Below the pieces are notes generated by a model that was not told the origin of the DNA, did no database searches, and saw only the letters and a program-made list of their open reading frames with translations. This document shows, one piece after another, positions 1 to 64,000 of a stretch of DNA of 64,000 bases. The stretch is from NCBI GenBank assembly GCA_002720475.1, contig PBIL01000002.1, positions 154,596-218,595 on the forward strand. The letters are read 5' to 3'. The DNA comes from Roseovarius sp. (GTDB lineage Bacteria; Pseudomonadota; Alphaproteobacteria; Rhodobacterales; Rhodobacteraceae). A program made the position numbers and the translations under genes. Within the stretch, counting starts at the first letter, position 1, and the number at the start of each line of letters is the position of its first letter.

Positions 1-196
1 CTTCATCCTCTATCCAGGCAAGCTCACCGTCGTGGACAGTTTCCGCATGGGCCATATCGGGCGGTTCGATGCGGGCGTGATGCGCGCCGCGGTGGCCGCC
101 GTGGCCGAGGTTCTGGGAGAGATGGGCGTCGCCTCCGCCGCGCCGCCCGAGACGGCACTGGCGGAAAAACGGCGCGCGGAAAGGGAGATGACATGA
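1..196 (+). CDS. phnW: 2-aminoethylphosphonate-pyruvate transaminase, C-terminal end (partial)
   Basis: The reading frame is open from base 2 and ends at TGA 194-196, giving the last 64 residues of a protein cut by the window edge. The segment has the C-terminal aminotransferase look of PhnW (YPGK followed by SFRMGHIG and a helix). PhnW is a PLP enzyme that moves the amino group of 2-aminoethylphosphonate to pyruvate, giving phosphonoacetaldehyde. Its stop overlaps the start of phnX (ATGA), which consumes that product, so the two are translationally coupled. The assignment rests mainly on this context because the catalytic part lies outside the window. Confidence 0.8.
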
Positions 197-978
197 CCAG
201 GTTCGAGGCGGTGATTTTCGACTGGGCGGGCACGCTCATCGATTTCGGCTCCTTCGCGCCGATGGGGGCCTTCGTCGAGGCTTTCGCGCAGTTCGGCGTG
301 AGCGTGAGCATCGCCGATGCGCGCGGCCCGATGGGGGCCCCCAAGCGCGAGCATATCCGGGCCATGATGGCCCTGCCGCATGTGGCCGAAGCCTGGCGCG
401 CGGCGCAAGGATCGGAGCCCGACGAGGCCGCCATCGACCGGCTCTACGAGGTCTTCGTGCCGCTCAACGAGGAGGTCGTGGCGCGCTACGCAACTCTCGT
501 GCCCGGCGCGTCGGAAACGCTCGGCTGGCTCGCCGGACAGGGCATCCGCGTGGGCACGACCACGGGCTATACGCGCTCGATCATGGCGCGCGTGCTGCCC
601 GTTGTGGCCGGGCAGGGCTTTGCCCCGGAGGTCTGTGTCTGCGCCGATGACGTGCCCAAGGGGCGCCCCGGCCCCTGGCAGATGTATCGTGCCTTTGCCG
701 AGATGACGCTCCTGCCCGGCCCCCATATCGTCAAGGTCGATGACACGCCGCCGGGCATCATGGAGGGCCGCGCCACCGGCTGCACGGTGGTGGGCGTGGC
801 GCTCTCGGGCAATATCGCCGGGCGCACACCGGAGGAAATCGCGGCGCTGTCGGACGCCGGGCGCGAGGCGATCCGCGCGCGGGCGGGCGCGGAGCTGCGC
901 GCCGCAGGGGCCGATCACGTCATCGATTCCATCGCCGATCTGCCCGCGCTGCTGACGCGCCTCGACGCGGAGGGCTGA
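193..978 (+). CDS. phnX: Phosphonoacetaldehyde hydrolase
   Basis: This 261-aa HAD-superfamily protein has the PhnX signature [15 protein letters not shown] near the N terminus. D10 is the likely nucleophile, and K51 (in MGAPKREHI) is the likely Schiff-base lysine that distinguishes PhnX from ordinary phosphatases. The DD motif (VDDTPPGI) follows around residue 185. It cleaves the C-P bond of phosphonoacetaldehyde to acetaldehyde and phosphate, completing 2-aminoethylphosphonate degradation with PhnW. Length fits the family. Its start overlaps the phnW stop and its stop overlaps the next start (TGATG), so three genes form one operon. No phosphonate transporter or regulator is visible, but the operon begins upstream of the window. 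Confidence 0.93.
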
Positions 979-2474
979 TGGCCCCGGCGCAGAACCTCCT
1001 GCTGATCACGCTCGATCAGCTGCGCGCCGATGCGGTGTCCGGCGCGCTGCACGGGATCGTGCCCACCCCCGCGCTCGACCGGCTGCGCGCGGAGGGCACC
1101 GCCTTTGCCAACTGTTTCACCGCCGCCGTGCCCTGCGGCCCCGCGCGCGCCTCGCTTCTGACCGGGCTTTACGCCTTCAACCATCGCGGCATCCGCAACG
1201 GCACGCCGGTGGCGGGGCATCACGCGACGCTCGGCACCGAATTGCGCCGCGCCGGGGCCGAGCCGCTCCTTTTCGGCTATTGCGACATGGCCGCCGACCC
1301 GAGCGAGCACCCGCCCGGCGATCCCGACCTTGCCACCTACGAATTGCCCGCGCGCGGCTTTCGAGAGATCGTCGAGATGCGCTTCGAGGCCCCGCTCGCC
1401 TGGATCGGCCACCTGCGCCGCCGTGGCTATGACCTGCCCGCGCCGCTACCGCAACGCTGGTTCGGCCTCTACCGGCCGGTGGGCGAGGGGTTGCGCGCGC
1501 CCGCCCTCTACCGCGCGGAGGACAGCGATACCGCCTGGCTCACCGACCGCACGCTCGAGGCGCTCGAGGCGCGGCGCGACGGGGCGTGGTGCGCGCATCT
1601 GACCTATATCCGCCCGCACCCGCCGCTGGTGGCCCCCGAGCCGTGGAACCGCCTTGCCGACGCGGCGCTCATCCCCGCGCCCGCGCCCGCGCCCGCAGGC
1701 TCCGATCACCCGTTCCGCGCCGCCTGGTTTTCGGCCCCCGCCCAGCACGGGCTTTTCTGGGGGTTCGACGGGCGTTGCGACCGGCTGTCGCCCGAAGACG
1801 TGGCCGATCTGCGCGCCACCTATCTCGGGCTTCTGGCCGAGGTCGATCACCATCTGGGCCGGATCCTCGACTGGCTCGACACCACCGGCCAGGCCGGGCG
1901 CACGCTGGTGGTGCTGCTCTCGGATCATGGCGAGATGCTGGGCGATCAGGGCTACTGGGGCAAGGACAACGTGCTCGCCTCCGCCCATCACGTGCCCCTC
2001 CTCGTGCGCGGCCCGGACATCGCGGCGGGGCATGAGGTCTCGGAGGTGGTCTCGACCGTGGACCTGGCCCCGACCATCCTTGACCTGCTGGGGGCCGAGG
2101 TGCCGCCCGCGATGGACGGCACGTCGCTCAGGCCCTTCCTCGAGGGCCGGACGCCCGAAACCTGGCGCGGCCTCGCCCTGACCGAGATCGACCTTGCGGA
2201 GCCGCGCGCGCCCACAAGGTTCGAGCGCGCGCTCGGGCTTGGCCCGCTCACCGCCAATGCCGCGATCCTGCGCGACGCCACCCACAGCCTCGTGCATTTC
2301 AACGGCGGGCTGGCACCGATGCTCTTCGACCGGCGCCGCGATCCGGGGGAGCAACACGACATGGCCGCCACACCAGAGGGTGCCGCGCAGGTGGCACGGC
2401 TGCGCGCCGCACTCATCGACCTGCGGATGACGCGCGCGGACCGGCGGCTCACCCACCTGTCGCATCTGCCCTGA
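978..2474 (+). CDS. Sulfatase-family phosphonate monoester hydrolase-like enzyme
   Basis: A 498-aa alkaline-phosphatase-superfamily enzyme. Visible motifs are an N-terminal metal-binding Asp (TLDQLRAD, D13), the formylglycine motif CGPAR at residues 53-57 followed by SLLTGLY, and the late metal-binding SDHGEMLGD around residue 318. The segment PCGPARASLLTGLY and the nearby NHR closely resemble phosphonate monoester hydrolases, which cleave phosphonate and phosphate mono- and diesters; a conventional arylsulfatase is the alternative. The Cys would need maturation by a formylglycine-generating enzyme that is not in this window. Being coupled to phnWX suggests it releases aminoethylphosphonate or a relative from an ester such as a phosphonolipid headgroup; this is inference. 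Its 3' end overlaps the convergent gene by 26 bp. Confidence 0.78.
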   Translation: MAPAQNLLLITLDQLRADAVSGALHGIVPTPALDRLRAEGTAFANCFTAAVPCGPARASLLTGLYAFNHRGIRNGTPVAGHHATLGTELRRAGAEPLLFGYCDMAADPSEHPPGDPDLATYELPARGFREIVEMRFEAPLAWIGHLRRRGYDLPAPLPQRWFGLYRPVGEGLRAPALYRAEDSDTAWLTDRTLEALEARRDGAWCAHLTYIRPHPPLVAPEPWNRLADAALIPAPAPAPAGSDHPFRAAWFSAPAQHGLFWGFDGRCDRLSPEDVADLRATYLGLLAEVDHHLGRILDWLDTTGQAGRTLVVLLSDHGEMLGDQGYWGKDNVLASAHHVPLLVRGPDIAAGHEVSEVVSTVDLAPTILDLLGAEVPPAMDGTSLRPFLEGRTPETWRGLALTEIDLAEPRAPTRFERALGLGPLTANAAILRDATHSLVHFNGGLAPMLFDRRRDPGEQHDMAATPEGAAQVARLRAALIDLRMTRADRRLTHLSHLP

Positions 2475-3573
2475 CCGCTTCCCCGCCGGGGGGCATGTCG
2501 AAGAGCGCGCGCACCCGCTCTGCCGCGCGATGCGCGCCCGCCAGCGGATCGGCCTGCGCCGCCGCGAACCACGTCTCGCCACCGGCGATCAATTCCGGGG
2601 CCTCTTCCAGCCAGCGCGCCTGCCCCTGCGCCACAAGGGCGGCCTGTATCCGCCCAACATCGCGCCGCATCCGCACCGGCGCGAGCCGCATGGCAAGCCG
2701 GTGGCTGAGCGGCTTCACACCGTAATTGTGCGCGCGCCGCCACCATTGGCCCGGCTCGGCCGGATCGAAGACATAGAGCGGGCGGGCCATGGCCGCGGCC
2801 TCGGCCAGCATCGACATGCTCTCGCCGGTGACGACGAAGCGGTCCGCGAGCCCCAGAAAGCCGCGATAGGGGTTCTCGGGCCAATCCTCCTTCGCGTCGG
2901 ACCAGTAGCAGGCCGAAGGCACCTTGAGCGCCGCCCGGAAGGCCGCGCGCGCGGGCGCGGGGGTGCGCGCGCTGTCGCTGACCAGGACGCTGCCCCCCGT
3001 CGCCGCCACCAGCCGGTTGACCCCCGCCGCCAGCCGCCGCCCGGTCTCGGGCGTAAAGACATAGGCCCCGCTGTCGCCGCCGATGAGCACCGTCGTCCAG
3101 GGCCGCGGCAGATGCGCCAGACGGGGCGCGAGACGCGCGGCCTCATCCGCCACGCTCGTCCGCGTCATCGCGTGCAGCGGCAGCGGGTTGACCAGAATCC
3201 TTCCGCCCTCGGGCAGGAAATACTGCGGCGTCGTGACGACGAGATCGTAGGTTTCGGGCCGCGCCCAGGGACGGCCCACATGCACCAGCCTGACCCGCCC
3301 CCCGGCCCGTGCCCGGATCCAGCGCGCCACCGGCTCGTTGCGCCGTCCGGCGCTGATCACCAGATCGGGCCAGGGCGGCTCAAGGGCCGAGGAGGCCGCC
3401 CGGTCGATGCCCAGAAGCGTCTTTCCCAGCACGAGATGCGGCAGCAATTCCCAGGCGCGCGCGCGGATGCGCTTTTCCTCCACCGGCCAGCCAAGCGCCC
3501 CGGCCAGCGCCAGCACCTGCGTGTTGTCGCCCGCCTTGCGGCCCAGAAGAACCCAGAGTTTCCCTTGCATCAT
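2449..3573 (-). CDS. ELM1/GtrOC1-family protein (copy A)
   Basis: About 374 aa from the tandem ATG at 3571-3573/3568-3570; a longer open frame to 3687 lacks family similarity and is rejected. The body (WVLLGRKAGDNTQ, then PPWPDLVISAGRRNEPVARW, then VVTTPQYFLPEG) matches the family named after plant mitochondrial fission protein ELM1, whose bacterial members look like GT-B-fold glycosyltransferases and often sit in envelope gene clusters. The late VVTGESMSMLAEAAA stretch resembles a nucleotide-sugar-binding region. A second copy lies at 10430-11545, so the pair brackets the middle of the lipid island. The biochemical role is unknown; glycosyl or other headgroup transfer is inference. It is divergent from the sulfotransferase gene with a gap of about 100 bp. 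Confidence 0.75.
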   Translation of the reverse strand: MMQGKLWVLLGRKAGDNTQVLALAGALGWPVEEKRIRARAWELLPHLVLGKTLLGIDRAASSALEPPWPDLVISAGRRNEPVARWIRARAGGRVRLVHVGRPWARPETYDLVVTTPQYFLPEGGRILVNPLPLHAMTRTSVADEAARLAPRLAHLPRPWTTVLIGGDSGAYVFTPETGRRLAAGVNRLVAATGGSVLVSDSARTPAPARAAFRAALKVPSACYWSDAKEDWPENPYRGFLGLADRFVVTGESMSMLAEAAAMARPLYVFDPAEPGQWWRRAHNYGVKPLSHRLAMRLAPVRMRRDVGRIQAALVAQGQARWLEEAPELIAGGETWFAAAQADPLAGAHRAAERVRALFDMPPGGEAVRADATGG

Positions 3574-3673
3574 CCCGCCGCTTGCGTTCAAAGGGGCGCG
3601 GTCCGGCCCGATCCTGCTATGCACCGGATCGCGCCCTGACTTAAAGCCCAGACCGCCCGAAAGACGCCCCAAG

Positions 3674-4603
3674 ATGTTCAACACCACGCCCCGGGAAATC
3701 CGCGCCCTTGCCAGCCGTCACCTGATCCTCGGCGCGTGCTTCTTCCTGCCCAAACCCCGCCGCCTCGCGCTTGAACGGCGGCTGCGCGGGCGCGAGGAAT
3801 ACCGGAAACTGAAGGAGGCCGACTGGGTGCTCATGTCCTGGGGCAAGAGCGGGCGCACCTGGTTCCGGGTGATGCTGTCGCGCTTCTACCAGCTTCATTT
3901 CGGCCTGCCGACCGAGAACATGCTGGAGTTCGACAATTTCCACCGGATGAACCCGGCCGCGCCCAAGGTGCTGTTCAGCCACAACAACTACATGCGCGAC
4001 TACCTGGGCGAGTGGGAGCGGCTGGACCATTTCCGGGGCAAGCGCGTCGTGCTGCTTGTGCGCGACCCGCGCGACGTGGCGGTATCGCAGTATTTCCAGT
4101 GGAAATACCGGATGCTGCCCGGCAAGAAGGAGCTGAACTTCTACCCGCCCCACGGGGCGGAGGTGGAGATTTTCGAGTTCGTCTCGAACCCCGATTGCGG
4201 CATCCCGCGCATCGTGGACTATTTCAACGGCTGGGCACGCGCCATGCCGATGATGGGCGATGACCTTCTGCTGATCCGCTACGAGGACATGCGCGCCGAT
4301 CCTGCCACGGCACTTGAGCGCGCGGTGACGCATACCGGCACGCCGGGAAGCCCCGATCATATCGAGGCCGCGCGCGACTATGCCGCCTATGAGAACATGA
4401 AGAAGCGCGAGGCGAAGAACGAGGGGATGCGCGCCAGCGGCCAGCGGGTGAAACCGGGCGACGAGAGCAATCCCGACAGCTTCAAGGTCCGGCGCGGCAA
4501 GGTCGGCGGCTACCGTGACTATTTCACGCCCGAGGAACTGGCGGCCGTGGATGCCATGGTGGAGGGGCGGCTCGATCCGGTCTTCGGATATACGGCAGGG
4601 TAA
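3674..4603 (+). CDS. PAPS-dependent sulfotransferase family protein
   Basis: A 309-aa protein. The 5'-phosphosulfate-binding loop is visible as SWGKSGRTWFR (residues 55-65) and the 3'-phosphate-binding motif as RDPRDVAVSQYFQ, both typical of cytosolic/Golgi-type sulfotransferases. The C-terminal KVRRGKVGGYRDYFTPEE matches the R-GxxGxW-like end of the family with Tyr in place of Trp. Start chosen at ATG 3674; upstream in-frame sequence overlaps the divergent gene and is not conserved-looking. It would transfer sulfate from PAPS to a hydroxyl. No signal peptide, so it acts in the cytoplasm. Location at the edge of a sphingolipid island suggests a lipid or glycolipid acceptor, which is inference. 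Confidence 0.82.
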   Translation: MFNTTPREIRALASRHLILGACFFLPKPRRLALERRLRGREEYRKLKEADWVLMSWGKSGRTWFRVMLSRFYQLHFGLPTENMLEFDNFHRMNPAAPKVLFSHNNYMRDYLGEWERLDHFRGKRVVLLVRDPRDVAVSQYFQWKYRMLPGKKELNFYPPHGAEVEIFEFVSNPDCGIPRIVDYFNGWARAMPMMGDDLLLIRYEDMRADPATALERAVTHTGTPGSPDHIEAARDYAAYENMKKREAKNEGMRASGQRVKPGDESNPDSFKVRRGKVGGYRDYFTPEELAAVDAMVEGRLDPVFGYTAG

Positions 4604-4803
4604 GCGGGCGCGAGAGCACGACCGTGCGCCGGGTCAAAGGCGCGAGCGGACGGTTGCTGCCAGGCAACCTTGCGCGGATTCAAGGCGCGGCACACGCCGC
4701 CGCGCAGCGCCCGACCGCCCCCCGCACAGGCGCTTTTGCAACGTCTGAACACGCTCAATCGTTGAAGTATTCTTCCCCATGAAGCGGCGACCAAAATCGG
4801 ATG

Positions 4804-4827
4804 AGCGCCCTTCTGCAGTCGGGCGCT
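4804..4827 (-). terminator. Hairpin downstream of the 2OG oxygenase gene
   Basis: Seven-base perfect inverted repeat AGCGCCC/GGGCGCT with a 10-nt loop, 36 bp past the stop of the minus-strand oxygenase gene and in the gap between two convergent genes. There is no clear T run, so it is only a weak terminator candidate. The rest of the 260-bp gap (4604-4863) shows no credible gene. Confidence 0.35.
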
Positions 4828-4863
4828 GCGCGGCTCGTCAGTCTTGCGTCATAGAGTCGCCCC

Positions 4864-5526
4864 TCAGCCGCGCCCGCCAAGCCCCTTCGCCATGCGCAGC
4901 AGCTTCTTGCCGGTATGGGTGCCCAGGCGCGAGATCCGCTGCGCCTGAAGCGCGAGCGGGTCCGAGCGCACCCAGTTCACCTGCACCATGCGCCGTTCGC
5001 CGTCGAAGCGCTTGTAGCCGTGATAGCTGTTGTTCGACCGCTTGAAGGCCAGGAGCGTGCCGCCGAGCGGCGTCACCTCGGCCACGTAATCCTCGATATC
5101 GTGCTTGCCGCGCAGCATCCGCAGCTTGCCGCCCTCCTGCGTCCATTCGGGGTTGAAGTAGAGCAGCACGGTCATGATCTTCGACCAGTGGTCGGTGTGG
5201 ATGTTGCCGTCGCTCGGCTCCGAGAGCTTGCGCACGGTGATGGTCTTGGTGGTGCGGCTGAGGTCGATGTCGAACTTGCGCGAGATCAGGCGCTCGAATT
5301 CGGGGCTGTCGAGATCCTCGAGGATCTGCGCGAAGAGCGGGCCGTACTCAAGGCTTTCGGGTCTGAAATTGGCGGGCCGGTCGATATGCGGATAGTCCGC
5401 GTTGACCCGGTCGAGCATGTCGGCCGGGATCACCCCTGTTGCGACCGTGAAGCTGAACGGATCGGTGGTCAGCGGGGCCTTTTCTACGGCGTCGAAGTTG
5501 AGAAGTCTGGTCATCGTGGTTGTCAT
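4864..5526 (-). CDS. 2-oxoglutarate/Fe(II)-dependent oxygenase family protein
   Basis: A 220-aa protein with a double-stranded-beta-helix oxygenase pattern. The iron-binding HxD is HTD at residues 110-112, a distal His occurs in NSYHGYKR near residue 166, and an Arg for 2-oxoglutarate binding lies shortly after (GERRMVQVNWV). The family hydroxylates or desaturates diverse substrates, including amino acids and lipids. It is the last gene of a minus-strand operon after the nucleotidyltransferase (ATGA overlap) and the candidate ceramide synthase. This suggests a tailoring step on the lipid or its headgroup. The substrate cannot be read from sequence. Two possible Met starts (residues 1 and 5) differ trivially. 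Confidence 0.78.
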   Translation of the reverse strand: MTTTMTRLLNFDAVEKAPLTTDPFSFTVATGVIPADMLDRVNADYPHIDRPANFRPESLEYGPLFAQILEDLDSPEFERLISRKFDIDLSRTTKTITVRKLSEPSDGNIHTDHWSKIMTVLLYFNPEWTQEGGKLRMLRGKHDIEDYVAEVTPLGGTLLAFKRSNNSYHGYKRFDGERRMVQVNWVRSDPLALQAQRISRLGTHTGKKLLRMAKGLGGRG

Positions 5527-6386
5527 GTCTGCATCTCTCTAGAGGATGAAGGAAGAGGGGCGGCTTGCGGCGCGCGGGCCGCACTGGCGTAACGCTGGAG
5601 CACAACATAATCATCGACCGAGTCGACATCCACCGAGGCATGGGCATAGGGCAGGACGACCACGCCCACGCGCAGCCCCGCCTTGCGCGACAGAAGCGCG
5701 AGCGCGCGCTCGAGCGTGAGCCAGCCCAGCCGGTAGCGCAGCACCGCCCAGAGCCCGAGCATCCGGATCACCACGCGCGGCTTCTTGCGCTCGCGCTCGA
5801 TCTGCCGCCAGAAATCGGCCATCCGGCGGCCGTCGGCGGTGAGAAAGGCGAAAAGGTTGCAGCCGCAATACTGCCCGTCGGCAAAGCGCAGCACGGTCTT
5901 CTTCAGGTCCGGATAGGCCCCGCGCACCAGATCGTAGGGCGCGAGCCCCACCACCACGTCGCAGCCCGAGCGCGCCGCGTCGCGGCAGAAGTGATCGACG
6001 ATCTCGCTTGTCAGCAGCGGGTGATCGGCGGTGGTGATCATCACCTTGCGGTCTTCGGGAAAACCCGTGAGCATCGCGTAGGCGCTGCTCGACGGGGTGG
6101 GGCCGGGCGCGGTCCAGCTTACCCGCCCTTGCCCGATCATCCCCGAGAGCACGTCCGAGCCCTGGACCACAGCCTCGGCCGGGCCGCTCAGATGCACCGA
6201 GGCCACCGGCGCGGCCCCCTCAAGGGCGGAAATCACCCGCGCGATCATCGGCCGCCCGTCGATCTCGATCAGCGCCTTGCTCGCCACGCCCGCGTGATCG
6301 CGCAGCGCGTCGCGCGCATCGCGCTCTCCGGCAAGGATGACGGCGGCGAAATCGGGGGCTTGGGTATCTGCGGCGGGTCGGGTCAT
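5523..6386 (-). CDS. MobA-like NTP transferase domain protein
   Basis: A 287-aa protein beginning with the nucleotidyltransferase P-loop-like motif AAVILAGERDARD, followed by SKALIEIDGRPMIARV and the metal-binding TTADHPLLT around residue 115. This is the MobA/IspD-type fold that couples a CTP, GTP or similar nucleotide to a phosphorylated acceptor. The first 41 codons of the longer open frame lack similarity, so the start is ATG at 6384-6386. It overlaps the oxygenase start by 4 bp and follows the candidate ceramide synthase by 13 bp. A likely role is activating a headgroup (for example a CDP- or CMP-linked phospho- or phosphonoalcohol) for transfer to ceramide; this is inference. The acceptor is unknown. 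Confidence 0.75.
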   Translation of the reverse strand: MTRPAADTQAPDFAAVILAGERDARDALRDHAGVASKALIEIDGRPMIARVISALEGAAPVASVHLSGPAEAVVQGSDVLSGMIGQGRVSWTAPGPTPSSSAYAMLTGFPEDRKVMITTADHPLLTSEIVDHFCRDAARSGCDVVVGLAPYDLVRGAYPDLKKTVLRFADGQYCGCNLFAFLTADGRRMADFWRQIERERKKPRVVIRMLGLWAVLRYRLGWLTLERALALLSRKAGLRVGVVVLPYAHASVDVDSVDDYVVLQRYASAARAPQAAPLPSSSREMQT

Positions 6387-6399
6387 CGGTCGGGCGGCC

Positions 6400-7548
6400 T
6401 CAGAGCGGCTTCTGATAGAGGCGGTAGCGCTTGTGGATCGTGCTGCCGATTTCCTCGATGATGTGGCGCATACCGTCGTTATCCTCCAGAATCCAGCCCA
6501 TCTCGACACGGGTGACGCCGCGCCGGATCATCTGCCTGCGCACCGCGTCGATCACCAGGAAGGCCAGCGTCGGGCCGAGCCGCGAATACTGGTGTTCCTT
6601 GCGCACACCCATCAGCGCCACGCGCGTGCTCTTCGCGCCCCGCACCTTGAGCCGCCACAGCAGCCTGGCCCAGCCGAAGGGGAATAGACGCCCGCGCAGG
6701 TCGTGGATCATCTCGTTGAGGTTCGGGAAGGCCGCGATGAAGGCCACCGCGCGCCCGTCGATCTCGGCGAACTGGATGTAATCGTCCGGCAGAAGCAGGG
6801 TCAGCGCCTTGGCGGTCTCGTCGAACTCTTCCGGCGTGAAGGGCACGAACCCCCAGTTGTCGGACCAGGCATCGTTGAAGATGTCGCGCATGGCGGCGAA
6901 ATCGGCGGCCTTGTCCCTGCGGTTGAAGGGGCGGATGCGCACCTTGCGGCTGGCGCGCTCGGCCAGCTTGGTCATCACCGGCGGGGCCACGAAATCGGGC
7001 TGCACCATGTAGGTCAGCAGATCCTTGACGCCGACATAGCCCTGCGCCTCGATCCGCGGACCGTAATAGCGCGGCGCGTGGCCCATCATGATGAAGGGGG
7101 GGCTGTCGAAATTCTCGACCAGAAGGCCGATCTCCTCGTTGATCGAGAGATTGTAGGGCCCGCGCACCTGCGCGGCACCGCGCGCGCGCAGCCACTCCTC
7201 GGCCGTCCCGAAGAGCGCCGCGAACACGGCGGCGTCATCCACCGCCTCGATCATCCCGAAATAGCCGAGCCTGCCGCCCGCCACCTCGGGCTGCATCCTG
7301 TCCATCTGCGCGGTGATGCGGCCCACCGGTTCGCCCGCGCGCCACGCCACCCATCGGGCCACCTCGCAATGCGCGAAAAGCGGCTTGTTGTGATAGACGC
7401 GCTGTTTCTGCTCGATCAGAAGCGGCGGCACGAAGGCCGGATCCCCGGCATGAATCCGCTCGGGCAGCTTCAGGAACGCGCGTGCCGCGCGGCCCGCATC
7501 TGCCGGGCGGACCTCGATCGGGGCGCTTGCGGGCGCGCTTGGGGTCAT
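6400..7548 (-). CDS. GNAT-superfamily N-acyltransferase, candidate bacterial ceramide synthase (bCerS)
   Basis: A 382-aa protein with a two-part GNAT-like fold. N-terminal landmarks are DPAFVPPLLIEQKQRV, AGEPVGRITAQ and GPYNLSINEEIGLLVENFD, and the C-terminal half carries the SRLGPTLAFLVIDAVRR and RVEMGWILEDN acyl-CoA/ACP-binding-like stretches. Proteins of this look are often mislabelled dATP pyrophosphohydrolase. Caulobacter ceramide synthase bCerS belongs to this GNAT-type class, and spt/acpR/cerR/aasR lie 7 kb away in the same island. The proposed reaction is N-acylation of 3-oxosphinganine. The start ATG at 7548 is chosen because the upstream open frame runs through the divergent acyltransferase gene. 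It heads an operon with the nucleotidyltransferase and oxygenase. Confidence 0.72.
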   Translation of the reverse strand: MTPSAPASAPIEVRPADAGRAARAFLKLPERIHAGDPAFVPPLLIEQKQRVYHNKPLFAHCEVARWVAWRAGEPVGRITAQMDRMQPEVAGGRLGYFGMIEAVDDAAVFAALFGTAEEWLRARGAAQVRGPYNLSINEEIGLLVENFDSPPFIMMGHAPRYYGPRIEAQGYVGVKDLLTYMVQPDFVAPPVMTKLAERASRKVRIRPFNRRDKAADFAAMRDIFNDAWSDNWGFVPFTPEEFDETAKALTLLLPDDYIQFAEIDGRAVAFIAAFPNLNEMIHDLRGRLFPFGWARLLWRLKVRGAKSTRVALMGVRKEHQYSRLGPTLAFLVIDAVRRQMIRRGVTRVEMGWILEDNDGMRHIIEEIGSTIHKRYRLYQKPL

Positions 7549-7791
7549 GCTGTGCCTTTCGATCTGCCGGGCGGGGTCTCGCATCCCGCCCTGCCCTCTT
7601 GCGGGCGCTCTAGCCTTGCCGCATCGGGGCCGGGCAGGGCAAGCCCCCCACGCCGCGCGCGGCGCGAAACCCGTAAGATTGTTACAACCCCGTGCGCCAT
7701 AGGCGGCGATCCCTTGCCACAAAAGGCTTGCGGATCGGGGACCGAACCTTGATGAACCGGAAACCGGATTTTGATCGTGCAGGGGGCCGTC

Positions 7792-8760
7792 TTGGCCAAG
7801 TTCATCCTCGGAAGCCATCTTCGCCACAGGGCGGTCGAAAGCCGGGCCGCCGCCCATGTCCTGTGGTTCGTCGATCTGGCCTTCATCGGCACGGTGAGCG
7901 GTTTTTTCCGGGTGCTGCCGCTGCCCTGGGCCTCGGCCACGGGGGCGCGGTTCGGCCGGTTTCTGGGCCGCATCTTCCGCAACCGCACCCGGCACGTGCG
8001 CGCCAACCTGTCGCTTGCCCTGCCCGGAACCCCGCCCGAGGTGATCGACCGGCTGGCCGAGGAGGTCTGGGGCAACGCGGGCGCGGTCTTTGCCGAATAC
8101 CCCCATCTGGCCAAGTTCACCGACCCGAAGCGCGGCCTTCTGCGCATCGAGACGGTCGAGCCCGACCCGCCCTATTGCCGCCCCGGCACGCCCGTGGTCT
8201 TCGTCGCCGCCCATCTCGCCAACTGGGAAGTGGCCTGCGCCGCGATGACGCAGATGGGCATCCGCTCCTATGCGCTCTATGCGCCGCTGGCCAATCCGTG
8301 GCTGGACAGGCTCATGCTGCGCCACCGCGCCAAGCTCGGCTGCGAGACGGTCTCGCGCGAGGCGGGGCTGCGCGTCTTCCTTCAGGCGCTCAAGAGGGGC
8401 GAGGCCCCGGCGATGATCATCGACCGGCGCGTGGATGGGGGCAAGCCGATCCCGTTCTTCGGCGCGGAAAAGGACAGCTCCACCCTGCCCGCGGGTCTTG
8501 CCCTGCGCTTTGGCGCGCCGCTCGTGCCGGTGCAGGTCGAGCGTCACCCCGGCGCGCGCTTCACCGTGCGCTTTCACGCGCCGCTTGCCCCGCGCAACCC
8601 CGAGGCCGACACGGACGCACAGGCGCTTGACCTCACCCGCCAGATCCACGAGCGGTTCGAGGAGTGGATCACGGCGCGGCCCGGCGAATGGCTCTGCACC
8701 AGCAAAATCTGGCACGGTTCTGTTCTTCGGGCGAAAACCGACGTATATAGACAAGTCTGA
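7792..8760 (+). CDS. LpxL/HtrB-type lysophospholipid acyltransferase family protein (copy 1)
   Basis: A 322-aa inner-membrane acyltransferase of the lipid A lauroyl/myristoyl transferase family. The catalytic HxxxxE is AHLANWE (H141, E146 with this start). Family landmarks ANPWLDRLMLRHR and MIIDRRVDGGKPIPFFG follow, and the C-terminal EWLCTSKIWH is also typical. Start TTG 7792 is preferred over TTG 7771: it has AGGGGG about 5 nt upstream and gives an MAK- start matching copy 2. It lies divergent from the candidate ceramide synthase and upstream of the fatty acid hydroxylase. Acylation of lipid A is the conservative reading; secondary acylation of a sphingolipid is a context-based alternative. 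Confidence 0.85.
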   Translation: MAKFILGSHLRHRAVESRAAAHVLWFVDLAFIGTVSGFFRVLPLPWASATGARFGRFLGRIFRNRTRHVRANLSLALPGTPPEVIDRLAEEVWGNAGAVFAEYPHLAKFTDPKRGLLRIETVEPDPPYCRPGTPVVFVAAHLANWEVACAAMTQMGIRSYALYAPLANPWLDRLMLRHRAKLGCETVSREAGLRVFLQALKRGEAPAMIIDRRVDGGKPIPFFGAEKDSSTLPAGLALRFGAPLVPVQVERHPGARFTVRFHAPLAPRNPEADTDAQALDLTRQIHERFEEWITARPGEWLCTSKIWHGSVLRAKTDVYRQV

Positions 8761-8788
8761 CGACGCGCTCGCATCAAAGAGGCCACAC

Positions 8789-9436
8789 ATGTCCGACCAC
8801 AAACCCAGCCGCCGTCACCGCGTGGACGAGTCGGTCCGGCTCTTCGGGAACCCGCTTCTGGAAAGGCTCAGCCATGTTCACCCGATCGTGCCGCTCCTGG
8901 TCTGGGGGCCGGTCGCGGGCTGGCTGATCTGGCGGGCGGCCGCGGTGCATGGCATCGGCTGGGGCGGGCTCGCGCTGATCGGGCTTGCGGGGCTCGCGAC
9001 CTGGACGCTGGCGGAATACCTGCTGCACCGCTATCTCTTTCATTTCGAGCCGAAGACCGATCTGGGCCGCCGCTTCATCTACCTCTTTCACGGCGTTCAC
9101 CATGACACGCCGCAGGACAAGACGCGGCTCTTGATGCCGCCAGCGGGCGCGCTGCCGATAATCGCGGTACTCTACCTGATCTTCTGGCTGGTCCTGCCCT
9201 ATCCCTGGGCCGAGCCGTTCACGGGCTTCTTCATCGTCGGCTACCTGATCTACGATTACATCCACTACGCCACGCATCACTTTCCGATGCGGCACCCGGC
9301 GCTGCAATTCCTCAAGCATTACCACATGCGTCACCACTTCTCGAACGAGCACGGGCGCTACGGCGTCTCGTCACCCTTCTGGGACTGGGTGTTCGGCACC
9401 TATCCGGAGAAGTCCGAGCGCGCCGCGCGCCGCTGA
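8789..9436 (+). CDS. Fatty acid hydroxylase family protein, fatty-acid-2-hydroxylase-like
   Basis: A 215-aa integral membrane di-iron hydroxylase. Histidine clusters are visible in order as LHRYLFHF, FHGVHHD, HYATHH and HYHMRHHF, with hydrophobic segments between them. The EYLLHRYLFHFEP start and the FHGVHHDTPQDKTRL block resemble eukaryotic FA2H/Scs7, which 2-hydroxylate the N-acyl chain of ceramides; the cytochrome b5 domain of those enzymes is absent. It lies between two LpxL-type acyltransferases and a few genes from the ceramide operon. 2-Hydroxylation of ceramide acyl chains, or of a lipid A acyl chain, is therefore the leading hypothesis. Start ATG 8789 follows the previous stop by 28 bp. 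Confidence 0.85.
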   Translation: MSDHKPSRRHRVDESVRLFGNPLLERLSHVHPIVPLLVWGPVAGWLIWRAAAVHGIGWGGLALIGLAGLATWTLAEYLLHRYLFHFEPKTDLGRRFIYLFHGVHHDTPQDKTRLLMPPAGALPIIAVLYLIFWLVLPYPWAEPFTGFFIVGYLIYDYIHYATHHFPMRHPALQFLKHYHMRHHFSNEHGRYGVSSPFWDWVFGTYPEKSERAARR

Positions 9437-9489
9437 GGCGCCGCGCCCGTGCAAGTTCACCGCGCCACGAGGGGTGCCGGGATGGAGCC

Positions 9490-10437
9490 ATGGCGAAATA
9501 TTACCTGCTGCCCAAGCACCTGATGGACCGCCTGCCGGCGGCACAGACGCCGGTCTGGCTGCTGGAGGCGGCCGTGTTCCATCTGCTCTACGGGCTGGCG
9601 CGGCTCATGCCCCTGCCGCTGGCCACGCGGGTCTTTGCCGCCTGTCTCGGGGTCGTCGGCCGTCGCAATTCCAACAAGCTTCGCCCGGTCCGGCGCAACC
9701 TTGCGGTGATGATGCCCGAGGCGAGCGAGGCGGCGCGCGAGGCCGTGGCGCGCGAGATCTTTCGCTCGGCCGGTCACGCGGCGGTGGAGCTGTTCCTGCT
9801 CGACCGGATATGGCGCAGGCGCGCGCACTATCTCGAATTTGCGATCCACCCGGAGGCCGAAGCGGCGATCCGCCGCAAGGAACCGATCGTCTTTGCCACC
9901 GCCCATGTCGGAGCCTGGCAGCTCACCAATCTCATCGGGCGCGAGCATGACCTGTCCATCGCCGTGCTCTACGCGCCCGACCGCAACCCCTGGATGGACC
10001 GGTTCTTTCGCGCGCGGCGGCGGCATTTCGGCGGCCCGCTGGTGCCGAGCGCGGGCGGCGCGCGCGACGTGATGCGCGAACTGGCCGCCGGGCGCTCGGT
10101 CGGCGCGGCCTTCGACACGCGCATCGACGAGGGCGAGCCGGTGCCGTTCTTCGGCGTGCCCGCCCTGACCAACACGCTGCCCGCGCTGCTGTCGCTGCGC
10201 GGCTATCCGCTCATCCCGATCCGGGCGGTGCGCCTGCCCGGCACGCGCTACCGGATCGAGGTCATGGCCCCGCTCGCCCCCGCCGACCCTGACGCCCCGC
10301 GCAAGGCGCAGGTTCTGGATATCACCACGCGGCTCAATGCCGTGTTCGAGGACTGGATCCGCGAGGATCCGGGCCAGTGGCTGTGCATGAAACGGCGCTG
10401 GCCCAAGCCGCGCCCAGCTCAGGCCGCCGATGTCTGA
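9490..10437 (+). CDS. LpxL/HtrB-type acyltransferase family protein (copy 2) with altered catalytic dyad
   Basis: A 315-aa paralog of the copy at 7792-8760, sharing an MAK- start, the YAPDRNPWMDRFFRARR block, FDTRIDEGEPVPFFGVPALTNT and the QWLCMKRRW C-terminal end. The family motif HxxxxE/D reads HVGAWQ (H139, Q144), so the acidic partner of the catalytic His is Gln. By family knowledge this should lower or abolish classical acyltransfer; alternatively another residue substitutes or the enzyme has a different chemistry. The stop overlaps the start of the next ELM1-family gene by 8 bp, so these two are coupled. It probably acts at the inner membrane in the same lipid pathway as its neighbours. 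Confidence 0.82.
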   Translation: MAKYYLLPKHLMDRLPAAQTPVWLLEAAVFHLLYGLARLMPLPLATRVFAACLGVVGRRNSNKLRPVRRNLAVMMPEASEAAREAVAREIFRSAGHAAVELFLLDRIWRRRAHYLEFAIHPEAEAAIRRKEPIVFATAHVGAWQLTNLIGREHDLSIAVLYAPDRNPWMDRFFRARRRHFGGPLVPSAGGARDVMRELAAGRSVGAAFDTRIDEGEPVPFFGVPALTNTLPALLSLRGYPLIPIRAVRLPGTRYRIEVMAPLAPADPDAPRKAQVLDITTRLNAVFEDWIREDPGQWLCMKRRWPKPRPAQAADV

Positions 10438-11545
10438 GCCGCGCGTCTGGGTGCTCGACGCCTATCGCGCGGGCGAGCGCACGCAGCTGCGCGCGCTGGC
10501 AACGGCGCTTGGCTGGCCCTTCGAGATCAAGCGGCTTTGCTATCGCCGCTTCGGGCAGGCAAGCGCGCTCTTGCTGCGCAACGACCTGAGCGGCATCGAC
10601 CGCGCGGCCTCCGATCCGCTCGTGCCGCCCTGGCCCGATCTGGTCCTCTCCATCGGCATGCGCAACGAGCCGGTGGCGCGCTGGATCCGTGACCGATCGG
10701 GCGGGCGCGCGAAACTGGTCTTTCTCGGGCGGCAATGGGCCGATCCGCGCCATTTCGACCTGGTGATCACCACGCCGCAATACCCGGTGCCCGAACGCGC
10801 CAACGTGCTGCGCAACGCGCTGCCGCTGCACGGGGTGACGCGGGCGCGGCTTGACGCGGCGGCGCAACTCTGGGCACCGCGGCTTGCGCATCTGCGGCGG
10901 CCCTGGCTCGCGGTGAATATCGGCGGCACGAGCGGGCCCTATGCCTTTGGCCGCCACGCCGCCGCGCGTCTTGTGCGCGACACGCTGGCACTGGCGCGGG
11001 CGCGGGGGGCCTCGCTTCTGGTGAGTTCGAGCGCGCGCACACCCGCCTGCGCGCTCGATGCCTTTGCCGCGCAGCGGGAGGTGCCGATGCAGCTCTATCG
11101 CTGGCGGCGCGACGATCCGGACAATCCCTATCTGGGCTTTCTGGCGCTCGCCGACGAGGTGATCGTGACCGCCGACAGCATCTCCATGCTGGCCGAGGCC
11201 CATGCCACGGGCAAGCCGCTCTACATGTTCGACACCGGTGCCGGGCGGTTTTCCATGCGTCACGACATGCACCGCGCGGCAGGCGAGGCACAGGCGGCGC
11301 GGGCGCGGGCCAGAGCCGATGCAGACCGCGCGGATCACGCCGCGGGCGCGCTTGCCTATCGCGCGCTCATGCGCTTGGGCTGGTCCTATCTGAGCCGCGA
11401 CATCAGCCGGCTGCACCTGCGGCTGGTCCGGTCCGGGCGCGCGGTCTGGCTGGGCGATCCGCCGACACCGGGGCCCGAAGCCCCGGACACCGACGACATG
11501 GCCCGCGCCACGGCCGCGATCCGCGCGCTCATCCCGCGCGGCTGA
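10430..11545 (+). CDS. ELM1/GtrOC1-family protein (copy B)
   Basis: A 371-aa paralog of the protein at 2449-3573. Shared blocks include PPWPDLVLSIGMRNEPVARW, LVITTPQYPVPER, NALPLHGVTRARL and EVIVTADSISMLAEAHATGK, in the same order. The glycine-rich NIGGTSGPYAFGR region may form part of a sugar-nucleotide pocket if the GT-B-like fold holds. It overlaps the preceding acyltransferase gene by 8 bp and its end overlaps the convergent ABC transporter by 17 bp. The product is unknown for bacteria; the name reflects a plant homolog and does not imply organelle function. Transfer of a sugar or other group onto a lipid is the context-based guess. Confidence 0.76.
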   Translation: MSEPRVWVLDAYRAGERTQLRALATALGWPFEIKRLCYRRFGQASALLLRNDLSGIDRAASDPLVPPWPDLVLSIGMRNEPVARWIRDRSGGRAKLVFLGRQWADPRHFDLVITTPQYPVPERANVLRNALPLHGVTRARLDAAAQLWAPRLAHLRRPWLAVNIGGTSGPYAFGRHAAARLVRDTLALARARGASLLVSSSARTPACALDAFAAQREVPMQLYRWRRDDPDNPYLGFLALADEVIVTADSISMLAEAHATGKPLYMFDTGAGRFSMRHDMHRAAGEAQAARARARADADRADHAAGALAYRALMRLGWSYLSRDISRLHLRLVRSGRAVWLGDPPTPGPEAPDTDDMARATAAIRALIPRG

Positions 11546-13235
11546 GCCTGCCGCCCACCTCGAGCCGGTGAACCACGTCGGCGGCCTGTGCCATGCCCTC
11601 GTTATGGGTGATGGCAAGGATGGTCAGCTCGTCCCGCAGCGCCTTCAAGGTGGCGATGATCTCGGCCTCGCTCTCGGGGTCGAGCGCGCTGGTCGCCTCG
11701 TCGAGGATCAGCAGGCGCGGCGCGTTGATCAGCGCGCGGGCGATGGCGATGCGCTGGCGCTGCCCGCCCGAGAGCCTGCCGCCGCGCTCGCCCACCAGCG
11801 TCTCCAGCCCCTCGGGCAGCGCGCGCACGAACGCCCACGCCCCGGCCTTTTCCAGCGCCGCACGCGCCTGCGCCTCGGAAATCGCCGGATCGCCCAGCGT
11901 GACATTGTGCAGGACCGTATCGTGCAGAAGCACCGTCTCCTGCGGCACATAGCCCACCATCCGCCGCCAGGCGCGCAGGTCTATGGTCTCGAAGGGGACC
12001 CCGTCGATGCGTATCTCGCCGCTCTCGGGGCGCAGAAGGCCGATGATCAGGTCGATCACCGTGGTCTTGCCCGAGCCCGACGGACCGACGAGCGTGGTGA
12101 TCCGGTGCGCCGGGATCTCGAGATCGAGCCCGCTCAGAACCGAATGCCCCTCATAGGCGAACCGCAGGCCCTCCAGGGTGATGCCCCGCTCCAGCACCGG
12201 CGTGACATGGCCGCCAAGATGTTCCTGCTCGGCCTCGGCGCGCGCGCTCGTGTCCCTGAGCGACCAGAAGGCGCTCTCGGCCTGGGCAAGTTTCTGATAC
12301 TGTTTCTGCACCTTGCCGAGAAAGGCGAAGGTCCGCCCGAGCGCCACCGAGAGGATGAGCACGGTGGCGAATTCCATCTTCAGGACTCCGATGGCCAGAT
12401 AGACGCCGAGCGCGATCAGCATGACGAACATCAGATCCTGCCCTGCGTCGAGCGCCGCCCCCGCCAGAACCTGCTTGCGCAGCGCCTTGTTGAGGCGGTT
12501 GGTCTCGCCCTGAAGCATCCGGTCGGTCAGACCCTCGCGCGCCATCGCCTTGAGCGGCTTGACCGATTGCAGCGTGTCGGTGAGATGCGACATGAGCGAG
12601 ATCATCAGCTCGGTCTGCCGCTTGCCCGCCCGCCGCGTCATCCTGACCAGGAAATGCGACAGCCAGATCACCGCAGCACCCGCCATCAGGCTGACGGCCG
12701 TCGCCTGCCAGGAGACCGCAAGCGCGACGGAACCATAGACGACCGCCTGGATGAGAAAGGTCAGCGCGGTCGCGCCATTGAGATAGGCGTCCGAGGCGCG
12801 CTGCGCCTCGGTGGCCAGCGCATTGGTCAGCCGCCCCGCGGGCTGGTGCAGGAAGAAGCTCCAGCGGCTGCGCATCATGTTGCGCAGCACCTCGAGCCGC
12901 AGATCGGTTGCCACCCGCGCCGCCGTATAGCCCACCTGCCGCTGCGCCGCGAGCAGAAGGACCGCCTTGAGCGTCGCCATCGCCACGATCAGGAGCAGAA
13001 GCGCACCAAGCGTGGCGGGCACCCCGAGCCAGGCCAGCACGTCGAGCACGATCTGCTCGAGCTGTCCGGGCGGCTCGGCCGTCTCTGTCCCCTCGCCCGA
13101 GGCGAGCGCGATATTGAGCATCGGCAGCATCGCCGAGAGGCCCAGCCCCTCGGCCAGCCCCGACAGGAACAGCGCCAGCACCATCAGGAAACTCGGCATC
13201 GGATAGGCGCGGAAGAGGTGGATCATCAGGCGCAT
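11529..13235 (-). CDS. ABC exporter, fused membrane and ATPase domains (MsbA-like lipid flippase candidate)
   Basis: A 568-aa half-transporter. A membrane domain with about six hydrophobic segments occupies residues 10-310. The nucleotide-binding domain shows Walker A GPSGSGKTT, a Q-loop, the signature LSGGQRQRIAIAR, Walker B LLILDEATSALD and a switch His (ITHNEG). The longer open frame adds 17 N-terminal codons with poor similarity, so Met at 13235 is used. As a homodimer it would translocate a hydrophobic or lipid substrate out of the cytoplasmic leaflet. It is the last gene of the minus-strand run from aasR, 72 bp after the phosphoesterase gene. Export of the island's sphingolipid is therefore a reasonable but unproven role. 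Confidence 0.85.
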   Translation of the reverse strand: MRLMIHLFRAYPMPSFLMVLALFLSGLAEGLGLSAMLPMLNIALASGEGTETAEPPGQLEQIVLDVLAWLGVPATLGALLLLIVAMATLKAVLLLAAQRQVGYTAARVATDLRLEVLRNMMRSRWSFFLHQPAGRLTNALATEAQRASDAYLNGATALTFLIQAVVYGSVALAVSWQATAVSLMAGAAVIWLSHFLVRMTRRAGKRQTELMISLMSHLTDTLQSVKPLKAMAREGLTDRMLQGETNRLNKALRKQVLAGAALDAGQDLMFVMLIALGVYLAIGVLKMEFATVLILSVALGRTFAFLGKVQKQYQKLAQAESAFWSLRDTSARAEAEQEHLGGHVTPVLERGITLEGLRFAYEGHSVLSGLDLEIPAHRITTLVGPSGSGKTTVIDLIIGLLRPESGEIRIDGVPFETIDLRAWRRMVGYVPQETVLLHDTVLHNVTLGDPAISEAQARAALEKAGAWAFVRALPEGLETLVGERGGRLSGGQRQRIAIARALINAPRLLILDEATSALDPESEAEIIATLKALRDELTILAITHNEGMAQAADVVHRLEVGGRLSRAG

Positions 13236-13307
13236 GGCTTGGCTCTCCGGTTGGGTGTGCGCTCCTATCGCCCCGGAGCGCGGCAATGTCCACCGCCTGC
13301 CCGGGCG

Positions 13308-14195
13308 TTACGGCTCGGCATGGGCGCGGATGAGGTGATGGGTGGCCGCATGGCCGGTTTCCATGCCGCCGGGCGCGTGTCGCCGGGCGGTGAGCGTGAC
13401 CTGCCAGCCCCCGGCAACGGGGGCGATGTGATAGCGGTGCCAGGCGGCCGCCTCGGGACGGGTGGCCGAGGCCGAGGGCACGCCGATCACCGGGGCCACG
13501 CCGCTTGCCGTTTCCATCTGCTGATGATGGCTGCGATGGCTGTGGCCGTGAAGCACCAGCTCCACCCCCTCCTGCGCCAGCACGGCGCAGAGCGCGGGCG
13601 CGTCCAGAAGCCGCTTGCGCGCCCGCACCGTGCCGCCCAGCGGCGGGTGATGCACCATGACGACACGGCAGAGCCCCTCGGCGCGTGCCCCTGCCAGAAG
13701 CGCCGCCAGCCGGTCAAGCTGTGCCGCCCCCACGGCACCCACGGCGCGGCCCGGGGCAGAGGCCACGGCGCTCGACAGACCGATGAGCGCAAGGCCCCCG
13801 CGCCGCCGGAGCCAGGGAAATCCGCCCCCGTCATCGCCCTGCCAGAAGGGCCGCCACGATTGCGCGCCCGCCTCCCAGGCTCCGCGCACCAGCGCGTCGT
13901 GATTGCCGGGGATCACCATGACGCCTTCCGGCTTGCCCAGCGCATCGAGCCAGCCGCGCGCCTGCGCGTATTCCTGCGGCAGGCCGAGGTTGGTCAGGTC
14001 CCCCGTCACCGCGATCAGGTCCGGTGCCGCCGCGTGAATGTCGGCCACCAGCCGCGCCAGAACCTCGGGCCGATGGATGAGATGGCGCTTGCGCCGCCAT
14101 GACAAGAGGCTGAGCGCGCGCTTGTTCAGCACGGCGCGCCAGTCCACGCGATCAGGCAGCGGCAGATGCACATCCGACAGATGCGCCAGACGCAT
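13308..14195 (-). CDS. Calcineurin-like metallophosphoesterase
   Basis: A 295-aa protein with the full metallophosphoesterase motif set in order: SDVHLP near residue 6, GDLTN, GNHDAL, HHPPLGG and GHSHRSH. These residues bind a dinuclear metal centre. The start at ATG 14195 places DxH at the usual distance from the N terminus; the longer open frame into the spt region is rejected. It lies 41 bp after the spt stop in the ceramide operon and before the ABC exporter, so removing a phosphate from a lipid intermediate or headgroup is plausible. LpxH-type or cyclic-nucleotide hydrolysis cannot be excluded from sequence. Confidence 0.8.
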   Translation of the reverse strand: MRLAHLSDVHLPLPDRVDWRAVLNKRALSLLSWRRKRHLIHRPEVLARLVADIHAAAPDLIAVTGDLTNLGLPQEYAQARGWLDALGKPEGVMVIPGNHDALVRGAWEAGAQSWRPFWQGDDGGGFPWLRRRGGLALIGLSSAVASAPGRAVGAVGAAQLDRLAALLAGARAEGLCRVVMVHHPPLGGTVRARKRLLDAPALCAVLAQEGVELVLHGHSHRSHHQQMETASGVAPVIGVPSASATRPEAAAWHRYHIAPVAGGWQVTLTARRHAPGGMETGHAATHHLIRAHAEP

Positions 14196-14236
14196 GCCGC
14201 GCTCGGGGCTCTCCTCCACCGTGCGTAGCCCCGCCG

Positions 14237-15436
14237 CTACTCCGCGACCGCCGTGGCGGCCCCGGCGCGCACGCTCTCGAAGGCGGCGAGGATCCGGTCG
14301 ATCTGGTCGAACGTGTGCCCCGCGCTCAGGCTGCATCGCAGGAGCGAGGCACCCTCGGGCGCGGCGGGCGGCACCACGAGGTTGACATAGACCCCCTGAT
14401 CGAGCAGCGCGTTCCACATGCGCGCGGCTTCCTCGTGCGAGGGCACCTGCACCGCGATCACCGGGCTTGGCGCGGAGGCAAGCCGGTAGCCGAGCACCTG
14501 GAGCCCGGCATGGAGCCTGCGGGCATTGGCCCAGATCTGCGCCTTGAGCTCGGGGCGCGCGCGCACTGCCCGCAGCGCGGCATGAGCCGCCGCGATGCTC
14601 GCCGGGCTGGGCGAGGCGGTGAAGATATAGGGCCGGCTGCCATAGCGCAGAAGCTGCAATTCCGGGTGGCGGCTCACGCAGAAGCCGCCCAGCGAGGCGA
14701 GGCTCTTGGAAAACGTGCCGGTGATGAAATCCACCTGATCGAGGATCCCCGCCTCCTCGCAGAGGCCCCGCCCCGTCTCGCCATAGACGGCAAAGGAATG
14801 GGCCTCGTCAACCATGAACCAGGCACCGAACTCCTTGGCCACGGCGCACAGATCGGCCAGGGGCGCGGTATCGCCCCACATGCTGTAGAGCCCCTCGGCG
14901 ATCACCAGCGCCCCCTCCGCCGCGCCGCCCAGACGGCGCAGCCGCTTGCGCAGGTCTTCCGCATCGTTGTGCCTGAAGGCGAAGAAATCCGCCCCGCTGA
15001 TGCGGCAGCCGTCATAGATGCAGGCGTGGCTGTGGGCATCCAGAACCACCTTGTCGCCGGGTTGCAAGAGCGCCATGAGCAGGCCCAGATTGGTCTGGTA
15101 GCCGGTGGAAAACACCATCGCCGAGGGCACGCCGTAGAACCGCGCGAATGCTTCCTCGAGCGCGGCATGGCTCGAGAAGCTGCCATTGGCCATGCGCGAG
15201 CCGGTGGTGCCCGAGCCCTCTTCGTGCATCGCGGCGCAGCCCGCCTCGATGATCTCGGGATCGAAGGTCAGGCCGAGATAGTTGTTGGTGCCGACAAGGA
15301 TCGTGGGGCGGCCCGCGATCACCGCCTCGGTGGGCGAAAGGAACCGCTCCATCACGATGCGGCTCGGGTCGGCCTCAAGGCTGCGCAGCCCGTCGCGGAC
15401 CTGCGCCATCTCGGTGAAACGTGCGGTGATGCTCAT
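14237..15436 (-). CDS. spt: Serine palmitoyltransferase (alpha-oxoamine synthase family)
   Basis: A 399-aa fold-type-I PLP enzyme of the alpha-oxoamine synthase family. NNYLGL near residue 51, GSGTTGSRMANGS, the VDEAHSF Asp motif and the PLP lysine in GTFSKSLASLGG are all visible. The family also includes KBL, BioF and HemA, but the position directly after a small ACP gene (ATGA overlap) and next to acyl-ACP synthetase and epimerase genes singles out Spt. The reaction condenses serine with a fatty acyl-ACP to give 3-oxosphinganine, the first committed sphingolipid step. It sits in the operon aasR-cerR-acpR-spt. The product could carry a different amino acid if substrate specificity differs; this cannot be read from the sequence. 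Confidence 0.86.
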   Translation of the reverse strand: MSITARFTEMAQVRDGLRSLEADPSRIVMERFLSPTEAVIAGRPTILVGTNNYLGLTFDPEIIEAGCAAMHEEGSGTTGSRMANGSFSSHAALEEAFARFYGVPSAMVFSTGYQTNLGLLMALLQPGDKVVLDAHSHACIYDGCRISGADFFAFRHNDAEDLRKRLRRLGGAAEGALVIAEGLYSMWGDTAPLADLCAVAKEFGAWFMVDEAHSFAVYGETGRGLCEEAGILDQVDFITGTFSKSLASLGGFCVSRHPELQLLRYGSRPYIFTASPSPASIAAAHAALRAVRARPELKAQIWANARRLHAGLQVLGYRLASAPSPVIAVQVPSHEEAARMWNALLDQGVYVNLVVPPAAPEGASLLRCSLSAGHTFDQIDRILAAFESVRAGAATAVAE

Positions 15437-15690
15437 GCCCGGTCCTCGACAAGTTGTGCGATCTTGGCGGCCAGTTCGCGGATCGTGGTGATGTCGGCCA
15501 TCATGTTGAGCGGCAGGCCGACGTCATAGTGATCCTCGATCTCCACCAGCAATTCCATGAGGTTGACCGAATCGAGGCTCAGATCGTCGGCCAGTTTCGT
15601 GTCGGGGCCAAGGTTTCCGGCGGCCTTGGGGAAGCGCCCCAGAAAGCCGTAAAGCGTCTCGATGATCTCGTCCGGCGTCTCAGATGACAT
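15433..15690 (-). CDS. acpR: Acyl carrier protein dedicated to sphingolipid synthesis
   Basis: An 85-aa acyl carrier protein. The phosphopantetheine attachment serine is in LSLDSVNLMELL (about residue 40), followed by the acidic helix EIEDHYDVGLPL. It differs from housekeeping AcpP, which normally lies beside fabF. Here it is squeezed between cerR (11-bp overlap) and spt (4-bp overlap). In Caulobacter an equivalent ACP (AcpR) carries the acyl chain used by Spt, loaded by AasR. Modification by a holo-ACP synthase encoded elsewhere is required. The short length and DSV motif are within the family norm. Confidence 0.85.
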   Translation of the reverse strand: MSSETPDEIIETLYGFLGRFPKAAGNLGPDTKLADDLSLDSVNLMELLVEIEDHYDVGLPLNMMADITTIRELAAKIAQLVEDRA

Positions 15691-16630
15691 GGCTCTTGCC
15701 TCTCTCGGTTTGCGGCCCCGGCCGGGCCCAGAGCGCCCGCAGCCCCTCGGCCAGCGGGATTTGCGGCACCCAGCCGGTGGCGGCGCTCAGCGCAGTATTG
15801 TCGGCCACCCAGTCGGGGTGGCGCAATTCGCGCAGCTTGCCGGGGCTCAGCATCGGCTGATAGCCGAAAAGCCGCGCGGCGAAAAGATTGGCCGTGGCGA
15901 CAGGGCGCAGGATCGCGCCGGGCAGCGGCACGCGCCAGCCGCGCCCGCGCCCCGCGACGGCCTCGACGATGGTGGCGATCTCCTCCCAGGAATAGCCGCC
16001 CGGATGCCCGTCATCGAGCTCGAACGTGCCGGGCACGGGAGGCGCGACGAGCGCAAGAACGGCCCGCGCCAGATCCTCGACATGCAGAAGCGAGGCGCGC
16101 GCGCCCGTAATCCCGGGCAAGGGCACGATGCCCCGCGCCATGGTCTCGAAGAGCGGCACAAGCTCTCGGTCCCCGGGGCCGTAGAGCGCGGGCGGGCGCA
16201 GGATCGCGTGATCGAGCCCCGAGTCCGCAAGCCGCGCCTCACCCTCCCGCTTGCTCGCGGCGTAAGGCGACAGCTGCGGCTCGCGCGCGGCGAGCGAGGA
16301 AATCAGGATCACGCGCGGCGGCGTGTGCTGTGCGTGCGCCACGCGCGCCACACGCGCCACGCCCTCGGCATTCACGGGCCGGAAATCGCGCGCGTCGCGG
16401 CCCCGCACGACGCCTGCCACATGAATGACGGTGCCCGCCCCCTCGATCAGACGCGCGAGCGCGGCCTCGTCCTCAAGCCCTCCGGTCACGCTCTCAAGCG
16501 CGGGATGGTCGATGGCGAGCGGGCTGCGGTGCACCAGCGCACGCACGCCATGGCCCTCGGACAGGAGCCGCGCGACGATGGCCCGCCCGACGAAGCCCGC
16601 AGCCCCCGTGACCGCGACCAGCCGGGTCAT
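15680..16630 (-). CDS. cerR: NAD-dependent epimerase-family ceramide reductase candidate
   Basis: A 316-aa extended short-chain dehydrogenase. The Rossmann motif VTGAAGFVGRAIV lies at the N terminus and the catalytic YAASK follows around residue 133, with SSLAA just upstream. In Caulobacter the epimerase-like CerR, in the same gene order between the acyl-ACP synthetase and ACP genes, reduces the 3-oxo group of the sphingoid intermediate. That role is transferred here by homology and context. Start ATG 16630 overlaps the aasR stop (ATGA) and the end overlaps acpR. Generic sugar epimerase function is the main alternative, but the operon makes it unlikely. Confidence 0.82.
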   Translation of the reverse strand: MTRLVAVTGAAGFVGRAIVARLLSEGHGVRALVHRSPLAIDHPALESVTGGLEDEAALARLIEGAGTVIHVAGVVRGRDARDFRPVNAEGVARVARVAHAQHTPPRVILISSLAAREPQLSPYAASKREGEARLADSGLDHAILRPPALYGPGDRELVPLFETMARGIVPLPGITGARASLLHVEDLARAVLALVAPPVPGTFELDDGHPGGYSWEEIATIVEAVAGRGRGWRVPLPGAILRPVATANLFAARLFGYQPMLSPGKLRELRHPDWVADNTALSAATGWVPQIPLAEGLRALWARPGPQTERGKSHVI

Positions 16631-18444
16631 GCAATGTAACGGATCGGTGCCTCGTCCACGGTCTCGGGCTGCGAGTCGGCGGGCTTCACGGTGGCGGGCT
16701 GCATCGGCACCGCGGCCGCCGCCTGTTGCCGTGCCAAATGATCCAGCCGCGCACGCGCGCGCGCCAGCTTGCCCGAGGAGGTGCGCGGCAGCGTCCGGGT
16801 CGGCACCAGTTCCACCCGGCAGTCGATACCGAATTCGCTGCGCACCATGCCGATGATGGTCTTGACCAGACGCGCGCGCTTGATCTCGTCGCGCTCGCGG
16901 CACTGCACCACGATCACCGCCTCCTCGTGACGCCCGTCCTCGGACGGGACCGAGAAGGCCGCGACATCGTTGTAGTTCACGCCCGGCTGGCTCTTGGCCA
17001 GATGCTCGAGATCCTGCGGCCAGATGTTGCGGCCGTGAATGATGATCATGTCCTTCTTGCGGCCCGTCAGGAACAGCCGCCCGCCCGCGAGATAGCCGAT
17101 ATCGCCGGTGTTGAGCCAGCGATCGGCGCTCAGCGCCTCGCGCGTCATCTCCTTGTCCTGGAAATAGCCGCTCATCACGCTCGGGCCACGCAGGTGGATG
17201 ACGCCCGCGTGCCGTTCGGGCAGGGCGCGGCCCTGCTCGTCGCGGATCTCGATCTCGAAGCTGGGCAGCAGCGCGCCGCAATCGACATAGCGGGCCACGC
17301 GGCGCTCTGTCCCCTCCGCCTCGGCCGGGTCGAGCGGCCGCGCGATACCGTCGCGCTGCATGGCCTCGGAATCGATATGGTCGATGCCCACCTCTTCCTC
17401 AAGCGGCAGGAAGCTGATCCCGAGCGAACATTCCGCCATGCCGTAGCAGGGCAGGAAGGCGGTCTTGCGGAACCCGGCGGGGGCCAGCACCTCGGCAAAG
17501 CGTTCGAGCGGCTCTGGGCTGATCATCTCGGCACCCACACAGGCCACGCGCAGCGCGCTGAGGTCAAGCCCCTCGGCATCGTGCGGGCGCACACGCATCA
17601 CCGCCAGTTCATAGGCGAAGGGCGGGGCCGAGGTGATCGTGGCGCGGTTCACGGACATCATCTCGAGCCACTTGCGCGGGCGCATGGCGAAATCATGGGT
17701 GCCGAGGAAATCCACCGAACGCTGCGTCGCCATCGGCATGATGATGAAGGCGACAAGCCCCATGTCGTGATAGAAGGGCAGCCAGGAGCTGAACCTGTCG
17801 CCCTCGTGCAGCTTCAGGCCGTTCTCGGCCATGTCGCGGATATTGGCCAGAACCGTCTTCTGGTCGATCACAACGCCGCGCGGAAAGCGCGTGCTGCCCG
17901 AGGTATACTGGATATAGGCGGTGCTCCCGGGCGTCACGCCGGGCAGATCGCCCGCCGCTTCGGGCAGCGCGTCGAAGGTCTCGGGCGTGCCGACAAGGGC
18001 GAGGTCCATGCCCGCCACCGCCTCTTGCAGGAAATCCGCCCATTCCGGCGTCGCCATCGCCGCCGAGGCACCGCAATTGCGGATGAGCTGCGCAAGCTGC
18101 GCCACATAGGCCGCGTGCCCGCCGATCTGGATCGTCGCGGGCAGCGGCACCGGCACGAGGCCGGCATACTGGCAGGCCCAGAAGAAGCGCACGAAATGCG
18201 GCGAGGTCTCGGCCACCAGCGCCACGCGCCCGCCGGGCGCGATGCCAAGGCCGCTCAGACGGCGCGCCAGCGCGATCGCCTCCTCGCGCAACTCGGCATA
18301 GGTCGCGGAGGCGTAGATCTCGCCCCGCGCGCTGAAGAAGTTCACCCCCGTCGTGCCCTGCGCGGCATAGTCGAGCGCCTCGCACAGGGTGGAGAAATCA
18401 GCCTTTCGCAAGGCAAGATCATGCGAACTGCCGGTCGCTTGCAT
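16627..18444 (-). CDS. aasR: Fatty acyl-AMP ligase / acyl-ACP synthetase for sphingolipid synthesis
   Basis: A 605-aa adenylate-forming enzyme of the FAAL/acyl-ACP synthetase type. Visible motifs are the AMP-binding YTSGSTRFPRGVVI around residue 170, the adenylation loop LPCYGMAECSLG, NTGDIGYLAGGRLFLTGRKKD and IIHGRNIWPQDLE near residue 480, and the catalytic-lysine region TSSGKLAR. It would activate a free fatty acid and load it onto the dedicated ACP for Spt. The start at 18444 has AAGGA at a good distance and drops 16 upstream codons. It is the first gene of the operon aasR-cerR-acpR-spt-phosphoesterase-ABC, and 240 bp separate it from the previous gene, so the operon promoter is probably there. 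Confidence 0.85.
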   Translation of the reverse strand: MQATGSSHDLALRKADFSTLCEALDYAAQGTTGVNFFSARGEIYASATYAELREEAIALARRLSGLGIAPGGRVALVAETSPHFVRFFWACQYAGLVPVPLPATIQIGGHAAYVAQLAQLIRNCGASAAMATPEWADFLQEAVAGMDLALVGTPETFDALPEAAGDLPGVTPGSTAYIQYTSGSTRFPRGVVIDQKTVLANIRDMAENGLKLHEGDRFSSWLPFYHDMGLVAFIIMPMATQRSVDFLGTHDFAMRPRKWLEMMSVNRATITSAPPFAYELAVMRVRPHDAEGLDLSALRVACVGAEMISPEPLERFAEVLAPAGFRKTAFLPCYGMAECSLGISFLPLEEEVGIDHIDSEAMQRDGIARPLDPAEAEGTERRVARYVDCGALLPSFEIEIRDEQGRALPERHAGVIHLRGPSVMSGYFQDKEMTREALSADRWLNTGDIGYLAGGRLFLTGRKKDMIIIHGRNIWPQDLEHLAKSQPGVNYNDVAAFSVPSEDGRHEEAVIVVQCRERDEIKRARLVKTIIGMVRSEFGIDCRVELVPTRTLPRTSSGKLARARARLDHLARQQAAAAVPMQPATVKPADSQPETVDEAPIRYIA

Positions 18445-18684
18445 CGGAGTGTCCTTCGTTCTTGGGGCCTCACCCTGCCGTGTTCCCGGCATTGGGCCTG
18501 ACTGCTCGCCACCTGTGGTGAATGCCCTTCCGATAGATACAAGCGGTCATTTTATGTCAAGCGTGCTGCCGGATACCGCCGCTATCGCCGCCGAAACATA
18601 GGCGATATCCTGCGATTTCCGTCACGAATGGTTTCCGTTTCGTAACAGAGTCACGACATCCTCAGGGCGTACGGCCCCGTCGCA

Positions 18685-19188
18685 TCAGCCTTTCGTACCC
18701 AGGATCTCGGGCCATCGGGTATCTGCCCGTGAGATGAAACCGGGAACATCCGTCTCCCACCGGGCCTGAATGTCATCGTTGAAGTTGAGGTAGAGCTTGC
18801 CATCCACGATGGACCAGTTACCCGGCTGTGTCGAATAGAGCTTGCCCTTCGCCGCCACCGCCCAGGCGCAGAAACCGCCATATTGCGGGGCGTAGCGCTC
18901 CGGATCGGCGGCAAATCGGTCACGGTTCCCGGCCGAGGCGAAATGCCAGACCGCGCCCCGCCATTCATGGGCATGGGCCGGATCGCCTGCCACCGGGCGG
19001 CCTTCTGTGAAATAGGCCACCGGATCGGTGCCGCGGATCGCCACGCCATCGACGGCAAAGACCGGTGCGGCGGCCAGTTCCTCGAACCCGCCACCCCAGA
19101 GCCGCAGGCCCGCATATGCCGCGCCGCCAAGCGCCGCAAGCCCGCATGCGGCCAGGATCAGCCTGCGCCGGTTGACTGTTGTTGCCAT
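18685..19188 (-). CDS. YHS-domain protein, secreted or membrane-anchored
   Basis: A 167-aa protein with an N-terminal NRRRLILAACGLAALGG segment that could be a Sec anchor or a Tat-like signal. It is followed by a YHS domain around residues 50-100 (VAIRGTDPVAYFTEG, then AVWHFASAGNRDRF, then YAPQYGGFCAWAVA). YHS domains are small, often metal-associated modules; this type is common as a stand-alone periplasmic protein in alphaproteobacteria. The C-terminal WSIVDGKLYLNFNDDIQ is the usual family ending. No operon partner is evident: the ceramide operon lies downstream on the same strand after 240 bp, and the divergent thioesterase gene begins 182 bp upstream. Function unknown. Confidence 0.82.
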   Translation of the reverse strand: MATTVNRRRLILAACGLAALGGAAYAGLRLWGGGFEELAAAPVFAVDGVAIRGTDPVAYFTEGRPVAGDPAHAHEWRGAVWHFASAGNRDRFAADPERYAPQYGGFCAWAVAAKGKLYSTQPGNWSIVDGKLYLNFNDDIQARWETDVPGFISRADTRWPEILGTKG

Positions 19189-19369
19189 GTCATCCCTCCT
19201 TGTGAACCCTGCTGTCCGCGATATAGGGCGGGCCCGCCTGAAATGCGCATCACGATCTCGCCAGCGCCGCCCGCACGGCAGGCCCGCTCCGCGCACCCCG
19301 GAGACCCTATCGCATCGCCGCGAATCTGCGCTAGTCTGCCACCAGACCAGCTTGTCGAAAGGCCCGCCC

Positions 19370-19849
19370 ATGCCCTGCCCCGCCCCGTTCCGCTCCTCCC
19401 TTCATCGCGTCGAGGAAGGCTGGATCGACTATAACGGCCACATGAACATGGGCTATTACACGGTGCTTCTGGACCGCTGCGCCGACGAGGCCTTTGCCGA
19501 GATGGGCTTCGGCCCCGATTACGCGGCGTGCCGCGGGCTGACCACCTACACCGCCGAGTTCCACATCCGCTACCTGCGCGAGGTCAAGCTGGGCGACCGG
19601 CTTTTCAGCACCTTCCACCTGCTCGACCATGACGCGAAGCGGTTCCACTCCTTCCAGGAACTCTATCACGAGGAGGGCTGGCTTGCCGCCACCGGCGAGG
19701 GGCTGACGCTGCATGTCGATCTCTCCGGCCCCCGCGTCGTGCCCATGCCCGAGGACATCGCCGCGCGGGTGGCCGCCATGGCGCGCGCCCATGCCGCGCT
19801 CCCGCGGCCCGAGGGGGTGGGCAGCCGCATCGGCATCCGGCGCAAGTGA
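19370..19849 (+). CDS. Hotdog-fold thioesterase family protein
   Basis: A 159-aa protein of the 4-hydroxybenzoyl-CoA-thioesterase-like hotdog family. The catalytic Asp region is WIDYNGHMNMGYY near residue 20, followed by the long hotdog helix DRCADEAFAEMG. TAEFHIRYLREVKLGD matches the family's second strand. It would hydrolyse an acyl-CoA thioester; related proteins include betainyl-CoA thioesterases, but the substrate is not readable here. Start ATG 19370. It ends 3 bp before the convergent DUF2125 gene. No pathway partner is adjacent. Confidence 0.85.
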   Translation: MPCPAPFRSSLHRVEEGWIDYNGHMNMGYYTVLLDRCADEAFAEMGFGPDYAACRGLTTYTAEFHIRYLREVKLGDRLFSTFHLLDHDAKRFHSFQELYHEEGWLAATGEGLTLHVDLSGPRVVPMPEDIAARVAAMARAHAALPRPEGVGSRIGIRRK

Positions 19850-19852
19850 TCC

Positions 19853-20872
19853 TCAGCGCAGCCGCAGCACGGGTGCCGGGCCCACGGGCACCGGCCCGAG
19901 CCAGACGCGCCCGCCGCGCAGCCCGAGCGGGATGTCCAGCGTCTCGGGATTTCCGGCCATCCGCGCCATCATGCCAAGGCCGGACTCGACGCTGCCCGCG
20001 AGCCCCTCGGGCAGCACGCCCGCCACGCGCATCAGCGTCACGATCTCGCGCCAGTTGCGCGCCTTGAGCGTGATCTCGCCCTCGGGAATGCCCCTGGCGT
20101 CCACCTCCACGCCGCCCGCCGCCTGAAGATGCAGATCCCCCCATCGTCCGTCGGCAAGCGCCACCTTGATGCGGCGGGGCTGCGGGCGGGCGCGCTCGAT
20201 CGCGCTGCGATCCCAGGGCTTGTCGAAGGTCACGGTCATGTCCGCGCTGGCCCCGCTGATCTGCTGCGGCAGGCGGTTCTCCGGGTCGAGCAGCGCACGC
20301 CAGGGCGCGGCGAGGGTCAGCCCCTCGGCCCGCAGCCCGAGCCGGTAGCTTGCCCCCTCGAGCCGTTCGGCCGCAAGCGTCAGCGCCGAAAGCGCGGTGG
20401 TCTCCTCGGCCCGCGCCTCGGGCGTCACGCGCAGGAATTCGGCCGTCAGCGTCATCCGCCGCAGCGCAAGCGCCGTGTCCGGCGCGATCACCAGCGAGGC
20501 GCGCATGTCCCGGCTCTCGACCAGGAATTTCTCCTGCGGGGTGGCGACAAGCTGCCGGTCGGGCCAGACCGCGATGACGTGATGGGGCGTGTAGCTCAGC
20601 GCGTTGATCTGGAACTGCGGCACCTCCCAGGCAAGGCCGGTGGCCGGATCGGCCAGCACGAGATCGGTAAATACGGTGTCGAACCGGTTGGGAAAGCCCT
20701 GCACGTCAAGGCTGCCCGCCTCGGCCACCCAGCCCTCGGCGCGGCGCGCATCCAGCCAGCGGGCGAATCCGGTCTCGAGTCCGCGGCTGCCCAGAACCCA
20801 GTAGCCGCCCCAGAGCGAGGCGCCGACGACAAGAACCGCGAGGAGGATGCGCATGGCCAAAGCCCCTTTCAT
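19853..20872 (-). CDS. DUF2125 family protein
   Basis: A 339-aa protein with an N-terminal hydrophobic segment (MRILLAVLVVGASLWGGYWV), probably a signal anchor, followed by a periplasmic beta-rich region containing DVQGFPNRFDTVFTDLVL, typical of DUF2125. This alphaproteobacterial family resembles parts of AsmA-like envelope proteins and has no firm function. Two Met starts lie 6 codons apart; the second sits directly before the hydrophobic segment and may be the true start. It is divergent from chaC with a 55-bp gap. An envelope-lipid role is a guess. Confidence 0.8.
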   Translation of the reverse strand: MKGALAMRILLAVLVVGASLWGGYWVLGSRGLETGFARWLDARRAEGWVAEAGSLDVQGFPNRFDTVFTDLVLADPATGLAWEVPQFQINALSYTPHHVIAVWPDRQLVATPQEKFLVESRDMRASLVIAPDTALALRRMTLTAEFLRVTPEARAEETTALSALTLAAERLEGASYRLGLRAEGLTLAAPWRALLDPENRLPQQISGASADMTVTFDKPWDRSAIERARPQPRRIKVALADGRWGDLHLQAAGGVEVDARGIPEGEITLKARNWREIVTLMRVAGVLPEGLAGSVESGLGMMARMAGNPETLDIPLGLRGGRVWLGPVPVGPAPVLRLR

Positions 20873-20927
20873 GCCCTGTGCCCCCCGTGTTTATAAGGGC
20901 GCGCACGCAAGGAACAGGGGAAACGGC

Positions 20928-21452
20928 ATGTGGGTGTTCGGCTATGGGTCGCTGGTGTGGAATCCGGGTTTCGAGACGGCCGAGCGGGTGATCGCGCGGC
21001 TGCCCGGCTATCGGCGCAGCTTCTGCATGCGCTCGATCCACCATCGCGGCACGCCCGAGGCACCGGGGCTGGTTCTGGCGCTCGACCGGGTGGAGGGCGG
21101 CGCCTGCGAGGGGGTGGCGCTGCGCGCCGAGACCGCGCGCGCCGAAGAGGTGCTGGCCTATCTGCGCGCGCGCGAACTCATCTCCTCGGCCTATCTGGAG
21201 CGGCGGCTCGAGGGGGCGCTGGCCGATGGCCGCCGGGTCGAGGCACTGACCTATGTGGTCGATCCCGCGCATGAGCAATATTGCGGCGGGCTCGATCTGG
21301 AGGAACAGGCGCAGATCATCGCCCGCGCCCGGGGCGGCCGGGGGCATAATGCCGACTATCTCTTCAACACCGCCGCCCATCTGGCCGAGCTTGGTCTCAG
21401 CGATGGCGAGTTGGACTGGCTTGCGCGGCGGGTGCGCCACATCCGTGGATAA
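20928..21452 (+). CDS. chaC: Gamma-glutamylcyclotransferase, ChaC type
   Basis: A 174-aa protein starting with the ChaC signature VFGYGSLVWNPGF, with RRSFCMRSIHHRGTPEAPG and the later YVVDPAHEQYCGGL and GHNADYLFNT blocks. ChaC enzymes degrade glutathione to 5-oxoproline and Cys-Gly, recycling its amino acids. The catalytic Glu is expected in the AYLRARELISSAY segment. Length matches bacterial ChaC. Start ATG 20928 is 55 bp from the divergent DUF2125 gene; an open frame upstream to 20847 overlaps that gene and is rejected. It reads in the same direction as the MotA-like gene 66 bp downstream. Confidence 0.88.
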   Translation: MWVFGYGSLVWNPGFETAERVIARLPGYRRSFCMRSIHHRGTPEAPGLVLALDRVEGGACEGVALRAETARAEEVLAYLRARELISSAYLERRLEGALADGRRVEALTYVVDPAHEQYCGGLDLEEQAQIIARARGGRGHNADYLFNTAAHLAELGLSDGELDWLARRVRHIRG

Positions 21453-21518
21453 GCCTTGGCTTGCCTGCCCAAGCCGCGTAGGGTTGCGACGATAAAACAC
21501 CGTGTCGGGAGCGTCCAG

Positions 21519-22739
21519 ATGGACCAGCCGGACCGCGAGGTCGAGCCGCAGTTTTCCTACCCCTACCGCCAGATCGTGCTCATGCTCATCGTTCTGGGGC
21601 TGACCGGTTTCGGTGCCTTTCTCGCCGCGCCCCGCGTGATGCCGGTCTTCGAGGCGAACCCCTGGCTCAACGGGTTCATCTTCTTCGTCTTCGTGCTGGG
21701 CGTGATCGCCACCTTCTGGCAGGTGATCCAGCTCATCGGCTCGGCGCGCTGGATCGAGGGCTTTGCCGCGCAGGTGCCGGGGCACGAGATCACGCGCCCG
21801 CCCGCCATGCTCGCGCCGCTCGCCACCATGCTGCGCGGGCGCGGGCGGCGGATGCAGATCGCCTCCACCTCCGCCCGCTCGATCCTCGACTCGGTCGCGC
21901 AGCGCATCGACGAGGCACGCGAGATCACCCGCTACATCGTCAGCCTGCTGATCTTTCTCGGGCTTCTGGGCACGTTCTACGGGCTTGCCACCACCGTTCC
22001 GGCCGTGGTGGACACGATCCGCAGCCTTGCCCCGCAGGAGGGCGAGCAGGGCGTGGACATCTTCAACCGGCTGATGACCGGGCTCGAGGCGCAGCTTGGC
22101 GGCATGGGCGTGGCCTTCGCCTCCTCGCTTCTGGGGCTCTCGGGCTCGCTCGTCGTCGGGCTGCTGGAACTGTTCGCCGGTCACGGGCAGAACCGCTTCT
22201 ACCGCGAGCTCGAGGAGTGGATCTCGACCATCACCCGGCTCGGGTTCGCCGAGGGCGAGGGCGAGGGCAGCGGCGTGGTCCATGTGCTCGACCAGATGGC
22301 CGAGCAGATGGCCGAACAGATGGAGACGCTGCAATCGCTCTTCGCCCAGGCCGAGATGGGCCGCGCCGTGGTCGATGAGAAACTCGGCGTGCTGGCTGAA
22401 TCCATCGAGCGGCTGACCCACCGGATGAGCGAGCAGAACCCGGTGCAGTTGGCGCTTCTGCGCGTGGCCGAAGGGCAGGAACGGCTCACCGAGGCGATAG
22501 AGGCGCGCGAGACATCGGAAGGGCTCGATGCCGAGAGCCGGATGCGCCTGCGCTCGATCGACGTGCAGATGCTGCGCATCCTCGAGGAAATCAGCGCCGG
22601 GCGGCAGGAGACGATGACCGAATTGCGCAGCGATCTTGCCGCGCTTACCCGCCTTCTGGGCCAGATGCGCGCCCCCCCGCCGCGCCCGGTGCGCCCGGTG
22701 GTGCCGCGCGCCGCCGGCGAGCCGGGCGGAGAGGGCTGA
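21519..22739 (+). CDS. MotA/TolQ/ExbB-like proton-channel protein
   Basis: A 406-aa membrane protein with four predicted transmembrane segments (about residues 19-37, 49-73, 140-165 and 195-220). The ExbB/TolQ core is recognisable in ISLLIFLGLLGTFYGL-like sequence (YIVSLLIFLGLLGTFYGLA) and LGGMGVAFASSLLGLSGS. A cytoplasmic tail of about 180 residues follows, with heptad-like helices. It is 1 bp from the downstream MotB-like gene, so the two should form a stator-type complex using ion flow to move a periplasmic partner. The motif set is closer to MotA/ExbB paralogs than to TolQ, and no tolRAB-pal or flagellar genes are near. Target unknown. Confidence 0.85.
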   Translation: MDQPDREVEPQFSYPYRQIVLMLIVLGLTGFGAFLAAPRVMPVFEANPWLNGFIFFVFVLGVIATFWQVIQLIGSARWIEGFAAQVPGHEITRPPAMLAPLATMLRGRGRRMQIASTSARSILDSVAQRIDEAREITRYIVSLLIFLGLLGTFYGLATTVPAVVDTIRSLAPQEGEQGVDIFNRLMTGLEAQLGGMGVAFASSLLGLSGSLVVGLLELFAGHGQNRFYRELEEWISTITRLGFAEGEGEGSGVVHVLDQMAEQMAEQMETLQSLFAQAEMGRAVVDEKLGVLAESIERLTHRMSEQNPVQLALLRVAEGQERLTEAIEARETSEGLDAESRMRLRSIDVQMLRILEEISAGRQETMTELRSDLAALTRLLGQMRAPPPRPVRPVVPRAAGEPGGEG

Positions 22740-22740
22740 G

Positions 22741-24741
22741 ATGGCGCTGGCGCGGCGCACGGGCGCGCGGCTCCAGGGCGCGATCTGGCCGGGCTTCGTC
22801 GATGCGATGACCGGGCTTCTGCTGGTGCTGATGTTCGTGCTCACCATCTTCATGATCGTGCAATTCGTGCTGCGCGAGGAGATCACCGGCCAGGCGACAC
22901 AGCTCGACCGGCTCTCGGCCGAGGTGGCGGCGCTCTCGCGCGCGCTGGGTCTTGCCGAGGATCGCAACGCCACCGTGTCCGAGCGGGTGGGCGCGCTCAC
23001 GGCCACGCTGGGCGACGCGCGGGCGCGTGCCGAGGCACAGGCCGCCCTCATCGCCCGCCTGCGCCGCGAGGGCGAGAGCCAGGCCGCGGCGCTCGATGCC
23101 GCGCAGGCGCGCATCGCCTCCTTCGAGGACCAGGTGGCCAGCCTTCTGGCCGAGCGGGACCGCGCGCTCGGGCAGGTGGCAGAGCTCGAGGACGCGCGCG
23201 CGGAGCTTCGTGACGAGAAGGCCGCGCTCGACCTTGCCCTTGCCGGGCTGCGCGAGGAGGTGGATGCCCAGGCCGAGGCGGCGCGGCTTGCCGCCGCCCG
23301 GCGCGAGGCGCTCGAGGCGCTGATCGCCGATCTGCGCGCCCGCAATGCCGAAGCCGCCTCCGCGCAGGCCGCGCTCGAAGCCGACAGGGCCGCGCTCGAG
23401 ACCCGGCTGAGCGAGGAAGAGGCCGCCCGGCTGGCCGAGGCGGCCGCCGCCGAGGCCCTGCGCAAGAAGCTCGAAGGGGCCGAGGCGGAGCTTACCGCGA
23501 TGACGCTGGCGCTGGAGGAAGAACGCCGCCGCGCCGAGGAAACGCTGACCCTTCTGGCTGCGGCCGAAAGAGAACAGGCGGATCTCAACAGCCAGTTGGC
23601 GCAGGCGCTTCTGGCCGCCGAGACGCGCGACAAGACGCTGGAGGAGACGCGCGGGGATCTGGCCGAGACCCGCGACCGGGTGGCCCGGCTCGAGACCGCG
23701 CTTGCCGAGGCGCAGGCGACACGGCAAGAGGCGGAATCCACGCTCGGCCAGACCGGCGCCACGCTCGACGAGACCCGCGCCGCCCTTGCCGAGGCCGAGG
23801 CGCGCATCGCCCGGCTGGAGGCGCAACTGGCCGAGGCGGTGGCCGCGCGCGAGACCGAGGCGCTCGATGCCAAACAGGTGCGCGAGCGGCTGGCGGCGGC
23901 CCTGGCCGCGCGCCGGGCGGCCGAGGCGCAGGCGGCGGAGCAGATGACCGCGGCCGAGCGTCAGGCCGCGCTTCTCTCCGAGGCGCGCAAGCGGCTCTCC
24001 GAAGAGCAGGCGGTCTCCGAGGCCGCCCGGCGCGAGCAGGCGCTGCTCAACGCCCAGGTCTCGGCGCTGCGCACCCAGCTTTCGGAATTGCAGGCGCTGC
24101 TTGACGATGCGCGCGAGGCCGAGGCCGAGGCCGAGGTGCAGATCCAGTCGCTCGGAAACCAGCTCAACACCGCGCTTGCCCGCGTCGCCGCCGAGGAACG
24201 CCGCCGCCGCAAGGCCGAGGAAGAACGCGCGGCGCTGCTTCAGGCCGAGGCCGAACGGCTGGCGGCGGAAAAGGCCGATCTGGAGAAATACCGCTCGGAT
24301 TTCTTCGGGCGGATGCGCGAGATCCTCGGCCAGCAGGAAGGGGTGCGCATCGTCGGCGACCGCTTCGTGTTCTCCTCAGAGGTGCTTTTCGCCCCCGGCT
24401 CGGCCGATCTGTCGGACGCGGGCCGACGCGAGATCGCCAATGTCGCCGGCATCCTGCGCGGCGTCATCGACGAGATTCCGCCCGGCATCGACTGGGTCTT
24501 GCAGGTCGATGGCCATACCGATGACGTGCCGCTTCTGCCCGGCGCGCGGTTCGAGGACAACTGGGCGCTGAGCCAGGCGCGGGCGCTTTCGGTGGTGCGC
24601 TACATGGTCGATGCGCTCGGCTTTCCGCCCGAGCGCCTCTCGGCCAACGGCTATGGCGAGTTCCAGCCCGTCAACCCCGCCGACACGCCCGAGGCGCGCG
24701 CCCAGAACCGCCGGATCGAGCTCAAGCTGACCACGCGCTAG
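22741..24741 (+). CDS. MotB/OmpA-type protein with very long coiled coil
   Basis: A 666-aa protein: a short cytoplasmic start, one transmembrane helix (about residues 22-42) with an aspartate at its entrance (WPGFVDAMTG, D21), a near-continuous Ala/Glu/Arg/Leu-rich coiled coil from about residue 50 to 520, then a C-terminal OmpA peptidoglycan-binding domain (VDGHTDDVPL, LSANGYGE, RRIELKLTTR). The Asp matches the ion-carrying Asp of MotB. With the MotA-like gene 1 bp upstream, it should be the anchoring half of an ion-driven stator complex in the inner membrane. The length of the periplasmic coil is unusual. It ends 6 bp before the convergent M23 peptidase gene. The opposite strand shows long Ser/Ala-rich open frames that are shadows. 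Confidence 0.86.
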   Translation: MALARRTGARLQGAIWPGFVDAMTGLLLVLMFVLTIFMIVQFVLREEITGQATQLDRLSAEVAALSRALGLAEDRNATVSERVGALTATLGDARARAEAQAALIARLRREGESQAAALDAAQARIASFEDQVASLLAERDRALGQVAELEDARAELRDEKAALDLALAGLREEVDAQAEAARLAAARREALEALIADLRARNAEAASAQAALEADRAALETRLSEEEAARLAEAAAAEALRKKLEGAEAELTAMTLALEEERRRAEETLTLLAAAEREQADLNSQLAQALLAAETRDKTLEETRGDLAETRDRVARLETALAEAQATRQEAESTLGQTGATLDETRAALAEAEARIARLEAQLAEAVAARETEALDAKQVRERLAAALAARRAAEAQAAEQMTAAERQAALLSEARKRLSEEQAVSEAARREQALLNAQVSALRTQLSELQALLDDAREAEAEAEVQIQSLGNQLNTALARVAAEERRRRKAEEERAALLQAEAERLAAEKADLEKYRSDFFGRMREILGQQEGVRIVGDRFVFSSEVLFAPGSADLSDAGRREIANVAGILRGVIDEIPPGIDWVLQVDGHTDDVPLLPGARFEDNWALSQARALSVVRYMVDALGFPPERLSANGYGEFQPVNPADTPEARAQNRRIELKLTTR

Positions 24742-24747
24742 GCGCGC

Positions 24748-25703
24748 TCAGCGCCTGACCGCCACATCCGCGTGCCGCGTGGCGATGAGCGTCTCGCCGC
24801 GCCAGAGCCGGACATGGCCGCGATAGGCCCCCTCGGGCCAGCCGCCGGGCGGGGCCTTGCGCCCGACCGCGCGGTAAAGCTGCACCTCGGGATCGTCAAG
24901 CGCGATCTCCTGGCGAAAGATTTCGCCCTGCGGACCCTGCGCCTCGAGACCGAGCCGGTCGCCGGGCTCTGCATGAAAGACATGGCCATAGAGCACGAGC
25001 GCTGCGTCCGGGGCCATGGTCATGCGCCGCGCCGCGCCGGATTGCACATCGGCGAAGGCGGGCACACCGTCCGAGAATCCGGCGGTGAAGAGCCCGGCCG
25101 CGTGATAGGGCAGATCCACCGCCCAGAGCGTCGGGCCGCCGGTGCCGCAGGTCCTGCCCGCGCCGGGGTCGAAGGGATCGACGATGCGGCCCTCGTGCAA
25201 GACGCCCAGATGCAGATGCGGCGCATTGGTCAGCCCGCTCAGCCCGACCGCGCCGAGCACGTCGCCGGTCCTTACCCGCCTGCCCGGCGCGACGGTGAGC
25301 GAGCCGCGCTTCATGTGGCAATAGAGCGTCTGCCAGCCCTGCCCGTGGTCGAGCCGCACGGCATTGCCGCATTCGCGCCCCTCGATCCGGCCCCGGTTCC
25401 CGGGCGTGACAGGGGTGTCCTCGACGCCGTCGCGCACGGCCGCCACCACGCCCGGTGCCGCCGCCAGCACCGCGACGCCCGCCTCCATGGCCGCCAAATC
25501 GGGCAGCATGAAATCCACACCGCGATGATCGTCGCGACTCTTGATTCCGCAGGTATAATCGCGCTGGTCCGGGCCGGGATCGGCGTCCACGTAATCCTCG
25601 ATCACGCAGGTCCGCCCGTACTCGCAGGCAAGCGGCAGGGCAAGGCGCGGCGGATCGGCGGCGGCCGGGGCCGCCGCCAGCAGAAGGGCAAGCGCCCCCG
25701 CCC

Positions 25704-25707
<4 letters not shown>
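24748..25707 (-). CDS. Secreted M23-family metallopeptidase
   Basis: A 319-aa protein with a signal peptide (MRAGALALLLAAAPAAADPP) and an M23 (LytM) domain. The zinc ligands appear as HRGVD (residues 63-67) and HLHLG around residue 166, with GHGQGWQTLYCHM-like spacing (DHGQGWQTLYCHMK) between. Four or more cysteines suggest periplasmic disulfides. M23 enzymes cleave peptidoglycan peptide crosslinks, though some are inactive activators; here both zinc motifs look intact. The start overlaps the clpA stop (ATGA), so it is co-translated with clpA. Its tail converges with the coiled-coil OmpA gene, making a cell-wall-related neighbourhood. Confidence 0.87.
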
Positions 25708-28040
<2,333 letters not shown>

Positions 28041-28197
28041 GGTCGTGCTCCTTCTGATCTTGGTCGTCAGGCATCCTGCCCGACAACCTTGGCCTCATAG
28101 TGTTAAAGTTTGGTCGATGAGGGCAAGGCTTCAAGGAATATTTTGCAAATCCGCCTCACATTTCATCAGCCTTTCGGGCGTGTGTCGTAACATTGCA

Positions 28198-28965
28198 TCA
28201 GAACCGGTCCTTGCGGCGGCGGATCTCGGCGAAGACCTCCGCCTCGGGCGCATCCCCGAGGTCAAGCCGTGCGCGGATCGCCGGATCGTGCGCGCGCAGG
28301 AAGGGGTTCGTGGCCAGTTCCTCCTCCAGCGTGGAGGGAACGGTAGGACGATTTTCGGCGCGGGCCAGGTCGATCTCGCGCAGGCGCGCGGCCAGGCGCG
28401 GGTTCTCCGGGTCGATGGTCAGGGCAAAGAGCGCGTTGGCGGCCGTGTATTCGTGGCCCGAGAAGACCCGCGTTTCGGGCGGCAGCGCCGCCAGCTTGCA
28501 AAGGCTCGCGTGCATCTGCGCCATCGTCCCCTCGAACACCCGCCCGCAGCCGAGCGCCATCAGGCTGTCGGCGGTAAAGACCGCGCCGCTTTCGGGGAAA
28601 TGATAGGCGACATGGCCCAGCGTGTGCCCCGGCACCTCGATGACATGGCCGCGCGCGCGCCCCACCTGCACCGTATCGCCTTCGGCCACGGCCAGATCGA
28701 GCGGCGGCAGGCGGTGCGCGTCCGCCGCCGCCCCGATTACCCGCGCCGGGGCCTCCGCCAGAAGCGCCGCAAGCCCCTGCACATGGTCGTCGTGGTGATG
28801 GGTGAGCAGCACATCCGAAAGCGTCCAGCCCCGCGCGCGCAGCGCCGCCAGAACCGGCGCGGCCTCGGGCACGTCCACCACCGCCGTTGCCCCCGTCGCC
28901 GGATCATGCGCGAGATAGGCGTAATTGTCCGAAAGACAGGGAAGGGTGACGATTTCCAAGGTCAT
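28198..28965 (-). CDS. gloB: Hydroxyacylglutathione hydrolase (glyoxalase II)
   Basis: A 255-aa metallo-beta-lactamase-fold enzyme. The metal-binding THHHDDH is near residue 55, with VPGHTLGH, FTADSLMALGCGRVFEG and SGHEYT giving the remaining ligands. LPCLSDNYAYL at the start and the C-terminal NPFLRA are glyoxalase II hallmarks. It hydrolyses S-lactoylglutathione to lactate and glutathione. Start ATG 28965 is chosen over an upstream extension. It is divergent from a methyltransferase gene 64 bp away, a pairing common in related genomes. Confidence 0.94.
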   Translation of the reverse strand: MTLEIVTLPCLSDNYAYLAHDPATGATAVVDVPEAAPVLAALRARGWTLSDVLLTHHHDDHVQGLAALLAEAPARVIGAAADAHRLPPLDLAVAEGDTVQVGRARGHVIEVPGHTLGHVAYHFPESGAVFTADSLMALGCGRVFEGTMAQMHASLCKLAALPPETRVFSGHEYTAANALFALTIDPENPRLAARLREIDLARAENRPTVPSTLEEELATNPFLRAHDPAIRARLDLGDAPEAEVFAEIRRRKDRF

Positions 28966-29029
28966 GTTCGGTTCCCCCGTGCCACATCCGGTGCTAGCCT
29001 GAGTCTGACGCAACAACGGCGGCACTTCA

Positions 29030-29791
29030 ATGCATCTCGACGTGCAGGATCTGCGAAACTTCTACTACCGCAACCCCTTGGGCCGCGCGGTGCAGAAGGT
29101 GCTGCGCGCCCAGCTTGCCGCCTTCTGGCCGGAGGCGCAGGGGCAGACGGTCGCCGGATTCGGCTTTGCCGTGCCCTTCCTGCGCCCCTATCTCGCCGAT
29201 GCGCGCCGCGTGGTGGGGCTCATGCCCGCGCCGCAGGGCGTGATCGGCTGGCCGCAGGGGATGCCCAATGTCTCGGTGCTCTGCGAGGAAACGCTCTGGC
29301 CGCTGGAGACGGGCCATGTGGACAAGCTGCTCGTGGTGCACGGGCTCGAGACGTCGGAGCGGCCGGGCGACCTGCTCGAGGAATGCTGGCGCGTGCTTGG
29401 CCCCGGCGGCTCGGCGCTCTTCGTGGTGCCGAACCGCGCCGGGCTCTGGTCGCGCTCGGACCGCACGCCGTTCGGCTTCGGGCGGCCCTATAGCCAGAGC
29501 CAGCTCGAAACCCAGTTGAAACAGCATAATTTCCTGCCCGAACGCCACGCCACCGCGCTGTTCCAGCCGCCCTCGGACCGCCCCTTCTGGCGGCGCACCG
29601 CCGGCATGTGGGAACGCATGGGCGCGCGGTTGTCGATGGTCGTGTCGGGCGGTGTGCTCATGGTCGAGGCCACCAAGCGCGTGCAGGCACCAAGCGGGCC
29701 GGGGCTGCGCGAAAAGGTCCGGCGGCCGCTCGGCGTGCTCGTCCCGCAGCCAGAGGCCAAGCCGGTCGGTGCGCGGACCGGCCTGCCCTGA
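29030..29791 (+). CDS. Class I SAM-dependent methyltransferase-like protein
   Basis: A 253-aa protein with a methyltransferase-like arrangement: a degenerate glycine loop ([13 protein letters not shown]) around residue 43, a central acidic/hydrophobic strand ([13 protein letters not shown]) and the methyltransferase_11-type [21 protein letters not shown] near residue 120. The SAM loop is weaker than usual, so activity is uncertain. It is divergent from gloB and convergent with nusB (18-bp gap). The substrate is unknown. The C-terminal 30 residues are Pro/Arg-rich and low in information. Confidence 0.75.
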
Positions 29792-29809
29792 AGGGCGGCG
29801 CGGGACCGC

Positions 29810-30286
29810 TCAGAACGCCTCGGGGCGTGCCTCGCGCGCCATGTGGTCAAGCACGGCATTGACGAATTTCGCCTCGCGCCCTTCGGGGTAGAACGCCTTG
29901 GCCACATCGACGAATTCCATGATCACCACCTTGGGCGGCGTGCCGGTCTCGACCATCTCGGCCCCTGCCGCGCGGAAAAGCGCGCGCAGCACCGGGTCGA
30001 TCCGCGCGATCGGCCATTTCGCCACCAGCGCCCGGTCGGTCATCTGGTCTATCTTCGCCTGCCAGGTCACCGCCGCGTCGAGCAACTGCCCGAAGAGCGC
30101 GGCATCGCCCTCGGCCATCTCCACCCCCTCCTCGAGCTCCGCGCCGAAGCGGTAGTCGAGAAATTCGCGCCGCACCGTCTCGACGGTCTGGCCTGACTGC
30201 TCCATCTGATAGAGCGCCTGCACGGCATAGAGCCGCGCGGCGGACTTGAGGGAATGGCGGTTTCGGGGGGCGCGCGTGTCGCTCAT
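29810..30286 (-). CDS. nusB: Transcription antitermination factor NusB
   Basis: A 158-aa all-helical protein with the NusB hallmarks AARLYAVQALYQMEQSG near the N terminus and the C-terminal VIMEFVDVAKAFYPEGREAKFVNAVLDHM-type region (EFVDVAKAFYPE then KFVNAVLD). NusB with NusE binds boxA RNA and supports antitermination of rRNA operons. The start at 30286 overlaps the ribH stop (ATGA), giving the common ribB-ribH-nusB order. It ends the operon, facing a convergent methyltransferase gene. Confidence 0.95.
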   Translation of the reverse strand: MSDTRAPRNRHSLKSAARLYAVQALYQMEQSGQTVETVRREFLDYRFGAELEEGVEMAEGDAALFGQLLDAAVTWQAKIDQMTDRALVAKWPIARIDPVLRALFRAAGAEMVETGTPPKVVIMEFVDVAKAFYPEGREAKFVNAVLDHMAREARPEAF

Positions 30287-30828
30287 GCTTTGGGCGTATC
30301 CTTGGCAGCACCCGCGATCCGGTATTCCCCGGAGGCTGGGACGAACCCCACCCCCTTGCGCGGGCCGCCCCATTTACGGGCGAGCGCGACCAGATGCAAG
30401 GCCGCCGCCGCCGCGCCAGCCCCCTTGTTCATCCGCGCCGGATCGGCGCGGGCCTCGGCCTGTTCGCGGGTCTCCACCGTCAGGATGCCGTTGCCGATGC
30501 ACAGCCCCTGAAGCCCCAGCAACATGAGCCCGCGCGAACTGTCGTTGCAGACGGTCTCGTAATGGGTCGTCTCCCCCCGGATCACGCAGCCGAGCGCCAC
30601 GTAGCCATCGAAATTCGACAGGCGTTCGGCAATGCCGATCGCCGTGGGGATCTCCAGCGCGCCGGGCACCTCGGCGATCTCATGAGTGGCACCCGTCGCA
30701 GCGATCTCGGCCTCAGCCCCCGCGATCAGCATGTCGGCGATGTCACGGTAGAAGGGGGCCACCACGACAAGCAGCTTCACGGGCCGCTCGAACGTGGCGC
30801 GCGGCAGGATGTATTCGTGTTCGGCCAT
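30283..30828 (-). CDS. ribH: 6,7-dimethyl-8-ribityllumazine synthase
   Basis: A 181-aa lumazine synthase. VVVAPFYRDIAD, EVPGALEIPTAI and the catalytic-His region ALGCVIRGETTHYE are visible, and NGILTVETREQAEAR follows. It condenses 5-amino-6-ribitylaminouracil with 3,4-dihydroxy-2-butanone 4-phosphate, the product of RibB encoded just upstream (1-bp gap). The C-terminal tail of about 30 residues is somewhat longer than in compact homologs. Part of the ribB-ribH-nusB operon. Confidence 0.95.
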   Translation of the reverse strand: MAEHEYILPRATFERPVKLLVVVAPFYRDIADMLIAGAEAEIAATGATHEIAEVPGALEIPTAIGIAERLSNFDGYVALGCVIRGETTHYETVCNDSSRGLMLLGLQGLCIGNGILTVETREQAEARADPARMNKGAGAAAAALHLVALARKWGGPRKGVGFVPASGEYRIAGAAKDTPKA

Positions 30829-30829
30829 C

Positions 30830-31978
30830 TCACTGCTCCTTCAGGGGGCGCGTGCCCACGATGCTCAGCCCGTAGGCGTCAAGCCCCAGGTAGCGCGTGT
30901 CCGGGCTGTCGGTCAGCAGGATCAGCTCGTGAATCCCCAGAACCGCCATGATCTGCGCGCCAAGCCCGGTCTGCTTGATGATGCGCGGGGCGTCGTCATC
31001 GGCCATCTCGCCGGCCAGCCGGGGCCGCGGCTGGCGGAAGAGGAAGACCGCGCCGCGCCCCTCGCGGGCGATGATCTGCATGGCGCGCGGCAGCTTGCCT
31101 GCCGGGCCATGGGCGGGATCGGCCCCGATCCCCAGCACGTCCTCCAGCGCGTTGAGCGCATGCGCCCGCGTGAGCACCGGCCGCCCGTCGGCGATGTCGC
31201 CCTTGATCAGCACCACATGCTCGGTCCCGGTGATCTGGTCGGCGAAGATCCGCATCTCCCAGTCCCCGCCATGGCAGGAAGTGACCCGCTCGCGGCCCGT
31301 TTCGATCACCAGGTTGTCATGCTTGTGGCGATAGGCGATCAGGTCGGAGATGGTGCCGATCTTCAGCCCGTGCCGCGCGGCGAAGCCGATCAGGTCCGGC
31401 AGCCGCGCCATCGTGCCGTCCTCGTTCATGATCTCGCAGATCACGCCCGAGGGGTTCAGCCCGGCGAGCCGCGCGATATCCACCGCCGCCTCGGTATGGC
31501 CCGCCCGCACCAGCACGCCGCCGCGCCGCGCGCGCAGCGGAAAGACATGGCCGGGCGTGGCCAGGCTTGCCATCGTGGTCTGCTCGTTGATCGCCATGGC
31601 GATGGTGCGCGCGCGGTCATGGGCGGAAATCCCGGTCGTGACCCCCTCGCGCGCCTCGATCGAGACGGTAAAGGCCGTCTCGTGGCGCGAGGAATTGTTG
31701 ACCGCCATCATCGGCAGGCCCAGCCGGTCGATCCGATCGGCCGTCATCGGAAGACAGATCAGGCCGCGCCCGTGCGTGGCCATGAAGTTGATCGCCTCGG
31801 GCGTGGCGAACTCGGCGGCGATGACCAGATCGCCCTCGTTCTCGCGGTCCTCGTGATCGACCAGGATGAACATGCGCCCGGCGCGCGCCTCCGCGATGAT
31901 CTCCTCGATGGGAGAGATCGCCTCGCGCAGATCGGCCTCCACCGGCCCCGGCGTCTCGAATGCGGCTCTCTCGGTCAT
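30830..31978 (-). CDS. ribB: 3,4-dihydroxy-2-butanone 4-phosphate synthase with degenerate RibA-like domain
   Basis: A 382-aa protein. The N-terminal DHBP synthase domain is intact ([16 protein letters not shown] near residue 41, [30 protein letters not shown]). The C-terminal half follows the GTP cyclohydrolase II layout ([12 protein letters not shown] ... [11 protein letters not shown]), but the zinc-binding Cys cluster normally following RxHSE is replaced by [14 protein letters not shown]. So only the RibB activity is supported, and GTP cyclohydrolase II must be supplied elsewhere. The start at ATG 31978 drops a long unsupported upstream extension. First gene of the ribB-ribH-nusB operon. 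Confidence 0.92.
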
Positions 31979-32439
31979 GGCGCGCCCCTTTGTCCAAGCC
32001 CCGCCCGGATAGCGCAGCCGCGCGGCAATGGCCAGCACGGTTTGGCGCAACACCGGCACGAAACGCCGCGATGTCGGGGCCGGAGCCAACAGCGACCGAC
32101 CGCGCCGCGAACGTCGCGACTGGCCTGGCACCGCCTTTGGAGTGCGCCGCGCATCGACGGGCCGCGGCGCGGCGATCCAGCGGTCGTTCTGCCATGCTTC
32201 ATGGCAGCCAGATCCGAAAAAGTGTCGAGCCGCGCGCAGGGTGCAGCCAAATCGCCGGGCCGTGGGGGCGGCCCGGCGATGCGCGGCGGCGTGCAAGCAC
32301 GCCTTGAGTCCGCGCGGGGGAAGTAATCGAACGGCGACGACAGGCCAGAACCAGCACCCAGGCCCATCCCCGCAATTTCCGGTTTGCACCCGGCCCGCAT
32401 CGTGCGCAATCTGTCCCCCGACCATCCGAGGAGACCACG
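31979..32439. other. 461-bp intergenic region between divergent ribB and an SHMT-like gene
   Basis: This gap must hold the divergent promoters of the riboflavin operon and the SHMT-like gene. I see no conserved-looking ORF in it. I looked for an FMN riboswitch on the ribB side and did not find its conserved segments. The one strong structure is the perfect 12-bp hairpin at 32251-32280, listed separately. GAGGAG at 32428-32433 is the ribosome binding site of the downstream gene. Confidence 0.6.
32251..32280. repeat. Perfect 12-bp inverted repeat (hairpin)
   Basis: Arms ATCGCCGGGCCG (32251-32262) and CGGCCCGGCGAT (32269-32280) flank the 6-base loop TGGGGG. The pairing is perfect and very GC-rich. 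No T run follows on either strand, so a simple intrinsic terminator is not supported. It lies about 270 bp upstream of ribB and 160 bp upstream of the SHMT-like gene. Confidence 0.7.
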
Positions 32440-33756
32440 ATGCCCCTTGCCCGCCGTCCCTGGGTGCCCGGCCCCAGCGAAGACCTGACCCAGAGGCTCG
32501 CCACGCGAACCGCCACCGAGCCGCCAGAGACCACCGCCGCGCGCATCGAGGCACTGGCCGGAGAGAACCGCCGCATCCACGAGCGCGAGTGCTTCAACCT
32601 CAACCCCGCCACCAATGTCATGAACCCGCGCGCCGAGGCGCTGCTCGCCTCCGGCATCGGATCGCGCCCCTCTCTGGGTTATCCCGGCGACAAATACGAG
32701 ATGGGGCTTGAGGCGATCGAGGAGATCGAGGTCATCGCCGCCGAGCTTGCCGCGGAGGTGTTCGGCGCGGCCCATGCGGAAATCCGCGTGCCGTCCGGCG
32801 CCATCGCCAATCTCATGGCCTTCATGGCCACCTGCCGCCCCGGCGACCGGATCATCGCGCCGCCCGCCGCGATCGGCGGCCATGTCACCCATCACGCGCC
32901 GGGCTGCGCGGGTCTCTATGGCCTTTCCGTCACCGAGGCCCCGGTCGCTGCCGACGGCTATACCGTGGACGTGGAGGCGCTGCGCGCCCTGGCGCAGGAG
33001 ATCCGGCCGCGGCTGATCACGCTCGGCGCCTCGCTCAACCTGACCGAGCACCCCGTGGCCGAGGTGCGCGCCATCGCCGAGGAGGTGGGCGCGCATCTGC
33101 TCTTCGACGCCGCCCATCAATGCGGCATCATCGCGGGCGGTGCCTGGAAGAACCCGCTCGACGAGGGCGCGCATCTGATGACGATGAGCACCTACAAGAG
33201 CCTCGGCGGCCCGCCGGGCGGGCTGATCGTGACGAACGAGGCCGATCTCGCGCAGCGGCTCGACGCCATCGCCTTTCCCGGCCTCACCGCCAATTTCGAT
33301 GCCGCCAAATCCGCGGCCCTCGCCATCACGCTCTGCGACTGGAAGAGCCATGGCCGCGCCTATGCCGCGCAGATGGTGGCCACGGCGCAGGCGCTGGCCG
33401 GGGCGCTCGAGGCCGAGGGGCTGCCGGTCTTCAGGACGCGCGGCAGCGCCACAAACTCGCATCAGTTCGCGCTCGAGGCGGCGGCGTTCGGCGGCGGGCA
33501 GGCGGCGTCGAAACGGCTAAGGCAGGCGGGGTTTCTCGCCTGCGGCATCGGCCTGCCGGTGGCACCTGTCGCGGGCGACATGAACGGGCTTCGCATCGGC
33601 ACGCCGGAGCTTGTCCGCTGGGGCATGACGCCGGAACACGCCCCGCGCATGGCCGCGCTCATCGCGCGCGCGCTGCGCGGCAACGATCCCGCCGCGCTCC
33701 TGCCCGAAGTGTCGGACTGGCGGCAGAGCTTCGACCGGCTGCACTACGTCACCTGA
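32440..33756 (+). CDS. Serine hydroxymethyltransferase-like PLP enzyme
   Basis: A 438-aa fold-type-I PLP protein with SHMT-like order: NLNPATNVMNPRAEALL, GYPGDKYEMGLEAIEEIE, PSGAIANLMAF, DAAHQCGIIAGG and the PLP lysine in MSTYKSLGGPPGGLI (about K253). Canonical SHMT has THKTLRGPRGG at that site and differs in the substrate and tetrahydrofolate regions. It is thus more likely a paralog such as a methylserine or threonine/phenylserine aldolase-type enzyme than housekeeping GlyA. The start has a good GAGGAG site 6 nt upstream. It stands alone, divergent from ribB and convergent with DUF3422. The substrate is not determined. Confidence 0.78.
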   Translation: MPLARRPWVPGPSEDLTQRLATRTATEPPETTAARIEALAGENRRIHERECFNLNPATNVMNPRAEALLASGIGSRPSLGYPGDKYEMGLEAIEEIEVIAAELAAEVFGAAHAEIRVPSGAIANLMAFMATCRPGDRIIAPPAAIGGHVTHHAPGCAGLYGLSVTEAPVAADGYTVDVEALRALAQEIRPRLITLGASLNLTEHPVAEVRAIAEEVGAHLLFDAAHQCGIIAGGAWKNPLDEGAHLMTMSTYKSLGGPPGGLIVTNEADLAQRLDAIAFPGLTANFDAAKSAALAITLCDWKSHGRAYAAQMVATAQALAGALEAEGLPVFRTRGSATNSHQFALEAAAFGGGQAASKRLRQAGFLACGIGLPVAPVAGDMNGLRIGTPELVRWGMTPEHAPRMAALIARALRGNDPAALLPEVSDWRQSFDRLHYVT

Positions 33757-33762
33757 GCGGCG

Positions 33763-35043
33763 TCAGTGCAGCTTCCTGCGGATCCGCTGCACCATCCACC
33801 AGACTCCCGCCACGATGGGCAGCGTCACCGCGGCCGTCAGCATCCCCTTGCTCAGCCCCAGCGATCCGGCCACCGGGTAGAGCAGATAACCGGCCAGCGA
33901 CACCGCGTAATAGCTGATCGCCACGACCGAGAGCCCCTCGACCGTGCGTTGCAGGCGCAATTGCAAATCCGCGCGCCTGTCCATGCTTTCAAGCAGCGCC
34001 TGGTTCTGCGCGCTGCGCTCCACATCCACCCGCGTGCGCAAAAGGTTGCCCGCGCGCGTCGCCCGCTCCGACATGGCGCTCAGCCGCTCCTTCGTGGCCG
34101 TCACGGTGCGCATCGCCGGATCGTAGCGGCGCATCATGAACTCGTTGAAGGTCTGCCGCCCCTCGAACCGGTCCTCGCGCAAGGCACCGATACGCTGATG
34201 CACGATCTGCTCATAGGCCGCCGTGGCCCCGAAGCGGAAGGAGGATTGCGCCACCAGCGCCTCGAGCTCCGCCGAGACATGCAAGAGGCCCTTGAGCGTC
34301 TCCTCGGCGGGCTGCGCGCCCTCGGTCATGTCCTGCACGAGGCGCGAGAGCCGCGTTTCCGTCACCCCCATCTGGCGGCCCATCTCGCGCACCCGGGCAA
34401 AACCCAGCATCGACATGGTCTTGTAGGTCTCGATCTCGCAAAGCCGCTGCACGATCCGCCCGATCCGCCGATGCCCCGTGCCGGGGGCCACATGCAGCGA
34501 GAAGCGCTGGTGCCCGGCCTGGTCGATGCGGAAATCCCCCGCGATGACCCCCGCATCGTCCAGAACCCGCGCCACCGCCACGCTTTCGGCGACGAACCAG
34601 GCGTCGATATCGGCGCGCGTGGCCTCCTTGCTCTGCCAGGGCACCACCCGGATCATCGCCGAGGTGATCCGCACCCCCGGTGCCGCCTCGAGCCAGTCGC
34701 CGGGAAACACGTCGAAATCCGCCGGATCGAAGGGGCGGCTGCTCACCCCGTCGGAAAAGACGGTATAGGTCACCATCTCGGTATGGCTCTCCCACTTGAG
34801 CACATGCCGCCCGATCTCGCCCGAGTAATGCGTGGCACCGGGCTGCGGATGCTTGGCCCCGTAGCGGTCCAGCAAGGCCACGAGATGCGCCATGTCCGCC
34901 GCCCGGTCACGCTTGGCCGCGTCCTGCGGCTGCTTGATCGCCAGGAAAACGGCGGTGCAGGGCGCGCTCAGCGTCGGAAAGGGGCGCGCGTGCAGCTCGT
35001 TGGCCAGCATGTAGCGCAGCGGGTGATCCTGAAGGGGGGCCAT
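33763..35043 (-). CDS. DUF3422 family membrane protein
   Basis: A 426-aa protein. The N-terminal LRYMLANELHARPFPTL is the DUF3422 hallmark, the middle is helical, and the C terminus has two predicted transmembrane segments (about residues 365-385 and 395-415) ending in a basic tail. The family is widespread in proteobacteria and of unknown function, with a topology like CorA-type proteins (large soluble domain, two C-terminal helices). I see no CorA GMN motif. It is convergent with the SHMT-like gene (6-bp gap) and its upstream neighbour is a divergent EF-hand gene. Confidence 0.85.
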   Translation of the reverse strand: MAPLQDHPLRYMLANELHARPFPTLSAPCTAVFLAIKQPQDAAKRDRAADMAHLVALLDRYGAKHPQPGATHYSGEIGRHVLKWESHTEMVTYTVFSDGVSSRPFDPADFDVFPGDWLEAAPGVRITSAMIRVVPWQSKEATRADIDAWFVAESVAVARVLDDAGVIAGDFRIDQAGHQRFSLHVAPGTGHRRIGRIVQRLCEIETYKTMSMLGFARVREMGRQMGVTETRLSRLVQDMTEGAQPAEETLKGLLHVSAELEALVAQSSFRFGATAAYEQIVHQRIGALREDRFEGRQTFNEFMMRRYDPAMRTVTATKERLSAMSERATRAGNLLRTRVDVERSAQNQALLESMDRRADLQLRLQRTVEGLSVVAISYYAVSLAGYLLYPVAGSLGLSKGMLTAAVTLPIVAGVWWMVQRIRRKLH

Positions 35044-35262
35044 GCAACTCTCTCCACGGGGTTGTTCGTAACCTAGCCGTTCGCGCGGCCCAGAAAAACA
35101 GGAAAATCGCGCGATTCCCGAACCTTAGCAGCATACAGCGGTGCACTGCCCAAAATCCCGCCGCCAGCGGGTGACGGAAATGCGCGGCCGGCCCGTGAAA
35201 GCTGCTGTCGCCGGGACCCTGCCCGGCGCGCGATCGCCCCGAAACCAGCGACAGGATCCGCC

Positions 35263-35643
35263 ATGAAACCGATTGTCTTGACCGCTTTCGCCCTCGCGCT
35301 TCTCGCCGCCTCCCCCGTCCAGGCACAGGGCAAGGGCTTTGCACGCATGGATGCCGACAAGGACGGCAAACTCTCCTCGACCGAGTATCAGGAGATGCTC
35401 GGGATCGCGTTCACCCGGCTTGACCGCAACGGGGACGGCGCACTGCGCGGCGCGGAACTGACGCCGCCGCGCGGCAAGCGGGACCTCAGCCGACGCGACC
35501 TTGACGGCGACGGGGCCGTGACCCGCGCCGAGTTCGTGACCCTGCCGCCGGTCTTTGCACTTGCCGATACCGATGGCGACGGCGCGCTCTCGCGTGCCGA
35601 GTTCGACCGCCTGCGCGACACGGCCCGCGCCGCCCGCAACTGA
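35263..35643 (+). CDS. Secreted EF-hand protein
   Basis: A 126-aa protein with a signal peptide ([22 protein letters not shown]) and four calcium-binding loops: [36 protein letters not shown] and [12 protein letters not shown], starting near residues 30, 53, 80 and 101. All loops carry acidic residues at positions 1, 3 or 5 and E at 12, so Ca2+ binding is well supported. It would be a periplasmic calmodulin-like buffer or sensor. No partner is evident. Its stop overlaps a possible 34-codon ORF (ATGA). Confidence 0.85.
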
Positions 35644-35747
35644 TGCCTTACCCCCCTCTGCACGGGAGCAAGACCGTGACCCGCGCGCGCACCGTCACCG
35701 GCCCCGAGGGCCGACAGGTGCCGTTCCGGAACCGCTGGCGCCGCTGA
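35643..35747 (+). CDS. Possible small Arg-rich protein coupled to the EF-hand gene
   Basis: A 34-codon frame starting at the ATG that overlaps the EF-hand stop (TGATG/ATGA) and ending at TGA 35745-35747, just before the pntB-side terminator. The translated peptide begins [12 protein letters not shown] and ends RNRWRR. The overlap suggests translational coupling, but no separate ribosome binding site or family match is visible. It could be chance. Confidence 0.3.
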   Translation: MPYPPLHGSKTVTRARTVTGPEGRQVPFRNRWRR

Positions 35748-35764
35748 GCGCGCCCGCCAATGCG

Positions 35765-35791
35765 AAAGGGCGCGGCCATCCGGCCGCGCCC
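35765..35791 (-). terminator. Probable intrinsic terminator of the pntAB operon
   Basis: Perfect 10-bp stem GGGCGCGGCC/GGCCGCGCCC (35768-35777, 35782-35791) with a 4-base loop. On the minus strand the stem is followed by TTT, 23 bp beyond the pntB stop. It lies between the convergent small ORF and pntB and may act on both strands. Confidence 0.6.
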
Positions 35792-35813
35792 CCGTCCCGT
35801 CCCACGGTGCCGA

Positions 35814-37298
35814 TCACTCGATCAGCGGCAGCAGGCTCGACACGCTGGCCTTGGCGTCGCCGTAGAACATCCGCGTGTTCTCCTTGTAGAAGAGCGGGTT
35901 CTCGATCCCGGAATAACCCGTGCCCTGCCCGCGCTTCGAGACAATGACCTGCTTGGCCTTCCACACCTCCAGCACCGGCATCCCGGCGATGGGGCTGTTG
36001 GGGTCGTCCTGCGCCGCCGGGTTCACGATGTCGTTCGAGCCGATGACGATCACCACATCCGTGTCGGGGAAATCCTCGTTGATCTCGTCCATCTCCAGCA
36101 CGATGTCGTAGGGCACTTTCGCCTCGGCCAGGAGCACGTTCATGTGCCCCGGCAGGCGGCCCGCCACCGGGTGGATGGCAAAACGCACGGTCTTGCCCCT
36201 GGCACGCAGCTTCTGGGTCAGTTCGCTGACCGCACCCTGCGCCTGCGCCACCGCCATGCCGTAGCCCGGCACGATGATGACCGAGTCCGCCTCGTTGAGC
36301 GCGCTTGCCACGCCTTCGGCGTCGATGGCGATCTGCTCGCCCTCGATCTCCGCCGCCGGGCCTTGCGCCCCGCCGAAGCCGCCGAGGATGACGCTCACGA
36401 ACTGGCGGTTCATCGCCTTGCACATGATGTAGCTCAGGATCGCACCCGAAGAGCCAACCAGCGCGCCCACCACGATCAGGAGGTCATTGCCCAGGCTGAA
36501 GCCGATCGCCGCCGCCGCCCAGCCCGAATAGCTGTTGAGCATCGAGACGACCACCGGCATGTCCGCGCCGCCGATGCCCATGATCAGGTGATACCCGATG
36601 AAGAAGGCCAGAAGCGTCAGAAGCACCAGCGTCCAGCTGCCAGCGCCGCCCAGATACATCGCCGCGAAGAGAAGCGACAGCGCCGCCGCACCGGCGTTGA
36701 GCATGTGGCCCCCCGGCAGCTTCTTCGCCGCCGAGTTCACCTTGCCCGCGAGCTTGCCGTAGGCGATGACCGAGCCGGTGAAGGTCACGGCCCCGATCCA
36801 GATGCCGAGCACGAGCTCGACCCGCAGGATCGTCACCTCCACCGCCGTCTTCTTGGCGATGATGGCGGCAAAGCCCGAGAAGCCCTTGGCGAACTCCGCG
36901 GCCGCCGCCGTCATCGTCTCGGGCTGCGGATAGGGCAGGTTCGCCCCGGCAAAGGCCGCGGCCACGCGGCCCAGCTCGATATCGGCGTTGAAGCCCACGA
37001 AGACCGCCGCAAGCCCGACAAGGCTGTGCATGATCGCCACAAGCTCGGGCATCTGCGTCATCTGCACCCGCGTGGCCAGCTGATAGCCAACGGCCGCGCC
37101 CAGCCCGATCAGCACCAGCGACAGAAGCCACAGCCCCTGCCCCGGCCCCATCAGCGTTGCCAGCACGGCGATGGTCATGCCGACGATGCCGTACCAGATG
37201 GCGCGCTTGGCGCTCTCCTGCCCGCTCAGACCGCCGAGGCTGAGGATGAAGAGAACCGCCGCGACCGCATAGGCCGCAATCGTGAATCCGAAATCCAT
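35814..37298 (-). CDS. pntB: NAD(P) transhydrogenase subunit beta
   Basis: A 494-aa protein. The N-terminal half is a multi-helix membrane domain (about nine segments), and the C-terminal domain III binds NADP(H), with [17 protein letters not shown] around residue 320 and [17 protein letters not shown] near residue 420. With PntA it couples proton flow to hydride transfer from NADH to NADP+, an important NADPH source. It follows pntA by 13 bp in one operon and is followed by a hairpin terminator. Length and motifs match the family. Confidence 0.96.
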
Positions 37299-37311
37299 CT
37301 CACCCTCCGCC

Positions 37312-38886
37312 TTACGATTTCTGGAACATGGCGAGCATGCGCCGCGTCACGAGGAAGCCGCCGAAGATGTTGATCGCGGCCATGAAGACCGCGAGCGCGG
37401 CCATGAGGGTGATGAGGGTCGAGCTCGATCCGATCTGAACCAGCGCACCCAGGATGATGATCGAGGAAATCGCGTTGGTGATCGCCATGAGCGGCGTGTG
37501 CAGGCTGTGGCTCACGTTCCAGATCACCGAGAACCCCACGAAGACCGAGAGCAGGAAGACGATGAAATGCTGCATGAAGCTCGCCGGGGCCACCAGCCCC
37601 ACGCCCAGCACCAGCGCCGCGCCGACCGCAAGCAGCGTGACCTGGCGCTTTGTCTGCGCCTTGAAGGCGGCCACCTCCTGCGCGCGCTTCTCCTCGGGGG
37701 TCAGCTCCTTCGGCTTTTCCTTGGGCTTCTGCGCCGCGATGGCGGCCACCTTGGGCGGTGGCGGCGGCCAGGTGATCTCGCCCTTGTGCGTCACCGTCGC
37801 GCCGCGGATCACGTCATCCTCCATGTCATGGACGATCACCCCGTCCTTTTCCGGGGTCAGGTCCGTCAGCATGTGGCGGATATTGGTGGCATAGAGGCTC
37901 GAGGCCTGCGTGGCCATCCGGCTGGGGAAATCGGTATAGCCGATGATCGTCACGCCATTGTCGGTGACGATCTTCTCGTCCTTCACCGTGAGCTTGCAGT
38001 TGCCGCCCTTCTCTGCGGCCAGATCGACGATCACCGAGCCGCGCTTCATGGATTTCACCATGTCCTCGGTCCAGAGCTCCGGTGCCTCGCGGTTGGGGAT
38101 GAGCGCGGTGGTGATGACGATATCCACCTCCGGGGCCAGCTCGCGGAACTTGGCAAGCTGCGCCTCGCGGAATTCGGGGCTGGAGGGCTTGGCATAGCCG
38201 CCCGAGGCCGAGCCGTCCTCCAGATCTTCCTCGAAATCGAGATAGACGAATTGCGCGCCCATGGACTCGACCTGTTCGGCCACTTCCGGGCGCACGTCGA
38301 AGGCATAGGTGATCGCGCCCAGGCTCGTCGCCGTGCCGATCGCGGCCAGCCCCGCCACCCCCGCGCCCACCACCAGCACCTTGGCCGGCGGCACCTTGCC
38401 CGCCGCCGTGATCTGCCTGGTGAAGAAGCGGTCGAAATTGTTGGCCGCCTCGATCACCGCGCGGTAGCCCGCGATATTGGCCATGGAAGACAGCGCGTCC
38501 ATCTTCTGGGCGCGGGAGATGCGCGGCACCATCTCCATGGCAATGACCGTGGCCCCCTTCTTCGCGGCCATCTCCAGCCCCGCCTCGTTGCCCGCCGGAT
38601 TGAAGAAGCTGATGAGCGTCTGGCCCTCGCGCAACCGCTTGAGCTCGGTCTCGGTCGGCACACGGACCTTGGCGATGATGTCGCAGTCCTTCCAGAGCGC
38701 GGCGGCGGTCTTGATCACCTCCACCCCGGCGGCCTCATAGGCCGCGTCGGTGAACCCCGCGCGCGCCCCGGCACCGGCCTCGATGGCGCAGCTATGGCCC
38801 AGCTTCTGAAGCTGAAGCGCCGATTCGGGCGTCATGGCCACCCGGTTCTCGCCCTCCAGCACCTCCTTCGGCGTTCCGATTTTCAC
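37312..38886 (-). CDS. pntA: NAD(P) transhydrogenase subunit alpha
   Basis: A 524-aa full-length PntA. The alanine-dehydrogenase-like N terminus begins [18 protein letters not shown], the NAD-binding motif [15 protein letters not shown] is near residue 168, and about four transmembrane segments occupy residues 415-520. A Pro/Lys-rich linker (about residues 378-410) joins the soluble and membrane parts. In some alphaproteobacteria this subunit is split into two genes; here it is fused. First gene of the pntAB operon. Confidence 0.96.
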
Positions 38887-39010
38887 CTTTTCCGTCCCCC
38901 TCTGGCAGATCCCGTGCTCGCGGCCCCGCGCCTGCGGGGTCCGATGGTTTGTCCGAAAGCGGTTATTTCACAATCTTTCCCGACTGGCGATATCAACTTT
39001 GCCGCAGGGA

Positions 39011-39463
39011 TTACAGCCAACGCCGCGTTTGTTCGCAGTAGCGTGCGAACTCGGCACGAAAGACGCGGCGCATGCGGTTCTCCTCGGGCTCGATGAAGCG
39101 TTTCTCGATCACCCAGACGAAGACCGGGATCAGCGGCAGCGCCAGAACCGCGTCCCAAAGCAGGATCAGCCCCGCAAGGATGAGCGTGTCACCCAGGTAG
39201 ATCGGGTTGCGCGAACGCCTGAATATCCCCGAAGTGATGAGCCGCGCGGGCGTCTCGTGCGGCACGATGGTGGTCTTGTGGCGGCGAAACTCCATCGCCG
39301 CCAGCGCGATGAGCAGCACGCCCCCGCCCACAAGAAGCCCGCCCGCGAAATCCACCCAGCCATCGCCAAGCCGCAGGCCCAAGGGGACCTGCGTGGCCTG
39401 CACCCGGGCAAGGCCGAGAAACCCCGCGAGCCAGACCGGGGGCATGTCGATCCATCTGAACAT
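39011..39463 (-). CDS. Isoprenylcysteine carboxyl methyltransferase (ICMT)-like membrane protein
   Basis: A 150-aa membrane protein with about four hydrophobic segments and the ICMT/PEMT-type motifs ITSGIFRRSRNPIYLGD and EKRFIEPEENRMR plus a final EFARYCEQTRRWL. These C-terminal motifs bind S-adenosylmethionine. Bacterial members methylate unknown, probably lipid-like or isoprenoid, substrates. Start at ATG 39463. It sits between sua5 (96 bp upstream) and pntA (same strand, 124 bp downstream); neither neighbour explains its role. Confidence 0.83.
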   Translation of the reverse strand: MFRWIDMPPVWLAGFLGLARVQATQVPLGLRLGDGWVDFAGGLLVGGGVLLIALAAMEFRRHKTTIVPHETPARLITSGIFRRSRNPIYLGDTLILAGLILLWDAVLALPLIPVFVWVIEKRFIEPEENRMRRVFRAEFARYCEQTRRWL

Positions 39464-39558
39464 CCGCGCCTCGCGCCGCCATGGTTGTCCCCGGCACAAT
39501 GCACGGCACGGGCGCGATGTCAAAACCGCGTATCGCGCGGCACCCGGCCCCGTCCCGT

Positions 39559-40506
39559 TCACGGGGCCTGCCGGGGTGCGGCCGCGCGGCGCAGCCGGTC
39601 GTTGATCGCGCGCCCCAGCCCGACCTCCGGGATCGGGGCCACGGCGATCCCCGCAGCCCCCATGGCATCGAGCGCGTGCAGGTGGTGGAAGAGGTTGGCC
39701 GCCGCCTCGCGCAGATCGCCCGCCGCCGAGAGGGTGAGATCGCCCGCCACCGGGCCAAAGCCCAGCATCACCTCGCCCGGCTCCGCCCGCGCCGCCCCGA
39801 GCCGCACCCGCGCGCCGGGCGCGTAATGCGAGACCAACTGCCCCGGCGCGGTGAGCGCACCGCCCGCCTCGTGCCTGGCCAGTGGCCCGCCCAGGGCCGC
39901 CTCCAGCGCCTCCGCAGGCACGCCGCCCGGACGCAGGAGCACCGGCGCGCCGCCAAGCCCGACGATGCTCGATTCGACGCCCACCGCGCAGGGGCCGCCG
40001 TCGATCACCGCCTCGATCCGGCCCTCAAGCCCCGCCAGCACATGCGCCGCCGTGGTCGGGCTGATCCGCCCCGAGGGATTGGCCGAGGGCGCCGCCACCG
40101 GCCCGCCGAAGGCCGAGAGCGCCCCCCGCGCCACCGGATGGGCGGGCACCCGGACCGCCAGCGTCCCCAGCCCCGCCGTCACCAGGCCCGAGATGCCCGC
40201 CCCCTCCCGCAGCGGCAGCACCAGCGTGAGCGGGCCGGGCCAGAAGGCCGAGGCCAGCCGTTCCGCCGCGTCGGACCACGCCACCAGCGCCCGCGCCGCG
40301 GCCGCATCGGCCACATGCACGATCAGCGGGTTGAACCGCGGCCGTCCCTTGGCCTCGAAGATCCGTGCCACGGCCAGATCGCTCCTCGCATCCGCGCCAA
40401 GCCCGTAGACCGTCTCGGTCGGAAAGGCCACGAGCCCGCCTGCACGCCAGATCGCGGCCGCGGCCCCATGGCCCTCCTTGTCGGTGCCAAGCACCCGCGT
40501 CTGCAT
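39559..40506 (-). CDS. L-threonylcarbamoyladenylate synthase, Sua5 type
   Basis: A 315-aa protein. The YrdC domain shows AFPTETVYGLGADA, FEAKGRPRFNPLIVH, FWPGPLTLVLP and APSANPSGRISPT. A C-terminal Sua5 domain starts after the SHYAPGARVRL linker. It makes threonylcarbamoyl-AMP for the universal t6A37 tRNA modification. The extra domain separates it from TsaC (about 190 aa). It is divergent from the acyl-CoA dehydrogenase gene with 129 bp between. Confidence 0.93.
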   Translation of the reverse strand: MQTRVLGTDKEGHGAAAAIWRAGGLVAFPTETVYGLGADARSDLAVARIFEAKGRPRFNPLIVHVADAAAARALVAWSDAAERLASAFWPGPLTLVLPLREGAGISGLVTAGLGTLAVRVPAHPVARGALSAFGGPVAAPSANPSGRISPTTAAHVLAGLEGRIEAVIDGGPCAVGVESSIVGLGGAPVLLRPGGVPAEALEAALGGPLARHEAGGALTAPGQLVSHYAPGARVRLGAARAEPGEVMLGFGPVAGDLTLSAAGDLREAAANLFHHLHALDAMGAAGIAVAPIPEVGLGRAINDRLRRAAAPRQAP

Positions 40507-40635
40507 CCCCCGGCCCTTTCTGACGCCGCGTTGCGGTTGCCAAGCGGCGGCGGTTGATTACCCTCTTTCCGAGCGTTAAGCTCATAACCTGTCGCGGTGA
40601 CCCTGCCAAGCCGCCCTTGCCCCTAGGAGACCCAC

Positions 40636-42354
40636 ATGCCCTACCGCGCCCCGGTCGATGAGTATCTCTTTCTCTTCGATCATGTGATCGGCCTGCCCGA
40701 AGTCACCGCCACCGACCGCTTCGCCGAGGCCACTCCCGACATGACCGCCGCCATCCTGACCGAGGCGGGGCGCATGTGCGAGGAGGTGCTCTATCCGCTG
40801 CAACCGGCGGGCGACCGGCATCCGGCACGGCTGGAAAACGGCGTGGTGCGCACGAGCCCGGGCTTTGCCGAGGGCTATCGCGCCATTGCCGAGGGCGGCT
40901 GGGTCTCGATCGCGGCCAGCCCCGACCATGGCGGCATGGGCCTGCCGATGGTACTGACCACCGCCGTGAACGAGATGATGTCGGCGGCCTGCCTGTCGCT
41001 GCAACTGGCCCCCCTGATGACCCAGGGCCAGATCGAGGCGCTGGAGCATCACGCGAGCGACGCCTTGAAGGCGCTCTACCTGCCCCGGCTGGTCAGCGGC
41101 GACTGGTCCGGCACCATGAACCTGACCGAGGCGCAGGCGGGCTCGGACGTGGGCGCACTAGGCACCCGCGCCGAGCGCAACGACGATGGCACCTACGCCA
41201 TCACCGGGCAGAAGATCTACATCTCCTGGGGCGATAACGACTTCACCGAGAATGTCTGCCACCTCGTGCTCGCACGGCTGCCCGACGGCGTGCCGGGCAC
41301 CAAGGGCATCAGCCTCTTTCTGGTGCCCAAGTTCCTCCCCGACGACGCAGGCAATCCCGGCCAGCGCAATGCCGTCACCGTTGTCAGCCTCGAGCACAAG
41401 ATGGGCCTGCACGGCTCGCCCACCTGCGTGATGCAGTATGACGGCGCGAAAGGCTGGCTCGTGGGCGAGGAGCATGACGGGATGCGCGCCATGTTCACCA
41501 TGATGAACAATGCCCGCCTCGGCGTGGGCGGTCAGGGCGTCGGCGTGGCCGAAGGGGCCTATCAGCGCGCCCTGGCCTACGCACAGGAGCGCCGCCAGGG
41601 CCGCACCCCCGTCGAGGGCGGCACCGGCACCATCATCGAACACGCCGATGTGCGCCGGATGCTCGCCCATATGCGCGCCGAGACCTTCGCCGCCCGCGCC
41701 ATCACGCTTGCCTGCGCGCAGGCCATCGACATGGAGACCGCCACCGGCGCGCCACGCTGGCGCGCGCGGGCCGCGCTGCTCACGCCGCTGGCCAAGGTCT
41801 GCGGCACCGAGACCGGCATCAGTGTGGCCAATGCCGGCGTGCAGCTTCACGGCGGCATGGGCTATATCGAGGAGACGGGTGCCGCCCAGTATCTGCGCGA
41901 CGTGCGCGTGACGGCGATCTACGAGGGCACCAACGGCATCCAGGCGATGGATCTCGTGGGGCGCAAGCTCATGGACGGGGGCGAGGCGGTCTTTGCCCTG
42001 ATCGACGAGATCGAGACCGTGGCCGAGGGCGCGCGCGGTCCCCTGCCCGATCTCGCTGGCAAGGTCTGGCAGGCCGCCGAGACGCTGCGCGAAACGACCG
42101 ACTGGATGCTCGCCCAGACAGAGATGACCGAGCGATTCGCCGGTGCCATCCCCTATCTGCGCGGCTTCGGGCGGGTGCTGGGCGCGCATTTCCACCTCAA
42201 GGCCGCGCTGGCCGAGGGCGGGACGGGCCCGCGCGCCCGGCTCGCGCGGTTCTACATCACCCGGCTTCTGCCCGAGCATGTCGGCCAGTTCGCCCATGCC
42301 ACCGCCGGGGCGGGCGATCTCTACGCGCTCACGCCCGAGGATTTCGCGGCATGA
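40636..42354 (+). CDS. Acyl-CoA dehydrogenase (long, DmdC/FadE-like class)
   Basis: A 572-aa flavoprotein with the extended C-terminal domain of the roughly 600-aa acyl-CoA dehydrogenase class. MNLTEAQAGSDVGALGT and ITGQKIYISWGDND mark the middle domain, and QLHGGMGYIEETGAAQYLRDVR plus IYEGTNGIQAMDL, containing the catalytic-base Glu, mark the C domain. This class includes DmdC, which oxidises methylmercaptopropionyl-CoA in marine bacteria, but motifs alone do not separate DmdC from general paralogs. Its stop overlaps the start of an MBL-fold hydrolase (ATGA), forming a two-gene operon. Start ATG 40636 has an AGGAGA site. Confidence 0.88.
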   Translation: MPYRAPVDEYLFLFDHVIGLPEVTATDRFAEATPDMTAAILTEAGRMCEEVLYPLQPAGDRHPARLENGVVRTSPGFAEGYRAIAEGGWVSIAASPDHGGMGLPMVLTTAVNEMMSAACLSLQLAPLMTQGQIEALEHHASDALKALYLPRLVSGDWSGTMNLTEAQAGSDVGALGTRAERNDDGTYAITGQKIYISWGDNDFTENVCHLVLARLPDGVPGTKGISLFLVPKFLPDDAGNPGQRNAVTVVSLEHKMGLHGSPTCVMQYDGAKGWLVGEEHDGMRAMFTMMNNARLGVGGQGVGVAEGAYQRALAYAQERRQGRTPVEGGTGTIIEHADVRRMLAHMRAETFAARAITLACAQAIDMETATGAPRWRARAALLTPLAKVCGTETGISVANAGVQLHGGMGYIEETGAAQYLRDVRVTAIYEGTNGIQAMDLVGRKLMDGGEAVFALIDEIETVAEGARGPLPDLAGKVWQAAETLRETTDWMLAQTEMTERFAGAIPYLRGFGRVLGAHFHLKAALAEGGTGPRARLARFYITRLLPEHVGQFAHATAGAGDLYALTPEDFAA

Positions 42355-43415
42355 TGGACGGCGGCGCGCTCATCCACCACCCGTGGGAGGCACCGCCCCC
42401 CGAAGGCACGGCCACCGAGGTCGCGCCCGGCCTGCTCTGGCTGCGCCTGCCGCTGCCGATGGTGCTCGATCACGTCAATGTCTACGCGCTCGACGAGGGC
42501 GAGAGCTGGACCATCGTCGATACCGGCATCCATTCCGGCCGCAGCGTGGCGCTCTGGGAGCGGCTGCTCGCCGGGCCCTTGCAGGGCAGGCCCGTCTCCC
42601 GCGTCATCCTCACCCATCACCACCCCGACCATGTGGGCATGGCGGGCTGGTTCATGGCGCGCTTCGACGCCGCGCTCTGGGCCACGCGGACAAGCTGGCT
42701 GCTCGCCCGCATGCTCATCCTCGACGTGGAGGAGGAACCGACGCCGCAGGCGCTCGCGTTTTCCCGCGCGGGCGGGATGGACCCCGCGATCCTCGAGGCG
42801 CGGCGCAACCAGCGGCCCTATAATTTCGCCGATACCTGTGCCCCCATTCCCGTGGGCTATCGACGGATCGCGGAGGGCGAGGTGATCCGCGCGGGCGGGC
42901 GCGACTGGGATGTGCGGCTTGGCGGCGGGCACGCGCCGGACCACATCACGCTCTGGTCGCGCGACGACGCGCTCGTGCTTTCGGGCGACCAGATCCTGCC
43001 CGGCATCAGCCCCAATATCGGCGTCTACTCGTCCGAGCCGGAGGCCGATCCTCTCTCGGACTGGTTCGCCGCCTGCGACCGGCTGGCGGCCCATGCGCGC
43101 GACGATCACCTCGTGCTGCCGGGACACAAGCTGCCGTTCACCGGCCTGCCGCTCAGGATGCGGCAGTTGCGCGAGAACCACGAGGCCGCGCTCGAGCGGC
43201 TGCTTGACTTCCTGGCAGAGCCGCACACCGCCGCCGAATGCTTTCCGCTTCTCTTCCGGCGCAAGATCGATGCGGGCACCTACGGGCTCGCTCTCGTGGA
43301 ATCGGTCGCGCATCTCAATCACCTGCTGCACAAGGGCGCGATCACCCGCCGCAGACGCGCCGACGGGGCCTGGCTCTGGCAGGCGGTCCGGCCTCGGCCG
43401 CAGGTTGGGTCGTGA
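42351..43415 (+). CDS. MBL-fold metallohydrolase
   Basis: A 354-aa metallo-beta-lactamase-fold protein with THHHPDHVGM near residue 88, a later GGGHAPDHITL, SGDQILPG and PGHKLPF as additional metal-site segments, and a winged-helix-like C-terminal tail (AHLNHLLHKGAITRRRRADG). This architecture resembles LACTB2-type hydrolases. It is translationally coupled to the acyl-CoA dehydrogenase gene, so a thioesterase-like or lactonase step on the same pathway is plausible. The substrate is unknown. Confidence 0.86.
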   Translation: MMDGGALIHHPWEAPPPEGTATEVAPGLLWLRLPLPMVLDHVNVYALDEGESWTIVDTGIHSGRSVALWERLLAGPLQGRPVSRVILTHHHPDHVGMAGWFMARFDAALWATRTSWLLARMLILDVEEEPTPQALAFSRAGGMDPAILEARRNQRPYNFADTCAPIPVGYRRIAEGEVIRAGGRDWDVRLGGGHAPDHITLWSRDDALVLSGDQILPGISPNIGVYSSEPEADPLSDWFAACDRLAAHARDDHLVLPGHKLPFTGLPLRMRQLRENHEAALERLLDFLAEPHTAAECFPLLFRRKIDAGTYGLALVESVAHLNHLLHKGAITRRRRADGAWLWQAVRPRPQVGS

Positions 43416-43481
43416 CAGGGCGCGCGGATTGCAGTATCCAGTCCGCGACCGATTTTTCAGCGACGAGAAGGACCGCGCGAC

Positions 43482-43616
43482 ATGGCCGAGCACAAGCATG
43501 GGGAAATGGACATCACCGTTCAGGAAAAGACCTTCGAGGGTTTCATCAAGGCCGTCGTCTGGTCGGTGGTGGCCATCCTCGGCTTCCTGATCTTCCTCGC
43601 ACTGGTCAACGCCTGA
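43482..43616 (+). CDS. aa3-type cytochrome c oxidase subunit IV
   Basis: A 44-aa peptide: a short soluble start (MAEHKHGEMDITVQEKTFEG) and one transmembrane helix (about residues 22-43). This is the small bacterial subunit IV found with alphaproteobacterial aa3 oxidases. Its MDI-x-QEKTF-GF-K pattern is distinctive. It is encoded away from the main cox genes, as is common. It lies 66 bp after the MBL gene and 21 bp before the lipoprotein gene. Confidence 0.87.
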   Translation: MAEHKHGEMDITVQEKTFEGFIKAVVWSVVAILGFLIFLALVNA

Positions 43617-43637
43617 CCCCCCGACGCGGAGACCGCG

Positions 43638-44252
43638 ATGCGCTCGTTGTTCCTGGCGTTCTGCGCCGCCCTCACGCTCGCGGGCTGCGCCGCAGAATCG
43701 GTCTGGGCCCCCGACGAGGCGGTGACGCGCGCCGCCTATCGCCATGACGGGCCGCCGCGTCTCACCCTCTTCACGATGATCAACAACAGCACCGGCGGCG
43801 GCGCGCATACCGCGCTGATGATCAACGGCTCGCAGCGGGTGATCTTCGATCCGGCGGGCTCGTTCAACAAGCTGGGCTCGCTGCCCGAGCGCAACGACCT
43901 GCTCTACGGCATCACGCCCGCGGTCGAGGATGTCTATACCCGCTACCATGCGCGTGAAACCTTCCGCGTGCGCATCCAGCGGCTCGACGTTTCGCCGGAA
44001 CTGGCGGAAAAGGCGATCCGGCTGGCCAGGGAAGAGGGTCCGGTGCCCAATGCCGCCTGCTCGCTTTCGACCTCGCGCATCCTGTCCGATCTCTTTCCCG
44101 GCCAGATCCGCACCTCCTGGTTCCCGGTCAAGACCGCCGACGCCTTCGCCCGCCTGCCCGGCGTGACCGAGGAAACGCTCTACGAATACGACAGCGACGA
44201 CAACTCGAAAGTGCTCGCCGCCTGGGATCCGGCCCGCGCCGGCGTGAACTAG
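43638..44252 (+). CDS. Lipoprotein, possible permuted papain-like (NlpC/P60-related) fold
   Basis: A 204-aa protein with a lipoprotein signal (LTLAGC, Cys17). The mature part has NSTGGGAHTALMING with His57 early and NAACSLSTSRIL with Cys141 late, an order seen in circularly permuted NlpC/P60-type proteins where His precedes Cys. The surrounding VIFDPAGSF also fits such enzymes. I infer a possible amidase or hydrolase on the periplasmic face; catalytic competence is untested. Similar short lipoproteins occur in related genomes with no function assigned. Confidence 0.72.
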   Translation: MRSLFLAFCAALTLAGCAAESVWAPDEAVTRAAYRHDGPPRLTLFTMINNSTGGGAHTALMINGSQRVIFDPAGSFNKLGSLPERNDLLYGITPAVEDVYTRYHARETFRVRIQRLDVSPELAEKAIRLAREEGPVPNAACSLSTSRILSDLFPGQIRTSWFPVKTADAFARLPGVTEETLYEYDSDDNSKVLAAWDPARAGVN

Positions 44253-44338
44253 GCGCACGCCCCCGCACATCCCTTCACCTCTGCGCGCGCCCTGTCACAT
44301 CACTGGACGCGCGCCCGCCCCGCCCCCATCAATGGCGC

Positions 44339-44482
44339 ATGCCCCGGCTCACCGACAGGCTCACGGACCAGGCATGGCGTCACGCCATGGGCCGCCGCTT
44401 CGAGGCGGTGACGGACGAGATATTCCAGGTCATCCGCTGGGGTCTGGTGGTGGGCTTCGCAAGCTATCTCGCGCGCGCATGA
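44339..44482 (+). CDS. Small hypothetical protein, 47 aa
   Basis: A 47-codon frame from ATG 44339 to TGA 44480-44482, beginning MPRLTDRLTDQAW and ending with a short hydrophobic stretch (IRWGLVVGFASYLARA). Only 4 bp separate it from the next small membrane gene, suggesting co-expression. It is too short for a reliable family call, but the amphipathic-then-hydrophobic pattern and position support a real gene. Function unknown. Confidence 0.5.
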   Translation: MPRLTDRLTDQAWRHAMGRRFEAVTDEIFQVIRWGLVVGFASYLARA

Positions 44483-44486
44483 GCTG

Positions 44487-44717
44487 ATGATCCTGCGCGT
44501 CACCTACTGGGTGCTCGCGGGCCTTCTCTTCGGCTATATCGCCTCGCGCTTCCTGCTGCGCCCGGAGATCGCCTTTCTCGGCAATCCGCAGGGACGCGCG
44601 GGCCGTCTTGCAAATTCGGCGCTCAACGTCCTGCTCTGCGTCATGGTCTTCGGCCTCGTGCTTTACGCGGTCGGCGCGCTGACGCAGGCCATCGCCGAGT
44701 ATCGCGGCACGCTCTGA
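44487..44717 (+). CDS. Small membrane protein, 76 aa
   Basis: A 76-aa protein with two hydrophobic segments (about residues 5-22 and 46-66) flanking a polar LRPEIAFLGNPQGRAGRL loop. No family is recognised. It follows the 47-aa gene by 4 bp and precedes apt by 60 bp. It likely spans the inner membrane. Function unknown. Confidence 0.6.
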   Translation: MILRVTYWVLAGLLFGYIASRFLLRPEIAFLGNPQGRAGRLANSALNVLLCVMVFGLVLYAVGALTQAIAEYRGTL

Positions 44718-44777
44718 GCCCTTGCGCGCCGCGCCCCGCTGCGGCAGAAGCGGCCCGATCCCAGCCGGAGGCCGTTC

Positions 44778-45317
44778 ATGCCCGCGCAGAAGACCGTTCA
44801 GGACTATATCCGCACCATCGTCGATTTCCCGCACGAAGGGATCCTCTTCCGCGACGTGACCACGCTTTTCGCCGATCCGCGCGGCTTTCGCATGGCCATC
44901 GACCAGATGCTGCACCCCTGGGCGGGCCAGCCCATCGACAAGGTGGCTGGTCTCGAGGCGCGCGGCTTCATCCTCGGCGGCGCCATCGCGCATCAGCTGT
45001 CGGTGGGCTTCGTGCCGATCCGCAAGAAGGGCAAGCTGCCCGGTGCGGTCATCTCCGAGCACTACCAGCTCGAATACGGCGAGGCGGTGGTCGAGATCCA
45101 CGACGACGCCATCGCGCCCGGCGAGCGCGTGCTGCTGGTCGATGACCTTCTGGCCACGGGCGGCACGGCGGCGGCGGGCATCCGCCTGATCGAACGGCTG
45201 GGCGGGTCCATCACCGGCTGCGCCTTCATCGTCGATCTGCCCGATCTGGGCGGGCATGCCCGGCTTGCCGCCATGGGAATGGATGTCCACACCCTCTGCG
45301 CCTATGAGGGGAAGTGA
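44778..45317 (+). CDS. apt: Adenine phosphoribosyltransferase
   Basis: A 179-aa type-I phosphoribosyltransferase. The PRPP-binding motif [17 protein letters not shown] is near residue 121, with the N-terminal [13 protein letters not shown] and [14 protein letters not shown] typical of APRT. It salvages adenine to AMP. Length is standard. It is followed by a hairpin and is convergent with ruvB. Confidence 0.95.
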
Positions 45318-45337
45318 AGGCGGCCGATGTGCCGCCT
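45318..45337 (+). terminator. Probable terminator of apt
   Basis: Perfect 7-bp stem AGGCGGC/GCCGCCT with a 6-base loop begins at the apt stop. It is followed by a pyrimidine-rich stretch and then an A/T-rich block (about 45350-45371, CCAAAAATACTCATTTTCCC) in the 72-bp gap between convergent apt and ruvB. The A/T-rich block may provide the T run for one or both directions. Confidence 0.5.
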
Positions 45338-45389
45338 CCCCGCTTCATCGTTCCAAAAATACTCATTTTCCCCGCCTGCCAGGCGCGCC

Positions 45390-46418
45390 TCACCCCTCGA
45401 AGAGATCGCCCGTCCCCGCAGGCCCCGGCGCCTCCAGCCCCAGATGCCGCCAGGCTGCCTGCGCCAGCATCCGGCCCCTCGGCGTGCGCTGGATGAGGCC
45501 CTGCTGCAACAGGAACGGCTCGATCACCTCCTCGAGCGCGTCGCGGCTCTCGCTCAGTGCCGCCGAGAGCGTCTCGATCCCCACCGGCCCGCCCTGATAG
45601 GCCTCGGCGATCAGCCGCAGATAGCGCCGGTCCGCCCCGTCGAGGCCCAGATGATCCACCCCCAGCCGGGTGAGCGCGGCATCGGCCAGGTCCCGGCTGA
45701 TCCGCCCGCCGCCCTCGACCACGGCGAAATCCACGACCCGGCGCAGAAGACGGCCCGCGATGCGCGGCGTGCCGCGCGCGCGCCGGGCAATCTCGCGCGC
45801 GCCTTCCGCCTCGGTCGGGATGTTCAGCAGCCGCGCGTTGCGCGTGACGATCTCGAAAAGCTCGTCGACCTCGTAGAATTGCAGCCGCGTCGGAATGCCG
45901 AACCGGTCGCGCAGCGGCGTGGTCAGAAGGCCCAGCCGCGTCGTCGCGCCCACCAGCGTGAAGGGCTGCAACTCGATGCGCACGGTGCGCGCCGCCGGCC
46001 CCTCGCCGATCACGAGATCGAGCTCGAAATCCTCCAGCGCCGGATAGAGCACCTCCTCCACCACCGGGTTGAGGCGGTGGATCTCGTCGATGAAGAGCAC
46101 GTCGTTGCGCTCCAGATTGGTCAGGATCGCCGCCAGATCCCCCGCCTTGGCCAGAACCGGGCCCGAGGTCATGCGAAACCCCACGCCCAGTTCCCGCGCC
46201 ACGATCTGCGCCAGCGTCGTCTTGCCGAGGCCGGGGGGGCCGTGGAAGAGCGTGTGATCCATCGCCTCGCCCCGCTGCCGGGCGGAGGCGATGAACACCG
46301 CCAGGTTGGCCCGCGCCTCGCGCTGCCCGATGAATTCCGAGAGCGCCTGCGGCCGCAGGCTGCGGTCCTGATCCTCGGGCAGGGCTTCGGGGCGCAGGGT
46401 GGGGTCGGGATCGGTCAT
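45390..46418 (-). CDS. ruvB: Holliday junction branch migration ATPase RuvB
   Basis: A 342-aa AAA+ motor. [17 protein letters not shown] at the start, Walker [13 protein letters not shown] near residue 60, Walker [11 protein letters not shown], the sensor [10 protein letters not shown] and the winged-helix end [10 protein letters not shown] are visible. Start at ATG 46418; a GTG one codon upstream is also possible. With RuvA it drives branch migration and hands junctions to RuvC. Last gene of ruvC-ruvA-ruvB, 3 bp after ruvA. Confidence 0.96.
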
Positions 46419-46421
46419 CAC

Positions 46422-47087
46422 CTACCCCTTCGGTGCCAGCAGCCGCAGCGCGGCGCGGATGAGCGCGGCCGTGTCGGCCAGCGGCACCTCACCGGCGGCG
46501 CGGGCCCCCGCGCCCGCCGCCTCGCCGGGCCCGTAGCCAAGGTTGGTCAGCGCCGAAAGCGCCTCGGCCTGCGCGCCGGGGTCGGGCGGGGCCGCAGGGG
46601 CGGGCGCGGGCGCGGTCTCGATCACCACATCCTCCGCCCCCGCCCCGGGCGGGGCGGCGGCGGCCATCGTGCCCATCGCCATGACGGCGGGCGCCTTGTC
46701 CTTCAGCTCGTTCACCACCCGCTGCGCGGTCTTCGCGCCGATGCCCTTGGCCGCCGTGATCGTGTGCCAGTCCCCGAGCGTGATCGCCCGGCTGACACCC
46801 TCGGCACCGAGCGCGCCCAGAATCGCCAGCGCCGCCTTGGCCCCCACCCCCTGCACGCTCATCAGCAGGCGATGCCATTCCTTCTCCGCCAGCGTCGGAA
46901 AGCCGAAGAGCTGCAACAGATCCTCGCGCACCAGAAGATCGGTATAGAGCGCGGCCATGCCCCCCACCCCCGGCAGGGCGGCCAGGGTGCGCTCGGAGCA
47001 ATGCACGATATAGCCCACCCCGCGCACGTCGATCAGCACATGATCCGTGCCGCGCCAGTCGATCCGCCCGGCGATCCGCCCGATCAT
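46422..47087 (-). CDS. ruvA: Holliday junction DNA-binding protein RuvA
   Basis: A 221-aa protein. The N-terminal OB fold starts [19 protein letters not shown], and the HhH motifs are in [17 protein letters not shown] and [20 protein letters not shown]. An Ala/Pro-rich linker (about residues 135-165) leads to the C-terminal RuvB-binding domain. It tetramerises on four-way junctions. The start overlaps the ruvC stop (ATGA). Length is slightly above the E. coli protein because of the linker. Confidence 0.95.
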
Positions 47088-47569
47088 GCCACCGCCCGCC
47101 CGATCCCGCGCGCGTAATGCGCGTGACAGATCGCCACCGCCAGCGCGTCCGCCGCATCCGGCCCTGCCAGCACCACGCCGGGAAGCTGCACGCGCACCAT
47201 ATGCGCCACCTGCTCCTTGGCGGCATGGCCCACGCCCACGACCGTCTTCTTCACCCGGTTGGGCGAATATTCCCCCACGGTCAGCCCGTATTGCGCGGGC
47301 ACCAGAAGCGCGATCCCCCGCGCCTGCCCCAGCTTGAGCGTGCCCGCCCCGTCCTTGTTGACGAAGGTCTGCTCGACCGCCGCCGCCTCCGGCGCGAAGC
47401 GGTGCACGATATCGGTCAACTGCTCGTAAAGCGACAGGAGCCGCGCGCCCAGATCCTCGCCCGTGGAATGGCAGACCCCGTTGGCGACATGGCTGAGCCG
47501 GCTGCCCGCCACCTCGATCACGCCCCAGCCGAGGTTGCGCAAACCCGGGTCGATGCCCATTACCCTCAT
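47084..47569 (-). CDS. ruvC: Crossover junction endodeoxyribonuclease RuvC
   Basis: A 161-aa RNase-H-fold resolvase. The first catalytic Asp is in [13 protein letters not shown] (D7), with the Glu in [10 protein letters not shown] (about E67) and the C-terminal acidic residues in [16 protein letters not shown]. It cuts Holliday junctions symmetrically after RuvAB migration. First gene of the ruvCAB operon; no yebC is adjacent in the window. Confidence 0.95.
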
Positions 47570-47778
47570 CTGCCTGCCTGCCCTGCCTTGCGCGGTTTCC
47601 CCTCAACTAGCACGAAACAGGAACAAACGCCAAGCGGAATGCGCCGAAGCCACCGGCAAGCCTTGCGAAAAACGCATAAGGACTATGCAGAGCGGCCCGC
47701 TTGCGGACCGCGCATTCCCCGATTAGCTGCAGTGCAGAACAATTCTCTTCCCGATCCCCCCATCCAAGGACCAGACCC

Positions 47779-47976
47779 ATGGCCATGCTTGACACTGCCC
47801 GTGCCGCCGCGCGCGGCCACGCCGCCACCGGCTTCTTCGCCCGTCTGATCGGCCTCGTTCATTCGTGGAACGACCGCCGCGCCACGCGGCAGGCCCTTTC
47901 GCGACTGAGCGACCGCGAGCTTGAGGATATCGGCCTCAGCCGCGGCGATATCGACGCGATCGTGCGTCGTTTCTGA
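47779..47976 (+). CDS. DUF1127 domain small protein
   Basis: A 65-aa protein. The C-terminal half SRLSDRELEDIGLSRGDID is the DUF1127 (YjiS-like) hallmark. Start at ATG 47779 (MAMLDTARAA), chosen over a longer open frame because CAAGGA lies upstream. Small DUF1127 proteins in alphaproteobacteria have been tied to RNA or phosphate/stress regulation, but no role can be assigned here. It is divergent from ruvC with 209 bp between, and a hairpin follows it. Confidence 0.85.
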   Translation: MAMLDTARAAARGHAATGFFARLIGLVHSWNDRRATRQALSRLSDRELEDIGLSRGDIDAIVRRF

Positions 47977-47998
47977 ACCGCGTCCCATCGAACGCAAA

Positions 47999-48026
47999 AG
48001 CCCCGGCGGCCATGGCCGCGCGGGGC
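47999..48026. terminator. Hairpin between convergent DUF1127 and a hypothetical gene
   Basis: Inverted repeat with left arm GCCCCGGCGGCC, loop AT and right arm GGCCGCGCGGGGC (one bulge), preceded by AAAA and followed by GTTCGCGTCTTG. It sits between two convergent genes and probably terminates both, with the A run serving as a T run on the minus strand. Confidence 0.55.
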
Positions 48027-48045
48027 GTTCGCGTCTTGCGCCCGT

Positions 48046-48390
48046 TCAGCGCAGGACGCGCGCAAGATGCCCGGCAAGCGTCGCGCTCAACGGGTCCGGC
48101 TGCATGATGTAGGCCCCCGCCTGCTCCAGCGCATGCCCCGCTGCCAGCCGCGCCAGCCGCTCCTCATAGGTGACCGTGCCCAGATGCGCGATCACCACCG
48201 CCTTGAAGAAGGCAAAACCCAGCATGAGGTAGAGAAGGCCGCGCCAGGGGATCGCGGGCAGGCGGCGGCGGGGTTTGAACTCGATCAGACCGTCCCCGCG
48301 CACCCTGCCCACATAGCCGCGTTCGAGGCGCGCATGCTTGACGTCGATCCGGCGAATCCGTCTGGCGAAACCGTGATGAATTTCAGCCAT
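48046..48390 (-). CDS. Hypothetical protein with one transmembrane helix
   Basis: A 114-aa protein: a basic N-terminal half (FKPRRRLPAIPWRG), one transmembrane segment (about residues 51-69, LLYLMLGFAFFKAVVIAHLG), and a C-terminal part with EERLARLAAGHALEQAG. No family is recognised with confidence; codon use matches its neighbours. It lies on the minus strand after prmA with a 101-bp gap. Function unknown. Confidence 0.65.
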   Translation of the reverse strand: MAEIHHGFARRIRRIDVKHARLERGYVGRVRGDGLIEFKPRRRLPAIPWRGLLYLMLGFAFFKAVVIAHLGTVTYEERLARLAAGHALEQAGAYIMQPDPLSATLAGHLARVLR

Positions 48391-48491
48391 GATGACACGT
48401 CCCTATCCCGGCCCCCACCGCGATGCGTCATTCATAGGGTGGAAATGCGGCCAAAGCAAGGCAAGCCCGGCATAGCGGGCCAGATTCTGCC

Positions 48492-49370
48492 TTATTTGCA
48501 GGGATCTCGGGTCATGGTCAGGGTGGACCAGTCACCAATCTTCGCATGATGCGCCAGACTGTTTCCAAGGCTGGAATAAACCCCGATCACCTCTTCGGCC
48601 TGCTCGTTGAGAAGACCGGAGAGAATCACCCGCCCGCCCGGCAGCAGGCTGCCGGTGATCGCCGGGGCCAGCGCCACGAGCGGCCCCTTGAGGATATTGG
48701 CGAAGATCAGGTCATAGGGCGCGCCCGCGCGCAGCTCGGGATGGTCGAGCCCCGCGGCCTCGACGCAGCGCACCCGCCCCTCAAGACCGTTGGCCGCGAC
48801 ATTCGCCTGCGCCACCTCGACCGCCACCGCGTCGATATCCGAGGCCAGCATGACGCCCGGCCAGATCCGCGCCGCCGCCATCGCGAGCACCGCCGTGCCG
48901 CAGCCCAGATCGAGCACCGCGCGGGCCACGACCCCCTCCCCGGCCAGCCGGTCCAGCGCCTGGAGACATCCTTTCGTCGTGCCGTGATGCCCCGTGCCGA
49001 AGGCCATCGACGCCTCGATCAGCAGGGGCTCCACCCCCTCGGGCACGCGATGCGCGTCATGGCTGCCATGGACGAAGAACCGCCCCGCCACGACCGGGCT
49101 CAGGTCGCGGCGCACCTTGGCCACCCAATCCGTCTCGGGCAGTTCGGAGACGGTGAAGGGCCGCGCGCCATGCTCCGCCGCCAGCAGGTCGAGCGCCACC
49201 GGATCGGGGGCCGCCTCGAAATAGGCCCCGATCTCCCAGAGCCCCGATCCGTCCTCCATTTCGAAGGACCCGATGCCCGAGGGCGCAGGCTCCATCTCTT
49301 CGAGCGCCGCTGCCAGCGCCGCGGCCCGGTCCCCGTCCTCGAGCGTGGTCAGCGCGGTCCAGGTGGTCAT
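48492..49370 (-). CDS. prmA: Ribosomal protein L11 methyltransferase
   Basis: A 292-aa protein. The SAM-binding motif VLDLGCGTAVLAMAAAR is near residue 152, and the NPPF-like catalytic motif appears as FANILKGPL around residue 229. FGTGHHGTTKGCLQAL is a PrmA hallmark. It trimethylates lysines and the N terminus of ribosomal protein L11. It follows the MFS gene by 16 bp, probably in one transcript. Confidence 0.93.
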   Translation of the reverse strand: MTTWTALTTLEDGDRAAALAAALEEMEPAPSGIGSFEMEDGSGLWEIGAYFEAAPDPVALDLLAAEHGARPFTVSELPETDWVAKVRRDLSPVVAGRFFVHGSHDAHRVPEGVEPLLIEASMAFGTGHHGTTKGCLQALDRLAGEGVVARAVLDLGCGTAVLAMAAARIWPGVMLASDIDAVAVEVAQANVAANGLEGRVRCVEAAGLDHPELRAGAPYDLIFANILKGPLVALAPAITGSLLPGGRVILSGLLNEQAEEVIGVYSSLGNSLAHHAKIGDWSTLTMTRDPCK

Positions 49371-49386
49371 GGGAGGATCCTCCGGA

Positions 49387-50619
49387 TCATTCGGCGGGCG
49401 CGGGCATCAGGCGCGCGAACACTGTCTCGTTGCCCGGCTCGGGATGGCGCGGGATCAGCAGCGCGAGGCAGAGCGACAGGCAGGCCATGCCGGCGGCCAG
49501 CACGAACACCAAGGCCGGCGAGACAAGCCACAGATAGCCCAGCGCCGCGGGCAGGAAGACCGCCGCGATATGGTTGATGGTAAAGGCCACGGCGGCAGTG
49601 GGGGCGATATCCCCCGGATCGGCGATCTTCTGGAAATAGGTCTTGAGCGCCAGCGCCAGCGAAAACAGGATGTGATCGACCACGTAGAGCGTGGCCGCCA
49701 GCACCACCCCCCAGCCGAACATGTAGATCCCGCCATAGGCAAGGAACACCAGCGCCAGCCCCACATATTCGAAGATCAGCGCGTTGCGCTCGCCGAAACG
49801 AAACACCGCGCGGCCCATGAGCGGCGCGGCCAGCATGTTCACCACCAGGTTGATCATGAAGAGCGCGGTCACTTCATGCACCTCGAAGCCGAACCGCTCG
49901 ACCATCATGAATCCCGCGAAGACCACGAAGATCTGCCGCCGCGCCCCGGCCATGAACTGCAAGGCGTAATAGAGCCAGTAGCGCCGCCGCAGCACCATCT
50001 TCCTGACCTGCGGATTGGGGGCCTCGAAGCGCGGATAGGCCAGGAGGCAGAACACAGCCACCACCGCCGTGAACCCGCCCGACACCATATAGACCAGGTT
50101 GTAGCTCAGATCGAAGGCCCGCCAGGTGAGCACGATCAGCACATAGGCCAACAAAGTGGCCCCCGATCCGGCCGCCAGGAGCCAGCCCAGCATCTGCGGC
50201 GCGCGCAGCTTGTCCAGCCATTGCAGTTGCAGCGACTGGTTCACCGTCTCGTAATAGTGAAAGCCGATGGAACTGAGCATGGTGATCGTCAGGATACCGC
50301 CCAGCGTCGGGAACTGCGCGGTCATCGCCGTGGCCACCCCCAGAAGCAGCAGCGACACCAGCCCCAGCACCTGCTCGTGCATCACCATGATGAGCGCGAT
50401 GACCCCGATGGCGAAAAAGCCGGGGATTTCCCGCACCGTGTGCAGCCAGCCGATATCCGAGCCGTCGAATCCCGCCACCTCGATGACGAAGTTGTTCAGG
50501 AGCGCCGACCAGGTGGCAAAGGCCACCGGCATCGCCGCGGCCATCAGGAAGAGCAGGGTAACAGGCCGCCGCCAGACCGGCAGCTCCCGCGCCCGGCCAA
50601 GGGGGAATTGCGTGCTCAT
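49387..50619 (-). CDS. MFS transporter
   Basis: A 410-aa membrane protein with about twelve hydrophobic segments. Loops carry charged residues between segments 2 and 3 and after segment 6 (PQVRKMVLRRRYWLYY), as in the major facilitator superfamily. No substrate-specific motif is recognised. It precedes prmA on the same strand. Upstream lies a cluster of hairpins and the bacterioferritin-like gene. The substrate is unknown. Confidence 0.85.
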   Translation of the reverse strand: MSTQFPLGRARELPVWRRPVTLLFLMAAAMPVAFATWSALLNNFVIEVAGFDGSDIGWLHTVREIPGFFAIGVIALIMVMHEQVLGLVSLLLLGVATAMTAQFPTLGGILTITMLSSIGFHYYETVNQSLQLQWLDKLRAPQMLGWLLAAGSGATLLAYVLIVLTWRAFDLSYNLVYMVSGGFTAVVAVFCLLAYPRFEAPNPQVRKMVLRRRYWLYYALQFMAGARRQIFVVFAGFMMVERFGFEVHEVTALFMINLVVNMLAAPLMGRAVFRFGERNALIFEYVGLALVFLAYGGIYMFGWGVVLAATLYVVDHILFSLALALKTYFQKIADPGDIAPTAAVAFTINHIAAVFLPAALGYLWLVSPALVFVLAAGMACLSLCLALLIPRHPEPGNETVFARLMPAPAE

Positions 50620-50649
50620 CCCGCTTCCTTACGCCCAAGTCGCGGCCTT

Positions 50650-50725
50650 GGCGAGAGGGCACGCCACCGCTCTCGCCCGAAATCTTCAGAAGATTTCGGA
50701 CCGTTTTCCTTTCAAGAAAACGGTC
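50650..50725. repeat. Three back-to-back hairpins after the bacterioferritin-like gene
   Basis: Three adjacent inverted repeats without gaps. GGCGAGAG/CTCTCGCC (50650-50657, 50670-50677, 12-nt loop) comes first. CGAAATCTTC/GAAGATTTCG (50678-50687, 50689-50698, 1-nt centre) is second. GACCGTTTTC/GAAAACGGTC (50699-50708, 50716-50725, 7-nt loop) is third. All arms are perfect. The last overlaps the stop codon of the minus-strand ferritin gene, so at least one is probably its terminator. The two inner repeats are unusually A/T-rich for this genome. Confidence 0.75.
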
Positions 50726-51218
50726 AGCCCGCGCCGTGGTCGGCGCCCGTGCCGCTCATGTAATTGGTCATGAAGGCAGGCTCGCCCATCTTGCGCAGCA
50801 GTTCGAGTTGCAGGTCGAGCCATTCCCAATGCCCCTCCTCGTCCTGCACGATCCGCTCGAAGAGCGCCCGCGTGCCGATATCGTCGGTCTCGAACGCCTG
50901 CCGCGCGGCCTTGGTGTAGAACCTGATCGCGCCGGATTCCTCTTCCTTGTCTGCCTCGAAGAGCGCCCGGAGGCTCTCGGCCTTGTGGGGCGTCTTGGCC
51001 GCCTCCAGCTTCGGCACCCCGCCCAGGAACATGATCCGGTCGATGAAGGCCCCGGCATGGCCCAGCTCTTCCTGCATCTCCTCGCGCATCCTCGCGGCCA
51101 GCTTGTCGATGCCCCAGTCCTCCAGCGTATGGGCATGGAGCAAATATTGATGCACCGCCGTCAATTCCATCGACAGCGCGGTTTGCAGGTTCTCGATACT
51201 GGTCGACCGGTCGGTCAT
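50724..51218 (-). CDS. Bacterioferritin-like protein lacking the heme-ligand Met
   Basis: A 164-aa four-helix ferritin. Ferroxidase ligands fit Bfr numbering: E18 (SMELTAVHQY), E51 and H54 (EELGHA), E94 (KEEESGAIRF region), E127 and H130 (QDEEGHWEW). The axial heme ligand Met52 of Bfr is Leu52 here, so heme b binding at the dimer interface is not expected. It should oxidise and store iron in the cytoplasm. No bacterioferritin-associated ferredoxin gene is adjacent. Start ATG 51218 follows AAGGAG. Confidence 0.87.
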   Translation of the reverse strand: MTDRSTSIENLQTALSMELTAVHQYLLHAHTLEDWGIDKLAARMREEMQEELGHAGAFIDRIMFLGGVPKLEAAKTPHKAESLRALFEADKEEESGAIRFYTKAARQAFETDDIGTRALFERIVQDEEGHWEWLDLQLELLRKMGEPAFMTNYMSGTGADHGAG

Positions 51219-51320
51219 GTCAATTCTCCTTCGGTTGGGTATCCGCTCAGGTTGCAGCTAAGCACGAAACCGTGACTTGCAACACCGCTCCTTGCGGTCC
51301 GCACCCCGCCCGCGCCGGAT

Positions 51321-53516
51321 TCAATAGAAACTCTGCGGATCGATATCGACCGCCAGCCGCATCCGCGCGGGCAGTTTCACCGGGGCGAGCCAGTCCGAAA
51401 GCGCCGCCTGAAGCGCCGCGCCCTTCGGGGCCTTGACCAGAAGCCGCACCCGGTGTCGCCCCCGGATGCGGGCGATCGGCGCGGGCGCGGGACCGAAGAC
51501 CTCGGCCCCCGCCGCGCGGAGCGGCCCGGCATGGCGCGCAAGCCACCCGCCAAGATCGAAGGCCGCCTTCATGTCGGGGGAACTCAGGATGATCCCCGCC
51601 ATGCGGCCATAGGGCGGCACGCCCGCGGCCTGACGCTCGCGCGCCTCGGCCCGCCAGAATCCCTCTTCGTCTCCGGCAAGGATCGCGCGGATCACCGGGT
51701 GCTCGGGCTGGTGGGTCTGGAGGAGCGCGCGCCCCGGCCGTTCGGCGCGCCCCGCCCGCCCCGCCACCTGGTGCATGAGCTGGAAGGTGCGCTCGGCGGC
51801 GCGCAGATCCGAGCCTTGCAGCCCGAGATCCGCGTCGATCACGCCGACCAGCGTCAGGAGCGGGAAATTGTGCCCCTTGGCCACGAGCTGCGTGCCGATG
51901 ATGATATCGGCCCCGCCTGCCGCGATCCCGGCGATCTGCTCCTTCAGCGCGCGCGCCGAGGCGAAGAGATCGGACGAGAGTACCGCGATCCGCGCCTCCG
52001 GAAAAAGCGCCGCCGCCTCCTCGGCCAGCCGCTCCACCCCCGGCCCGACCGGGGCCAGCCGCCCCTCTACCCCGCAGGACGGGCAGGCCATCGGCACCGG
52101 CGCGCTCTCGCCGCACTGGTGACAGACGAGCCGGTTCTGGAACCGGTGTTCGACCATGCGCGCGTCGCACTGCTCGCAGCCGATCTGATGGCCGCAGGCG
52201 CGGCAGACCGTCACCGGCGCATAGCCGCGCCGGTTGAGAAAGAGCATCGCCTGCTCGCCCGCTTCCAGCCGCCCGGCCACCGCGCGCCGCAGCGTGGGCG
52301 AGATCCATCGCCCCGCCGGAACCGCCTCGGCGCGCAGGTCGATCGCCGCCAGTTCCGGCATCGCCGCCGCCCCGAACCGCGCGGGCAGATCCAGACGGGC
52401 ATATTTCCCCGCCTCGGCATTGGCCCAGCTCTCCAGGCTCGGCGTGGCCGAGGCCAGCACCACCCGCGCCCCGGCAAGGCTTGCGCGCAGCACGCCCATG
52501 TCGCGCGCGTGATAGAGCACACCCTCCTCCTGCTTGTAGGAGCCGTCATGCTCTTCATCCACCACGATCAGGCCCAGATCGCGGAACGGCAGGAAGAGCG
52601 CCGAGCGCGCGCCCACCACCATCTGCACGCCGCCCTGCCCGGCCATCTTCCAGACCCGGCGCCGCTCGGCCATGCCCACGCCCGAATGCCATTCGGCGGG
52701 CCGCGTGCCGAACCGCGCCTCGACCCGCGCCAGAAACTCCGCCGTCAGCGCGATCTCGGGCAGAAGCACCAGCGCCTGACGCCCCTTGCGCAGACATTCC
52801 GCCACCGCCTCGAGATAGACCTCGGTCTTGCCCGATCCGGTCACGCCGCGCAGAAGCGTCGTGCCATAGCCCCCCGCGCGCACGCCCTCGCAAAGCGCCG
52901 CCGCCGCTTCCCGCTGATCGCCGGTGAGGGCCTTCGCGGGCAGGTCCGGGTCGAGCCGGGGATAGGGCGCGTCGCGCGGCGCGGCCTGCTCGATGAGCGC
53001 GCCCTGCGCGGCCAGCCCCTTGACCACCCCCGCGCTCACCCCGGCCAGATCGCACAGGTCCCGCAGGCCAAAACCCATGCCGCCATGATCGCGCAGCACG
53101 CCAAGCACACGGGCGCGCGCATCGGTCAGCCGCGCGGGCACCGCCGTGCCCGGCCGGTAGACATGTCGCGCGCCGGGCGGGTCCGTCAGCCCCGGTGCGC
53201 GCGTCGCCAGCCGCAGCATGGCGGGCAGCGGCGTCAGCGTGTAGGCCGCCGCGCGCGCCAGGAAGTCCCGCATCTCCGGGCGCATCGGCGCCAGATCGAG
53301 GACGCGGGCAATGGCCCGCGCCTTGCCCGGATCGAACCCGCCTTCGCCCGGCCCCCAGACCACGCCGAGCACCCGACGCGGCCCGAGCGGCACCTCGACG
53401 AAATCGCCCGCCGCACAGCCCCCCTCCGGTGCGAGATAATCGAGCGTGCCCCCCAGCGGCTGCGCGGTCAGCACCGCCACCGGCGCGCCTTGGTCGAAAT
53501 GCCGGGGCAGGCTCAC
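51321..53516 (-). CDS. priA: Primosomal protein N', replication restart helicase
   Basis: A 731-aa superfamily-2 helicase. The N-terminal DNA-binding domain begins with [15 protein letters not shown]. Walker A is [14 protein letters not shown] near residue 223 and the DEAH-type box is VVDEEHD. A zinc site has paired cysteines ([13 protein letters not shown], then CHQCGE and CPSCG) around residues 433-475. It reloads the replicative helicase at collapsed forks. Length is typical. It is divergent from the transaldolase gene with 86 bp between. Confidence 0.95.
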
Positions 53517-53602
53517 GCATTGCTCCTTTGCGGGGTTTCAGGCCCCCGATCTATGCGGTAAAGGCTGCCCTGAGACAACCAGCCACCGGAGAGGGCAGGC
53601 CC

Positions 53603-54256
53603 ATGAAGTTCTTTGTCGATACCGCCGAAATCGACCAGATCGCCGAGTTGAACGATCTGGGCATGGTCGATGGCGTGACCACCAACCCGTCGCTGATCCT
53701 GAAATCGGGGCGCGACATCCTCGAGGTGACGCAGGAAATCGCCGCGCTCGTCGATGGCCCGGTCAGCGCCGAGGTCGTGGCGCTCGAGGCGGAGGCGATG
53801 ATCGCCGAGGGCCGCAAGCTTGCCGCCATCGCCCCCAACATCGCCGTCAAGGTGCCGCTGACCTGGGACGGGCTCAAGGCGTGCAAGGTGCTCTCGGGCG
53901 AGGGGCACATGGTCAACGTGACGCTGTGCTTCTCGGCCAACCAGGCGCTGCTGGCGGCCAAGGCGGGCGCGACCTTCATCAGCCCCTTCATCGGGCGGCT
54001 CGACGACATCAATCTCGACGGGATGGAACTCATCTCCGACATCCGCCAGATCTACGACAACTACGGCTTCGAGACGCAGATCCTCGCGGCCTCGATCCGC
54101 AGCGTGAACCACGCCTACCAGTCGGCCATGCTGGGTGCCGACGTGATGACCGCGCCGCCCGCCGTGATCAAGGCCATGGCCGCGCACCCGCTCACCGACA
54201 AGGGGCTCGCCGCCTTCATGGCGGATTGGGAGAAGACCGGCCAGAAGATCCTCTGA
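53603..54256 (+). CDS. tal: Transaldolase / fructose-6-phosphate aldolase family (short type)
   Basis: A 217-aa TIM-barrel aldolase. [13 protein letters not shown] and [14 protein letters not shown] at the start, the Schiff-base lysine in [14 protein letters not shown] (about K86), and [13 protein letters not shown] follow. This short MipB/TalB-like subfamily is usually a transaldolase of the pentose phosphate pathway, though related proteins act as fructose-6-phosphate aldolase. Start ATG 53603 has GGAGAGGGC upstream. It is followed by palindromic intergenic repeats. Confidence 0.92.
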
Positions 54257-54268
54257 CCGGCGCGCGCC

Positions 54269-54333
54269 GTCGCCCCCGGGCCTGATCCGGGGCGACACCA
54301 TCACAAGACATCCTCCGGTCGGGCCGAAGGATG
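54269..54333. repeat. Pair of imperfect intergenic palindromes after tal
   Basis: The first element pairs GTCGCCCC with GGGGCGAC (54269-54296, extended by a GG/CC pair after one bulged C). The second pairs CATCCTCCGG with CCGAAGGATG (54309-54333, one mismatch). The GGGCCTGATCCGGGG-like core resembles intergenic repeats common in alphaproteobacteria, and the pair may also terminate tal. Confidence 0.55.
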
Positions 54334-54436
54334 ACAGCGCCCGTGCCGAAGGCCGTGCCCCCGAGAAAACCGAAATTTCTTGCGGCATTGCCCGAGGCCA
54401 TCTGTTATAACGCGGCAAAAGACCAGAGGCCGAGGC

Positions 54437-55144
54437 ATGAGCAGTTTCCCCCAGATCACCGACACCCTGCGCGAGAGGATCATCGCCCAGCCCGACATGA
54501 TCCTGGATGACACCGATCTCATGCGCGCCCTGATCGCCGCGAACGAGCGCGCCATGGGCGGCAATATCGTCGATCTGCGCGGCATCGCCATGGAACGGCT
54601 GGAGGCGCGGCTCGACCGGCTCGAGGATACGCACCGCTCGGTCATCGCCGCGGCCTACGAGAACCTGGCCGGCACCAACCAGGTGCATCGCGCCATCCTG
54701 CGGATGCTCGACCCGGTGGAATTCGAGAGCTTCCTGCGCGATCTCGATGGCGAGGTGGCCCATATCCTGCGCGTCGATGCGCTGCGCCTCGTGCTCGAAT
54801 CGGTGCAGAACGACAATGATCCGGCGGTGCGCCGTCTGGGCGACGTGCTCTCGGTGGCCGAGCCGGGATTCATCCGCGGCTACCTCACGCAGGGGCGCGA
54901 TGCGCCCGCCCGGCAGGTCACGCTGCGCCAGATCGACGAGGGCGACATGCGCGTCTATGGCCGCGCCGCGCCGCACATGCGTTCCGAGGCGTGCCTGCTT
55001 CTCGATTTCGGCTCTGAGCGGCTGCCGGGGATGCTGGTCATGGGGGCGGAGGATCCGCACCAGTTCAGCCCGCAGCAGGGCACGGACCTCCTGGCCTTTT
55101 TCGCGGGCGTGTTCGAGAGGGTGATGCGCCGCTGGCTGTCATGA
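54437..55144 (+). CDS. DUF484 family protein
   Basis: A 235-aa protein with a DUF484/GAF-like layout. An N-terminal helix (DTLRERIIAQPDMILDDTDL) and a coiled segment are followed by a GAF-like beta region ending SEACLLLDFGSERLPGMLVMGA and FSPQQGTDLLAFFAGVFERV. DUF484 genes are typically found next to xerC, as here (ATGA overlap), and the function is unknown. Start ATG 54437 (MSSFPQ) is preferred to an upstream in-frame ATG at 54380. Confidence 0.88.
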   Translation: MSSFPQITDTLRERIIAQPDMILDDTDLMRALIAANERAMGGNIVDLRGIAMERLEARLDRLEDTHRSVIAAAYENLAGTNQVHRAILRMLDPVEFESFLRDLDGEVAHILRVDALRLVLESVQNDNDPAVRRLGDVLSVAEPGFIRGYLTQGRDAPARQVTLRQIDEGDMRVYGRAAPHMRSEACLLLDFGSERLPGMLVMGAEDPHQFSPQQGTDLLAFFAGVFERVMRRWLS

Positions 55145-56061
55145 TCAGCGCCGCCGCGCGCGACGCGCTTCAGGCGTGGCTTGCCGCGCAACAGGCGCTC
55201 GAGGGAGCCTCCGATCACACGATCGACGCCTATGCGCGGGACCTGCGCGCGTTTCTCACGTTCATGACCGGCCATCACGGCGGCAGCCAGGGGCTCGGGG
55301 CGCTGGCGCGGATCACCACCGCCGACATGCGCGCCTTCATGGCGCATGAGCGGGCCGCGGGGCTCGGGCCGCGCTCGCTCGCCCGTCGCCTCTCGGCGGT
55401 CAGGAGCTTCTACCGCTGGCTGTCCGAGCGCGAGGGGGTCGAGGCCACGGCCGTGCTCTCGGCCCGCAGCCCGAAATTCACCCGCAAGCTGCCCCGCCCG
55501 CTGAGCGAGGACGCCGCGCAGGAGGTGATCGACAGGGCCGGCGCGCAGCCCGCCGCCCCCTGGATCACGGCGCGCGACGCGGCGGTCGTCACCCTGCTTT
55601 ACGGCTGCGGGCTGCGGATATCGGAGGCGCTCGGCCTGACCGGCGCGGCACTGCCCATGGCCGAGGTGCTGCGCATCACCGGCAAGGGCGGCAAGGAGCG
55701 CCTTGTGCCGGTGATCGCGCCCGCGCGCGCGGCGGTCGCGGACTATGCAAGGCGCTGCCCCTTTCCGATCACGCGCGGAACACCGCTCTTCTACGGCGCG
55801 CGCGGCGGCCCGCTGGGGCCGCGCCCGGTGCAGAAACTCATGGCGCAGATCCGCGCGCAGCTTGGGCTTCCGGCCAGCGCCACGCCGCACGCGCTGCGCC
55901 ACAGCTTTGCCACACACCTGCTCAACGCGGGCGGCGATCTGCGCGCGATCCAGGAGCTTCTTGGCCATGCCTCTCTCTCGACCACGGAAGCGTATACCGG
56001 CGTCGATTCCGCGCGTCTCCTGGAGGTTTATGCGCGTGCGCATCCGCAGGGCGGCGGCTGA
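55141..56061 (+). CDS. xerC: Tyrosine recombinase XerC
   Basis: A 306-aa tyrosine recombinase. A SAM-like N-terminal DNA-binding domain covers residues 1-100. In the catalytic domain the first Arg is in LYGCGLRISEALGL, the Lys in TGKGGKERLVPV, HxLR in TPHALRHSFATHLL, the His in LGHASLSTTEAY and the nucleophilic Tyr in AYTGVD near residue 290. It resolves chromosome dimers at dif together with XerD. The DUF484-xerC context marks it as housekeeping, not a phage integrase. Confidence 0.93.
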   Translation: MISAAARDALQAWLAAQQALEGASDHTIDAYARDLRAFLTFMTGHHGGSQGLGALARITTADMRAFMAHERAAGLGPRSLARRLSAVRSFYRWLSEREGVEATAVLSARSPKFTRKLPRPLSEDAAQEVIDRAGAQPAAPWITARDAAVVTLLYGCGLRISEALGLTGAALPMAEVLRITGKGGKERLVPVIAPARAAVADYARRCPFPITRGTPLFYGARGGPLGPRPVQKLMAQIRAQLGLPASATPHALRHSFATHLLNAGGDLRAIQELLGHASLSTTEAYTGVDSARLLEVYARAHPQGGG

Positions 56062-56174
56062 GCGGCTGACGACATTCGCCTCACAGAATAGTCAAGTTCA
56101 ATTACAGACGATCTGTGCGACTGTCCGCAGCGGATGACCCGCTCAGTCACGTCAGGAAACGGAGAAAGACCCTC

Positions 56175-56761
56175 ATGAAACGTCACTATCTTGCCGCCGC
56201 CACCCTTGCTCTCGGCATGATGACGGGGCAGCAGGCCGCCGCGCAGGCCTGCGCCGCGAATGTCGAGGATCCCTTCGATCTCGACGAGGCCGCGATTGCC
56301 GAGATTTATGACTGCATCGGCGACCGGATGGCCGACGCCTATGCCAAGGAGGGCAACGAGGTCGCCGCCGCCTATCGCGACTGGACGGTGACCGGAACCC
56401 GCCCCGCCGTGCAGGGTGCCCATGGCAGCCGCCTTCTGCTGACCTTCGCCAATGACGTCGCCGCCGAGCAATATCTCAAGTTCGCCGAGCAGGGCGTGAG
56501 CATGCCCGCGGGCTCGGTCCTTGCCAAGGAAAGCATCACGTTTTCCACCAAGAAGAAGGAGGCCCGCGTCGGCCCGCTCTTCATCATGACCAAGGGCGAG
56601 GCGGGCTCGGCGCCCGAAACCGGCGACTGGGTCTATGCCGGCATCCAGCCCAACGGCAAGCCGATGAAGTTCAACAGAGCTTCTGCCACGATTGCCATGT
56701 CGCCTGGGAAGCGCAGGACATGATGGCCTACCCGATCCCCGAAGTGCGCGTCTCCAACTGA
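56175..56761 (+). pseudogene. Cytochrome P460-like / c-type cytochrome gene disrupted by a frameshift
   Basis: The frame from ATG 56175 encodes a signal peptide (MKRHYLAAATLALGMM...) and about 165 residues resembling a P460-type periplasmic cytochrome (AAAYRDWTVTGT, GDWVYAGIQPNGKPMKF). After codon AAC at about 56674 it runs into a premature end (TGA 56721-56723). One inserted base near 56672-56676 restores a frame reading SFCHDCHVAWEAQDMM ... PEVRVSN to TGA 56759-56761. That tail holds the heme c motif CHDCH. So the gene is either a real mutant or a sequencing error at a homopolymer-like AACAGAG site. Restored length would be about 195 aa. The intact product would be a periplasmic heme protein. 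Confidence 0.75.
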
Positions 56762-56832
56762 CCCGCAGACCCGCGCCCAGAGAGCCCGGCCCACGCGAGG
56801 GGGCCGGGTTTCGCTTTGCAAATCCGTCACCC

Positions 56833-57549
56833 ATGGGTCATGAAACGGGGATGACCCCGCGCGCTCTCGCCCTCTTCGTTCATCTGCTGACCGCAACCGG
56901 CGCCGTCTTCGCCATGCTGGCCATGCTCGCCGCGATCGACCGGGAATGGGAGCTGATGTTTCTCTGGCTGGTCGTGGCCTTCGCGGTGGACGGTATCGAC
57001 GGCCCGCTGGCGCGGCGCTATCACGTCAAGAAACATGCCCCCGAATTCGACGGCGTGCTGCTCGACCTGATCATCGACTACCTGACCTATGTCTTCATCC
57101 CGGCCTTCGCGCTCTTCAAGTCCGACCTGCTGCCGGGCTGGACCGGCTGGCTCGCGATCATCGTCATCACCTTCGCCAGCGCCATGTATTTCGCCGACAC
57201 GCGGATGAAGACGCTCGACAATTCCTTTTCCGGCTTTCCCGGCTGCTGGAACATGGTGGTGCTCGTCTGCTTCGCGCTGGAGCCGAATTTCTGGGTCATC
57301 CTCGCGCTGGTGACGGCGCTTTCGGTGGCGATGTTCCTGCCCTTGAAGTTCATCCACCCGGTGCGCACGCGGCGCTGGCGCTGGCTCTCGCTGCCGACGG
57401 CCTTCGCCTGGACCTTCTTCGCGGGCTGGGCGGCCTGGGTGCATTTCGACCCGCAAAGCTGGGCGCATTGGGGGCTGGTGGTGACCAGCGTCTATCTGCT
57501 CTTCGCGGGCATCGCACAGCAGATCGTGCCGGAACGCGGAAGGGTGTGA
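56833..57549 (+). CDS. pcs: Phosphatidylcholine synthase (CDP-alcohol phosphatidyltransferase)
   Basis: A 238-aa membrane protein with about eight hydrophobic segments. The CDP-alcohol phosphatidyltransferase motif D-x2-DG-x2-AR-(x)n-G-x3-D-x3-D is visible as DGIDGPLARR ... FDGVLLDLIID near residues 48-75. Pcs condenses choline with CDP-diacylglycerol to phosphatidylcholine, a pathway typical of alphaproteobacteria, and the KKHAPEFDG linker matches Pcs. Two in-frame starts, 56833 and 56851, differ by six codons. It stands alone between the broken cytochrome gene and an SDR gene. Confidence 0.9.
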   Translation: MGHETGMTPRALALFVHLLTATGAVFAMLAMLAAIDREWELMFLWLVVAFAVDGIDGPLARRYHVKKHAPEFDGVLLDLIIDYLTYVFIPAFALFKSDLLPGWTGWLAIIVITFASAMYFADTRMKTLDNSFSGFPGCWNMVVLVCFALEPNFWVILALVTALSVAMFLPLKFIHPVRTRRWRWLSLPTAFAWTFFAGWAAWVHFDPQSWAHWGLVVTSVYLLFAGIAQQIVPERGRV

Positions 57550-57635
57550 CCGGCGGGAACGTCCCGCACCCCCGGCTTTCCCTTTTCCGCGTTCCGTGTC
57601 ACCGATAGGCTGGTAGCGACAGAAGCGGAGGCAAC

Positions 57636-58388
57636 ATGACACTTGACGGAAAACACGCGCTGATCACGGGCGGCGGCTCGGGCATCGGCCTGGCCGTTGC
57701 CCGCGCGCTGGCGGGCGCGGGGGCCGAGGTCACGATCACCGGGCGGCGCGCGGCGGTGCTGGAGGCCGCGGCGGGTCCGGGACTTCATCCGCTGGTGATG
57801 GACGTGACCGAGGAAAAGCAGGTGGTGGCGGGCGTCGCGGCAGCGGTGGCCGCCCGCGGCCCGGTGCAGATCTGCATCCCCAACGCGGGCATCGCCGAGG
57901 GCCGCGCGCTCCACAGGACCGATGCCGCCTTCTGGCGCGGGATCATGGCCACCAATCTTGACGGGGCCTTCTACACGATGCGCGAATGCCTGAAGGACAT
58001 GCGCAAGACCGACTGGGGCCGCACCATCGCCATTTCCTCGATCGCGGGGCTCAAGGGGCTGAAGGGGGCCCCTGCCTATACCGCCTCCAAGCACGGCATG
58101 ATCGGCCTGATCCGGGCGCTGAGCGAGGATTACCTCGGCACCGGCCTCACCTTCAACGCGGTCTGCCCCGGCTATGTCGATACCGAGATCGTCACCCGCA
58201 ACGCCACCGCGATCGCCGCGCGCGCGGGCGTGAGCGAGACGCAGGCGCGCGCGATGATGGTCGAGGCCAACCGCCACAACCGGCTCATCGCCCCGGAGGA
58301 GGTGGCGCAGGCCGTGCTCTGGCTCTGCGGGCCGGGATCGGAGAGCGTGAACGGCCAGGCCATCGAGATCGCGGGCGGACAGGTCTGA
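57636..58388 (+). CDS. Short-chain dehydrogenase/reductase (SDR) family protein
   Basis: A 250-aa classical SDR. The cofactor motif ALITGGGSGIGLAVA is at the N terminus, NAG is in IPNAGIAEG, and Ser-Tyr-Lys appear in ISSIAGLKG and YTASKHG around residues 138-155. The C-terminal GQAIEIAGGQV is family-typical and resembles 3-hydroxybutyrate or 3-hydroxyacyl-CoA dehydrogenases. It precedes kynU by 14 bp, suggesting one operon, but a direct link to tryptophan catabolism is not evident. Confidence 0.86.
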   Translation: MTLDGKHALITGGGSGIGLAVARALAGAGAEVTITGRRAAVLEAAAGPGLHPLVMDVTEEKQVVAGVAAAVAARGPVQICIPNAGIAEGRALHRTDAAFWRGIMATNLDGAFYTMRECLKDMRKTDWGRTIAISSIAGLKGLKGAPAYTASKHGMIGLIRALSEDYLGTGLTFNAVCPGYVDTEIVTRNATAIAARAGVSETQARAMMVEANRHNRLIAPEEVAQAVLWLCGPGSESVNGQAIEIAGGQV

Positions 58389-58402
58389 GGAGCAAGGTCG
58401 CC

Positions 58403-59596
58403 ATGACGGACTTCACCGCCACGCGCGCCGCCTTTCATCTTCCCGAAGGTGTGATCTATCTCGACGGCAACTCGCTCGGCCCCCTGCCCCGCGCGGCCAG
58501 CGACCGGATGGCGCGCACGATGCGGGACGAATGGGGCGAGATGCTGATCACCGGCTGGAACCGCGCCGGGTGGATGGCGCAGCCGCGCGGCCTGGGCGAC
58601 AGGATCGGGCGGCTGATCGGGGCGGAGCCGGGGCATGTGGTGCTGGGCGATACGCTCTCGATCAAGGTCTACCAGGCGCTTGCGGCGGCGCTCGAGATGC
58701 GCCCGGAGCGCCGCGTGATCCTCTCGGACAGCGGCAATTTCCCCTCCGATCTCTACATGGCCGAGGGGCTGATCCGCGCGTTCGGTCGCGGTCACGAGTT
58801 GCGCGTGGTCGCCCCCGAGGCGGTGGCGGAGGCGATCACCGAAGAGGTGGCCGTGACGCTTCTGACAGAGGTCGATTACCGCACCGGGCGGCTGCATGAC
58901 ATGACGGACCTGACCGCGCGCGCCCATGCGGCGGGGGCCGTGACCATCTGGGATCTGGCCCATAGCGCGGGCGCGCTGCCCGTGGACGTGGCGGGGGCGG
59001 GCGCGGATTTCGCCGTGGGCTGCACCTACAAGTATCTCAATGGCGGCCCCGGCGCGCCCGCCTTCATCTATGTCGCGCCCCGCCACGCGGAAATGGCCTT
59101 TCCCGCCCTCTCCGGCTGGCTGGGACACGAAGCCCCCTTCGCCTTCGAGCCCCGCTATCGCGCGGGCGCGGGCATAGAGCGGATGCGCGTCGGCACGCCG
59201 CCGGTGCTTGCCATGGCCGCGCTCGATGCGGCGCTCGATATCTGGGACGGGGTGGACATGGCGGCGCTGCGCCGCAGGTCCATCGAACTGTCGGAACTCT
59301 TCATCGCCGAGGTCGGGGCCGCCTGCCCCGGCCTGACTCTCGCCAGCCCCCGCGACGCGGCCCGGCGCGGCAGCCAGGTCTCTTTCCGGCACGAGGAGGG
59401 CTATGCCATCATCCAGGCGCTGATCGCGCGCGGGGTGATCGGCGATTTCCGCACCCCCGACATCCTGCGCTTCGGCTTCACCCCGCTTTACCTCGGCCAC
59501 GGCGAGGTGCGCGCCGCCGCCGGGCATCTTGCCGAGATCATGACCGAAAGGCTCTGGGACAGGCCGGAATACCGCATCCGCGCCGCGGTCACCTGA
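58403..59596 (+). CDS. kynU: Kynureninase
   Basis: A 397-aa fold-type-I PLP enzyme. YLDGNSLGPLPRAA near residue 19, ILSDSGNFPSDLYMAEG, TIWDLAHSAGALPVD and the PLP lysine in VGCTYKYLNGGPGAPAF (about residue 213) match kynureninase. It cleaves kynurenine to anthranilate and alanine in tryptophan catabolism. The upstream SDR lies 14 bp away. No kynA or kynB gene is in the window. Start ATG 58403. Confidence 0.93.
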   Translation: MTDFTATRAAFHLPEGVIYLDGNSLGPLPRAASDRMARTMRDEWGEMLITGWNRAGWMAQPRGLGDRIGRLIGAEPGHVVLGDTLSIKVYQALAAALEMRPERRVILSDSGNFPSDLYMAEGLIRAFGRGHELRVVAPEAVAEAITEEVAVTLLTEVDYRTGRLHDMTDLTARAHAAGAVTIWDLAHSAGALPVDVAGAGADFAVGCTYKYLNGGPGAPAFIYVAPRHAEMAFPALSGWLGHEAPFAFEPRYRAGAGIERMRVGTPPVLAMAALDAALDIWDGVDMAALRRRSIELSELFIAEVGAACPGLTLASPRDAARRGSQVSFRHEEGYAIIQALIARGVIGDFRTPDILRFGFTPLYLGHGEVRAAAGHLAEIMTERLWDRPEYRIRAAVT

Positions 59597-59718
59597 CCGC
59601 GGTTTCGCCGCATTTCGCCCCAGACTCTCCGCATCCCGCCACCAATCCCGCCGCAGTCTGCGCGTATCCGTGATGGAAACAATGGCGCGGGCGCGCGTCG
59701 ACTGTGTGGGTTATCAGG

Positions 59719-61965
59719 ATGCCGACGACATTCAACTGGATCTTTCTCGGGCCATCGGCCACCACGCTCGATCCGACCGAGGGCAACACGACATCGGAGA
59801 ATGCGGGCAGCTTCGTCGGCACCACCTTCGGCTCGGCCGCCGATCCGCTCTTTCAGCAGGTCACGCGGGCAACGACGATCAACAATGGCGGCGCGCCCAC
59901 GGCGCTCGACACCGACAACACGGTTTCCAACGACCAGTTCGGCACCGATATCGGCAGCGGGCCGCAGACCTTCACCTATGACGGCGTGGCGGTCTACAAC
60001 GCGACGCTGACCTATACCGACGGGACCAGCACGAGCTTTACCGCCATCCTGCTTCAGGACACGGCGGGCAACCTGTTTCTGGCTCCCCCGCTCAATGCCA
60101 CGGCCACAGCCGATATCGACGCGCTGACGGCGCGGCCCATCGAATCCATCACGCTCGACTCGCTGGTCGCGGATGCCGGCAATCTCGGGGCCGACCGGCA
60201 GGATATCGGCATCGACGACGGCATCGTGCAGGGCACCGACGGAGCCGACGTGATCGACCAGACCTATGTCGAACCGGTCGAGTTCGGCTCCGACCAGGTG
60301 GACAACGATGACGCGCCCGGAGGCGGCGACGCCGATTCCATCGAGGCGGGCGCGGGCAACGACACGGTGCGCGCGGGGCTTGCCGACGACACCGTGCTCG
60401 GCGGCGGCGGGGCCGATTCGATCCTTGGCGGGTCGGGCAATGACAGCCTGCTCGGCCAGGACGGCAGCGACACGCTGATCGGCGGCTCGGGGGATGACAC
60501 GCTCGCGGGCGGGGGCGGTGACGACACGCTGGTGGGCGATGGCGGCGGGGGCCGCTGGGCCTATGAGGTCTATACCCAGAACTTCAGCTCCGCCAACGGG
60601 CAGGCCTTCACCATCGAGACCGGCACGCTCGCGGGCGCGGGCACGCAGGACACGCTCGACATCGACGCGCTCGGCCAGGCGGCGACCGGTCGCGCCGATC
60701 CGAACGATTTCGGGGTGATCTTCACCTCCACCCTCTACGCGCCCGATGCCGGAACCTACCGCTTCACCACCACCTCGGATGACGGCTCGACCATCCGCAT
60801 CTTCGACGATCAGGGCAACGCGCTCGACTTCGCCAACCAGACCGGCGGCACGCTGCCGTTTCTGAACAACGACTTTCACCAGGCCCCGACGACGCGCTTC
60901 GGCGATGTCGTGCTCGAGGCCGACCGCGTCTATACCATCGAGCTGCGCGTCTGGGAGAACGCGGGCGGCGAGGTGCTCTCGGCCACCGTCACGCCGCCGG
61001 GCGGCACCGCGACAAGCCTCGACACCAGCCCGCTCATCCTCGGTCCCGACGCGGGGCCGGGCAACGACCAGCTTGACGGCGGCACGGGCGACGATCTTGT
61101 TTTCGGGGGCGGCGGCGACGATACCCTCCAGATCGGCCAGGGCGACACGCTGCTCGGCGGGGCGGGCGACGATCTCTTCACGCTTCAGGATTTCGCCGCC
61201 GCAGGTGGCACCATCACGATCACCGGCGGCGAGGGCGGCGAGACGGCGGGCGACACGCTTCTTCTCACGCCCGACGTGGGCAATGGTGACATCACCTTCA
61301 CCAATACCGATGACGCGGCGGGGGGGCTGTCCGGCTTCTTCACCACGCCCGACGGCACATTGGTCAACTTCTCGCAGATCGAGAACATCATCTGCTTCAC
61401 ACCCGGCACGCGCATCCTGACGCCGCGCGGGGAACGGGCCATCGAGACGCTGCGCTGCGGCGATCTCGTGATCACCCGCGATCACGGGCCGCAGCCGATC
61501 CGCTGGATCGCGCGGCGCTGTGTGCCGGGGATCGACCGCTTCGCGCCGGTCTCGATCGCGCCCTCGGTCACGGGCGGTGGCGGGCTTGTCGTCTCGCCGC
61601 AGCACCGGGTGCTCTTCACCGGCTACAAGGCCGAGCTTCTCTTCGGCGAAAGCGAGGTTCTGGTCGCCGCCAAACACCTCGTGAACGGGCAAGACGTGCG
61701 GATCACGCCCCGCGCGTCCGTTACCTATATCCATGTCATGTTCGACCGCCACGAGGTGATCTATGCCGAGGGGATCGCCGCCGAGAGCTTCTTTGCCGGC
61801 GACACGGCGCTTGCGGCGGTGGACCATCCCGCCCGCGAAGAACTGTTCTCGATCTTCCCCGAATTGCGCAGCGCGCCTGGGCGGCACCGCGAGACCGCCC
61901 GCCCCTGCCTGACCGGGCGCGAGGCCGCGCTGCTGCGCTCTCACCTGGAGGAACTGGCCGCCTGA
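59719..61965 (+). CDS. Secreted RTX-repeat protein with PA14-like and Hint domains
   Basis: A 748-aa protein. A roughly 200-residue N-terminal region of unknown fold precedes glycine/aspartate-rich RTX calcium repeats (GNDTVRAG, GGSGNDSLLG, GGGGDDTLVG) at about residues 210-275. A PA14-like beta domain (TSTLYAPDAGTYRFTTTSDD) spans about 280-440, more RTX repeats follow near 455-490, and a Hint domain starts at C559 (ICFTPGTRILTPRGERAIE) and ends near VTYIHVMFDRHEVIYAEG. This mosaic is typical of roseobacter exoproteins, presumably exported by a type I system that is not in this window. Start ATG 59719 is chosen over GTG 59704. Function unknown; surface or adhesive roles are inference. Confidence 0.82.
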   Translation: MPTTFNWIFLGPSATTLDPTEGNTTSENAGSFVGTTFGSAADPLFQQVTRATTINNGGAPTALDTDNTVSNDQFGTDIGSGPQTFTYDGVAVYNATLTYTDGTSTSFTAILLQDTAGNLFLAPPLNATATADIDALTARPIESITLDSLVADAGNLGADRQDIGIDDGIVQGTDGADVIDQTYVEPVEFGSDQVDNDDAPGGGDADSIEAGAGNDTVRAGLADDTVLGGGGADSILGGSGNDSLLGQDGSDTLIGGSGDDTLAGGGGDDTLVGDGGGGRWAYEVYTQNFSSANGQAFTIETGTLAGAGTQDTLDIDALGQAATGRADPNDFGVIFTSTLYAPDAGTYRFTTTSDDGSTIRIFDDQGNALDFANQTGGTLPFLNNDFHQAPTTRFGDVVLEADRVYTIELRVWENAGGEVLSATVTPPGGTATSLDTSPLILGPDAGPGNDQLDGGTGDDLVFGGGGDDTLQIGQGDTLLGGAGDDLFTLQDFAAAGGTITITGGEGGETAGDTLLLTPDVGNGDITFTNTDDAAGGLSGFFTTPDGTLVNFSQIENIICFTPGTRILTPRGERAIETLRCGDLVITRDHGPQPIRWIARRCVPGIDRFAPVSIAPSVTGGGGLVVSPQHRVLFTGYKAELLFGESEVLVAAKHLVNGQDVRITPRASVTYIHVMFDRHEVIYAEGIAAESFFAGDTALAAVDHPAREELFSIFPELRSAPGRHRETARPCLTGREAALLRSHLEELAA

Positions 61966-61975
61966 CCGGTCAGGC
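61960..61975. repeat. Perfect 16-bp palindrome across two convergent stop codons
   Basis: GCCTGACC/GGTCAGGC forms a perfect palindrome in which TGA of the Hint protein gene (61963-61965) and the stop of the minus-strand GATase gene (61970-61972) lie in opposite arms. It is probably a coincidental or minimal bidirectional end structure. Confidence 0.6.
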
Positions 61976-62746
61976 CAGCCGCCGCAGCGGTTCGCCCCGC
62001 CGCGCCGCCCAGGCGCGCACCGCCTCGCCGAAGGCCCGGAACAGCGGGCGGCTCACCGGATCGTTGGCGGCATTGTATTCCGGGTGCCACTGCACCGAGA
62101 GTGTGAACCCCGGCGCGCCCTCCACATAAAGCGCCTCCGGCGTGCCGTCATGCGCCCAGCCGTCGATCACCACGGATCGGCCTGGCTGCAGGATACCCTG
62201 CCCGTGCAGCGTGTTGGTCATCACCTCCTCGGCCCCGACCAGCCGGTGAAAGACGCCGTCCTTCGTGAAGCGCACCTTGTGGCGCGGCGCGAACTGCTCT
62301 TCCATGGTGCCATCGGGCGGCATCCGGTGATTGTCACGCCCCGGCAGCTCGCGGATCTCGGGGTGCAGCGTGCCGCCCAGCGCCACGTTGACTTCCTGAA
62401 AGCCGCGACAGATCCCGAAGAAGGGCTGTCCGCTCTCCACGCAGGCCCGCACGAGCGGCAGCGTGATCGCATCGCGCGCGCGGTCGAAGGCCCCGTGCGC
62501 CTCGGTCGCCGCCTCGCCATATTCCTCGGGATGGACATTGGGCCGCCCGCCGGTGAGAAGAAAGCCGTCGCACGCCGCCATCAGTTCCGCCACGCTGACA
62601 TAGCGCGGGTCCGACGGGATGATGAGCGGCAGGCAGCCCGCCACCTCCGCCACGGCGGCCACGTTGATGCGGCCGCTGGTATGGGTCGGGTAACGATCAT
62701 CGATGATGTACTGGTTTCCGATGATGCCGACGATCGGACGGGCCAT
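61970..62746 (-). CDS. Gamma-glutamyl-gamma-aminobutyrate hydrolase-type class I amidotransferase
   Basis: A 258-aa peptidase C26/PuuD-like protein. The nucleophile elbow is FFGICRGFQEVNVALGG (Cys about residue 113) and the His-Glu pair is VQWHPEYNA near residue 226. The family removes glutamate from gamma-glutamyl compounds such as gamma-glutamyl-GABA in polyamine catabolism. ATG 62746 is preferred to GTG 62758, where AGGAG would abut the start. A possible operator palindrome lies 44 bp upstream. No other puu genes are adjacent, so the substrate is uncertain. Confidence 0.88.
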   Translation of the reverse strand: MARPIVGIIGNQYIIDDRYPTHTSGRINVAAVAEVAGCLPLIIPSDPRYVSVAELMAACDGFLLTGGRPNVHPEEYGEAATEAHGAFDRARDAITLPLVRACVESGQPFFGICRGFQEVNVALGGTLHPEIRELPGRDNHRMPPDGTMEEQFAPRHKVRFTKDGVFHRLVGAEEVMTNTLHGQGILQPGRSVVIDGWAHDGTPEALYVEGAPGFTLSVQWHPEYNAANDPVSRPLFRAFGEAVRAWAARRGEPLRRLA

Positions 62747-62790
62747 GATGCGGGGCACTCCTGCTGACTACGGCGGATTTGAGCAAACTA

Positions 62791-62807
62791 TATCGCGAAA
62801 CGCGATA
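62791..62807. promoter_or_regulatory. Candidate operator palindrome upstream of the GATase gene
   Basis: TATCGCG/CGCGATA, perfect 7-bp arms around AAA, in an A/T-richer segment about 45 bp upstream of the minus-strand GATase start. The position and symmetry fit a dimeric repressor site overlapping a promoter; the regulator is not identifiable. Confidence 0.45.
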
Positions 62808-62924
62808 ACAAAAGGTCACTCTTTGCACAGGTTTCGGTGCGGTTGCGCAGATTTGCCGGGGTTTCGCGAAGGTTTCGGTCAGATTTCCGCGCGAGAATGA
62901 CGCGCGTGGGCGGCGGTGCCGGCC

Positions 62925-63110
62925 TCACCGGTCACACGCATCCCGACCGGCGGCGGCGCTGTCGTCCACACGCCGCGCGCGGCGGCAGCGCTCGCTGCAA
63001 TGGCGCAGCTCGTCCCAGACCCGCGCCCATTTGCGCCGCCACGCCATCGGGCGGCCGCAGGTGGCGCAGGTCTTGACCGGCAGATCGGGCTTGCGGCGCA
63101 TCCGGGCCAT
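62925..63110 (-). CDS. DUF2256 small zinc-ribbon-like protein
   Basis: A 61-aa protein with two Cys pairs: CATCGRPMAWRRKW and WDELRHCSERCRRARR, the DUF2256 hallmark, which probably bind zinc. The N terminus MARMRRKPDLP is basic. The family is widespread, often near photolyase or cryptochrome-like genes, and has no firm function. It is divergent from pepN with 108 bp between. Confidence 0.85.
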   Translation of the reverse strand: MARMRRKPDLPVKTCATCGRPMAWRRKWARVWDELRHCSERCRRARRVDDSAAAGRDACDR

Positions 63111-63218
63111 GTCCAGTCTCCTTCCCGCGCCTAGCTAGGCCGGGCCGTCCCGTCCGCCAGCCCGTTGCAGCCAGCCGCAACCGCGCCTAGGCTGCGCCCG
63201 GATCATGAGGAGACCCCG

Positions 63219-64000
63219 ATGAAGGATGCCACGCCGCAACCCGTCCATCTCAAGGATTACACGCCCCCCGCCTGGCTCGTGGACGAGGTGCAGCTGACCT
63301 TTCGCCTCGCGCCCAAGGCGACACGGGTGTTCAGCCGCATCCGCTTTCGTCCCAATCCCGAGGTGACGGAGCGCCGCTTCCTCCTCGATGGCGAGGGGCT
63401 GCGCCTGATCTCCGCGCGGATCGACGGGGCGGCGGTCACACCCGACCTGACGGCGCAGGGACTCACCGCCGAAGTGCCCGACGCGCCTTTTCTCTGGGAG
63501 GCGGAGGTCGAGATTTCGCCTGCCGAAAATACCGCTCTCGAAGGGCTTTACATGTCCAACCTCATGTATTGCACGCAATGCGAGGCGGAAGGTTTCCGCA
63601 AGATCACCTATTACCCCGACCGCCCCGACGTGATGGCCGTCTTCTCCGTCCGAATCGAGAGCGACCTGCCGGTGATGCTCTCGAACGGCAATCCCGTCGC
63701 CTCCGGGGAGGGCTGGGCCGAATGGCACGATCCCTGGCCCAAGCCCGCCTATCTCTTCGCGCTCGTCGCAGGCGATCTCGTGGCCCATCGAGACACCTTC
63801 ACCACCCGTTCCGGGCGGGCGGTGGCGCTCAACATCTGGGTGCGTCCCGGCGACCAGGACAAATGCGCCTTCGCCATGGAGGCGCTGAAGAAATCCATGC
63901 GCTGGGATGAGGAGGTCTATGGACGCGAATACGATCTCGACGTCTTCAACATCGTCGCCGTGGACGATTTCAACATGGGCGCGATGGAGAACAAGGGCTT
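63219..64000 (+). CDS. pepN: Aminopeptidase N, N-terminal part (partial)
   Basis: The first 260 residues of an M1 metallopeptidase cut off by the window end. The N-terminal beta domain begins KDYTPPAWLVDEVQLTFRL, EGLYMSNLMYCTQCEAEGFR is the PepN hallmark, and the exopeptidase motif GAMEN is reached at the last bases (NMGAMENKG). The HExxH zinc site lies beyond the window. PepN removes N-terminal residues from peptides in the cytoplasm. Start ATG 63219 has GAGGAGA upstream. Confidence 0.95.
   Translation, partial: MKDATPQPVHLKDYTPPAWLVDEVQLTFRLAPKATRVFSRIRFRPNPEVTERRFLLDGEGLRLISARIDGAAVTPDLTAQGLTAEVPDAPFLWEAEVEISPAENTALEGLYMSNLMYCTQCEAEGFRKITYYPDRPDVMAVFSVRIESDLPVMLSNGNPVASGEGWAEWHDPWPKPAYLFALVAGDLVAHRDTFTTRSGRAVALNIWVRPGDQDKCAFAMEALKKSMRWDEEVYGREYDLDVFNIVAVDDFNMGAMENKG

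What the first reader, a model, noticed from the sequence alone, without database searches (positions are those of the whole stretch)
6400..18444. Bacterial ceramide pathway assembled in one island, in two operons
aasR, cerR, acpR and spt overlap by 4 to 11 bp, the same gene set and order as the Caulobacter ceramide genes. A GNAT-type protein of the class that includes bacterial ceramide synthase lies 7 kb away in a second minus-strand operon. Together they cover fatty acid activation, condensation with serine, N-acylation and reduction. Motifs for Spt (GTFSKS), ACP (LDSVN) and AMP ligase (YTSGST) are directly visible. Sphingolipids are not a standard membrane component in most Rhodobacteraceae.
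Basis: partly seen in the sequence, partly recalled or inferred. Interest (0 to 1): 0.8.

Follow-up and report, generated by a model that had tools for sequence, protein, structure and literature searches.

The report
Sphingolipid island in LPS-less Roseovarius
A marine bacterium carries a large gene island for making ceramide-based (sphingo)lipids, and nearly all relatives with this island lack key genes for lipopolysaccharide, so the island probably builds the substitute outer surface of the cell.

Summary
They are the core of a larger island (about 2449-18444) with an MsbA-like ABC exporter, a phosphoesterase, a nucleotidyltransferase, two lipid-A-type acyltransferases, two ELM1 (GT-B fold) proteins, a sulfotransferase and a homologue of the ceramide hydroxylase Scs7. 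A lipid-kinase module sits on another contig.

Of 84 held genomes of the genus (Roseovarius), 14 have this Spt type. ELM1 (three matches each), the hydroxylase and a GT8-like protein are found in those same 14 and in none of the other 70. LpxC is missing from 13 of the 14 and present in 69 of the other 70. LpxB is missing from the same 13. LptD is found in all 84. In this genome ftsZ and bamD flank a short gap where lpxC normally lies.

Best reading: the island makes an elaborate sphingolipid that replaces LPS. This is inferred; no lipid was measured. One MAG (G080) has both, and the carriers are mostly one clade.

The parts
16627..18444 (-). aasR: fatty acyl-AMP ligase / acyl-AcpR synthetase
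   Evidence: NF006624 726.5 bits over cut-off 600; closest solved structure 3pbk, a fatty acyl-adenylate ligase, E 4.4e-156
15680..16630 (-). cerR: NAD-dependent epimerase/HpnA-like reductase
   Evidence: PF01370 over cut-off, TIGR03466-like below cut-off; 4 bp overlap with aasR
15433..15690 (-). acpR: specialised acyl carrier protein
   Evidence: PF00550 1.2e-11; LSLDSVN motif in the sequence
14237..15436 (-). spt: serine palmitoyltransferase
   Evidence: NF047599 573 bits over cut-off 500; 2x8u/2jg2 alignments
13308..14219 (-). calcineurin-like metallophosphoesterase, downstream of spt
   Evidence: PF00149 1.2e-17; present in 12 of 12 own-type loci, in L041 only in part
11529..13235 (-). MsbA/PglK-like ABC exporter (candidate flippase)
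   Evidence: PF00664+PF00005; in 11 of 12 own-type loci, the 12th being a 5.6 kb contig; a relative before aasR in MAGs of Kiloniellales/Rhodospirillales
10430..11545 (+). elm1B: ELM1-family protein, predicted GT-B fold glycosyltransferase
   Evidence: PF06258 5.5e-59; AF2 pLDDT 89, significant PDB hits are GT-B-type enzymes; only in the 14 island genomes of 84 at 1e-30
9490..10437 (+). lplatB: lipid-A-type acyltransferase
   Evidence: PF03279 1.7e-38; close copies only in the 14 island genomes
8789..9436 (+). Scs7-like ceramide fatty acid hydroxylase
   Evidence: PF04116; only PDB relatives at E<=1 are two Scs7 entries, E 3.9e-29, His motifs aligned; only in the 14 island genomes of 84; a relative lies near spt in 23 of 54 loci of other bacteria
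7771..8760 (+). lplatA: lipid-A-type acyltransferase (start uncertain)
   Evidence: PF03279 1.5e-36
6400..7548 (-). cerS: GNAT-type bacterial ceramide synthase candidate
   Evidence: PF00583 3.8e-5; a relative lies near spt in 41 of 54 loci of other bacteria
5523..6386 (-). NTP transferase (CC_1153-like by family and position)
   Evidence: PF12804 5.6e-16; next to cerS also in Hyphomonas and Kiloniellales loci
4864..5526 (-). 2OG-Fe(II) oxygenase, 4 bp overlap with the NTP transferase
   Evidence: PF13640 9.6e-10; in 5 of the 10 own-type loci that reach cerS
3674..4603 (+). sulfotransferase
   Evidence: PF00685 3.4e-20; a match in the flank of 7 of the 10 own-type loci that reach cerS, in part at contig or stretch ends
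2449..3687 (-). elm1A: second ELM1-family protein (start probably near 3576)
   Evidence: PF06258 3.1e-59

Best explanation
The island makes ceramide by the Caulobacter route: AasR loads a fatty acid on AcpR, Spt condenses it with serine, and bCerS and CerR acylate and reduce the product. Next, an Scs7-like enzyme probably hydroxylates the N-acyl chain. A ceramide-kinase-like enzyme plus a CC_1161-like protein (second module, contig C9) and the NTP transferase build a phospho head group. ELM1 (GT-B) and GT8-like proteins, LpxL-type acyltransferases and sulfotransferases decorate it. The MsbA-like transporter flips the lipid, and the retained Lpt machinery (LptF, LptG, LptD) carries it to the outer leaflet of the outer membrane, where it stands in for LPS, whose synthesis this lineage has lost. 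Shown here: gene content, co-occurrence, absence of LpxC and LpxB, retention of Lpt genes. Inferred: the reactions, their order, and the export route.
For: Core enzymes. Island conserved from NTP transferase to aasR in all 10 own-type loci with enough flank (L035-L038, L040, L042-L046; hydroxylase, the rest); 2 further loci (L039, L041) are too short. Over 84 genus genomes: own-type Spt in 14; ELM1, hydroxylase and GT8-like protein in the same 14 and 0 of 70 others; CC_1161-like protein in those 14 plus exactly the six with the other Spt type, 0 of 64. LpxC absent in 13 of 14 and present in 69 of 70 others. LpxB absent in the same 13 of 14; of 70 others absent in G063 and only below cut-off in G072. 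Housekeeping LpxL-like acyltransferase not seen at 1e-15 in 13 of 14, seen in 66 of 70. lpxC gone from between ftsZ and bamD in 9 island genomes, own included. LptD in 84 of 84; LptF/LptG in 83 of 84. Hydroxylase closest to Scs7. ELM1 model has a GT-B fold. Precedent: Sphingomonas naturally lacks lipid A and makes sphingolipids, and a sphingolipid is needed when Caulobacter grows without lipid A (PMC10964400, whole text).
Against: No lipid data. G080, a 95% complete MAG, holds the island and also LpxC, LpxB and LpxL-like genes. Its lptFG groups with the sp. 217/mucosus rows (100/99) and its ftsZ lies near them in an unresolved fork, but its island groups with R. tolerans, so it is a mosaic bin, a case of transfer, or a real genome with both. 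In the lptFG tree the 13 island rows form one clade, so the 14 genomes are not 14 independent events and the Fisher value 3e-13 overstates the case. G018 falls outside the others, weakly, in the ftsZ tree and has no LptF/LptG match (86% complete). The own genome is 74% complete, although its ftsZ locus is intact. For four island genomes (G041, G069, G024, G019) the fetched stretch after ftsZ holds no bamD or ends. No ortholog of CC_1159 or CC_1152 was seen in the stretches read. LptD and LptFG might be kept for another reason or because the loss is recent. Relatives of the hydroxylase also accompany spt in 23 of 54 loci of other bacteria, so that part alone is not special to LPS-less strains.
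Confidence: 0.72

Rival explanations
1. One reading: an ordinary Caulobacter-type ceramide / ceramide-phosphoglycerate pathway that adds a lipid to a normal LPS outer membrane.
For: Core genes and the order aasR-cerR-acpR-spt match the printed Caulobacter order; the kinase and CC_1161-like pair exists in this genome; six other genus members have the other Spt type, four LptF/G matches and LpxC; G080 has island and LpxC.
Against: LpxC and LpxB are missing in 13 of 14 carriers of this island and lpxC is gone from an intact locus in this genome. No second LptF/G pair here. ELM1, LPLAT and sulfotransferase genes have no Caulobacter counterpart named in the sections read.
Confidence: 0.12
2. Island and LPS loss are two unconnected marks of one clade; some other lipid fills the outer leaflet.
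For: The carriers form one clade in the lptFG tree, so coincidence on one branch cannot be excluded by counting; G080 keeps LPS genes together with the island.
Against: The functional link has precedents in Sphingomonas and in Caulobacter without lipid A. The island itself carries lipid-A-pathway-like parts (LpxL-type acyltransferases, an MsbA-like exporter), and Lpt genes are retained.
Confidence: 0.1
3. The LPLAT, ELM1 and ABC genes form an alternative lipid A route with non-homologous replacements for LpxC and LpxB, so LPS is still made.
For: LpxL-type acyltransferases and GT-B proteins resemble lipid A enzymes; LptD is retained.
Against: These genes lie inside the ceramide island and co-occur with its Spt, and no deacetylase domain was seen among the island genes scanned. 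LpxA, LpxD, LpxK and WaaA were not searched.
Confidence: 0.05

Closest known systems
Caulobacter crescentus ceramide / CPG2 locus CC_1168-CC_1152 (PMC11324152, sections 4, 8 part 1, 9, 13 and passages)
   Same: aasR-cerR-acpR-spt order, cerS in a separate operon with a CofC/NTP-transferase-like gene; a ceramide-kinase-like and a CC_1161-like gene in the genome
   Different: No second LptF/G pair; no CC_1159/CC_1152-like gene seen in the stretches read; extra ELM1, LPLAT, ABC, sulfotransferase and GT8-like genes; LpxC and LpxB missing. Caulobacter sequences themselves were not compared.
LPS-free, sphingolipid-based outer membrane of Sphingomonas (PMC10964400)
   Same: Sphingolipid genes together with natural absence of lipid A
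   Different: Different order (Rhodobacterales); genes in one or two islands, whereas S. wittichii and Z. mobilis genes are scattered (PMC11324152 section 9); ELM1/LPLAT/sulfotransferase decoration set
Scs7 ceramide very-long-chain fatty acid hydroxylase (yeast, by recall)
   Same: Sequence similarity E 3.9e-29 over 202 residues with the His motifs aligned
   Different: Bacterial, 215 aa, without the N-terminal cytochrome b5 domain that I recall for Scs7; in Caulobacter a DesA-type enzyme is credited with acyl hydroxylation (PMC11324152 section 9)
Kiloniellales/Rhodospirillales sphingolipid clusters (MAG loci L064, L093)
   Same: ABC, aasR, cerR, acpR, spt, CC_1161-like, kinase, FA_hydroxylase, cerS and NTP transferase together
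   Different: L064 has an LptF/LptG pair in the cluster; no ELM1, LPLAT or sulfotransferase hits at 1e-6 in the stretches; LPS status not tested

Membership tests
Caulobacter-type (rhodobacterial) ceramide synthesis genes | spt of the Spt family, not BioF/KBL/ALAS | tested here: met
   NF047599 over cut-off, BioF/KBL/ALAS models under theirs; closest solved structures are Spt
Caulobacter-type (rhodobacterial) ceramide synthesis genes | acpR directly before spt, aasR and cerR in the same operon | tested here: met
   Coordinates and overlaps; conserved in the 12 own-type loci
Caulobacter-type (rhodobacterial) ceramide synthesis genes | GNAT-type bCerS in a separate transcription unit | tested here: met
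   6400-7548, weak but over-cut-off GNAT match; a relative near spt in 41 of 54 other loci. Not compared with the Caulobacter bCerS sequence
Caulobacter-type (rhodobacterial) ceramide synthesis genes | Ceramide is actually made | not testable with these tools
   Needs lipid extracts
Caulobacter CPG2 phosphosphingolipid pathway | Ceramide kinase (CC_1160) and CC_1161 orthologs | tested here: inconclusive
   DAGK_cat protein and adjacent CC_1161-like protein on contig C9; same pair beside spt in Hyphomonas loci; Caulobacter proteins not at hand
Caulobacter CPG2 phosphosphingolipid pathway | LptF2/LptG2 second copies | tested here: not met
   Two LptF/G matches in this genome; four in each of the six genomes with the other Spt type. 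The genome is 74% complete
Caulobacter CPG2 phosphosphingolipid pathway | CC_1152 (LicD-like) and CC_1159 (CDP-alcohol transferase) orthologs | tested here: inconclusive
   No such Pfam domain among the genes scanned in the island and L106; a CDP-OH_P_transf gene does lie in the Hyphomonas cluster L086; whole genome not searched for them
LPS-free sphingolipid outer membrane (Sphingomonas kind) | Lipid A synthesis genes absent | tested here: met
   No LpxC or LpxB match in this genome; ftsZ-bamD junction without lpxC on contig C6. LpxA, LpxD, LpxK not searched
LPS-free sphingolipid outer membrane (Sphingomonas kind) | Glycosphingolipid in the outer leaflet | not testable with these tools
   Needs lipid and membrane analysis

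The most novel reading that the evidence does not exclude
A lineage of Roseovarius, including culture-collection strains, has replaced LPS by a new class of sphingolipid, assembled on ceramide by enzymes of lipid-A type (LpxL-like O-acylation, GT-B glycosylation, MsbA-like flipping), hydroxylated by a bacterial Scs7 homologue and sulfated, and delivered by the old LPS transporter. If G080 is a true genome, the island came first and LPS was lost afterwards, more than once.
Probability: 0.5. Interest if true: 0.9.

Novelty: new variant of a known kind. Interest (0 to 1): 0.8.

Why it matters
Why lipid A is essential in most diderm bacteria, and what allows its loss, is an open question (PMC10964400). 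Here is a natural comparison within one genus: strains with the island and no LpxC/LpxB, strains with another sphingolipid cluster that keep LpxC, and strains with neither. Named isolates by their record titles (R. mucosus DSM 17069, R. tolerans DSM 11457, Roseovarius sp. 217, R. autotrophicus SHN287) make it directly testable. It also ties several orphan families to sphingolipid decoration (bacterial ELM1 proteins, a GT8-like family and the CC_1161-like family, the last two without a Pfam match) and points to the Lpt system as carrier of a sphingolipid. A 2020 survey of alphaproteobacterial type strains describes sphingolipids as apparently restricted to Sphingomonadales (PMC7179689, passages).

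Tried and rejected
Spt as ALAS/KBL/BioF: rejected by the curated cut-offs. A betaproteobacterial origin read from the model name NF047599 'BetaP': not supported, because the Spt of the other, L076-type cluster also scores highest on it; only identities hint at it (57-58% to Sulfuritalea and Methylotenera, 48-55% to the alphaproteobacterial loci). Spt on plasmids as the source of the island: 23 plasmid records, all below 60% identity. Missing LpxC as a result of poor MAGs: rejected, because 10 of the 11 island genomes that are at least 90% complete lack it and the ftsZ-bamD junction is intact in 9 island genomes. G080 as plain contamination: not settled. Remnants of lpxC: a loose search gave no hit better than E 2.3 in island loci. 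Against the nine gaps alone, a 13-residue match to the LpxC C-terminal part in the R. tolerans gap came up with 4 of 7 queries (best E 0.009), and single short matches in G037 (E 0.003) and G018 (E 0.014); these may be traces or chance. The GT8-like protein (L106:6900-7850) gave a weak model (pLDDT 60) and no fold hit at E<=0.001; the GT8 label rests on weak top hits and an IDPDVF motif that I take as a DxD motif from memory. No whole-genome tree was made.

An error of mine: the hydroxylase query was in the wrong frame. Its columns there are not used. One search repeats the comparison in the right frame (10 of 10 own-type loci with flank, 23 of 54 others at E<=1e-4), and one search confirms PF04116 in L064, L093 and L062. 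The genus search used the right frame.

Papers: PMC11324152 (outline, sections 4, 8 part 1 of 2, 9, 13 and passages), PMC11334938 (outline, section 20), PMC9386255, PMC11087976 and PMC7179689 (passages), PMC10964400 (whole text). Searches behind 'not found in print': Roseovarius + sphingolipid, 4 papers, none on topic by title and abstract; 11; 39, of which 25 listed; 11, 10 listed; Roseovarius + lpxC, 0; 130, 20 listed; 0; 19, 15 listed. Most subscription papers are not held, so this is weak evidence.
Full report
Observation. The four genes aasR (16627-18444), cerR (15680-16630), acpR (15433-15690) and spt (14237-15436) lie on the minus strand with overlaps of 4, 11 and 4 bp. Spt scores 572.9 bits on NF047599 (cut-off 500), while BioF, KBL and ALAS models remain below their cut-offs; AasR scores 726.5 on NF006624 (cut-off 600). 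Spt's nearest solved relatives are named serine palmitoyltransferases, with the GTFSKS lysine and DEAH motifs aligned. AasR's nearest is the fatty acyl-adenylate ligase 3pbk. The GNAT gene is 6400-7548.

What else is in the island. Downstream of spt, in the same direction, are a calcineurin-like phosphoesterase (13308-14219) and an MsbA/PglK-like ABC exporter (11529-13235). Between the two minus-strand operons lies a plus-strand operon: lipid-A-type acyltransferase (7771-8760), fatty acid hydroxylase (8789-9436), a second lipid-A-type acyltransferase (9490-10437) and an ELM1-family protein (10430-11545). After cerS come an NTP transferase (5523-6386) and a 2OG-Fe(II) oxygenase (4864-5526), then a sulfotransferase (3674-4603) and a second ELM1 protein (2449-3687). 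The only PDB relatives of the hydroxylase at E<=1 are two Scs7 ceramide hydroxylase entries (E 3.9e-29; His motifs aligned). The ELM1 model (pLDDT 89) matches GT-B-type enzymes such as MurG, WaaG, heptosyltransferase II and UDP-GlcNAc 2-epimerase, 47 chains at E<=0.001.

Source. The window lies in a 2.68 Mb, 74% complete genome. In the scan of genome contigs, 66 loci were confirmed; Spt of at least 79% identity came from 12 of them, with titles naming Roseovarius in 10 and only Alphaproteobacteria or Rhodobacteraceae in 2; the next best was 58%. G handles were matched to names by coordinates: G024 R. mucosus DSM 17069, G036 Roseovarius sp. 217, G053 R. tolerans DSM 11457, G038 R. autotrophicus SHN287, G080 MAG Biocath_Alpha_21.

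Conservation. Of the 12 own-type loci, 10 hold enough flank and all 10 contain the full run from NTP transferase to aasR (hydroxylase, 81-93% identity); the other two contigs (L039, L041) are cut. In four relatives read (G036, G041, G053, G038) a second module continues the island: GT8-like protein, CC_1161-like protein, DAGK-type lipid kinase and third ELM1, with a sulfotransferase next to it in G036, G041 and G053; in G070 it lies about 12 kb beyond aasR behind housekeeping genes. In this genome the module is on another contig (C9, locus L106). Among 54 spt loci of other bacteria, at 1e-6, the CC_1161-like protein is near spt in 14, the kinase in 12 and the ABC exporter in 6, one of these (L076) only a partial match. 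The hydroxylase is near spt in 23 of the 54 at 1e-4. In the Kiloniellales and Rhodospirillales MAGs L064 and L093 it lies directly before cerS. The hydroxylase is thus a recurrent companion of bacterial spt and not special to this island.

Co-occurrence in the genus (84 genomes). Own-type Spt: 14 genomes; a second, about 50% identical Spt: 6 genomes. ELM1 at E<=1e-30: the same 14, three matches in each, 0 of 70 others. Hydroxylase at E<=1e-20: the same 14. GT8-like protein at E<=1e-15: the same 14. CC_1161-like at E<=1e-10: 20 genomes, namely all 20 Spt carriers and no other.

Loss of LPS. LpxC (PF03331) is found in 70 of 84: 69 of the 70 island-free genomes (G044, 81% complete, lacks it) and 1 of 14 island genomes (G080). 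Among genomes at least 90% complete and at most 5% contaminated, 62 of 72 have it; the ten without are island genomes. LpxB (PF02684) is absent in the same 13 of 14; among the others only G063 lacks it and G072 has only a match below cut-off. With lplatB as query at 1e-15, 66 of 70 island-free genomes show a housekeeping acyltransferase, while 13 of 14 island genomes show only the two island copies. The order ftsZ-lpxC-bamD-recN is seen in the six control genomes (recN in two pieces in G054) and in G080. In G000, G055, G036, G038, G053, G070, G005, G018 and G037 ftsZ is followed by bamD with no lpxC; in G041, G069, G024 and G019 no bamD follows in the stretch fetched, three of which reach a contig end. 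No lpxC similarity better than E 2.3 was found in these loci; a 13-residue match in the R. tolerans gap may be a trace. The own scar is on contig C6, about 54 kb from the window. LptD is in 84 of 84 genomes. LptF/LptG are in 83 of 84 (none in G018), with four copies in exactly the six genomes that carry the other Spt.

Caveats. An lptFG tree of 38 rows puts its 13 island rows in one clade (100/100); G018 was not included because it had no LptFG match. An ftsZ tree of 20 rows puts 13 of 14 island rows together and G018 weakly apart. The correlation therefore rests on few independent events, and the Fisher value (3e-13) is only descriptive. In G080, lptFG falls with the sp. 217/mucosus rows and ftsZ (next to its lpxC) lies near them in an unresolved fork, but its island falls with R. 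tolerans (100/100). It may be a mosaic bin, a transfer, or a true genome with both systems; in the last case the island preceded the loss of LPS.

Mechanism proposed. Ceramide synthesis as in Caulobacter (order of the last two steps disputed in the literature; PMC11324152 section 4, PMC11087976 passages); acyl hydroxylation by the Scs7-like enzyme; phosphorylation by the kinase; further head-group steps by the CC_1161-like protein, NTP transferase and phosphoesterase; O-acylation, glycosylation and sulfation by LPLATs, ELM1/GT8-like proteins and sulfotransferases; flipping by the ABC exporter; and transport by the retained Lpt machinery. Only gene content, co-occurrence and gene absence are shown. 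Substrates and order are inferred.

Known context. Sphingomonas naturally lacks lipid A and makes sphingolipids, and a sphingolipid is needed for Caulobacter to grow without lipid A (PMC10964400, whole text). The Caulobacter phosphosphingolipid locus has second LptC/F/G copies and six decoration genes (PMC11324152). The present island differs in its decoration set, in lacking a second LptF/G pair and in the loss of LpxC and LpxB. The searches listed under Tried and rejected found no paper on sphingolipids or loss of LPS in Roseovarius, within an open-access library only.

Verdict. A real, largely overlooked island: the ceramide core is a known kind. Its coupling to natural LPS loss in a Rhodobacterales genus, with a new decoration set, is a new variant that can be tested on cultured strains.

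Noticed in passing
L076 and G001, G008, G020, G039, G049, G054: Six other genus members carry a second, about 50% identical Spt, four LptF/LptG matches and LpxC; the one cluster read (L076) has a DAGK kinase, LptF/LptG genes and a Polysacc_synt gene, like Hyphomonas.
   Followed up: partly
L064:15860-17792: FA_hydroxylase and cerS overlap by 14 bp (by my gene caller) in a Kiloniellales MAG, with an ABC exporter before aasR: independent support for hydroxylase and exporter as sphingolipid genes.
   Followed up: partly
L055-L100 (Parvularculaceae and others): A fatty acid hydroxylase relative lies within about 4 kb of spt in many of these loci, mostly upstream of aasR on the other strand.
   Followed up: partly
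plasmid records: spt, mostly with a neighbouring acyl carrier protein, lies on plasmid records of Roseomonas, Pseudomonas, Rahnella, Klebsiella and others; ceramide synthesis may move between bacteria.
   Followed up: no
L102:9346-13107: In Roseovarius sp. 217 the far end of the island adds another sulfotransferase, an acyltransferase-3/SGNH protein and a methyltransferase-like gene.
   Followed up: no
window 193-2474: Phosphonoacetaldehyde hydrolase (TIGR01422 over cut-off) next to a PehA-like sulfatase/phosphodiesterase (below cut-off); not seen beside the island in the own-type loci.
   Followed up: no
G032 and G054, LpxB matches: LpxB appears as two adjacent pieces in different frames in two near-complete genomes of the genus; one of them (G054) carries the other Spt type.
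   Followed up: no
G080 (L043, L147-L149, L188): The only genome with both the island and lpxC/lpxB; its island and housekeeping genes give different neighbours in trees.
   Followed up: partly
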